A stretch of 64,000 nucleotides of DNA from Tubiluchus corallicola (taxonomy: Eukaryota; Priapulida; Priapulimorpha; Priapulimorphida; Tubiluchidae). Where the stretch lies: contig JAQGDQ010000032.1 of NCBI GenBank assembly GCA_030141605.1, positions 355,501 through 419,500 of the forward strand. Reading direction: 5' to 3'. The notes below the pieces were generated by a model that was not told where the DNA came from, ran no database searches, and worked only from the letters and a program-made list of their open reading frames with translations. How positions within the stretch are numbered: position 1 is the stretch's first letter; every line of letters begins with the position of its first letter. The position numbers and the translations under genes are program-made. This document shows, piece after piece, positions 1 to 64,000 of this stretch.

Positions 1-974
1 TGGATTCGAAATTTGGTTTGATTCGAGTTCAAAGTCAAAAATTCGACTCGATTCAAATTAGCTTTCTGATAGAGAATGCTCACTCCTGCTGGGCGGGGTA
101 CAAAAAACAAATATATCTCTATTTACTTCTCTTTCTAAACCTCCTCTATCAACTGCGTATAAACAAATAAAAAACAAAGAACTTGATTATCATTAATCGG
201 TGTATTTCACTGCATACAAGCAAAAATACTTATTACACGTTGCAAAATATATATAATGCTATTTTTACATAACACAGTCACAAAGTTTATTAATCTAATG
301 TACGACACACAGAACTGGCAAATTATGATAAAGCAAACGAAATTACATTTAAACCACCTAAACTTGAATTTGGTTCAAGCAAGAAAACAAAACTTTAAAG
401 AAAACACCAATTTTTCTGGTTTAACAGAGCAAAATTTGAGACTTTTGAAAGCTTGCGTTACATTATTTTTCTGAAAGAGAATTGTAAAAAATTCTTAATA
501 TACAAACGAGCAAGATCATCTACAAATTGTGCAAAACTGACACAATAATGTATGTCGTTAAATCACTCATGCTAACAATGCAGAGTTAATGGATACATCC
601 TTGGAGTTGTTAAGTGGCTTAACCACACTTATACATCTATTTAGCAGATCACGATGAAACATTAATTGTAACACAGTGTAATCACAGACGATTGTTTAGT
701 GCCTCGTGCATGCATTGGCATGAGTAAGCAAGTATTCACAAAAATGCAAATATACTAAAATTTTATATTTACAAAAGGTTATAGTTTTTTCTGAAGCTGA
801 AAAAATTTAAGCTTATGTCAAAACCACTTATGTTGTCTAAATACAAACATGTCTCGAAATGAAAACCATAATGTAGATATGTTACAACTTACAGACATTT
901 GTTTTCCATCATTGACTAGCGAGATATTATTTCCACATAGTTTTTCCAAATAATTCAACGATAACACAAATGAC
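1..974. other. Region downstream of SPPL2, possible 3' UTR
   Basis: No gene was recognised here. The first 60 bases are rich in repeated ATTCGA/TTCGA words, typical of the end of a dispersed repeat cut by the window edge. The rest is AT-rich and may include the SPPL2 3' UTR. Confidence 0.4.
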
Positions 975-1056
975 CTAACTGGAATTTGTCTTTCCTATAA
1001 GCTCACTCCCATCATCGCCATGGTTACTAACATTGCTGCTATCAACTGATTCACTG

Positions 1057-4000
1057 TCAGCATGGTCTTGTACGCCAATAGGACCTGGTTCTGCCGTATC
1101 TTGGCCTGAATGTTGGCACTTCTAAAAGGTAGTTGTGGCAAGTTATAATTAGCACATAAACATCCTCGCAAAAAACAGCAAATATATGATAGTGGAATGA
1201 TGCTTTTAAACAAATAAATTCTTCAAATTATAATTCAGCAAGAAAAGAAGGTGTACAGAAAGGTACCTCTAGGAAAAGTTTGGTAATATGGAAAGGAATT
1301 GAGGTCCACCTCAGCAGCCTACAAAATAGGATAGGAAACTGATAAAAAAAGAGATTTTCAATACAATATTCTACAAAATGAGTCATTGCCATACGAAACA
1401 TCTATGAGAATAATAATCAGTGAAAATTATTTTGAAGAATTTTGATGGTCTTTGTGGAAAAAAGGAATAACCCAAAGAGCATGAAAAACTATATAGTTTA
1501 GAAACTGTGTCAAGGTTTCTTTATCTTTAGCAAAATGTTCAAGGTATTTTTTGTGCATTAGAATGTTTAATTATTGTTATACTGCCATCATCATAAACTT
1601 ACAGCTCCGTAGAAATGTGCACGTGCTAGTATCAATCCATTTAGTCTTAATTATAGTGTCGCAACTCATGCGATTTGCATGACAAATTTCATTATATAAA
1701 AAGCTGTGTATATTTTGCGGTTGAATGCATTGTAAGAGATTGATTTTATGCTTTTATGTCCAGGGAAGGAATCTTGAAAAAAAAATTTGTAAAAATTAAA
1801 TAAGAAAAAACGTTACGAAATATAATGGAATTCACTTTTTATATAATGGAATTTGCCATGCAAATTGAACTAGTTGTAAATGTGATAACACAGCATTAAC
1901 TGTAGTGTGAATAAACTGAAATGCACAATAGAGCAAGCAAATTCAGTCATACACAGAGACAACAAAATATATCACATTCACAAATTGACAACATGCAATT
2001 TGTCAGAAGTGCTAAGTTATTTTTAAAAGACGTGATGAGATTGTTGTAATTACGTACAAATTCTCCATGCCACAGCTGCTCAATTTCGCCTCTATAACAA
2101 GCAATAATGACAGTAGTCACCATAAGGCAAGGAACAAGGTAGAGTAGTGCTGGCTGGCCAGTCTCCATCAAAGCCAACCCAATAAACGTCAATAGTAAGC
2201 CTATGCCGTAAGCTAGTTATAGAAAAACTGCAATTAATCATTTTATCAACAGTAAGACAAATCCACCAAAAATGAATTTAAGAAGTCAATTAAAAACAAT
2301 AGACATCACTTTAGTTGATGTATGGAAATGCATCTTCTCAGAGAATTAATGATAAGCAGTTTGCTGACAAAGCGTTCACAATGATTATTAGTCAACAGCA
2401 ATGTTTTGCAAAGATAATAAGTTTAGACAATTCACTTGGTGCCAGAACATCATTTTTGAAACGCATCATTTTTTAAATTGTGACAAATGTGCAAAAAATG
2501 TCTTTGAAATGTGTAATAATCGTAACTTGTACTGATGTATTTCGAAATTATTGCATTTTGAATTCAAGAAGCATTTTGTGAGCTATGAAGAACATTAAGA
2601 TTAATGATGTTACTAAAACACAAAAAAAATTAATATACAATTTATGAACTGCTTTTGCATTATTCTACAAGCTTGTGTAGGTTTCTTTCACTCCACTGAC
2701 ATACATATTTTGTGTAAAAACCTACCGATGGCCTCAAATACACTATTCAACTTATACATATTTTGTGTAAAAACCTACCGATGGCCTCAAATACACTATT
2801 CAACTTATACATGTAATGCTTACTAATCCCTATGGTATGGCAGCATAAACCACAGTAAGGCTATAAACAAAGCCATAAATACTTACTGGTATTCGCATGA
2901 GTGATTTAGAATTAATTTCTAATTCTTTGAGTGTAAGGTTCGACCGACAAACTGCCAACTTGCAGGTCTCCAAAGTACTGACTACTAATTTTATTGCTAA
3001 ATTTAATAGCTATCAGCTGGACTCGGCTTAGGCAAGAGAACAATAATAAGTACCAAAAGAAGAAACAAGACTTCCACTTTCAAGTTCTATGGAACTGTTA
3101 CATAACACTGGTTCCACATTACCTTCCAATAAACTTAATATACATAGCACTGCTTTTAAGTGCACACAATGTGTTTTTGCTGAGCATACATTTAGTTTAT
3201 TCACATCCTCTCTAACTGACTAGGATACACTTATAACATTATCGTTTATTATAATCAACAATTATTCGCTTATTATTATTATCAAAATAGATGTAATTCA
3301 TGTTAGCAAATAATAAATACATGCTCTGATTTTAATTTTAACTACTTTAACTGCAGAAGGTTAAACACAGAAATGTGCTCAAGTCGAAGAGAAGATAGAA
3401 AATAAATTTTCATCTGTTTTTTTCTGGCATTTGTACTCACTACAGAAAACTAAAAAAACACACTTGAATTGAAGAAAAATCAATTTTATTTTGAACTGAT
3501 TTGTTCAACGATTTGACTTACTCGAGAAAGCTAAAAGTGCAACTGTTTGGGTGTGAAAAATAAAATACTTAATTTGCTGTAGTATTATGCACTAACTGCA
3601 AAAAAACGAGAAATGTGTTTTCACTTGGCAAAAATCCACTGCATGATAGCAAGTTAAAATAAAGTTAAGTGAAAGAAAAGCAATTTACAACAACAACTAC
3701 CAAATGGCACATAGCAGTCACCGAGTAAAGCTAAAAAATTCTTACCAATGCTATTAGCAACAAAGTAGATTCGTTTGCTGTCTACTTTTAAGTCCCAATT
3801 GTGGCAATATGCGACGAGCAAACCTACACACAAAGCAAATCGGTAGTCATAAGACAGCATGTTAGTTCATAATCAGTACAATAAACACAATACTGCTACA
3901 AAGATTTTTTGCTGCTTCAACATGTAATTTTTTATTGGTACTATACTTTGCTTAGTTGAGATTAAATTTAGTTGGTCCACAAAATTTTTAGCAAAATTTA

Positions 4001-7000
4001 ATTAATTGAAATCAACAGACTACACCTGTTGGTTTCAACTAATTAAATTTGGGAAGCTTTAGTTTAACTTGTTTATTACAACTTCATAAAATTAAGTGTG
4101 AATTATTTTTTCTATAGTAACCAAAATTTGCTATGTTAAATTTATACTATATTATAAAGCTTTGTATAATTAATTAATTTGTGCTCAGGTCATAAAATCG
4201 AACAGTCATAAGTTGCATAGGTTGTAAGTCAACGATTGCCTGTAATGCAATTCGGATGAAATGATGATTACGATTAATCAAACTCAGTTGAAAATACTTG
4301 AAAATGAAAATTACAAAAGCAAGTGAACTGGGTGCAAGCTAGAGAATCTTTGATTTTGACAAACCCTCACTGAGCCAAAGTATTAAACACTGATGGGAGG
4401 CAATTGAGCTTAGAAAAACATGCGAATGTACATATGAAATATACCCGGTACGAGAATATCTCCAAAACCGAGTAGTGAGTAAGCAATTCCACATATACTC
4501 AATGGACCAGCATTGAGGTGCGGCACTTTTAAAACCATAGGAAGTTGCTCTTTTGATTGACTGCTACCACCAGTTGCCACGTCCACCATAACACTTTCTC
4601 CATTCTAAAAATATGTATTTCAAAAACATAGGTGAGATGAACTACATTGATGTGATAGCCGTTCTGATAGTTGACACACAAATCAAATAATAAGCTTTTG
4701 TTTTCTGAATCCTTGGACATTTGAATTCATTTAAAATTAACTTTCATTTTGACGGAAACTATTACTGAATTTAAGTTCTCCAATGTTTTTCCTGTGCAAA
4801 CAATTTGAATTGGAATAAAAGTAGACGCAGCAACAATACAATATGAAATAGCAAATCAGGAATTATCTGAAACATAAATGCTGAACATAATTGCAAAATG
4901 TGACATGTTGTCAGTTCGAATCTCAAATAACAAATTTCAAAAATCCAGGCATCAGTAATTCAAAGAATTTATAAGTGTGCACATAAGTGAATATTAGATA
5001 AACTAAAATAACTGTGTGTCACTTTCATCATTTAAATATATACTTGCTAACCATAAGATTCTTAATTTATTAACTTTTACATGCAAAGAGACAGGTGGAA
5101 CAAGGTTACAAAAATTTTACAGTGAAAAAGCCAATCCATTGTTTTAAGTTATTGCTTTTCAGTCTTGAACTTTTATTGGGTTACCACAAAGACATAAACA
5201 GACATATATTAACAAACTTATGCTCAAGTTAGGATATTTTGCAAAAACTTTAACTTTTTACAAAGAGCATAAAGGGCACTTCAACCAGTTTTCTAAAATG
5301 AGACGATAAAAATCATCCTACACAATGTGATTCATTTTGTCCTTACACTTTATCCATTGCATAACATAGTCTACTTAATCAACATAATTATAGTAAAATA
5401 AAATATTTAAAATAAATGTCATATTCATTATTGTAAAGTTGCTACTTCTTGTCATGATGCAAATTAGGGAAAGCTGCAGAGTTTCACTCATTGCCATAAA
5501 ATCTCATCATTCACAGTGTATTGTAATAGCAAAATAAAGCAGTTTATTGCGAGAACTTCCAGATCAGGGATACGCCGATATGGCAACTTGTGTTTTAATC
5601 CTCTACCAATTATTTTTACCTATTGCTGTTGGCCGATTTGATCCAATCTCAGATTCGATATCAGGCCCAAGCTGATGTGATGGTATTATAACTGCTGTAA
5701 CAGTAACTGCTGTTTATGTTGTGATTGTGGGAAGTCAAAATAAAATATAATTATAGCATCAGCTTAAAAATAAAATGACTATTGACTTCTTTTACAGTTA
5801 TATATAAGACATTTTTGTCCTTCTGCAAAGTGCTAATCATGTACTAGCTTTGTGTTTATAGATGCTGTTTTATTATTAATACCTTTAGTTTATCTTTGTT
5901 AGGGACAGCTTCACATAATGGCTCAATGATTATTTGCCTATGTTATAGCCTATCTCTATTTTAACTTGAACTAAATTATTAATTAATATAATTTCCCAGT
6001 TTATTCAGATTAATGAATAAAGGGAAAATATTTAGAAACTAATAAATTAATCCTTGATAATCGTTGTTCAATTAGAGTCAAAAAATGCCCATAGGTGGCA
6101 GAATTGACTAATTCAATACTTTAAAAAAAATAGAATTTCAATTGAATCATATAATACTATAAACAATCATGCACCTAGAACAATAAGCGATAATTATATA
6201 CAAATTACCTTTGTAAATAGAGGTGTTATGAAAACGAAGAAAATATCGTACACAAACAGGAGCAATAATAGAATTGTACAAGCCTAAAAAATAAAAAAAT
6301 ACGTGGAATGTCAGTATTAATGGTGATATTAAAGTTTTCTAAGATTGTGGTTCAACAAGGTATTATCTTGCTTTGCATCATACAGTCAAACCTCTTTACA
6401 CCACCAACTTTGGGATTGCAAAAAAAGTTGGCATTATGGCGAGTTTGACATTATAACGAAGTGGATTAATACATACATGTCTATACAAATACAGACACTT
6501 TGATTTGCAAAAAATTTGGTAGTTAAGCAAGGTTGGCGTTACGGGGAGGGGGGGTTATATTGAGGTTTGACTGTACTTACATTTAATTTTCTTATTAAAT
6601 GGTTTTCGTAGACAAAAGTCCATAATTATATTATAGAAAGTGTGTTTTGATCTCACCATTTTAATCCCATAAAATACTTTATCATTTCTGTTAGAACAGA
6701 TTCACAGCACGTAGTAATATTAAAGACCTACTTATATTTACTACACAAGAGGCAATTAGTATAGGTGGAGGCCAACTTATGACCACAATTGGTTCCAACA
6801 GACTGGTCGTAGGGTGAGTTGGACACAAGTGGGGCTTGTATCCTCAAGTGGTGTGTTCCTACATGTCTACACACAGTGTATGGGTGACATCTACTGATGA
6901 ATTTGTTGAAAAAGATAGCAATTTAAAAGGAATTTGTTTTAAAAATATTAGTTATAATTGGTTTTGTATAATTAATTAATCAACTTGTGGTCGGATCGTA

Positions 7001-10000
7001 AAACGGTACAGTCATAAGTCGGCGACTATCTGTACCTTACAATATCTACTTTACCTTAAAACTTGGCATCTTCAACACGACCAACATGTTTATACAAAAT
7101 GCAAAGCCAAGAATATCCTGCAAGATAAAAGCATACCTGAAACAGAAATAAGAAAGCGGTTACCACTTAAAGAATGAATTTGTCTTCGATTTAACATCAA
7201 TGCTTCTCATATCTGTTAGTTCTGTACAAAGATTTCAGATTACACTAATTCACCTTCTCACAAATTTAACAAGCTATTACTGTAATCTCAATGGAGTCAC
7301 ACTACTAATATATAGTTAGTAAAGGTACAATTAAGCAGTTTAAAATTTACAATTAGACTACATACAACTTGAGTATATCAGCAAAAACAGTTAACCAAAA
7401 CAACGGCTTTATGACAAACTTGCAAGAGTACATGTGACAGTCTGAAGTATCACGTAAGCTCATTCCAAACCAAACAGTACCTCCATACCATATTTCAGTC
7501 ACAAGCACCAAACTGCAAACTGCTTCAGAAGTTAAGAAAGGAAGGATAATATCTGAGTGCAATAGTTAGCATGCCTAGGACAAGTGTTTTTCTTTACCTA
7601 CATCGGAAGATACACATTGTTTCAGATTCTGAAAATTCAGACAACTCTTTCTTTCAACAATCGAATCTTTCTTTGGGAGAAATCACAATATTCCAAATTT
7701 TAAGTTCAAGGAGCTTTCATTACATTGCAGTTAAACATGTTTAAAGTGCTAACACAATTTGGCCAAATTAGTAGTCTGTGGAATCAGAACAAGTTCGGAC
7801 TCCGACAAATTTTTACCGTTGTGAAGGCTTACTTTATGTTCAAAAAATGCACAGTGAAATGCCAAATAATAATTTCGCTCTTACATATGAATAGTATGGT
7901 ATTTTTACTACTGTTGGGCACAATTTACTATTTTAAATAAAAAAATTAGATTACCATTTAAATTTTAATAGTTAATTTAAAGTTTTAGTTTTATTTTATT
8001 TGCTTTTCAGCCACTAGATGACAGCACCATGAGGGAAATGACAGCACGCAGAATTGTAGATCAACTGTCACAAACTGCCCAATGCCCACGGATAACATTT
8101 TTCATGTATTACAAGTTAATTTCTTAATTGCATATAAATTTTAATGGAAAATTTACTGTAATACAAAAATAATACAGGCTCTAATTTGTGTCACTTTTTC
8201 AAAATAAATAATAAATAAAATGTGCCCGAGGATGAAATTAAGCTAGGTCAAACCTGGTCAGCAAACAGATGAATGACAGCAGGAAAAACTGTTGCTGTTG
8301 TATTACTAGATGGCTTTTTGCCTTAACAAAGGGAGATGTACACCCACTGGAAAGCAGCTGAGATGACTGTATTGGTTCAGGGCTTCAACTTAGAACATTA
8401 TCTTCGATATAATGAGCTAAATTCCTGTTCTGTGTCACAACCTACATAACGCAGATCTACTTTACATACTCTAAGCTGAAATGTGAACCCCCGTGGAGGC
8501 ATGATAGCCAGTCAGCCACATTCTAATGAGTATGCAAATAGTCAAATGGCAAAATGGCTGAAGCAGTTTTCCACTGAATGGATTCCAGCTTGCAAAGTGC
8601 CAAACTGCATAAAAAAATTCATCGCCAACTTTCCGGGAAAACTTACCACTCATTTCTCTCAATGGCCCACCAGATGGCTAAACCAAGACTTAGGACAGCA
8701 ATCAAGATGTGCTTAGGACTAACAGCTTTGCCACAACATATCATTCTAGAATAAGCAAATTATTGTAAAGCACTGTTACATTATACAGCAATTCAATAAA
8801 AATCTGACTAAATTACTAAAACCTATTTAATTATATTTTTTCAGAGTGAAACTCACATTGCAGAGTGAAACTCATCATAACTGGGGGATAAGTTGTACAA
8901 AACGTACTGTATCTGATGTTTGGATGACTATATTACCAGCTAGAATAATAAGCTATGAACCAAGTGATCAATGTAAGCTTATGAATGCTTTTATAAATTG
9001 TCAGAAAATCGAACTGCTTTACAACTTACTCATTTGGTTTACTATAAAGTAAATGTGTTGTTGTGCAAGATAATTAAAGTAATGTTAACTGCCTTGCAAA
9101 GAACAAAACAATGCGTCAAGTCAAATGGAAATTCAGTTTGTGATAGCTAATTAACTCTGTTTGATGAAATATATAGTGCATATGCAAATAATCATAAAGT
9201 AACGTCAATTTATATATACATATCAAATCAATGCTAAGAAATAAAGGAAAGTCGGTGATGACATAAAACACGATATCTCAAGTTACCTTCTAAAAATTAA
9301 TTAAAAATGTGATTTTTGCAAATGTGACCAATTTGCTATGTGGTTCAAATAAATTAACAACAGAAAAAATATGTAGAAGAATTGCCTCAATCGTCCACAG
9401 ATTTAATTATCACGAAAAGCTTGTCAATAGTCTTACATTCATTACAAACAACAACTAATAAGAAGGCTACACAGAAAAGTCTACTGGAAAAAATAGATGC
9501 AGAATGGATATGCAGCAAATGTCTGTTTGAATTGACTCTTTTTTATTTTGTTATCACGTTTCTAAACACTACATACCTGTTTCGGGCGCACGACGAAAAA
9601 ATTGATAACAGAGCGGTGAGACACTGATAGAGTGAGAAAGCTGATGCCAAACAAAACAAAGCTATGGCAGCAAACACTTGAAAAAAAGAATAAGAAAATG
9701 TTTGTCTTGATAATTAAATATTCATAAATTGTCTTTATAAAAAATGTAACATTTACTAGCAAACTGGGATACTTTTTGCAACATTAAACGTTTGCAAATT
9801 GAGCTTTGAACAACTTGTCACATTTTATTTTGCAACTTGCATACTACTTGTAAAATTGTCTCATGTTGGAATCTTCATTATTTCTCGCTGTGACGTCAAT
9901 CATATGCATTCGAACAAAATTAAATGAATTTTTTCACAAACTAATGCATTCATCGTATCTGACACCTTTGCACAGAATTAATACTTGTCACACATTGGAT

Positions 10001-10422
10001 ATTTTTTAAGATTTCAAACATTGTACGTGAACAAAAAATATATTTTCGAAAAAATACATCAATTAAGCACCTTACCTAAGTAATCATAGAAAAAATACAG
10101 CAGCAATAGCATGGAGCACATCAAAATCACAAAGAACACAATAAACATGGGTGATATGTTGATAGTGTCTTGCTTTTTGCTACTACCTTGCCCAGCTGCA
10201 TCAAGCCTGTCACAAAAATAAGTGTTTAATTTCATAAAGACTTATTGAAGAATACATAAAGGTTAACTCCCGTGACAAATTAAATCAGCACAGGTGGATC
10301 CTTGAGCCAAATGATACAGCCGTGTATAACATATGATATTATTTTAGCACACGAGAGATGCATGACTTCATTTTATATTAAAAAATTTGAATTATTTTGC
10401 TCTATCTATCTATCTATCTATC

Positions 10423-10463
<41 letters not shown>

Positions 10464-13400
10464 TTATTTATTTTAAAAAAGTTAGATTATATTTCTTTTG
10501 TATCTGTATACTTAATTACCCCAACGAATTAAAGCCCAATTACCCAGTATCTTTTAATGCTTTAATACTTTATGTACTGTAGTTTAATGCTCTTCTCATT
10601 TAGTTTTAATGTTTTATCCAGTGCAATTCTTTTGGTGTTTTACACATGTAATGAAAAGGGATATTAAATTTACACCATTCTGCCACTTCTATCTGTATTT
10701 CTAGTCTATTACTCTGACTTTATTCACTCGGAATTTTTCTCGTGGAACAGCATTGTATGAACATCAAGGTGAAATGTACTAAATACACAACACCTGCTTT
10801 TAATAAATATTTTGAAAAAGCAAATATAACTGCTACAAATGAAACAAAATATTAATTTAAAATTAGCCAACCAGTCCACATATGGCATAATATAAGCTAT
10901 TATTATACTTTAACATGCTTACTTGCGCTCAATGTCACTCTCATATCCTGACCAGTAGCTGCCCAAGGTAACACACAGTACTGCCAGTATCCATATGATT
11001 ACAAGACTATAGTCGAGATTCAAAGAATTTTCTTCGGGTGAGTACAGGTAGACATCAATATCGGAGCCTAATTTCTGCAAAGAAAAACACTAGGCATGAT
11101 ACTGCAAATAACAAACAATTTCTTCAAGTTTCTATAAAGTGATTATTGGTATACTACTTTGCAGCAATGGCAGTTTACGGTATTGTAAATGTAAAAAGTA
11201 AAATCGTGTGTGACTGACCTGACATTCAACACACATAATCTGCATACGTTCATAAATATGGCAACTGAACAACTGAAATATTCTGCAACATCAAACACGT
11301 GTATGATGTAATAACCACAAGCTTTAAAGTTTAAAGTCCAAGTATACAAGGCGATTTTGACTGCTTGACAAAATTATTTTGAAACGCGTACTTTTGACTA
11401 ATGTTTTGCTGACAAAATTAGGGAAACATATTTCCAGATTATCCAGTGAGTTTATTCTGAACAGTTAGTTATTTTTTTATTTCGTACAACAACGCACAAT
11501 ACGTTGCAACAGTGTACAACGTATAAAATATATATATATAATTTATCAAGGAACAAAACCAACATACCTGGACTGATTCTGCATCTTCACCAGCAATAAC
11601 AGCCACGATTATGTTAATCTGACTGTATTCGGTACTATTTCCATATGGAGTTACCTACATTGAAATATGCAATTATGCTGTATCACTTACAAAACATATG
11701 GCTACCTAATGGCGCATTTAGACTGGCGAGCTTTCTCTCGCGAGTATTCATTCAGAGAACAGCTTTGGGAGCTGCTAGTTTCTGCAAACTCTCACGCAGT
11801 AGCTGCGAGTTTTCTCTGACAGTAAGAGCGAGTCGACATTTAGCAAAACTCGGGACGGTGCTTACAAAGCCGTTTACGCTTGCAAGTTTACTCTCAGAGA
11901 AAACTCAAGAGAGACTCAAACGTGTCTGAACAAGAGTTTGGAAACGAGTTAGTCCGCAAGTGCATCAATGTGTTAGTCGACTAAAGTTTCTCTGTAACAC
12001 TAACACCTGTATGTCATTTACTTATGAGTTGCCACAATAAAAAAAACAGAAAAACAAATTTCTGGTTTGCCAGCGAGCACAAAAACAATTTCTGATGCTG
12101 ACATTTTTAAACAGTTGCTAGTAAAGTAATATTAAAGATAAGAAAGAAATACGTCTTTATTTCATACATACTTACCACATTTTCTTGACTAACAATGAGA
12201 ACTCCAGAAGCTCCATTTTGTTGTGCAATAAAGGCTTTTTCTGAAAAGGTACAGTTGCCCCTGGCTTCCATAACCACAGACTAGAAAACACAACAGCATT
12301 TAATAATCATAACAGCAATTGGCATTTCAATATGTCAGGACAAAAATGTCAGAGTTAGCAAGTTCTACTTTTTCAGCTTTTTAACTTAGACATGAATCCA
12401 CCCAGTTTTTAAATGTGATATTCTATTAGAAACATGAATAATACGCTACTTAAGTGTTCTAATTCCATTGCTTTCAACTCAAAAATTCTAATTATGTAAA
12501 AAACTGAATTATGAGTGCAGGTTTAATAAAGGCCAAGACTCACTTTTGCTGAATATTTACTGGGTAGAAGAATTTGGGACGCACATTAAGAAGCTGTATA
12601 GTACACACTACACTGTTTTTAGAACTGCATATATATTTGTATTGTTCAAAAAATTTTGCCCTTTTGCTATATACTACTTTTTTATGCATTAATGTGCTGC
12701 ACACTTAACTACGAATTAAAAAGTACAAAAACATTTAATGAACATAACTGTAACAAATTCTGCAGGTGTAAAACACCTTGTGAGGTTAGACTGAATTCAT
12801 AAAAATAATGATCGTGTAATTCTGTCAGAACAACAAAGAGTCAACTGTAGTGTGCGAGTATTAAAAAATAGGAGATATTTTTTCCACGGTAATAAGGAAT
12901 TAATTGAATAATCACTGTATTTAAGTAAGAAATATTTTCTTGATAATTTCTATAATAGAAATGTATCCCTCATGGGCATTTATTGGAGAAATTGCAATTA
13001 CGAAGAGCTGTTCAATTGCACCCACTAACTAATCCATGCAACTATAATAAAAAAGTAAACTTAATTTTTGTGAATTTGAAACTTCAGTTCAAGGACAAAG
13101 ATAAAAAAGATTATAATTATGCACTAAGAAATTTGGCAAAGTCAGAAATAACTTCCTAAAATTCATATAATAGAATAATATAGGTTCTTATATACCTAAA
13201 ATAAAATAAGTTAAATATTAAATTACTTAACCTTACTCAAAGGTGTAACAATTAATTTACCAAAATATTTCTATTCATTTTTATACTTTGTGGACTTTAG
13301 ATGTTACACAAAATAGAGTAAAGACCTTTCAAATACCAATTTTTTTTTTATTAGATTTGGAGAAACGAACTCAAAATTTACAAACATACAACAGCAAAAG

Positions 13401-16130
13401 GTGCTGCATAGAAAAATACTAGCCAAACTAGATCCAACAAAAGTTCAAAGCAATTCTTCATACAACATGCATTTATTCATTAACAGATATAAGAAAATGA
13501 TTTTAAAATGTACATTCAATACATTCAATTCTCAATTCTCTAATTTGAGCACAGTGGAGTAGTTAAGGGGGCAGTCCGCCATGGATGACACCTTTCAGAG
13601 GGCGGCACTTTGATAAAGTGCACTGAAAAAGCTGATTCTGTAGGAACAGTAAAAAAGGCGTTACAAAACTTATATAGTGCGTGTACAGTAGACAAATATT
13701 GTTGACTAATTAGCTCATCAATAATTGTTGCATAATTTGTCTATCATAATTGATGCGTCTATTGTTGTAGTCATTATGACATTTGAATTTTCATTGTTTT
13801 AGGAATAGTGCGAGTTTGCAGATGGCGGTATTTAATTTTCTTAACAGTAATTTAACAAACATTTAAATGTTATCGCCTATACCTATATAGTGCTTTTAAA
13901 CGTGCTGGGACAAGAATTTATTTATTCACAAACAAATCTTTTTAATAGCACTTTATTATTTCATCAAATTACCTCTACAAGATACTGTAATTGCAACACA
14001 ATACTACTAAATTTTACAAATCTAATATCTCAAGGATGTAGGTCTGTTGTCAATACAGAATGATTGACTAAAATTTAAATGTACATAACACAGAAAATCA
14101 GTGAAAGCAAGCATGCTGATTTTATGCTATTTGTCAATTTCAGTTATCTTAACAAGTGTACTGTTTTTTAGTATTTATTCAACATTGACAGAGTTCCCAA
14201 ACATTGTTAATCTAGTTCATAAGAAAAGGAGAAGCCTAGGTGGTAGATGCAGGACTGAGGTTTTCTAACCATAAAAGCTACCATAACCACCATAACTGCC
14301 ATATCCACCATAGCCTCTTCCATAGCCTCCATACAAGCTACCATAACCTCCGTAGCCTCTACCATAGCCTCCATAGCCTCCATATAAGCTTCCATAGCCT
14401 CTACCATAGCCTCCATAGCCTCTACCATAGCCTCCATACAAGCTTCCATAGCCTCTACCGTAGCCTCCATAGCCTCTACCGTAGCCTCCATAGCCTCTAC
14501 CATAGCCTCCATAGCCGCTACCATAACCACCATAACCACCATATGAACTTCCGTAGCCTCTACCATAGCCTCCATATCCTCCATAGCCTCCATAACCACC
14601 TAAACCTCCATATCCCCCAAAACCTCCATAACTGCTATATCCCCATGAGTATGTTACAGCTAGTATCTGAAAGCAAAAACAATAGTAACTTAAAAACTAA
14701 TTAAGTATTATGGTAGATGTTAAATAATACAGGTTTACTACTTTCATTCATTTCTAAGTGAAAAATAATAGAACAATGGTTATAGACATCTTTCTTATCA
14801 TCATACATGTGCTTCACCCTACTAAGGGCTTCACTGGGGACCGTAAACCAAATCAAACATAATATTATTCACTAAAACACAGTTATACAGAAGTTACACA
14901 GGTTATGCATTGAGTATGAGATATAAACATTTCAAAAAACTTAACAGAATTCTCTACATTTGTGCCAAAAGTGGAATAAAAACACAGAATTTGATGGCAA
15001 GCCATAGTTTGCTATATGCAGGCCTGATGTAGGCACTAGATAAAAAACCAACCCTACCAACACAAACTATAAGTCTGTTTATGCCCATGTACCGGAAGGA
15101 AGGTACCATCTATACTAAACCCTTCAAAAGGTTATAGTAGGTAAACTCATTTCTAGAGTTTGAACCAGGTGAATGCCTTTCAATAAATATAGTTTCCAAA
15201 CACTCTTAAATTCTAGCTTCCAAAATGTAGGAGTATTCAGGTAAGTTTTTTGAAATGTTCATAACCGATACTCAATGCATAAGCTGTGTAGTTTCTCTAT
15301 AACTGTGTTTTGGTGAATAACGTTATGTTTAATTTGGTTAAAATCCCTGGGGAAGGGAAAGCACGTGTACAACGATATCTATTAAATGAGACCGCACTAG
15401 TTGCTGCATTAGTAACCAGACTGCAAATGACAAAATGTGGCTGCACTGCAGTTTGCAATAGGTGGTGGTCATTGCAAAAGTATCACTTGCAAGTTCAAAA
15501 ATGAAATAAAATTTGTTCATAAAGACAGTGTTTTCTAAAAAGTTGATTCCAGACATAAAGCTGCAGGTCTTAATTTAGCACCTTAATTTAAATCAAAATG
15601 TGTGTATTCAACCCAGGGTTCGTTATAGGATTAGCAATTTTTATTGTCAAACATTCGTGCCAAACAGAAATCTTGTTGTTTCACTGTCATTCCATTTTTG
15701 TTGACAATTTTTGATGAATCTATTGTAAGTATGATAAGATGCAGGATTGCTATAAATAAGCCATTTTAAGCTGCAGCTATGAAGGCACAGATTCGAAAGT
15801 TCCGAGAGGATTGCTTCCAGATGCTCAATGAAAATCACAATTTTATTAATCACATTAGGTGTATTAATAAAAGCATCAAACAAAAATATTCCTCGAATTT
15901 TAGTTGAATTTTTCTACGATATGTTTGTTGGCAAGCACCCTTACGAAAGTTCTAAATATGTTATCATCAACACGTCCTTAATAAGTCATAAATCTTGCAA
16001 GTATAACTCTTTGACTTTATCCTCCAGGCAAATCCAGCTGTTCAACTAAAATAAATTTTCTGAATTTTTCATGACAAATTAAAATGCAAATTTCACTTGC
16101 AAATACTGTCTTGCCTAAAAAGTATATAAA

Positions 16131-16167
<37 letters not shown>

Positions 16168-19100
16168 TGTGTTTGATTACATGCTATGCTTGCACTTTTA
16201 GCCAAGTGTTGATTTTGGTGAATGGTTGAAGATATGAAGATATATTGCATACTGTGAATTAATAAATTCTACGTAAAAAGTTACATCTGTATAATTATGT
16301 TCACTGTCTATCAGTTGCAATCAATATTTGATACTTTCCTAAACCTTTTAGATTAAAAACATCAAATGTTCCTTTGAAGAAGAGCACATAATTATTTGAA
16401 ATACAATGAAACTGTATCTCATGCATTAACAGAATACCACATTTCTTATCTTCTAAAACAATTTTCCAATTTTAGCTTAGCATTTTACATTTGTTCTCAC
16501 TAAGGATCTCGCTAAGAATTTATCAACTAAAAACATGTTCTAACAAAACTGCCGTTACAGTAAATAAACATAAACCAGTCTACTACATAAAAATTATTTT
16601 ATACACTACACAATTTTCTAATTCTCCCTTCAGGTTTATTCATAAACTTGATTCTTTCCTCAAGCAATTTACGGAAACAGATTAAATCGTGCAAGGGCAG
16701 TGAAAAACAGTTAAATATTTTATAAACGTCAAAATATGTTAAGACTTTACACTTACAGATGCAAGAACTAACAACATGAAAACGAATTTGGACTCCATTT
16801 TAAATTCTAAGCACACTCTTTCAGTCCTGTAAAAATGTAATGAAACATGTTCACACATATTACTTCTACTACTATTACTGTAAAATTACTTGCAGTAAAA
16901 ATGTTTCTGGTAAATGCCTTTGGGAGAAAAGCAGTACTTATTTAACTCTTAGTACTTTACAGAAGCACAAGATAGAGCAAAAATATCACTGAAGGAAATG
17001 CTTCAAAAACAGTTTATTGGAGTAGCAAAAAGTGAAGAATTAATAAGTGCGTTAAACAGAAAATTAATACTTAAATATACTAATTAATAATTAATTTTAT
17101 GAAATCAAGAACTAAAAATGCAAATAAGAATATAATTTATAATAACTTAGAATATAATAACTCAGAATGTGAATTTAGAAGTAAGAATTGTACAAACATT
17201 AAACAACATGAGCATGTGATTGTGATAAAAAAAATTACAAAAAACAACAATACAAAAAACTGAATTATGAAATCGGACGTTACACTTAGTAGTTTGTACA
17301 GAACTGAAATTGAAAATTAATGAAAATACGTTACAAAAAGTTTGAAAGACTTGAATATAAAACGAACAAAAATTGAAATTCTCACCTAGGTTAGATGATC
17401 AAAAAAGTAGCTGTGCTTTGACCACTGCTATAGTCTAGAACTTTCTAGTCTAGAAATAACATCCAGGACAGGATGGTTTTTATAGCATAATTAATGCAGT
17501 ATGCTGATGCATGACAAAATATAGGAGCTCCGCCGAATTTCAATTTCCCTGCCGCATGTTACATGAAAGAATCACATGTCCTTGATACCAGTCAAATGTC
17601 ATAAATTATTATTTGATAGCGTGACCCTAGGGCTAACTGTCTATCAAAAAATGCTATCTATTTAAAGATTAGCCTTGACCAAAATGTACAGGTAATGTAT
17701 AATATCGTACGATTTTGAACCAGCATTCATGATTAAACTTGTTCTAAGCTCAGAGTTAACTATTCTAAAAAACAAATGTGTGGGACAGGATGTAATGTTT
17801 GCATACTATCGAATTATAAGCTGTACTGTTGAAAGTGAAGGCTAGCTGAGTTTCACGTTTTGCCAGTTTGCTTTCACATATATAATCAGACATACAAAAC
17901 TGCTTATTAATTATTTACCTTACAAAGGACAAAACCAAATCAAAATCAGTACTTAGCAAAGAATTCAAGCTGACACTAGGATAACACAATTAACTCTTAA
18001 TGATAAGAATAGTGACAATTGAATTAAAAAAATCTTACAATTACAAAACAAGAAAAAAGGAGACAGAGAAGATGTTTCAAAGAACCACTGTACTTTATCT
18101 TTTCTCTTCCACGTGAAGATAAAGCACAATGGTATGTTGAAATGTTGTGTCTTTTCTTTCTTGTTTTTAATTGTGAAATTTTTTAAATCACTGACGACAG
18201 AAATTTTGCTAAATTGTTCGACACAGTGTAACGCATAAAACTGTGCACATATTAAATAATCATCATATTAGTAGTGGGACGGGCCAGAGTAAAAAAAAAA
18301 TCAAATGTTAATTTCATCAGCTGCTCTGTAGCGCATCACCAGGATGTACATGTGTGTGTACGCAATACAGATATGTGCAATTGCAGTCTCTGGCTTGTAA
18401 GTGATAGTATGATGAAAACGTGAGAAGAAAATGTTAGAAACTAACTGTCACAAAAGAAACATAACCAGTTCTACCACTATTGCCAAGCCACATTAAAATC
18501 AGTGACACACCAAGGTATAGCCTGAAGCACTGTAGTTATCACTATCAAATCTTTTCCAGGAAAATACTAGGCTATACGGATTTTTACAGCTATTCTTTCA
18601 CAGATATAAACCAAACCCGAAACTAATAAAGGAATTAAATTTTGCGTGTATTTTTATAAAGTTCGGTACACTGCAAGCTGGAATCCAGCATTCAATGGCA
18701 GGGCCTACTCAAAGACGTTTGTGGTGAAACTTGCGGTTGGCTCATTATAATCTCATGTTAAGTTAACAAGATATTCATTAGAAACAGGAATTAAAAAACT
18801 TTAGATGCAAATTATTAATTCTAGTGCTACAACTGGAAGAGAGAAGGACCTGAGTATAAATGTCATGTTCATGCAATTTACCAACCTTAGCAAAGTACAG
18901 GGCTTAGTGAATATTTCATTATCACCTAGACAACTACTACCATCACTGAAATATTAAGTTAGCTCAGAAGCCCAATAATTGACATTTTTTTTCAATAAAT
19001 AATAAGCACAAAAGTTGCTTGAATGATCTGAAAAATGCTCTGACAAAACACACATCTTTTTAGAGACTGTTGGCAGTCTTACTTTCTAACTGTGGCCCTT

Positions 19101-22100
19101 ACTTCGAACACTCATCTTTGGCTTTGTTGATGTGGCATTGGGGGTTTACATGTTAGACAATCTTCCCTGTTAGGTGACGAGAGAGTACCAAACTAAAAAT
19201 GTGAGCAATATGGTCTTACCTAAAGAAGAAAAGAAGAAATCAAACAATAATTATAATTCAGACTTGTTTATTTCAAATTTACAAATCACAAGTATTATAT
19301 ATTAACAGAAATATACTAAGTATTATGTAATTAACAGTTACTTTACAGAATAACACATATACAACTATACAAGTATTTGCAATTATTAATCAGTTAAACA
19401 TCAGTTTATAGCATGCTTTAGTTTACCTTTATGTAAAAAAAACTTTAGGTAATCATCAAGAAATCACATTGAAACTTTGGCAGAAAGGAAGTGCTACAAA
19501 TAAAGCTAGAATTCCATGCAAATCCCTTTACTCCATTTGCCACTATGACATTCCATTTTTAGAACTTTTTCTAACTTACTAAGGCACTGCAACTCGGTTG
19601 CTTACTCTGAAGCCCTGAATTCATACAATTCTTAACGTAAGAAAACAAGAAACGTACGATAAATTGGATGAACTCAACAAAGATAATGTGATAAAGACAG
19701 TTAATTGAAGCAAATTTCAAAAGGCACTTACACAAATATATAAAATGCTAATTATTTTCACCAGATTAAAGCCTTTAGAACAAACAGCCCATTTACAAAA
19801 AAAATTATACCTGCATACAATACAATTAAAATATTTGTTAATTTTAACAACTTTTGGGGGACATTCCCAGAAGTTCTCTATTACCAAAAATAATCATGTT
19901 AATCACAAAGTGCGTAACGCTAAAACCAAAATACCATGTTATTCTCGTCTGCAAATATAATGGCAGTATAGAGTCAAAAATGCCTTGTAAACATAAATAA
20001 AAAAATTATCATCTCGCTATCGTTATGTACTATAAAGAAGTACTTCTAAGTAAACATTTATTATTAACTTAATTATTAAATTTGTTTTTGATTCTTTTCA
20101 GTACCAAATATGAAGATATTACATGCCTCTTGCATTAAGTGAACTGATTCCTTCACGATATTCTTGATGATCCAAATGACATTCCATTGGCTACTGTTTT
20201 ACCTTTTCAAATCACAAAAACTGAGCTACGCAAAATTACACATATACATGTTTAAGTCCTGACTGTTTCACACATTTTGGCGCTTCTAACCAAAAAAGCT
20301 TGAGCCACCATAACCGCCACCATAACTACTTCCATAGCCACCACCTGAACCGTAACCACCACCAAAACCACCCGAGCCGTAACCACCACCAAAACCACGC
20401 GAGCTGTAACCACCGCCATAACCACCCGAGCTGTATCCACCACCATATCCACCAAAACCTCTTCCACCATAACCACCTAATCCACCATAACCCCCATAAC
20501 CGCCTAAGCCGCCATAACTGCCTGAGCCACCATAGCCTCTTCCAAAACCACCATATCCACCACCGTAGCTTCGTCCATATCCACCAAATCCACCATAGCC
20601 ACTTCCATAACCTCCATATCCTCTTCCGTATCCACCATATCCACCAGAGCCTCTTCCATATCCTCCATAGCCCCGACCATAACCTCCATATCCTCCCCCA
20701 TATCCGCCAGAGCGTCTTCCATATCCACCACGACTACTAATGCCATAATTGTAAGGATATCCCCATATAGACGAACCATAACCACGGTAAGCACTTCCAT
20801 AGCCACCATATCTGTCATAGCCACCATAACCGCCTGCATCACCGTATCGTACATTGCCAACATTGTTGAAAAGAGGAGCCCAAAACTGAGCCCTATAGGA
20901 ATAGGTCATAGCAAGAACCTGCAAAAATATCAATAGTGAGTTGTATAGCCCTAATTCATTTCACCCTAGCTTTTTAATTCATTTTTACTTTATTGCACTT
21001 TACCTATGTTATACCATAGTAATTCTTTGGTAGCCGATTATTAACGAATATTATGGATTGTTGTCAAATGTGACATTGACTGTCATTTTCTGAAAGCGAT
21101 GCCTATGAACCAGTTGTATAACACTCTATATAATAATCTATTGTTGAAGAACATTTATTGGCTACTCAAACAATGCAAAGATAGGTGAAGAAGGTGCTCA
21201 CAGTAGTTGTAAAGGAAATACAGTAAGTCGTCACTTAACGATTCCCCGTTTACTAACATTTTGTTTGACCACCTTTTTCTCACTTAACAACTCATGTTTC
21301 GTTTTAACGACAATTTTTTTGGTTTGTTCATAACCATTTTTCATTTTATCAATAATTTTTTTACCTAATACGAAACATTAAGACAGTATAATTACACTGC
21401 ATTATTCTACTGTAAAAGTGACTAGTAATATAAAACTGTACAATTATTACGTTTTTGTTTCTCGACGGATTACCATATGTAGCCATTTGTATCAAGCGAG
21501 ATCGGTATGCAATTTATATGCTTCCAGGCAAACTTTATGGGAAAGAATTTTGCCTGCAACCTGTTGCGATAGCAATCAGACTGAGTATTTGGACGAAAAT
21601 GTCCCAAGGTCGCCCTGGGGCTTGGCTTTCAATATGCAGTATTTAACTGCTAGTTGACTAGGGTTTCAAGGTTAACTAAAGAGACACCATTAGTTAGATA
21701 TTGGTAAGAAAGATAGGTAGTTTCAAGCAAGCAGAATATTTATCAGTAGAAATGTAAATAAAACTCATAAACATTTAATTTATATGATTAAACAGCACTG
21801 ATTTGGAATGTATCTCTATTCTTTTACAATACTTTTTAAGGAAGTCTAGGCTTTGTTTAACAATGTTTCGCTTACCGTCACGTTTAGCAAGGAACACATT
21901 AAACATCGTTAAGCAAGGACTTATTGTACACAATGGAACTGGTGAATTATAATATAACCCCACATCTCAAAAGGTAGACTACTAAATGCCACGGGTAAAA
22001 GTGGATCATGTTACTGCAAAATGTACTTAGAATTCCCATGACAGCTAAGTAGTTTTAATGCCTCCATTGCTACCTATAAATGCAATTATGGGGAATAGTC

Positions 22101-24619
22101 ATAAAGTGTATACTTTAGCATACTTAGCATACATAATTATACTATAGTTTAAGAAGATGCAAAATGGTCTGAGAGCATGCCAGCGTTGCCAACATTTATT
22201 ACCCTCCCTAAATACACTGGCATAATAATAATGATAGTGCAAGACCTTGAAATGCAATACGGGCTGATATGGCAAAATTCATCACATATGAGTCTTGTTA
22301 TGGGTTACTGTATATATTATAAGCTTGCATATTGGCACAATGAAACAAGACATGCCTTGAGGTCTCTCCAAAGAACAGAAAATAACATAGTGGCACCAGG
22401 CACAATGAATTATAAGTAGCAATTATATACTGCACTTATATGTGTTTAAATGTAATTACATATGGAAAATGTCTGATCTGGAAAGCAAACATTATGACTA
22501 AATCAGTAATTTTTTTACTGCTAATATGTCACTGTAGTAAAAGATGTACCAAAGTAACTAGCAAAAAATGATATTTATGTATTGGCGTACCACTGGTCAT
22601 GGAATGTTAATTAATGCTTACCGAGGCAAGAACCAGTAGAACAGGCCCGAGTTTACGAGACATAGTGATGTTCAAGTCCTGTAAAAATGAATGATTATAT
22701 TCTAATAGTGGTGTATCAAAAAATCTTATAATTTTGTAAATATATAATAGGCATCATGCACTAACTCCTTTTTTTCAAGAGAAATACCAACAGAAAAAAT
22801 TAAATAAGCAAACAAATAATAAAAACAAAAAATAAATAAATAATTTACCATACGAGTGAATGTTGGAATAAATTGATGAATGAATGAACAAACAAGTGAA
22901 TGAATAAATAAATACAATGACCAAATCAACGAATATGAGTACCTAAATAAAATGCAAACAAATGAATTTTAAACAAGAAGCTAAATACAACTAAAAACTA
23001 ATAATCATTTTTTTAAAAAAATAGGCAGTAAAATTGAATTACAAATGCAAAGTCGCTAAACATAAAAATTCCAAACATTTTCATTTATATACATTAATAC
23101 TTTAATACCTTCAAAAAATACTTACCTATAAGGTGATTAGATCAGCAAAAACGTAGCAAACTAGTCACTTCGACTGTTCTAGAAGCAGCTAATAAAAACA
23201 CGCCCACGAATAGAATGCTTTTATAGCTTCATTAACGTCGAACGCTGAAGCATGACAAGTAAAATTTCATACAGGGATACACCAGAGTCATCACAATCAT
23301 TGCATTATATTATCCTTCACTGAATAATCACTGCACTATTAAAAGCAGCAGCAGCCAATGGCAAATCACCTCATCAGGTTTTTACTATTCGCTCAATGTT
23401 TTGGTCACTGAAAAGGTCAACTATTCATTCATACTTTCTAAACAATTCATGCTAGAACCTTTGACCTTTGAACTACAAAACTGCCAGAATAATAATTGAC
23501 ATGCCACTAAAATTATGTAGAACTTCAAATTTCCACTACTAACTCTGTTTACTTCTTATTATGTCCATGCAAAAGAAACTTTTTCAAGAATTGGAATTTT
23601 ATTTAGACTTAGCATGTTAATGAGTTACTGTATGTTTTGCATAGCAATTATCAAAAACATATTTATGAATCAACATGGTTCCTTGAACAGAAATGATAGC
23701 TTTTGCCATAATACTAAAAGTATGTTAATTATGAAAAAATTACAGTTTAATAAGGCTCATACCTGTCAAGTGCATTAAAATTCAAGAACGCATTTCTCTT
23801 TGCCAAGGGCAGGGTATGTAAGGTTGCAACTTTCAAAACTGATTGCTAATATCGAGAATGTATTAATGTTACCCCATAAGCTGCCATGATGTAAATAATA
23901 TAATTTGCACTAAACATCAACTCATTATGAGCAATGGGTAAAGTTACTATGCTTGCTATGTGCATTAAACGAAACAACTATCATAAAAATATGGTGATAT
24001 CATGACGGAATCTCTACAATGTACCACAGCAATTAAAAAACAATTTACTATCATAAGTGCTCAGAATACATTTGAACATTGTAAAACTGATCAGAAACAT
24101 TTATTGGTAACTTGATTATTAGTAAATGAATGATCAACCAAAAACGACTTCGGAATTCTTAGCAAGTCTAGCTGTTATTCTAAACAAATACATAATACAA
24201 GAATAACTAACATTCACATACCTGGTGGTAATCAATTGTTTCATTTCTGCATCCATCAGAAGGCAAAATATCAGTTAATTTGAACGGAGCCTGAAATATA
24301 CCAGAAATCATTTAGTTATAAAGCTTAGCAAGTGTTTTATTTTCATCCACTCCAAGCAAGCTGTTAGGCACTCAAAATCAAAAAAGAAGTTCGGTATAAA
24401 AAACTCTGCCCCTCTCATGTTGCCTGTTTGCTGATCACAAGCTCGTGCTTGGCCAAAGAAAATGGCACAACTGGCTCAAAACTTTTGGGATGAATCCAGT
24501 ATACAGGCTTTACTGCTAAGCAATAGTGTTACTGCACTTACAGACTCCAAAGCACAAGTTCAGAATCATAGTCATTGATATTATTCGAATAAGATGATAA
24601 TAATAATAATAATAATAAT

Positions 24620-24713
<94 letters not shown>

Positions 24714-27700
24714 GAGCCCGTATAAAGTGACCATTTAAATTCCGTGGAGTATTATTAATCTACACATACTCCATTGCTCAGTTAGAATTGAGAAGCAGTT
24801 CCAGAGGGGTCCAGACCCCTCCATTTGATACGAAAAATTTAAGTATAACGGGCATTCCGTTTGCCAAGTAAAGCTCTGAAATTGAACTTCATACTGCAAC
24901 CCTGAATTAAAGCTTTGCGAAATGAGGAGGCCTGTGTACTTGATCGGCCACTGGCATTGTCTGACAACATTACTCTCTATGTGATTGTAGTGTAGCTCAA
25001 TGTACGAAAATATCGTTACGAAGCGGAGGCGGAGGCGGAGTTAGAGTGCTATTAGGAAATGATTCATGATCCGGCCCATGCAAGGATTCATAACTGCCAT
25101 CAGTGTGCTTATTTCCTGCTATAATTAGCATTCCTGATCTACCTAGACGTTTGCTGGAAGCAACCGACTGTTAGTAATTAAACAATCTTCTTTAGATGTA
25201 TATAATATGCTGCTGGTTCAGCTGTGTTTGTAGATAAGGTTTTTAACAAATCGATGCCTTGAAATTGACAAAACTGCTAAATTTGTAATACCAGTAATTA
25301 TCATAATTACTATTTAGTGCACTTAGACAGAAATTGTACTCTTCATTGCAGAAACCTTATTTGAAAGCATAGGTTTTTACACAGGTATTTTTACATAGGT
25401 ATATATATATATATATACAAAGTATCTTACAGTCAAAGTAATGGGTAATGAAATGGCATAGCACGATCTTTTACAGTGTACGTTAATTTTCATCAATAAA
25501 TTAGTTAAGGAATGCACTTACAGACTACAGACTGTTAAGTTAAAGGCAATAATATGTAATTATTGTGATAACATACTAACAAGGCTAGCATGGTATTACA
25601 ATAGGCTAAACCAAGAAACCTCAAAAGGATTCAAAAGCTTGAACTAATGTCATCCTGTTGTCTCATATACATGTGCATACTAAGAATCATACTAATTTTC
25701 CAAATAATGCTTTAGTAATCTAAGTCAAGCGTTAGCAAATGAGATCTGATTTCAGATTTTTGCCTAAAATAAGTGAGTATATTTGTGATGTAGTTTTTGG
25801 TTGAAGACTCAGTCCAAATTGCTACTCATCTAGATGCTGTTATTGCTCGTCTTATTGAGAAGATGACATTTAAAAAAGTATCAGGCATTACGAATTTGCA
25901 ATGGATTATCATGAAACTTCACAAGGATATATACTGGAACAAATTCTGCACCAATTGAGAATCCAATGTATTAAAGATGGCATTAAATGACATCATTTTC
26001 GTATCATAAATACTAGATCGAATTTCGCATCAACAGATGGAGTTGGATTTTCGATCGAATGCATTGAATTCAAGATGGCAGCAATAATATCATTTTCATA
26101 TCATGAATACTAGATCAAATTTCGCATCAACTGACTGATTTGGACTTTTGATCCACACATCTTGAATTCAAGATACAGCATTGACAACTTTTCTAAAAAA
26201 TATAAGAACCTAAGCCTAAACCTGCGAATAAATACATACTAAAATAAATTCAGTATCTATTGAGGAAAACACATTTTTGGTTCACCAACTTGTAGTGAGA
26301 ACAAGGCCAATAGTTTGAGTCAAACTTATTCGTGCAGCTCAGCACTCTACAAGCTAGGATTCAACACTCAATGATGGGGTGACTCGGGCCTACTTGATAT
26401 ACATCCCTAGATTCTCTAAGATGAAACACTAAACCAGCAGAAATATTCTTTTTCAAGTTTTCATGCCAATAGCTAGTTAATTGGAGTTTTATGTGTCACC
26501 AGGCCCAAAGAGAGGGGAGTGCAGCCAGTACATTGCTCTGGGGTTCCATGAAGTCTGGGGGCCCACAAATATTAAATTTTGTACGTTGACAAAGACCAGT
26601 ATTCGTGTCAATCAGACACCTTACAGATGCATATTCTTTTTACAATACCTGCTACTGCTGCCTATGTAGAGTGCTCATTCAGCAAACTAAAACAGATTGA
26701 AAATTTCGTTAGATCCAGAATCACACAGGGATGGCTAGTAGACCCAGCAACATTGAGTACTGAAGCTGAACTTGCAAGAAAAGTCAATTTTGATGGAGCT
26801 ATTCATTGTTTTGTAAGGAAAAAGCCCAAACAGCCCCTTTATTTAGCAGAAAATGAATTGGGATGTATTATGGTTCACTGTGAATAAACATAATTCAGTT
26901 ATTAAGGAATAAAGACTATTGAACATAAATAATTGCATTATATTTTATAGTCTTCATGCACTTGTACAGGGGAGGGGGCCCAAAATTTGTCTTGGCTTGG
27001 CACGTAAAAATTCTTTCAGCTGCCTGTGCATCATAACTAAACATAACATGACTTGCAGGAGAGCCTCAGGCAAACAAGCGAACACTGCAGTGCTAGAAGC
27101 CTGTTCCAAATTCCAGAGGCGGATTTAGGATTTTTAAAAGGGAGGGGTCCAAATGTGATCAAGCAAAAAGGCGGATGTGGGGCCCGGGGATGCCAGGGAT
27201 AGCCTCCCCTGTCGCTCAGGTAGGAAGTGGGTGACATGGATTTCCCTTCATTTTAGCCCATTTTGAGCCTTCTAACAAGTACTTGCTGATTAAACTTCAG
27301 AAATTTTTTGGACATTTGTGTTTGAGTTTATAGTTCTAATAACAGTAACTGCTACTACCTTGTATAACAAATAAGAATAAATGGCATAAAAATTCTTAAT
27401 TCTTACAAACCAATGCCTTTTTATTGCCTTAAGACTATCGCCTTGTAGTTTCTGCACTATCACTGTCATTTGCTTTCTTGTCAGATGTCATTTCAGGTTA
27501 ATTTTACTAACCCACAAGTTCTAATTAAGCACCTTGTTGATAGCCAAAATTACATTTACTGCTTATATTATTTATCGAATGAATAATCCAGGTGTTTTTA
27601 AATGTACATGGTTTCTGTACATGGTTACATTCTTGTAAAAACCTATGCTTTCAAATAAGGTTTCTGCAATGCAGAGTACAATTTCTGTCTAAGTGCACTA

Positions 27701-30700
27701 AATAGTAATTATTATAATTACTGGTATTACGAATTTAGCAGTTTTGTCAATTTCAAGGCATCAATTTGTTAACAACCTTATCTACAAACACAGCTGAACC
27801 AGCAGCATATTATATACAGCTAAAGAAGATTGTTTTTAAACTAATTAAAATTATTAACAGTCGGTTGCTTCCAGCAAACGTCTAGGTAGATCAGGAATGC
27901 TAATTATAGCAGGAAATAAGCACACTGACGGCAGTTATGAATCCTTGCATGGGCGGGATCATGAATCATTTCCTAATAGCACTCTTACTCCGCCTCCGCT
28001 GTGTAACGATATTTTCGTACATTGAGCTACACTACAATCACATAGAGAGTAATGTTGTCAGACAATGCCAATGGCCGATCAGGTTCACAGGCCTCCTCAT
28101 TTCGCAAAGCCATAATTCAGGGTTGCAGTATTAAGTTCAATTTCAGAGCTTTACTTGGCAAACGGAATGCCCGTTATACTTAAATTTTTCGTATCAAAGG
28201 CAGGGGTCCGGACCCCCTCTGGAACTGCTTCTCAATTCTAACTGAGCAATGGAGTATGTGTAGATTAATAATACTGCACGGAATTTAAATGGTCACATTA
28301 TAGGGGCTCATATAATAATCATGAACACATGACCATATGATCGGTAAAAACTGCTGTCTGGATCCGGTCCTGGTCCAATGAGAAACATCTGGTATTTACC
28401 ATATTTTGACTGTACAAGAAATCCAGATAGATACAGAGCCCTTCTTTGTGTCACAATGGATAGAATAACCAGTGGCTACTAGCTAAATATTATTTTTTGT
28501 TACATTAAAGTTTGCAGGTTTGGGTATTTAGCTGGTCTGTGCATTACAACTTTCAATATCTGGCACCTTTGTAGAATCTTTAATATAAAATAGTTTTAGT
28601 TCTTGAACAGTGATATATTATATGAGTACATTACATCTATTGCTGTAAAACTTTGCTGCGTATCAGAACTAATGCATTGTTGATATAAGGGTTTTCCATA
28701 TTATTGCTGAAAATAATAATGTTCAGCAAGATTGTAAGTTAACTTCAAGAAACTGTTTATCAAGTAAAAACTTAGTGTAATGTACGTATTTTAACGTACT
28801 TTAGTAACTTAACTCATAATAAATTTATTCTTCCGATTACATTATTAGATAATTTAACATAATTTTGCTTATTTATGCTGGCCCGCACCCTAACAGAAGA
28901 TAAAATTACTCCGTGAACAGAATTTGAAAGTCATCCAACGTCAAAGTTCTTGGCTTCACTGGTCTAAATAAATGAATAATTTCATAAGTTTTCAAAAATC
29001 TTACAAATGCTTAAATTTCTGTTAATGTATATAACGTCATGTTTAAAATTTCAAATACCTTTTGAGAAAATGGCAAAGGACGATATCTAGGATTATATGC
29101 AATGCAGTAACTCTGTGATGAATGCGACTCACTTGAAGTTGCATTTAATATTCCCAGTTCACCATGCACCTAAAATAAGCACATAATTGTTGCAGTAATT
29201 GCAGAGTTATTATGATAACTGTGATAAAGAAAACAAAACAAAAGATATCTTAAAAAGTTGGTAGACTTTTAATCAAGATAAAAAGATCAAAATGATTTAA
29301 AAACTTGACAAAGATCGCTTTCACTATAATCGTACTGGTCACAGCACGTCGCTACCAAAATGCAGGTGGTCATCAGTTGTTACCATGCTTCAACAGATTT
29401 TCATGCCTAAGGAACATGGTAATAGCTGATAATTGCTCAATTGTTTGACTTTCTGTGATCTCGTGTGGCTTTCACGTATGGCGCACATTCACATCTTCAA
29501 CATTGATCAAATATATCAACTTTAATCAAATATATTATTGGCTATATATTACTGATACATACTAACTATACTGCACATTGTGCTTAAATGGCCGATCTTG
29601 CAACAATAAAACTGAACAACCCATGAAGTGCTGATTTTCAAGAGTAAGTACTATGTAACTATAAAACATCCACGTGAAAGGTGGAAGCAACGAAATTAAG
29701 AATTTCATTGTTACTTAATATTTACAATGCACAATTCTGTGCATATTTACAATGTGCTATAATTAGATAAACAAGGATAAGTCATTTAACACATTGGGCT
29801 TATTTTGCTGTTATCACTTAAACATAGAAAATATAACAAAGAAATTTCCAAAAAAAAAGCATAAAGTTAATTTATAGTAATGCTGTATATAAATTTTCAG
29901 GTGCGGTGCATGCCGCTATTCACTTGAAAATTATCACATAACTGGTGGACTTTGTAAGCACATCACGGTCTTCCGTAAGCGACTATTGTTTAAACTAATT
30001 CAAACTTCTGCAGCTTACCTATCTTCAGGCAAAAATTGGGTATCTAATTTTCTGTACAAACTTATAATACTTTTGACAGAAATTGACAGTTTGTTGCTTT
30101 TCGTCAGCCGGCGAATGACGTCACTAGTGGAAAAATGAGCGTTCAAAATAGAAGCACCCAAGTGTGATTAAATTTATCACACTTTTTTTACTAAATCCTT
30201 GTAACATTTTGCATGAACATTGTAATAAATCTAACTTCCCAATCTTTAGGACTTGGCCTTTCCTTTAATGACATATAAGTTTCATTTCAATATGGCGAAT
30301 TTTTGACTTCTCTCAAAGCAGTTTTTCATTTCACTAATTTTTACTTAATTTGAAGAAATAAAGATTATAATTATTATTGGTATAATAACCATCGGCGGAT
30401 TATGATTTTATGGGCCTTAGGCTTGAGCTTGGAACGGGCCTTTTAAATGTTGCTACACTGGTGAGCTGACGTGTTTTCGTGGAGCTCTCGTCGTTTGGAA
30501 GTTTGTTTAATTTTGTGAGTTTTTGCCCACCGATTGTGATAAAAATTATATCTTCTTGATCCTTGAGTTGTGGAGTAGGACTAAACCCGATTAAAAATAT
30601 AGTGACTGACTTTTGAAAAAAAACTTTTTTCTATATTTTATTTTAGGGCCCCTTGCTCTTTTGTCAATTTATTTTTTTTTACAAAAAATTTTTTTTTTCG

Positions 30701-31360
30701 TTTTATTTTGCCGGGCCCCTTTTGATCCCGGGCCTTAGGCTTCAGCCTATTCAGCCTATAGGGCTATCCGCTACAGATAATAACTGTTGTAATCGCGAAA
30801 CGATTGAGTTGTTAAACCTGTAGAATGTATATTTTACAAAATAACTAATAAACCAAAATGAAAATGCCTTACATAATTACAATAAATATATATACCGTAT
30901 TTTCCCGTGTATAAGAGACCCTTTTTTGCTCAGAATTTTCACTTTAAAAACAGGGGGTCTCTTATACATGGGAGTAAGACTTTTCAATAAGATGCATAAA
31001 TTGTGACACTAATGATATTAAAGAAATAAGTGCTCTACAAGTGCCTCAAGGCATGGAATGGTGTAAAGCCAGAGGTCATTATTAAATCTTTCAAGAAGTG
31101 TGGCATCTCCAATGCCATGGACGGCACAGAGGACAATGCCATTTTTGAGCAGAGTGACTCCTCTGATGATGAACTGGCTGGAATTGCTGAAGGTCTGACT
31201 CCAGTTGATATTTTTGATGAGAGTGATGAGGAATTTAATGATTTCTATGATGAATAAAGTTATTCATTACCAAAAAACTTTTTCCCAGAATTTTTGCCTA
31301 AAAATTGAAGGGGTCTCTTATACACAAGGGTCTCTTATACACGGGAAAATACGGTATATT

Positions 31361-31397
<37 letters not shown>

Positions 31398-33820
31398 ATG
31401 TATATTATTATAATTATTATTAATTATATAAGTCTCTCAACAAGCTGGTATTGGTGTCATTCAATTAACCAAAAATTTTAATATTAATGCCGTATAAATA
31501 ACGATGGCTTCCAGGTGACCTTACGGTCTTTTACCATTTTGTCTCAAAGCAGTTGTTTAACATTCATAATTAAATATTGTATATTATTCTATTACATTTA
31601 TAAATCTAATTTATATTGAAATCTGATCTAATCTCTTCTAATCTAATCTGAAAGGATACTACAAGGGAATTGGATACATTTGTTCTAATGGTGAGCAGGG
31701 GTTTTAAAATGTGTTGCTAAAGCAAAATCAGTTTCTAAAGCTACTTGGCATTACCCTAGATGAGAAATTAACTTTTCATCCTCACATTATCAAACTATCA
31801 ATGACAGCTAGCAAAGTTCTTTCATTCAAAAGAGAAATAAGAGGTATTGTTAATATTTCAACTGTACATCTACTTTGTATTTATAAATCTCTTGTTCATT
31901 CTTTGGCGGAATATGGTGTTATCATCTGGCAAGTCGTGGATGGTAAACATTTGTCTATGTTAGAAGATTTTAAAGCAGTTGGTTTGGGTAATATCAGATT
32001 TGATTTTCCTACGGCAAAAGCTGTTTCTTTGGCATGGAAGGTTGAGAAGAATGGGAATGTTATAAGTTCTCAAGTGGTTCTGGAAGTTGATTTCGATCTA
32101 AATGACAATTTTACAGATATTCCTGTGGTTATACCCAATTATTGAAATGTACTAGGGTTCTCAAAGAATAGGTCAGAAGCACAAGAATTTCTTGGGAAAG
32201 CCTTTGATTTAAATTCTTTATGCAGTTTTCTAAATAATGCTGTTTTAGCATTTACTGATGGTTCTTGTACTGACAATCCTGGACTATGTGGAGCAGGAAC
32301 AGTAATTTATTCACATTTTCAGGAATTTTGTCACTTCAGTAAATCAGTAGTATCGCATGGATCCATTTTGTTAGCTGAACTCTTTGCTATTTTTGCTGTG
32401 TTACAGTTTGTTGCAGAACAATTAATCTTTGTAGTTGCGGATGTTAAAAATATTATAGTTTTTTCAGATAGTCAATGTGCAGTAGGCATTGTATCTTTAG
32501 GATGGTCTTGTAAATGTTACAAAGAACTATGTGATAGTATAAAAAACTTATGTTAAATTTCTTTATAGTACTGATATTCATGTTAACTTTATATGGATTC
32601 CGGGTAATATTGTAATATTATTGGAAATGATCTTGCTGATTAATTGGCTAAAAAGGCTGCTCATAATGCTCAATTTACGGATGTCAATTCCTGTATTTAC
32701 GCCTTGCAAGATGTCAAGACTGCAAGCCGAAAAACTTTACTTCATAAATGGCAGTTTCGGTGGAATCACTCTTCAAATGGTAAATTCTTCTACAATTTGT
32801 GTTCATCTGTGATCTTCAATAGAAGACTTGACTTTCAGTCAAAGTCACAGTTTTCCAAATTTCTTCAATTATGTGTAGGCTACTCTAAACTTAATTACTA
32901 TCTTCATAAGATTAAAAGCGTCGATGCTCCACTATGCGAGTGTGGTTTAGTGAAATTTACAAAACATTTTTTGTCTGAGTGTGTGCTTTATGCTAATCAA
33001 AGGGATGTGCTGTTATACAAAATATTCCGACATAGTGGCTTATCTAAGTTCAAGCTAGTTGATATATTGTCATGTGAAGTTTGCTGACCAAGAAGATGTT
33101 GATATTGAGGCGATAATTAAAGATCTTTGTTCTTTTATAGACAGCACTGAAGGTTTAAACAAGCAGATACTATAATATTGCCAGTGTTTCGTCAGTATTG
33201 GAGTCATGTCACCATATTCTCTTCATTTCAGCCTTTGTAAAGAAATTTTCATCTTGATAAACAGCTCATATTGTGTTTAAGCATTTACTTGAACATTTTC
33301 TTGAAAGACATTGATGTGAAGATGAGCACATAACATATGCAGGAAAGGGTAAAGTCACCAGTCCAAGCTGAATTTTAAAAGACATTGTGGCTTGGTAGAA
33401 CAGCCGTCTGTTTTCCTGGAACTTCTCCATGTAGTATCTCCCATTTGCTGAAGCAGTGCTGTCACAGTGCAGTCTTTTCGACGATATTCATCTTAACAAA
33501 ACCAGCTACTTAGTGGGAACCATCACCCTCCAGGTTAGTGACGTTACAATAGGCACAAGGGCTACAACAGCGTATTGTAGCCTACATTAAGATAAGCTGT
33601 AATAAGCATTATGCCCCTTATGCTGAGTTTACGGTTTTAGTACATATTTCATTATAATAGGGCAAGCGTAAACATCGGACGCTGCAAATTTAATAGGAAA
33701 TGCACACCGCTGACAGCTCAAATAACCAATATTATTTCACATTACCTCGTCCAACTGGTAAATGAAAAGAAAAACCAACAAGAACATTTTTAAAATAAAA
33801 CACTTCAAGTGAGCCGCCAT
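1057..33820 (-). CDS. SPPL2: Signal peptide peptidase-like 2 (SPPL2-type intramembrane aspartyl protease)
   Basis: Sixteen coding exons, all bounded by GT-AG and in consistent phase: 33746-33820, 29059-29169, 24222-24290, 12176-12280, 11568-11654, 10923-11074, 10076-10206, 9577-9676, 8647-8745, 7055-7136, 6209-6283, 4445-4604, 3746-3823, 2058-2212, 1267-1318 and a last exon ending near 1057. The product is about 531 residues, close to the usual 520 for SPPL2A. Exon 1 encodes a hydrophobic signal peptide. Exons 2-5 form a luminal protease-associated domain with several N-glycosylation sequons. Multiple membrane segments follow. The GxGD-protease signatures are present: YD at residues 349-350, GFGD at 408-411, and QPALLYL at 461-467. 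The family cleaves type II membrane proteins in endosomes and lysosomes. The last 20-50 residues are uncertain, because all three frames of the last exon stay open for some distance. Intron 3 contains two other genes. Paralog level (2A or 2B) is not resolved. Confidence 0.93.
2701..2806. repeat. Perfect 53-bp tandem duplication
   Basis: Two adjacent copies of a 53-bp unit (2701-2753 and 2754-2806), identical as read, lie in the SPPL2 intron between the exons ending at 3746 and starting at 2212. Identity of the copies suggests a recent duplication. Short open frames crossing it have no coding support. Confidence 0.9.
3994..4050. repeat. Short inverted repeat (hairpin)
   Basis: The left arm AAATTTAATTAATTGAAATC continues into ACAG and is matched in reverse complement by the right arm, with a loop of about 7 bases. 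It lies in an SPPL2 intron just outside the exon at 3746-3823. It could be a tiny MITE remnant; no function is visible. Confidence 0.7.
6383..6573. mobile_element. Tigger/pogo-like MITE, family A, copy 1
   Basis: A 191-bp element begins CAGTCAAACCTC and ends GAGGTTTGACTG, and is flanked on both sides by TA. Terminal repeats of this type and a TA target duplication are characteristic of pogo/Tigger elements. No coding capacity. It sits in the SPPL2 intron between exons 10 and 11. A second full-length copy, inverted relative to this one, lies at 41060-41252, and a fragment at 54007-54060. Confidence 0.88.
10401..10470. repeat. Compound microsatellite (CTAT)n(TA)n(TTTA)n
   Basis: About six CTAT units run into a TA tract of about 32 bases and then TTTA units, in the SPPL2 intron between exons 6 and 7. 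Open frames crossing it translate the simple repeat only. Confidence 0.95.
13549..13640. repeat. Possible hAT-type MITE fragment
   Basis: A GC-rich island in AT-rich intron begins near GGAGTAGTTAAGGGGGCAGT and continues with GTCCGCC and GGATGACACC words. This resembles a dispersed hAT-derived repeat end seen in many animals. Only one end is visible and no target duplication was found. Confidence 0.35.
14174..14179 (-). terminator. Poly(A) signal of the first Gly/Tyr-rich gene
   Basis: AATAAA on the minus strand, about 85 bases past the stop codon of the Gly/Tyr-rich gene ending at 14265. Position and sequence fit a polyadenylation signal. Confidence 0.55.
14265..16798 (-). CDS. Secreted glycine/tyrosine-rich repeat protein 1 (nested in SPPL2 intron)
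   Basis: Two coding exons, 16757-16798 (14 codons) and 14265-14666, give a 147-residue protein. The signal peptide, beginning MESKFVFMLLVLAS, is split by the intron after codon 14 and continues ILAVTYS in exon 2. The mature part is almost entirely Gly and Tyr in GGYGG, GYGRGYGG and GSLYGGYG units, with no cysteines visible. It ends SFYG. A non-coding first exon (about 17386-17450) and a 5' UTR segment from 16826 precede the ATG. Such proteins are usually extracellular structural or adhesive materials (cuticle, shell matrix, silk-like) or antimicrobial-like peptides; the exact family is not recognised. The gene has its own TATA promoter. Its paralog lies at 20286-22663 on the same strand. Confidence 0.88.
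16133..16164. repeat. (TA)n microsatellite
   Basis: About 30 bases of alternating TA within the intron of the first Gly/Tyr-rich gene. Confidence 0.95.
17386..17450 (-). other. Non-coding first exon of Gly/Tyr-rich gene 1 (5' UTR)
   Basis: On the minus strand a good donor (CCTAG|GTGAG) ends at 17386, and a TATA box lies about 30 bases upstream of the inferred start near 17450. The acceptor TTTTTACAG|GACTG at 16826 leads into the exon carrying the ATG. The layout is the same as in gene 2. The start point is inferred, not seen. Confidence 0.6.
17477..17518 (-). promoter_or_regulatory. Core promoter block of Gly/Tyr-rich gene 1
   Basis: On the minus strand a TATAAAAA box (17477-17484) is preceded by a block that includes TTGTCATGC, TCAGC and ATTAAT words. 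The same block, in the same order and spacing, occurs at 23219-23258 upstream of the paralog. The surrounding intron sequence is not conserved between the two, so the block looks like a functional promoter. Confidence 0.75.
18024..18191. repeat. Imperfect 165-bp inverted repeat (hairpin/MITE-like)
   Basis: Two arms of about 75 bases are approximate reverse complements (AATCTTACAATTACAAAACA on the left; TTAATTGTGAAATTTTTTAA on the right), meeting near 18108. It lies upstream of the first Gly/Tyr-rich gene inside SPPL2 intron 3. No coding sequence and no clear target duplication. Confidence 0.65.
20057..20062 (-). terminator. Possible poly(A) signal of Gly/Tyr-rich gene 2
   Basis: AATAAA on the minus strand about 220 bases past the stop at 20286. 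Other AT-rich candidates lie nearby. Confidence 0.35.
20286..22663 (-). CDS. Secreted glycine/tyrosine-rich repeat protein 2 (nested in SPPL2 intron)
   Basis: Two coding exons, 22622-22663 (14 codons, MSRKLGPVLLVLAS) and 20286-20918, give a 224-residue protein. The intron splits the signal peptide at the same codon as in gene 1, and exon 2 resumes VLAMTYS. After a short region richer in N, F and R (about residues 22-40), the chain is dominated by GGYGG, GYGRGYGG, GSGGY and GGGYGSG repeats, and ends SSFFG. No cysteine was seen. A non-coding first exon (about 23126-23192) and the same TTTTTACAG|GACT acceptor (exon start 22678) precede the ATG. The shared signal peptide, exon plan and promoter block make it a tandem paralog of the gene at 14265-16798. 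Probably extracellular and structural; the family is not recognised. Confidence 0.88.
21221..21926. mobile_element. TA-flanked inverted-repeat element (Tigger/mariner-like, non-autonomous)
   Basis: A 706-bp element starts CAGTAAGTCGTCACTTAACG and ends with the near reverse complement (CGTTAAGCAAGGACTTATTG), with TA on each side. It lies in the intron of Gly/Tyr-rich gene 2. Interior open frames (for example 21418-21657) show no recognisable transposase. Confidence 0.8.
23126..23192 (-). other. Non-coding first exon of Gly/Tyr-rich gene 2 (5' UTR)
   Basis: The minus-strand donor TATAG|GTAAG ends at 23126, downstream of the TATA box at 23219-23225. It splices to the acceptor at 22678. It also contains a TTCTAGAA palindrome at 23177-23184. 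The 5' end is inferred from TATA spacing. Confidence 0.6.
23219..23258 (-). promoter_or_regulatory. Core promoter block of Gly/Tyr-rich gene 2
   Basis: A minus-strand TATAAAA box (23219-23225) is preceded by GTTAAT, TCAGC and TTGTCATGC words, the same order and near-identical spacing as the block at 17477-17518. This shared block is the main evidence that the two nested genes have their own, co-regulated promoters. Confidence 0.75.
24597..24712. repeat. Compound microsatellite (AAT)n(AAC)n(TA)n
   Basis: A run of AAT units passes into more than 70 bases of AAC/CAA units and then a TA tract. It abuts the left end of the long-inverted-repeat element at 24713. The minus-strand poly-Cys/poly-Tyr open frame across it is an artefact of the repeat. 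Confidence 0.95.
25974..26169. repeat. 98-bp tandem duplication
   Basis: Two diverged copies of a 98-bp unit (25974-26071 and 26072-26169), each beginning AAGATGGC or AAGATA-like and containing an ATACTAGATC..AATTTCGCATCAAC core. It lies inside the long-inverted-repeat element. Confidence 0.8.
26579..26887 (+). pseudogene. hAT transposase C-terminal fragment (dimerisation domain remnant)
   Basis: The open frame contains a hAT-family C-terminal (hATC) signature, IPATAAYVECSFSKLKQIEN, followed by RSRITQG, DPATLSTEAELARK and NFDGAI. This pattern is typical of the TTF/ZMYM1-like branch of hAT transposases. Only about 100 residues remain; the RNase-H-like catalytic core and the N-terminal zinc finger are absent. 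The first 15-20 residues of the frame are not part of the match. It is therefore a broken gene inside the long-inverted-repeat element. Confidence 0.8.
30895..31354. mobile_element. pogo/Tigger-family deletion derivative with TA target duplication
   Basis: The 460-bp element starts CCGTATTTTCCCGTGTATAA and ends with the reverse complement, ATACACGGGAAAATACGG, and is flanked by TA. The GGGTCTCTTATACAC words at the right end are duplicated. It retains the 3' end of a transposase gene (31030-31257). It lies in SPPL2 intron 1 between two simple repeats. Confidence 0.9.
31030..31257 (+). pseudogene. pogo/Tigger transposase C-terminal fragment
   Basis: The 75-residue frame contains the motif KSFKKCGISNAMDGTEDNAI, typical of the end of the pogo/Tigger/JRK-type DDE domain, then an acidic tail ending at a stop. 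The DDE catalytic core and DNA-binding domain are missing, so it is a truncated remnant inside the element at 30895-31354. Confidence 0.8.
31361..31406. repeat. (TA)n(TG)n microsatellite
   Basis: A TA tract followed by TG units, immediately right of the pogo-type element. Confidence 0.95.
31700..33322 (+). pseudogene. Degenerate LINE fragment: RT end, RNase H, C-terminal Cys/His motif (copy 1)
   Basis: In order: a reverse-transcriptase C-terminal part (KLLGITLDEKLTFHPHI, 31711-32145); an RNase H domain with FTDGSCTDNPG from 32251, LLAELFAI and FSDSQCAVG; a disrupted segment with an in-frame stop after GNDLAD; and a C-terminal region with a CECGxxxxTKHFLSEC zinc-knuckle-like motif (32644-33087). 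The frames are broken by at least one frameshift and several stops. The presence of RNase H places it among I/Jockey-group-like LINEs. A second, shorter copy lies at 58300-59466. It sits in SPPL2 intron 1, antisense to that gene. Confidence 0.85.
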
Positions 33821-34289
33821 GTTGCAATAGTGCTTACTTAGTCCCCGATTCCAGACAAAAATTGGCTATACTGGCTCTTTAGTCCTGAGTAATAACTTCG
33901 GTATTTCTTAGTCCCATTTTATAATGTGCGCATGGCCTTTTATTTATAGACGGCAAAGAAGTAGGCTAAACAGTTATTGCTATTGCTAATATTTATATAT
34001 TTTTGTACTGTAAACATACACCTTTTGATTATTGTCCTAGCCATGTGTCACTAGCAATATTTTGTCATCATAAAAAAGATAAACTGTTTGCTTACACCTT
34101 ATAATGACATCGAACTCATTAAATGATTAATAATTGTTGATTTGTGCTAGACAAAATATATATCTTGTAAACCTCAGTCAGCCAAATTTATAATTTCTAA
34201 AACTCTAAATTACTCTTGTCCACTATCCAAATACAGATCAAGAATGCAGAAACATGTGAGTGTTTTGCTGTTGTTGTTGAAGTTGTTAT

Positions 34290-35065
34290 TGTTGGGCGCC
34301 GAGTAATCCATTAGCCGAAGTAGGACGCGTCGTACATGGGCTAGCCCGTGTAGGACGCGTCGTAGATGAGCTGTCCAAGTAGGACATTAAAAAATAGAGA
34401 CAGGTCACGAATTGAGTCGCTAAGCGTACTGGCGCCGTCCGTTGTTCTTGTTTATGTAATAATAATAACTACAAACGTTGAATGATTTATTATACATCTG
34501 ATAAAATAAAAGAATTTTATTCTGAGCTAGAAGAATTAATATATGCCAATATTAATTTTTTTTGAATTGAAATAAGCGCACTTTTTTGGCGATTGCAACA
34601 TTTGCTTAAGGTGTAACATTTTTTATTTTGTCTTGCTTTTATTTTATCTTGCTTCACAGACAGATGATCCTTTTCACTCCCTCTTGGACAAATAATTGTT
34701 TTCTACTAAGTAAACGGGTTAGCGAGTTATGTGCCCTACATAGTTTCTCTCTTTAAAGCATTAGATACTTAGTTTAATATTATGATGACATTTATGGAGC
34801 TAATAATAATCATTATATTGTAGTAAAAAAATACATTTGTTAATTGTCAAGGACTATCCATCATTATTATAAAGATACTTTTTTCTAAAACAAATTTAGT
34901 TTTATGTTTTATTATGTCATAAATCTCGTTTCGCGACAGAAGTCGCTAGTGTCCTACTTGGGCACTACTGTACGACATTGTACGACAATGCTTTTCCGCA
35001 AATTTAGCACATGCGTTTTACCAGAAGTGTCATACTTCGGCTAGTGGATTACTCGGCGCCCGACA
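34290..35065. mobile_element. 0.77-kb inverted-repeat DNA element (GGGCGCCGAGTAATCC ends)
   Basis: The left end, TGTTGGGCGCCGAGTAATCC, then a stretch reading TTAGCCGAAGTA, is matched in reverse complement at 35030-35065. Flanking octamers GTTGTTAT and GTTGTATT resemble an 8-bp target duplication with two differences. The interior has two direct GTAGGACGCGTCGTA repeats (34319, 34350) and no recognisable transposase. It lies between the divergent SPPL2 and Rab11 genes. Superfamily not assigned; an 8-bp duplication would fit hAT or P-type elements. Confidence 0.75.
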
Positions 35066-36200
35066 GTTGTATTATTTTTCTTCAGTTAAATTTGCCAGCA
35101 GCTGTCTTTTTGTTTACTAAAATGTTTATTTTGCTTTCTACATACAAGACTAATTTGATCTATTGTGCATTTTGTGCACTTGTTTTAGTTACGTTATTGG
35201 AAACGGTTATGTACAATTTTTCTAAATGAAAAGAATAGCATGCAAGCCACTCTTGCAAACAGACATTTGAATGCTGCATATGTGCATTGCGATGTCATGT
35301 TATATACATAGACAATTTTATACCCTTTAAGGCTATTGTCACTTGCCATACGATCCGTGAAATCCAATTATTATTACCTGCTAGGGTACACTTTTAAAAT
35401 AGAGCTATTATTAGGAAATTAATACATAATTGTTGTTTTAGGATTTGGTAGCAGAATTGGAGATATAGAGTATATTATATTGGATAATGGCTCTTTATAA
35501 CATTAAGAGAAAATTGCGCTGAAAAAACCACCAAACCTTAAACTATTGCATTAGAGCTGCTATAATAGAATTCCAGCTGACATTGTGTAATATAAGGAAG
35601 AGCGCAAGGCAGAAGCAGAAGAGTTGATTACTGGTCATCAGGCTCTACAGACATGTGTATGATAAGCTCAGTAGTGAGGTCAAAATTAAAGGTCCAGTTA
35701 GTTATTACAAGACTCGTAGCAGCATGAGAGAAGTCAGCTCCAGCATGAACAAAGCAGAGTGTTTCAGCTGGTAAACACTAGAGATTCCAGATTCCTATGC
35801 CAATGGCCCTTCATTAATGGTGAGCCATTTCCTCACAAATTGTCTTTCCTCATTTTCCATTTTGGCCAGTTCTCTTTCTTTGTGTATGCATTTTTCTTTA
35901 GTGAAGTGCACGATTATTCAAACATTTTAACAAACGTAGAGCTATAGTAGCAGCATATTGCAGCACACTAAGTATTTTTTGCTGAAGCACCTGCAGTTGT
36001 ATTTTGTGACATTCAGCTTTCTTATTTTATTGTACGTCATGCCAATATAATTCTTTGCAATTTGTACTCCAGTACTTTTGGCTTTGGGTAAAATTTTTTT
36101 CAATAAAAATTTTTAATTCATGTACACTATGTACACGGTTATCTAGACCACAGCCACAAATCCGTTCCGTTAATCCAGCTTCCAGACTAGATTACGAATC
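35066..36200. other. Intergenic region between SPPL2 and Rab11
   Basis: AT-rich. Short open frames (for example 35759-35947) lack similarity to anything recognised. No gene or repeat could be supported. Confidence 0.4.
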
Positions 36201-36228
36201 AAACGCTTGATCTCCAACAGGTACTGAG

Positions 36229-36290
36229 ATGACGTCGCACGCTGCGCAGTAGCCACGGGGCGTTTAGATCAGCCATGTTAAATTTCCTGT
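36229..36290 (+). promoter_or_regulatory. Probable Rab11 promoter region
   Basis: A GC-richer island contains TGACGTC (CRE-like, 36230-36236) and GCTGCGCAG (NRF1-like half site), about 250-300 bases upstream of the Rab11 ATG. No TATA box stands out, as expected of a housekeeping promoter. Inferred from composition and motifs only. Confidence 0.4.
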
Positions 36291-36527
36291 TGAAGTTTAG
36301 AAAAAAGTTTTAAACAGCTTCGTGATTATTTTCTTTTTAATACGTGTTAGTGCTTAAGGTTGTCCAGATACAAATTGTGTGTATTATATGACAAATTTTC
36401 AAATATATGCTTCCTATTAAAGCTCATCATTAATTTGTTGTTTGTTGGAATTTGCAAGTTAGTTTTGTTAAAGAAGCCTAAGGGGCTGTCATAGGTGGTT
36501 TCACTTGGAAACCTTTCACATTCTAAC

Positions 36528-45347
<8,820 letters not shown>

Positions 45348-47744
45348 CAGGTGTTGTTGCTAGGTGATGCATTATCCGTGCGTTGGCGCATTGTGCTGCA
45401 GTCCGTGGACCTAATAATAAGTGTTGTGGCTGCATTTTAAGATGTATATGTTTTTGAAAGTGAAACGTTACTTGCTTAAGGACAAATGCTGCTCACTGCT
45501 ATTGGTCATATTGATTTGTAATATCTGAAGCCAGGGGTGTGTCATTCACATACACACACCTGGTTCTAATTCTGATTTCTACTTTTCTCCTGTAGACGTT
45601 GATACCGTAAGTTATATACATGTGTTTTTATACTTTATCGAAATAGTCAACAAAGCTTCTACGTGAAGTTATATACCTTTGCTGGATTACTGCTTATTAA
45701 CATTTTTATCTAGCAAAAGTATATGAATATTTGCTTAAATTATCCAAGTACATTGTACATCCATAGTTATCATCGTGTAATGGTTTCTAAGTCATTGGTA
45801 AATTTTAGAGCATAAATTCCTAACGTGATTTGTAAGTTAATTCTGCATCTAGGCAAACTCAAATTAATATGTTTTTAGTTATTGATTTGTTTATTGCTAT
45901 TATACCACTAAGACTAACGTGAATTGTATACGTGTAATTTCACATACTTTGTAATTTAGCGCTTGTAAATATTCCCTATTGTGTCATCTTTGTTATGGAA
46001 TGGTTTGTCTTTATTTTTCTCAATAGTACTGTGGTTGGTTAAATATTGTTCATCTTGCAGATTTTGTGTTAATAGCTTTTTGTATTCTTGCTGTGTCGTT
46101 AAACCAGCATCATAAGCACCTCTTCGTAAGTATGTATTTTAATTTGTCATTAAAGCAGCTAATGAGCGTTTCATTTTCAAGGTTGTTACTGAAGGTTTTT
46201 TTGTGGATTCCAGTATCCGTTGTATCTCTAATGCCAGTTTTGGCCCTGATACACATGTCTTTTTGCTGTTTTTTCAAATCATACGTTACCATTTAGTTTA
46301 GTTTGCACTGATTTCTCTTTTTTACTGCTATTGGTTGCAGATAGCACAGGATCAGTTCGTTCAATTGTACTTATAATTGAAATGAGGTCCCGTTCGCATT
46401 CATGTTAACCTCTAGGAATCGGGTTCCCATAATAATTATTTTAGCCTTGAAGTATAATTTTTAAATCCTGTATAAAATTGTCCATTAAAATATTTTTCTT
46501 GATTAAAATTTCAATGCTGACTATTATTTATTCAACATTACATATACATAATTATAATAACTGTGTACTTGATGTCCTTACATGATAGACATTAACTATC
46601 CTAATATGTACCGTGTAGTGGGTTGACATTTTATTTAATACTACAGTTTCTATCATACATTACTTTGTTTTCTGAATGTTATAACTAGCCAAATCCAAAC
46701 ATTCATTAAAACAATTTAACAAAAGCTTTTTTTCGTTGTCCATTTTATTAGCAGATTTATGTATGATAATTGCAGGATTTGTATGACAGTAAATTTTGAA
46801 TTATTGCCAACATGTTACATCATTTCTTGGTACATTAATTGTATTATCATTGCCAATATTAGCCAATTTGTAGCTAGGTACGTTCTTACTACCTCAGCCT
46901 TCCCCTCATTTATCTCTGTCGGAAAAAACTTCTGAGCATTAACAAATATTAAGGCACTTTCTCTGCAGTCCGCACTAATATAGTGTAATGATTTGAGCTT
47001 GTAATTCCTAGATAGGTACATTAACTAAAATGTATTGTATTCATGATGGTAAAGCAGACAGGTGTGGTGTAAAGGTGATAAATGAAGATGAAGCTGTGTG
47101 TTGCTTTACCTGATTAGCTGCACACAGTACATTGGATGTGCAATGTTGGTGAGAATTTTGTGATCATAACTAACTATTGTTGCTTCACTTTGCATGATTA
47201 GTAGTGCATTTTAAGAAGCTGGTAACAAATTGTGGCCATTTACATTTTGCATTTCACGTAAGTTGTAACACTCAAAGTTTAACAGTTATCTTAAAGAAAT
47301 TGAGCATTTACAATCTACCCCATAAGTTATTGTTCAATGTGCTATCATACTCCAACTTCATTCTGCTTTGGTAGTGTATAGTGGCCCTGTCACTGTGTGT
47401 GTGTCTCACTTAATAAGAATATTCTGCTTTGAGCTTTCTTGTGGTCCTTGCATCAAGGTGTATTTGCAGTCTGTTACATTTATTGCGAGTTTGATGTAAC
47501 ACTACTGTCTATGATAAAAATCCTATGCCATTTTAGTATAACTGCAGTACATTGCACCATTGATGTTATAACACTGATTGCCTGTGGACTGATTGTTACT
47601 ACATATGTATAATGAAGGTGATTAAAAGCTAGAATCCAATAACAAATTATCATTAATTAGTATAATAATATTAGTCAAAGGCAGCATTTGTAATATAACA
47701 TTATTATAAAAATCTGTTTTTGTAGCTGTTTGTTATTTTTCGGT
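45348..47744. other. Rab11 3' flank and intergenic DNA
   Basis: Probably begins with the Rab11 3' UTR. AT-rich; no coding exon or repeat was recognised. Confidence 0.4.
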
Positions 47745-48066
47745 ACACGAGGTGAGGCGATAGCAGAGTGGCTACCGTGTGCTTAGTTACCAAAGTTAAT
47801 CAGTGCTGAGCCTTGTCAGTAAATGGATCGTTGACCATTCTGCAGTCATTCCAGGTGATTTCGTGTGCCATAGTGCACTGCAGGTGTTATTTACCTTATT
47901 TTGAGGGAAGATGTATAGTTGTATATGTGTCCTTTGTCCTTGAAACACTACTATCAATCCATCTCTGTCTCTAAGAAGTACTATCTTTCATAATGAGCCA
48001 GGTTTGGCGTCTCCACAAACACCTACATGGAAAGCTGGATCGCAGCCTGCAGAGTGCTGAATTTTT
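47745..48066 (+). repeat. tRNA-derived SINE-like repeat
   Basis: The head resembles a tRNA-type RNA polymerase III promoter: TAGCAGAGTGGCTA (A-box-like, 47761) and GGATCGTTGACC (B-box-like, near 47826). The 3' part, ATAATGAGCC followed by CACAAACACC and GAGTGCTGAA, is also found on the minus strand at 18650-18750, and its last 35 bases on the minus strand at 26330-26370. A shared 3' part at three places plus a tRNA-like head fits a SINE. The tRNA of origin is not identified. Confidence 0.55.
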
Positions 48067-49438
48067 GTATGTAAAGAAATATTTTAATGGTAACAGTGTA
48101 ATCAACAGAATTGAATATGGATATTTATTAGGGTAAAGTACAATCTTTTTGTTATACTTTCATTGCTTATTTCATAGGACTAACAATAAATACTTTTGCA
48201 TTAACATTTATCATATAAACGGATGTGATGAATTGCCAATTTAAGTTTACTGTAAGCCAGAAGCAAGAGTAAAAAATATGAACAAGCTGTGCAAGTTGAA
48301 AATTCTCAAATAACACTCGGATGAGACTGTTCTGTAGTAACTTAGTAAGGGACTGTATTTTCTCCTACGTGGAACAGTATTTTTGTCGTATGTTGGACTG
48401 ATGACACCTAGAACACCTGGACCCTAAACGAAGCAGCGGGTGTTATTCTATTTATAATCGCAGTTTGTCAGGTCTGCGATATCAAAACTGACCAATACGG
48501 GCAAACACCTGTATTGTAACAAACATTTGGCCTACTAACGACATAAACTAACCTTTTCCACTTTGGATTTGTATTAACTAAGTAATATAGCTTCTTCTCG
48601 AGCCAAATATTATCTACACACCGTGCCTTGTCTTTTTACTAATATTTCATTGATCTTATGGTATATCAGTTGATCTATACATATTTGTCTAAGAATCTAA
48701 ACTCTGCAAATGATGGTGTCACTGGTGAAAGCAATTATTACAGTTCAGTGGTACTAATAATGTTTTAACCTTAAGTCAGTAACAAAGTCCTCTTAAGGTG
48801 CAACATTGCATTGTACTTCGAACTATAGCGTGACTATTACAGCCAAGTTAGAGTGCATGTGAACTAACACATACTGAAATAATCTCATTAATTTTACGTG
48901 TAAGATTCGAGCAAGCTTTGTAATAACGTTTTAGTAGGCTTACTTGTACAATTAGTGTAATAATTGGGTAAGTATTGCTTCCCCTTTATGTATAACAAAG
49001 AATTAGTTGTGATGTATATTTTCATGTACACTGTATTTTCACTGTATTTTATGGTTACTTACAAGCTGTTAAATTTTGGATGTGAATTGTGAAGTACATA
49101 TTACAACTCTTAAATGATGTCAAACAACGTATCTAAACAAAATTAACATGCATCTAATAGACAAAAGCAAAAATTACTGGTTATACAGCCTATGCTGTGT
49201 TTCTTTTTACAGATGCAATAACTTATACATTTGAATCATCCCCAACTGCAAGTGGTTTACTGGATTATCAGTTGAATTCAGTTTGCTAATAACTGGTCAG
49301 TGAAATGTAGGCCAAGGATCAATTCGGTCACGCACCTTGCAGATTACTTATTGACAAGCGAGTAGTTGAGCGCTCTGAATAATCCTATGCAGTAAGCTTT
49401 GTTACAAGGATAACTATACAGCAATAGTGTAAGTATCT
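48067..49438. other. Intergenic DNA upstream of GK5
   Basis: No gene was recognised. A good acceptor (TTCTTTTTACAG, ending 49212) may start a 5' UTR exon of the kinase gene, which would make that gene intron-containing outside its coding region. Confidence 0.35.
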
Positions 49439-51061
49439 GTGCACAACTACAGCAAAATTGATAAAATGGCAAATAACAACATAGAAATAGATGCTCCCAC
49501 TAGATCAACTTGTGCTAACAATGTGGGAAAATTTGTTGTGGCTGTTGATATTGGAACCACCACTATAAGATCTCATGTGTATAATCGTGACGTTAAAGTG
49601 ATTGGCAAAGGTTCTCGAAGGATTAAGCTCCTGTACCCCAAGCCTGGATATGTGGAACTCGATGAGAGCACCTTGTACGAACAATTTGTGGCAGTGGTAA
49701 AAGAGTCCCTTGAGTCAGCAAAAATTGGTGCCAACAAAGTGGCAGCATTAGGGATATCTACGCAAAGGAACACATTCATTACCTGGGATAAAGAAACTGG
49801 TACACCATTCCATCATTTCATTAGCTGGCAAGATGCCAGATCAGATGATTACTGTAAAGCATGGAATAGGTCTTTTACAGTGCGTGTCATACGCAGTGCT
49901 TCCAATATCCTCTACAGAATAACTGGAAAAAAGAAATACCTTGCAACATCTGTCTTTTATTTTAAAAATGAATCGGTACCGATGCGTTTGCTTTGGATGT
50001 ATGACAATATACCCAGACTTCGGGAGCGATCACGACAAGGCCAAGTGTTGTTCGGGACAATTGAAACTTGGCTACTGTGGAAGTTGACCGATGGGCAGAA
50101 ACATCTTGTGGACATATCGAGTGCTAGTACTACACTTTTATATGATAGTTTCATATGCGAATGGAGTACTTTCATTATGAAATTGATAAACATTGAAACT
50201 GACATACTTCCTGAAGTGTGTGATACAGCAGGGTTATTTGGTGAAACACTGCCTGAGATTTTCGGTGCGCCAATTCAAATAATGGCCATGGCAGGAGACC
50301 AGCAAGCTGCTATGTTTGGGGAATGTTGCTTTGACATTGGCGACGTTAAATGTACTATGGGAACTGGTACATTCATAGATGTTAACACAGGTGATAAGCC
50401 GCACGCATCTATAAATGGTATTTATCCTCTAGTTGGATGGAAATACAATGATGAGCTGGTGTACTTAGCAGAAGGAAACTCTGCCGACACAGGTACTGCG
50501 GTATCATGGGGTCAGTTAATTGGTCTCTTTTCTGATCCATCTGAATCATCTGATGTTGCAAGTAGTGTCCCAGATAGCAATGGCCTGTGTTTCGTGCCTG
50601 CATTTAGTGGTTTACAAGCACCGATCAATGACGTTAAAGCCTGTGCGGGATTCCTTGGTTTGACTCCGACAACTAGGAAAGAACACATGGTAAGAGCCAT
50701 TTTGGAATCTCTTGCCTTCAGAGTGCAACAGCTCTTCCAGACAATACTTGATGAAGCTTCATTTCGTGTTGGCAACATGAGAGTTGATGGAGGTGTGTCC
50801 AACAACAACTTTCTGATGCAGCTTATTGCAGACCTAATCGATCGACAGATTGATAGAACACTTAACAAAGATATGTCCAGTCATGGTGCAGCATTTCTTG
50901 CTGGTATGGCAGCCGGCATGTGGACAAAATGCGATATGAAAAGATTCCGGAAAAGTGAATGCTTATTTAAACCGAATCCTGAAGCAGTATGGGGAAAGTA
51001 TGAACCCACTATAAAGAAATGGAATCAAGCTATAAAAGCTTGTTGTAATTGGTATACATGA
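49439..51061 (+). CDS. GK5: FGGY-family carbohydrate kinase, putative glycerol kinase 5
   Basis: One uninterrupted frame of 540 residues from the ATG at 49439, or 531 from the in-frame ATG at 49466; GK5 is normally about 530 residues, so the second start is as likely. FGGY kinase motifs occur in order: phosphate-1 loop VAVDIGTTTIR (Asp37), GISTQR, SWQDAR for substrate contact, AGDQQAAMFGECCF with the catalytic-base Asp287, phosphate-2 loop CTMGTGTFID, and the adenosine motif RVDGGVSNNNFLMQLIADLI. ISTQRxTFITW, AMFGECCF and FVPAFSGLQAPINDVKACAGF are specific to the GK5 branch. The family phosphorylates sugars or polyols with ATP; GK5's own substrate is less established than that of true glycerol kinase. 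The coding region has no introns, unlike every other host gene here. Confidence 0.95.
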   Translation: MHNYSKIDKMANNNIEIDAPTRSTCANNVGKFVVAVDIGTTTIRSHVYNRDVKVIGKGSRRIKLLYPKPGYVELDESTLYEQFVAVVKESLESAKIGANKVAALGISTQRNTFITWDKETGTPFHHFISWQDARSDDYCKAWNRSFTVRVIRSASNILYRITGKKKYLATSVFYFKNESVPMRLLWMYDNIPRLRERSRQGQVLFGTIETWLLWKLTDGQKHLVDISSASTTLLYDSFICEWSTFIMKLINIETDILPEVCDTAGLFGETLPEIFGAPIQIMAMAGDQQAAMFGECCFDIGDVKCTMGTGTFIDVNTGDKPHASINGIYPLVGWKYNDELVYLAEGNSADTGTAVSWGQLIGLFSDPSESSDVASSVPDSNGLCFVPAFSGLQAPINDVKACAGFLGLTPTTRKEHMVRAILESLAFRVQQLFQTILDEASFRVGNMRVDGGVSNNNFLMQLIADLIDRQIDRTLNKDMSSHGAAFLAGMAAGMWTKCDMKRFRKSECLFKPNPEAVWGKYEPTIKKWNQAIKACCNWYT

Positions 51062-51400
51062 GTGCTTTATCAGTTGCTGAGCTATAATATTAGTGAAGAT
51101 GTGCCTCGAATATACACGTACAAGAAACTCAACGTTCTTGTTTTATAAAAGTTTGCTCAAAGAATGAACTTAAGTTCTTAGGGACTTTTTTCAGTATGAA
51201 CTACATTTCTATACACATGGTGTGCAGAGTACGTTCTGCAAGGAAGTTGATTTTTGTAGTGTTTCAATTTTTTGTCGATGTTACGTTGAAATGTATCCTA
51301 GAAATTTTAATTGTAACTTGTACATAAAATTATTGGGCGACTAAAATTTAAGCAAAACCAGCCACAATGAAGAGATAAGAACTCACAATTTTCTTCCTCA

Positions 51401-51406
51401 AATAAA
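51401..51406 (+). terminator. Possible GK5 poly(A) signal
   Basis: AATAAA about 340 bases past the GK5 stop codon. Other AT-rich variants occur nearby. Confidence 0.4.
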
Positions 51407-52519
51407 AATAATAGGCATTATTATTATCAGTTTGAATGGTTGACGAACAAGCTATACCACAATTTATGATAATACTTATCTACCATACACACCACAAAAA
51501 TGAAATGTTACATTTCTGGCTCGCAAGTATTAAACTTGCATATCACAGGCTTACAGCATTTTCAAGCTGTACACTACTTAGAAACTTTAGTCACACCTGC
51601 ACAGTTTTTAACATATTCCATCAGCTTTGCTTTTGCAACATTAGATTATATTTGAAGATGACATTACTACTAAAACAAAAATTTAATTATAAAATTGACA
51701 AAAAAAAGCTTATCTCATTAAAATGAAAAATCAACTGGACTGATGCAGAACTATTAATTAAAAAAGTGGCATAGGTGTTTACATTGTATGTATACTTCAG
51801 CTAGTCACAAAGCTACTTTAAATCTGAACAACTGTGCTTAGCTGAAACAGATGCAAAGTAAAATTGAAACTCACTTGTAAACATCTACACAGTGTTTCTT
51901 TTTCTTGTGTACTTCTACATGTACAAAACACGTGGCCTGCTAACAATAATTGCATTGTACGTTATAACTACAACAGTCAGAAATTCATAGAAACTTTCAT
52001 AATGTGAATGCATTGAAGTGGCGTGCTGCGTAGGATTAACAATAATTATTTTGGCTTTTTTGACAAATTGAGTCCCAACAGCTGTTTCCCAGTTAGCCGA
52101 CATATAGTATTATAACAGTATCGGACGCTAAAATTAATGCTTTACATGCAAGCAAGTATTCGTGTCCAATTAGAAGATAATAAAAATTGCAATTTTTATG
52201 CGAGGAAAAGATCGTGTTTGAATATGTAAAGGATGAGAACACACCTTAGTTCATCAAAAAGTCATTTACTTTTTCTTGAAAACAGATATTCTTACTACAA
52301 TCTACGATCTGTAACTTAATGAAACAACAGGAGCAACTGTTTTCAGACCACCAATATCAATTGCAAACATGTATGAATGTACAAAGTGGAAAATTCTTAA
52401 CAAACTAGTGAGTGATACATGCTGGAAATAAGTTTTACATTGTAAACCTAATACACAACTGGGTGCAATAAGCAGTCTAGCAAGTAAAATATTATACACA
52501 AGTGTACATTAGTCTAACA

Positions 52520-55500
52520 TCATTGGGTTTGACACTGCACGTTACCCCGAGGACCTCTTTCATCGTCGTCGCTGTCAAACGCATTGTGATAGTTACCATG
52601 GTGGCGGCTGTCCTCTAACCGCGTCAAAGTAACGTGTTCAGCATCGTCAGGGACCATCAATTCTTCAGCAGGTGGTAATAATGTCTGTTAATATAACATG
52701 CATAGTACTGTAATTAGATTTCAATTGCTGAAGCGTCACAAACCATATTAAACGACCTCAAATTATTTTTGTCAGCATTTGCTTAAGAATGTCACAACCA
52801 GCAAAACCAGACACGGCATACAGAATAGTTCACTGGCAGCATGTTAAGAATTGTTGAGTAGATATACAAAAGTACAGCAAGTTCTGCATAATTTGGATGG
52901 CTAGGGCAAAGAAACTGTCCAAGTTACGCGATAAATCGAGTTCGTCAAAGACGCATATTCGTACAGTCATTTCTTGATGGATGCACTCTGTGCTTGCGTG
53001 CAGCTACTTATTGAAATGGGGAGCCTGCTTCATTGCCAAATGTTAATTAGTTTATTTTAAAATGACTAACTGTTGTTTTCACACTCACCTCACTGCAAAT
53101 GAAGATGCAACAGCCAATTGTATTGTAATTAAGTAATCAACAGTGAAATGTGACATGCAAGGCTTACACACTCGCATGCGTGCATAAAAATACTGTCTGC
53201 ATTTAATGCAAAAGACAGTCTGCCAGGCCCCGTTGAAACCAACGGTGGATATCCAAGTAAATAATAATGCAGTCAGATTTTTCCGTTTTGCCATTTTATT
53301 ACAAAGGCAGAACCAGTGAATTACCAGTGAGCAAATTCCTCAGAAATTAGATAATTTACATGGCACAGCCGGGAAAGCGCGCACTCATTGTGCATTGACA
53401 ATGTTTCTGTGTGTGCGAGATAAGCAGAGCAAATACAATAGGTTTTGCATAAATTGTTCCCTTAAAAATAATGAATTCAGTGATATAATGAGTTAAAAAT
53501 ACAGAGCTTTACAAATGCTTTAAGCATTAAAATATATAGGGACAAATCCATTCTACCGAATCTGTCTGAGATGAATGATATTCCGAATTACACCCCGTAG
53601 TATAGTAGTATATAGCTAGATCTACCTAGATTTTGTATGAGCTTCATGGCTTCCTAAAATTTTTTACAACTTCTAAACCAATGTATGTATGTACAATAGC
53701 AAAGGATTGACAGCTCTCATATTATTGTCAATGCGCCACGCAGTCATAACAGCAACTGACAAGAAAACACTGGGTTCTTTTTTTGCCCCAAGTAACATGT
53801 TATTTGCTTGTTTGCTACGAATATGTTCTTGATAAGATGATTGAGTTTTAGTGTGTGATTAATACACATATGAGTAATTTAACAATTTTCTTTAATTTAT
53901 TAGCCTTTAGAGTGAAACACAGAAACAATAAGAGTGAAAATTAGGACTCCAACCTGTGTAGACTTGTTGACAGTTGTGATTCGTTTATGGCAAAAATTTA
54001 ACACATCTCGCTATAACGCCAACTTTTTTCTCGTCCCAAAGTGGGCAGTATAAAAAGACAATACAGTAATATAGGCAGTAATATACATATATATATATAT
54101 ATTATAATAAAGCTTTCAAGAAATACCTTTAATAGGCTGAGCTTTTCTGGTGGCAGGAAATTATCATCAGGAAAGTTGACAGAAAACTGTAGAATAAGTC
54201 TACCCTTTTCAAATGGATTCTTGTACATTGGCATACCTTCTCCTATTACACATTTGACATCTCCATGTTTTATTACCTCACCTAGCAAAGAAAGCAACAA
54301 ATCTTGTAGATATTAAAAATGGGATCAAAATTTAATTATGGTCTTACTAGCGCTAGTCAGCCACCCAACAGCACAAAACAGTAAATGGAATATTATTTTG
54401 CTATAAAATCTCACAGATTTAAATTTGTAACAATTTTTGTTGGTGTTCAGTCCTAAAAACATTCTTACATAAACAACTGCTAAAACTCGTTACTAAGCCA
54501 TTATCAGCCAGTGATTTTTCCAGTTACATACTCAAGCAAAATTTTTAAACGAGAACTTAGACAATGATGTTTAATACTTTTTGAAATAACAAAGATTTCA
54601 TAAACAAGATTTGCATTTTCCACATATGAAATCTGTAGGAAATTCTCTGTAAAAAGACTTGCGAGAAATTAATGAATGCAGTTCCAAACAATAAGATCTG
54701 TAAGAGCGCTCCTATTAATAATTCAAGTGAGACATGCTAAAACCAAGCCATACCTGGCAGGGTGCTAATAACTAACTCTCTGTCATCTAGCGTCTTTATA
54801 GATTTATGGAATCCGCAGAGACTTTCCACTAGCTCCAAAGCTTGCTTGTACAGCAGATCATTGCCACTTCGGCGAAACGATTCATGTTCTTTTTCCTCTA
54901 GCACAATTATTATATCTCCTGCTTCTAGTCCTGGTTCCTGATCACCCTCACCAGAAAATGTGATCTTCTGACCATCTCTCATACCTATTACAACAAAAAA
55001 TACAATGCTTTAAACATTAAGCTTATTACTGCTAAAATAATAATTAGCCTAACGTTATTATTCAGTACAGGTACTCAGAACAAAAAGTGATAAAAGAGCA
55101 ATGAGTAGTTGGGGTCTCTCTACATTTTCACAAAATAAATGAATAAATAAATCGCAAAATTGGAATGGCAAATTTTAATACTCTTGTTAAATAAACAGCC
55201 CTTTTCTCTTTAACGAATAGCCCTTAAATAAAATTTCAAAACCTTGAAGTTTTAGTCAGCATACTTATTTTGCTCGGAATAACAAAAGCTGCAAAAATAA
55301 ATTTTTTCACCAAGACTGTACAAACAAATTTTCTAGAAAAGTTAGGGCCTGTCCGTGCTAAATACCAGCCGGATACTGTGCAAAAGCCTATAACTGCCAG
55401 AAAAACACAACTGTGGCATCATCTGCAAAATGAGTTTTGAAATTTAGAACTGTCACCAGTAGTTCACATAATCAAGTTTCATCTCAAGTAGTTTAAAACA

Positions 55501-56621
55501 CGTATTTCATACCATCGTCATTTACCATGTACACGTCTAAAATTGCTGAGTCTAAATGTCATATTCTAAGTTAATAAAAGTATTTGTTTTGAACATTTTC
55601 TTACCTTTATCAACATGCACTTCCAATATTTTTCGCTCCCTGACAACTTTTTTAGCATTGCAAGTTTTGCAACGATCCTTAGGACTGATCCGTTCTCCTT
55701 GGCCTTGACATTCGGTGCACATAGACTGAATCTGTTGCACCATACCAGGAGCTAGCTGCTGTATGCGGACTTGCATACCGGTTCCCTTGCAATTTGAACA
55801 CTTTTCAACTGCTCCCTTTTTGCCACCACGGCCTAAATATTGATAGTAATCACTCCATTAAACACATGACAATGATGTGAACACGATTTTGTTCTGTTAT
55901 GGGCTAGATGAATAGAAACACCTGTTTAGTGAATTTGGTCACCAGGATCAATACTCTTGGCAGTAGTGTTTCATATTTAACCATTGTCCTTCACGAGATT
56001 GGTTCCAATCACAATTATCTACATGTACGTTGAACAGACCTGGGCCAAGCCATCCTAACTACACGGTGCTGAATTATAAAAAAGACGAGCTCTACATTCA
56101 TGCATCAGATATAGGTGCTCTATTAAACACTTCAAATCTTTACAGGAATTTTGAAATTAACCTAACAATGATAACGCTAAATACTCAACCCACTGTTATT
56201 TGCCAAAATGCAGAGTTGCAGAACAAGATGAGCAACATTCACAAAGCCAACTAAGTCAAAAGCATAAAAATGATGCTGGTACCTTCACATTTGTCACAGA
56301 TAACATTTTTCTGCAGAGCAAGCTTACGCACACTTCCATTGTAGAGATCCTTTAATGAAATCGGAAGTTGGTGAACAACATCTTTTCCTCTTCTTTCTCT
56401 CCTACGGCCACCGCCTCCAAAAAACATGTCAAAAATATCCATAGGCGAGCTGTAAAGGAAAGCAAACAATAAGTGCTCTGAAAAATTATGTAAACAGTTT
56501 CATTGTTCAACTTCAAGTAAAGTAAGCTTCAAACCCACAATACTGTACTTATGTAACAAGATTTATCAAAATCACGAGACAGCAGTTTATCTACAAATTA
56601 CCATCAAAACTTACTTATGTA

Positions 56622-56652
<31 letters not shown>

Positions 56653-57406
56653 GTGTATGCGTGTTTGTGTGTGTGTGTGTGTGTATATACTTGCATATAC
56701 TAACAACTTGTTGTGTATGTGTGTATAATTTCAAATTCACGCACCAAGCGGCAATAAACCATGAAAAATTTCTAGGAATTATTTACACGGGCTTTTAAAG
56801 AGCTGCCAGTCACAGTGCATAAAACGTCAAAGTAAAAATCACCATACATATTATTCTTCCAAACGTGTGTTTTCAGTGAAAATTACAAGTGAAAAATTAA
56901 ACTACTTTTTCCAAAAGTTTCATAATTGAATCGCAAACCTGAAGTGAAATCCTCCACCTCCATTTCCACCTTCTTGTATAGCCTGTTCTCCTCCTTTGTC
57001 ATAAGTGTCTCTCTTTTTTGGATCGGAAAGTACTTCATAAGCCTGAGAAATTTGCTTGAACTGCAAGAAAGTTCACTTTTAATCAGCCAGTTGAGATAAA
57101 ATGTTGCAACGGGAAACAACACAAAATTAACAAAAAATAAAAAATAAATTTGGTAAATAATAATTAACAACAATTACAGAATATAATTATATACGTAAGT
57201 TATATATATATATATATCCGAATTCACATACACACTCAGCCGCACAAGCACAAATATTGTACACTAATACATACCTTATCTGGATCCTCTGGGTTTTTGT
57301 CTGGATGGTACTTTAATGCAAGCTTTCTGTAAGCTTTCTTTAGTTCATCTTGACTAGCATTGGGCTTCACACCAAGAATGTCATAATACTTTGTTTCTTT
57401 AACCAT
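52520..57406 (-). CDS. DNAJA1: DnaJ homolog subfamily A (type I Hsp40, DNAJA1-like)
   Basis: Seven coding exons with matching phases: 57275-57406, 56939-57060, 56283-56449, 55605-55832, 54754-54984, 54127-54281 and 52520-52684, giving 399 residues (DNAJA1 is 397). The J domain (residues 1-70) has HPD at 34-36. A Gly-rich linker with [20 protein letters not shown] follows. The zinc-finger region has [24 protein letters not shown] and CKTCNAKK, the last lacking the usual glycines, as in DNAJA1. The substrate-binding C-terminal domain follows, then an acidic tail ending in a CQTQ CaaX box for farnesylation. The protein stimulates Hsp70 ATPase activity and delivers unfolded clients in the cytosol. 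Its 5' flank carries heat-shock elements. Intron 1 holds a LINE fragment. Confidence 0.97.
54007..54060. mobile_element. Fragment of MITE family A
   Basis: About 54 bases (CTCGCTATAACGCCAACTTT, then TCCCAAAGTGGGCAG) match the right part of the elements at 6383-6573 and 41060-41252. Both ends are missing. It lies 66 bases from the 3' end of a DNAJA1 coding exon, separated by a TA microsatellite. Confidence 0.7.
56621..56692. repeat. (TG)n microsatellite
   Basis: An interrupted TG/GTGTGCG tract of about 70 bases in a DNAJA1 intron. Confidence 0.95.
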
Positions 57407-58299
57407 GATAACTCTGGAAAGTTAAGCTTGTTGTAATCAGTCGGTTACTTCTAAATACCAATGCTAGAAAAAATAGTTACAAAACAGACATGCATCGCAA
57501 AATAGACAATATTAAAAACACAATGCGCATGCCCTAGCATTGAGAAAATAAAATCCAGCAGCCACATGGGTGCCAGGGATGTGCCGATCCAATAAGTAAT
57601 AGGCAAGTGAACATGCATATCGGAACAGGTATACTTTAATATCAGCAATGGTAAGTTGGCCTTGTGCTACGTGTGCAGTCAAAAGTACAAAATTGACACA
57701 TCGCTCGTAAGAAATTTTTTATAAATATGTAGCAATGGAACCGTGAGAAGTACTGATTTATATTTGTATCACCCAATGCTGCTTATTAGTGTTTGCACGG
57801 GACACCCGTGTAATTATCCGCATTGCTTATTATTACCCGAGCCTGATAATGCTAGCCAGTTCCAACAGTGAAAATACAGACATTATTGTTAATATGATAT
57901 CCACTATTTAATAATTTAATATTTAAATGCCACCTTCTGTGGTGCACTTGTATTGCACAATAGGTACATACTAGCAGATTATTAACAAAATACCGTATTG
58001 ACACACTGCCAGCCAGCATTCAAACACAGTAAACTTGCTCTTTAGCAAATTATTAGTCATTATTACTTGAAATACTATATAATCTAAAGTGCATTACAGC
58101 CTTAGGAAGCCGGCAGTGATTATATCTCTATCAGTTGCAAGCAGGTCAAACTAGGTTTGCTGGAAAGATGACTTACAAAATTTTACTGAAAACAAACCCT
58201 GGACTTCTTTACCAGGAGGTAAATTATTTAAACGGAATTGTTTATTAACATTTAAAAAACTTTCAGGCCACTAATAATAAACAGATTGTTAAGTTTAAA

Positions 58300-59466
58300 T
58301 CTAATTATTGAAATGTACTAAGATGCTCAAAGAATAGGTCAGAAGCACAAGTACTTCTTGGAAAAGCCTTTGTTTTAAATTCTTTATGCAGTCTTCCAGA
58401 TAATGCTGTTTCTGCATTTATAGGTGTTCTTGTACTGTCAATCTTGGATCATGTGGAGCAGGAGCAGTATATTCACATTTTCAGGAATTTCATCAGATCA
58501 GTAAACCAGCAGCGTTGCATGGATCCATTTTGTTAACTGAACTCTTTGCTATCTTCGCTGTGTTACAGTTTGTTGCGGAACAATTAATCTTTGTAGTTGC
58601 AGATTTATAGTTTATAGATATTACAGTTTTTTCAGATAGTCAATGTTTAGTAGGCATTGTATCTTTAGGATGGTCTTGTAACTGTTACAAAGATCTACGT
58701 GACAGTATGAAAACTTATAATAAATTTCTTAGTACGAAAACTTATGTGAAATTTCTTTATAGTACTAATATTCATGTTAACTTTATATGGCTTCCTGGTC
58801 ATTGTAATATTATTGGAAATGAGCTTGATGACTCCTTGGCTAAAAAGGCTGACCATGATGCTCAATTTACAGATGTAAATACCTGTATTTACACTTTGCA
58901 GGACGTCAAGAATGCAAGCTGAAAAACTTTACTTCGTAAATGGCAGTTTCGATGGAATCACTTTCAAACGGTAGATTTTTCTATAATTTGTGTTTCTTCA
59001 ATTTGTTTTGTGATCTTCAATAGAAGACTTGATTTTCCATCAAAGTCACAGTTTTCCAAACTTCTTCAATCACATACGGGCTACTCTATACTATATTCAT
59101 AAGATTGGAAACGTCAATTCTCCACCATGCAAGTGTGGTTTAGTGGAATGTGCTGTTACACAATATTTCCGACATACTGGCTTATCTAATTTCAAGCTAG
59201 TTGATACATTGGCATGTGAAGTCACTGACCAAGAAGGTGTTAATATTGAAGCGATAATTAAAGATTCTTTGTTCTTTTATAGATAGCACTGAACGTTTAA
59301 ACAAGTGAATACTATAATATTGCCTATGTTTCGTCAGTATTGGAGTGATATCACCACATTCTCTTTATTTCAGCTTTTATGAAAAATTTTCCATTGTGAT
59401 AAACAGCTTATATGTGTTGATTTAAGCATTTACATGAGCATTTTGTCGACAAACATTGATGTCGAA
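58300..59466 (+). pseudogene. Degenerate LINE fragment, copy 2
   Basis: It matches copy 1 (32141-33322) nearly end to end: remnants of the RNase H core (TVFSDSQCLVG-like), FIWLPGHCNIIGNELDDSLA, AQFTDVNTCIYTLQDVK and CKCGLVEC. It lacks the reverse-transcriptase part seen in copy 1 and carries several stops and small deletions, including loss of part of the Cys/His motif region. The 3' untranslated part (ACTATAATATTGCC, TTTCGTCAGTATTGG) is shared too. It lies in the first intron of DNAJA1, antisense to that gene. Confidence 0.82.
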
Positions 59467-59942
59467 ATTTTCTTCATGGAGAACATGAATTACAACATAA
59501 AGCTAAAATAATGTTTACATTCGAATCTTCTTTAGAACGGTATAACTGATATTTTAGCAAGGTAAAGTTTACGCATTATGTGTACATATTAAGAATATTA
59601 GTATTAGCAGCTACTACTTAGTATAGTACTAGCATAAAGAGTATGACTCATTGACTATCCCAACAAAAAAGGCAAGGTAAGATTACAAAGATGTGCGGAA
59701 CTAGTTACCAACCTTCAAATAATACTTACGCCGCTCAAATGAAAGCTTAGCAGAATTCACATTCAACTTTCTCTGTCCATTTATTAGTTTTAGATGATAA
59801 CAGGCTGACTCATTGTGTTTCGTTGTCATTGTCGTTGCTCACTTTTTGTTTCAGTAAATCTATCAATGGTTATCAATTGGTGTGTCTACCCTAACACAGT
59901 ACACATTGGTTGCCAACTAGATGCGAAAATAACTTTACTTAC

Positions 59943-59965
59943 CTGGGAAAATTAACATCAGCCAA
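59943..59965 (-). other. Non-coding first exon of DNAJA1 (5' UTR)
   Basis: The minus-strand donor TTCCCAG|GTAAGT ends at 59943 and pairs with the acceptor CTTTCCAG just upstream of the ATG exon (exon start 57413). The start is inferred from the TATA-like sequence near 59970-59985. Splicing has not been shown. Confidence 0.5.
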
Positions 59966-59997
59966 CTACTTATAACAGTATAACTAATTATTCACCT

Positions 59998-60092
59998 CAG
60001 AATGTTCTCCTTACTTTTCTTGCAGTTTCTAGAAAATTTGACGTCATCTGCACACGCCCCATCTAGTGTGCGATTTGTGATTTACTCTAACC
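59998..60092 (-). promoter_or_regulatory. DNAJA1 promoter with heat-shock elements, CRE and CCAAT box
   Basis: Two inverted heat-shock-factor units are seen: GAATGTTC at 60000-60007 and TTCTAGAA at 60027-60034. A perfect CRE palindrome TGACGTCA lies at 60039-60046, and a CCAAT box (plus strand) at about 60088-60092. They lie just upstream of the non-coding first exon of a heat-shock co-chaperone. The motif set fits stress induction through HSF1. Confidence 0.75.
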
Positions 60093-60099
60093 AATAGAA

Positions 60100-63000
60100 A
60101 TAATTCATTGTAAATATTTTTAATCATTTTATTCCTATTACCTGTTACGTGGCTTCTAGCCATGTGCAACTACTCCCAGCTATCATAAATTCATAATTCC
60201 AATGAAATAAAATTTTAATAAAAACCCTTCCGAACGCTTGCTGTATTATGTCTATATCTTTCACTTAACCGGTTAATTTTTTATCAGTTAACCATTAACC
60301 TAGTAATCAGATCTATAGGCAACACCGGAGACCCTCTGTAATTAAGGATGGTTGCAAGAATGATTTGTACGACTGACTTTAAAATAGGAGTATAGTATGA
60401 CATTAAAAAATTGTACCATCAAGGTCATCACCCATCGAGTCTTTGTGATGTTTTAATACCACGCTCAAGTACAAAAGCTTGCAAGCATAATAAGTAAATT
60501 ACTTTTAGTTTCAGAACTCGAGTCACTAGTTTTTTTAATCAGTTGCACACATTGCACACACAAGACTAAATTGTAATTTAAATTTCGAAGTAATGTATTT
60601 TCTACTAGCACATCTCAAATTCTTTTTTGGGTGATAATCAGTTATCCTGCTTTTCATGTGCTCACAGCATTATACACCAGGTTCATTTATCAGAAATTGC
60701 ACTATTTGAGCTCTACTCTGTTTTAAACAAAGCACTTTTTAGGCAACACATCTTTTTATATGTCTTGCTTGTCGCAATAAATTATATTTTTTATTTTAGA
60801 CAAATACTGCAGGGGTAGTCTATAATTAATTTTGGAGGTCAGTTGAAGGTATTGTCACAAAACACAAAGAAGTGTATCTTTTTTATTTTTATAATTATAA
60901 TTAAATACGTGATAAGTCTTTACTGCAAACCTTATTATTAATTTCTACTGTGAATTACCCAAGAAATTTTTGAATAAAAAAAATCGAGCCTGTAACTGAA
61001 TCGTCTAACAATATTTATTTTTATATAACAATGTGAAGAAACTAACTCTTATGTATATAAGATCCGAACACAGCAATTAAAACTACTACCACATTACGTA
61101 GCAGTTATTAAATGAAAAAAGCTTCAACTTCACCGTCAAAAGCTTTAACAAACAAAACGGTACAGTATTAACACAGCCATCATCTATTCCATGTGACAAT
61201 AATAATAATTACAGAACTGTTGTGTTACAATTAAGTTTGCTGAATGACTCACTAATTTCAGCATTACTGAAACAACGATTTTAGAGTGTAACACATTAAC
61301 TTCATCATGAAAACATACACCCCCACCTAGGTAATTTACATAACCACCCTACTCAAGATTTATATAAACAAAAGTCCTGTGCAAACAATTACAAACAGGT
61401 TTAACATAATCTTGGATATAATATTTATATAGATAATAATTATTATTTACAGTTTATTAGCTATGCCTGTACAAGTTTATCTCATGATAATAACACTCAA
61501 GAATACACAAATCAACAAATCAAACGTTGTTTATATTTTATATGTACTAAAACTATATCAGATATGCACAAATTTGACGCATTTCAAATTCATAGGTATA
61601 TCATGTAGGACCGGAGACAAAAACACTTAAAATAACACACCTTTTCAGAACTCGTAGGAAGCATTCAAATATCAACATGATGTTAAAACTAGTTTGTGTA
61701 ATTTAGTCACTATTATGGCCAGAATACAGAAATTTCATGAAGAACAAATTAATATATAAACCAAAAATTAAAGCAACATAGTTGATTAAGAAGCAGTTAC
61801 TGCTATGTTGAATTCAGCATCGTAGCAGTTACGATAAGATAACCCTGTTAAAAAATACTCAACAAAAGTAAAAAAGACTGCTTTTTTAACTCTATCAGGT
61901 AGCAAATTTCTCAATGACAAGAAAAAATTAAAATTAAATGAAGCAAATGATTAAAAATTTTATGCCACCAGCACACGTAAAATTAAATCAAGATTAATTC
62001 TTCTAAGATGATAAAAAGGTTGAGTAATCGAACAATGATTATAAAATCCAAAACATAAAAAAAACAAAAAGCTCTTAAAGAATGGTTCACAAATTGAAAA
62101 TACCTGAAAATTTTCACATTTTCATAAGTATCAAAAACGTAAGAAACTTTCGTTAATATGTAAAATATGTCATTATAAAGGCAATCAGATAATACAGTAA
62201 AGCAGCAGTAATCAACTACTGGTGCTGCATAATGGAAACATTTAAAACTACAGTAACTCCTCGGCAACTATGTAAAATTAATTTTTCCCATCTAATTAAC
62301 TACCTCAAATTTACAGTTATGAAGTTTGTTTATACTAGTATAAATTTTTCTGTGGCCACGTTATTGCACTACCATCACCTCATACCAAACGGGCTCAAAA
62401 TTATATTAAAAATCAGTAAACCAATATTCATAATTTAATCTGAATTATTCCTGAGAACCTAAGGCACACGAATATGTCCTGAGGATTGACTCTTTACTTG
62501 CCTACTTTCAGCCTAGATGTACAGATTCGTATTTAAATTTTGAAACACATTATACGTTATAGCTCAATCTTAATCTTAAACAAGTTCTGTAATAAAAATA
62601 GAATGAAATATGACAGCTCATAAATTCTTGCATAAACTTGCTAGTTGCATTAATGACAGCAACATAACAACAATTACATCACAATTGCTTCAGATTCTAT
62701 GCCATTATGCTGTCACAGGAGGTCATTTTTCGATAACAATTCATTATGATGGCTAACACTAATATGAAATCACGTACAACCGTATAACGGACCAAACAAT
62801 AACTAAGCAAAAATGTAACAATCTAACCAGCCCCCCGTAACAGTGCCAATCTACTAATAATGCATAAAAATAGATGCTTTTAACTTAGTCGAGGACAAAA
62901 GTACAACTTCAACAACTACTGTTATTTAGTCACTAAATGATATGCATGGATTCAAAAATTTGATTGAAGTGCTTAGAAATTCATCTAATAGTAAAAATGT

Positions 63001-63719
63001 CTGTTCAGCATTCTAACATTTTCTTGCAATTCAGTAGAAAAATACAACAAACAAAATTTGTAAACTTGTACTGTCAGATATAGCAAACGTGAAGCAATGC
63101 AACTAATGCAGTAATTGCAGAAAACAAAAAAAAATCTCTAAAATGTCCACCTCAAAAGCTCAAGATCCTCAAACCCACTAACAACATTTAAGGACTAAAC
63201 AACAGTACAAGGGCAATTTCTTATACAACAACAACAAGATTAGTGTGACAACGATTACAATGGGAAATGAGTCGTACAGTTAATCTAGCGAAGAATGAGG
63301 TGAAATGGTGTGATGATTTCTATCATTCATCTATCTATCAACTTCATTTGGAATTTCTAATTTATCAACAATAATAATAATTAACAATATTAACAAGTCA
63401 GCACTGCTGCACGCAGTAATGGCGTCATACATAAATGCTGAGTGCTCCTATAGCTACAAAGGTAAATATCGTCAACTACGATTTTCAATTAAATGTGTTT
63501 CTTACACTCTACCAAATATCGTACAGAGGATATGCAGCTAAGCTAATTAAAACAGCATTTTTTAGAGTACATTTAACTCTATCTATATTACTTTTAGATA
63601 CTGATACCTTATCTAGCAGCTGATTCGTAATCATTAATAAGCCAAATGTGTACTTTTTCTATAGATTTTAATATTATAGCGTAGTAAAAACATTGCATGT
63701 ACAATGCAAGCAGACTTAC
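60100..63719. other. Unannotated AT-rich region
   Basis: Several short open frames exist (for example 60627-60818, 61983-62267) but none shows a recognisable domain, splice-supported continuation or repeat. Part could be the 3' UTR of a gene entering from the right. Confidence 0.4.
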
Positions 63720-63770
63720 CCTGCCTGTGGAGCAGAAAATGTAGACTAGTATCATAAAAATTGGGTATTT
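63720..63770 (-). CDS. Possible short coding exon of an unidentified membrane protein
   Basis: Flanked by TTGTTTCAG and GTAAGT, this 51-bp stretch reads KYPIFMILVYIFCSTGR in one open frame, a hydrophobic segment followed by a charged turn. Its length is a multiple of three. No other exon of the same gene was found to the left, and the right side is cut by the window. The protein is not recognised; it may be a chance open segment. Confidence 0.25.
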
Positions 63771-64000
63771 CTGAAACAACATAATTTGGCAACTCAAAGT
63801 TGTTCTACTTTAACAGACGCACACCAACAATATTACCACAATGACACTGAGCAGTTCACAACAACACAAAATGTTAGAGTTATCAAAGGCTTAAAATGCA
63901 GATTTTGCTTCATAAAGTGGATAAAAAAGTGTTTTCATTACAAATTAACCACAAAATTTTATGAAATGAGACAAATGAATATAACAAGAGAAAATTGTCA

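Follow-up and report, generated by a model that had tools for sequence, protein, structure and literature searches.

The H13 gene codes for signal peptide peptidase, which is related to SPPL2. In the mouse, a second gene, Mcts2, is nested on the same strand within the fourth intron of H13. Mcts2 is a single retrogene, its CpG-island promoter is imprinted, and its transcription induces polyadenylation of the host transcript within an intron (PMC13309782). In another study, human nested genes are mainly associated with exonization upstream (PMC3192792). Each ingredient of the present case is already known: genes within genes, nesting on the same strand, tandem duplicates and secreted Gly/Tyr proteins. 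Same-strand nesting in particular is a test of how a long pre-mRNA disregards complete promoters, along with splice and polyadenylation signals, inside its own intron, a question already studied at other loci of this type, notably H13/Mcts2.

As for the proteins, silk-like structural proteins have been defined by the presence of a signal peptide and of a domain with 25% Gly or more, assessed over 80-aa windows, and the pipeline also requires a SignalP signal peptide and no TMHMM transmembrane domain (PMC4944945). Shematrin-like mantle proteins of the bivalve Dreissena are described as having G(n)Y repeat arrays and as being basic, as in Pinctada, while the shematrins of the two genera are not alignable with each other (PMC9210306). 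In C. elegans, the antimicrobial peptide NLP-31, for which 53 letters are printed, is 53% Gly and 26% Tyr (PMC9658076), and the nlp-29 cluster was formed by local duplication, with fungal infection inducing its expression (PMC2453101). Among the titles and abstract openings listed from the open-licence literature, no description was found of a Gly/Tyr pair nested in an SPPL2 intron, which is the arrangement reported here from the priapulid Tubiluchus corallicola.

The host gene lies on the minus strand of the window, the whole 64,000-nt stretch of DNA that was analysed. Between 29169 and 975, 14 exons (2–15) with GT-AG borders can be joined into one 1551-nt frame ending with a stop; the exon numbers presuppose a single exon upstream of 29169, where a signal-peptide exon 1 was not located on reading by eye. 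Exons 2 (29059..29169) and 3 (24222..24290) were placed by the spliced frame and the splice sites, and all others by these together with Pfam and the match to SPPL2A in the PDB: exons 4–7 at 12280–12176, 11654–11568, 11074–10923 and 10206–10076; exons 8–11 at 9676–9577, 8745–8647, 7136–7055 and 6283–6209; and exons 12–15 at 4604–4445, 3823–3746, 2212–2058 and 1121–975. The spliced frame matches the Pfam family Peptidase_A22B (E 1.4e-82) and an N-terminal PA domain (E 1.4e-9), and its sole match in the PDB at E <= 1e-3 is SPPL2A (9k92, E 8.2e-118, query residues 10–469). The catalytic motifs of GxGD intramembrane proteases are YD, GxGD and PAL, and all three are found in the frame (FVYDIFF, GFGDI and GQPALL). 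From these Pfam and PDB matches, the host is identified as SPPL2, a GxGD intramembrane protease with a PA domain. Its intron 3 (12281..24221, minus strand, phase 0) is 11,941 bp long, relative to 399–4768 bp for the 12 other measured introns, and its retention after exon 3 would add four residues (VCEC) before a stop.

Intron 3 contains two complete three-exon gene models, here called A and B, on the same strand as the host; the original prediction of two such genes between SPPL2 exons 3 and 4 is thus borne out by the host and nested models alike. Gene A begins with a promoter block (23219..23258) that includes TATAAAA at 23225–23219, followed by a probably non-coding exon 1 (23126..23194) with the donor TAG/GTAAGT, whose upstream end was set from the TATA box (+31). 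Exon 2 (22622..22678) comprises 15 nt of 5′ UTR and 14 codons, MSRKLGPVLLVLAS, up to a phase-0 donor, and exon 3 (20286..20918) encodes the remainder of the signal peptide, the Gly/Tyr repeat domain and the stop. The model predicts a protein of 224 aa (ATG at 22663, stop at 20286), and a likely poly(A) signal, AATAAA, is at 19267..19272, with an earlier AATAAA starting at 20062. Gene B repeats this plan on the same minus strand, with a promoter block at 17478..17517 (TATAAAA at 17484–17478), a probably non-coding exon 1 (17386..17453; donor TAG/GTGAGA; upstream end again from TATA +31), an exon 2 (16757..16826) of 28 nt of 5′ UTR and 14 codons, MESKFVFMLLVLAS, with a phase-0 donor, and an exon 3 (14265..14666) encoding the remaining signal peptide, the Gly/Tyr repeat domain and the stop. 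Its product is 147 aa long (ATG at 16798, stop at 14265), and a likely AATAAA is found at 14174..14179. Both poly(A) signals are putative, having been selected by position among the 30 hexamers of the intron. Gene B also carries an inverted repeat with 109-nt arms in its intron 2.

The limits first proposed for the pair, 14265..23258, coincide with the B stop and the start of the conserved A promoter block, and both genes do possess the predicted TATA box, probable non-coding first exon and single Gly/Tyr exon. The claim of a 14-codon exon 2 ending in LLVLAS, with an intron at the same codon in each gene, likewise stands, with the refinements that the exon also carries 5′ UTR and that signal-peptide-like sequence continues for about seven codons into exon 3 (VLAMTYS in A, ILAVTYS in B), such that the phase-0 intron splits the probable signal peptide in both genes. 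From the position of the TATA boxes, we infer transcript starts near 23194 for A and 17453 for B, and the anatomy from promoter to poly(A) signal makes it likely that the two genes are transcribed separately inside the intron.

Repeat exons can look alike by composition alone, and similarity between A and B was therefore sought outside them. The 40-bp blocks ending in TATAAAA are 80% identical without gaps (23258–23219 versus 17517–17478), and the 181-nt stretches spanning promoter and exon 1 align with a score of 40, a value reached by none of 3,952 random pairs of equal length drawn from the window (best score, 35). The similarity score of the exon-2 regions was reached by one of 3,957 random pairs. 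A 21-bp block in exon 1 gives the least support of these stretches, 11 of 4,955 random pairs having reached its score. The signal peptides are identical at 13 of 21 residues. When the introns and flanks were compared (24220–19200 versus 18500–13900; blastn, word size 7), the best match among the 30 best rows, with the repeat exons and the promoter and exon-2 blocks set aside, had an E of only 0.24, and this loss of intron similarity indicates that the duplication is old. The tandem duplication originally proposed is upheld by the common strand, three-exon plan, phase-0 intron, promoter block and related signal peptides; that A and B are old tandem duplicates, whose promoter, arrangement of exons and likely secretion signal have been preserved, is well supported by these sequence comparisons. 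The 64-kb window gave no third copy among the matches listed when the promoter, the exon-2 region, the signal peptide and protein A served as queries. In a six-frame survey of the window, of all stop-to-stop frames 80 aa or longer, only those of A and B contained an 80-aa stretch in which Gly reached 25% or more.

Both products are probably secreted, to judge from the hydrophobic N-terminus. After a putative cut at residue 21, the A product has 203 aa with 48.3% Gly, 19.2% Tyr and a pI of 9.59, and the B product 126 aa with 52.4% Gly, 27.8% Tyr and a pI of 9.4; both are free of Cys and Lys. Over 80-aa windows, the Gly content ranges from 33.75 to 60% in A and from 51.25 to 56.25% in B, placing both above the 25% Gly minimum in the definition of silk-like structural proteins over windows of this size (PMC4944945). 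No Pfam family was matched by A or B at E <= 1, and no PDB entry by B at the same threshold. When codons within each gene were compared at set lags, the third position differed most at six of the seven lags in A and at six, with one tie, in B; these descriptive figures come from seven of 21 computed lags, and the repeats compared are not independent. Such an excess at third positions is expected if the protein sequence has been kept. Synonymous differences outnumbered other codon differences by 743 to 201 in A and 793 to 235 in B, in windows preselected for agreement in at least six of seven residues.

Pinctada shematrins carry a basic C-terminal motif of the RKKKY type. No such motif is present in the products of A and B, whose C-termini read YGGSSFFG and GGYGSFYG and so end in SSFFG and GSFYG, respectively. 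In other respects, the proteins resemble the shematrin-like shell proteins of bivalves in having a probable signal peptide, a Gly-rich sequence with Tyr repeats, a basic character and tandem repeats (PMC9210306, PMC4660305, PMC4944945). The shematrins are mantle proteins, and A and B are likened to them by these features. Proteins rich in Gly and Tyr have evolved repeatedly, and composition alone does not establish what A and B do.

Taken together, these data make it probable that A and B are paralogues, each transcribed on its own and encoding a secreted, silk-like Gly/Tyr structural protein, arranged in tandem on the host strand within intron 3 of SPPL2. The sequence itself shows the host gene, the intron, the two gene models and the shared ancestry of A and B. 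A structural role is favoured over others on account of the length and the Tyr-rich, Cys-free make-up of the two products. The most serious alternative, though an unlikely one, is a role in antimicrobial or epidermal defence like that of the peptides of the C. elegans nlp-29 cluster. The repeat text of A and B is nearly the same as that of NLP-31, which has 53% Gly and 26% Tyr (PMC9658076), and the nlp-29 genes, too, are local duplicates, induced by fungal infection (PMC2453101). The processed products, at 203 and 126 aa, are nevertheless much longer than the 53 letters printed for NLP-31, and the likeness is one of composition rather than demonstrated homology (PMC9658076). Unlike A and B, moreover, the nlp-29 cluster is not mentioned as nested in a host gene in the excerpt of its description (PMC2453101), and a TATA box with a non-coding exon would be compatible with either a structural or a defence role. 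It is very improbable, finally, that the pair is a silent or decaying relic retained only through its intronic location. Outside the named blocks, the introns and flanks of A and B show no above-chance similarity among the 30 best rows, and the inverted repeat in intron 2 of B could be taken in the same sense; the frames, all splice sites, the TATA boxes and the promoter block are nonetheless intact despite a divergence that has erased the intron similarity.

The relationship between nested and host splice sites was assessed with matrices from which the tested host site was left out, and which are based on 12 donors or 13 acceptors only. On this scale, the SPPL2 exon 3 donor is the top of the 787 GT sites in intron 3, and the exon 4 acceptor ranks 20 among its 645 AG sites. 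With one matrix applied to the same 645 sites, the exon-3 acceptors of B (rank 5) and A (rank 14) stand above the host acceptor, and the exon-2 acceptors of B (rank 51) and A (rank 64) below it. By U1 pairing energy, three of the four nested donors (A exon 1, −10.2; B exon 1, −9.5; A exon 2, −8.2) are at least as strong as the host exon 3 donor (−8.0), and that of B exon 2 is weaker (−5.1). The comparison thus gives SPPL2 no clear advantage over the nested sites; a version in which host sites outcompeted all nested ones held only with the host sites in the training set and was lost once these were left out. Poly(A) hexamers are not enriched between SPPL2 exon 3 and gene A, with three in 996 bp, compared with 30 in the 11,941-bp intron and 171 in 64,000 nt on that strand. 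Low CpG as a mark of a methylated host body was also considered and set aside, the values forming an inconsistent pattern (A gene, 0.63; B gene, 0.37; 3′ part of the host, 0.53).

The junction after host exon 3 and both nested coding junctions are in phase 0. Seven chimeric joins were read, six with SPPL2 and one from A to B, and six of the seven are open over the stretch read; among the SPPL2 joins five of six are open, that from SPPL2 exon 3 to B exon 2 running into a stop. Given the strong nested exon-3 acceptors and the in-frame joins, chimeras or termination within intron 3 are possible. That the Gly/Tyr exons are in part alternative exons of SPPL2, with SPPL2 exon 3 spliced to a Gly/Tyr exon or a signal exon to SPPL2 exon 4, is nevertheless quite improbable. 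The common phase, the open joins and, slightly, the higher rank of the B and A exon-3 acceptors speak for it; phase 0 is common, however, which makes phase agreement weak evidence, and the exon-2 acceptors rank low, A and B each have a promoter-like block and start codon of their own, and the join of SPPL2 exons 3 and 4 yields a normal PA domain. A more regulated version, which we regard as rather unlikely, is that A and B switch their host according to cell type: firing of their promoters in secreting cells would stop SPPL2 within intron 3 or lead to its splicing in frame into the Gly/Tyr exons. The protease would then be replaced by a soluble fragment with the PA domain, or by a secreted fusion of SPPL2 with Gly/Tyr sequence. 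If true, this would be a second independent case, beside H13/Mcts2, in which a gene nested on the same strand cuts off a host of the signal-peptide-peptidase family.

Under the preferred reading of A and B as separate structural-protein genes, their common TATA promoter and the block just upstream would activate the two genes in a gland or secretory epithelium, and the proteins would be secreted after losing a signal peptide of about 21 residues. The basic, Cys-free Gly/Tyr chains could then assemble into an extracellular material, perhaps cross-linked via tyrosine. In other cells, the A and B promoters would be silent and intron 3 removed whole; where they fire strongly, SPPL2 output beyond exon 3 would probably drop by transcriptional interference. 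The likeness to H13/Mcts2 lies in a same-strand nested promoter in an early intron, while the SPPL2 guests differ in being two multi-exon TATA genes unrelated to Mcts2 (PMC13309782). By analogy, a host-guest trade-off of the same kind would be expected here, which host and guests may escape mainly by being active in different cell types.

The products of A and B likely belong to a class that has repeatedly evolved for extracellular materials. The SPPL2 locus would be chiefly useful as a natural test of interference between host and nested genes: with a probably tissue-specific secretory pair inside a protease gene, secreting and non-secreting cells of a single animal could be compared to measure such interference.

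SPPL2, the host membrane-protease gene, contains in its second intron a pair of ~680-bp segments (24709-25381 and 27634-28314), which are 93.6% identical in inverted orientation over 687 aligned positions. These segments are probably either the arms of a mobile element or the product of a recent inverted duplication. By eye, a frame located between the two arms (26576-26887) has a hAT-like appearance, and a Pfam search with this frame returned no match.

Inverted sequences were also noted in the second introns of genes A and B, the two Gly/Tyr-rich gene models nested on the same strand within SPPL2 intron 3. In gene B, a 109-nt inverted repeat, with arms at 14846-14954 and 15231-15339 that are 86% complementary and spaced 276 nt apart, looks like a palindromic MITE. 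In gene A, inverted ends of ~24 nt that match each other by eye bound 21230-21925, perhaps a DNA transposon of ~700 bp; these ends were absent from the output of an inverted-repeat search with a minimum of 24 nt.

Elsewhere, a retroelement fragment at 31708-33087 carries an RNase H domain (Pfam RNase_H at 32146-32556, 7.9e-9), and a further fragment at 58611-59286 appears similar to it by eye. Short inverted ends also lie at 30900-31360, flanking a segment that by eye resembles a pogo-type transposase tail. Among other genes, pieces of a DnaJ gene lie on the minus strand at 54740-55857 (Pfam DnaJ_C, 2.7e-18; DnaJ_CXXCXGXG, 3.2e-14). Finally, a glycerol-kinase-like FGGY carbohydrate kinase of 529 aa (Pfam FGGY_N, 4.7e-44; FGGY_C, 6.7e-30) is encoded at 49472-51061 in a single uninterrupted frame, and is possibly an intronless retrocopy.
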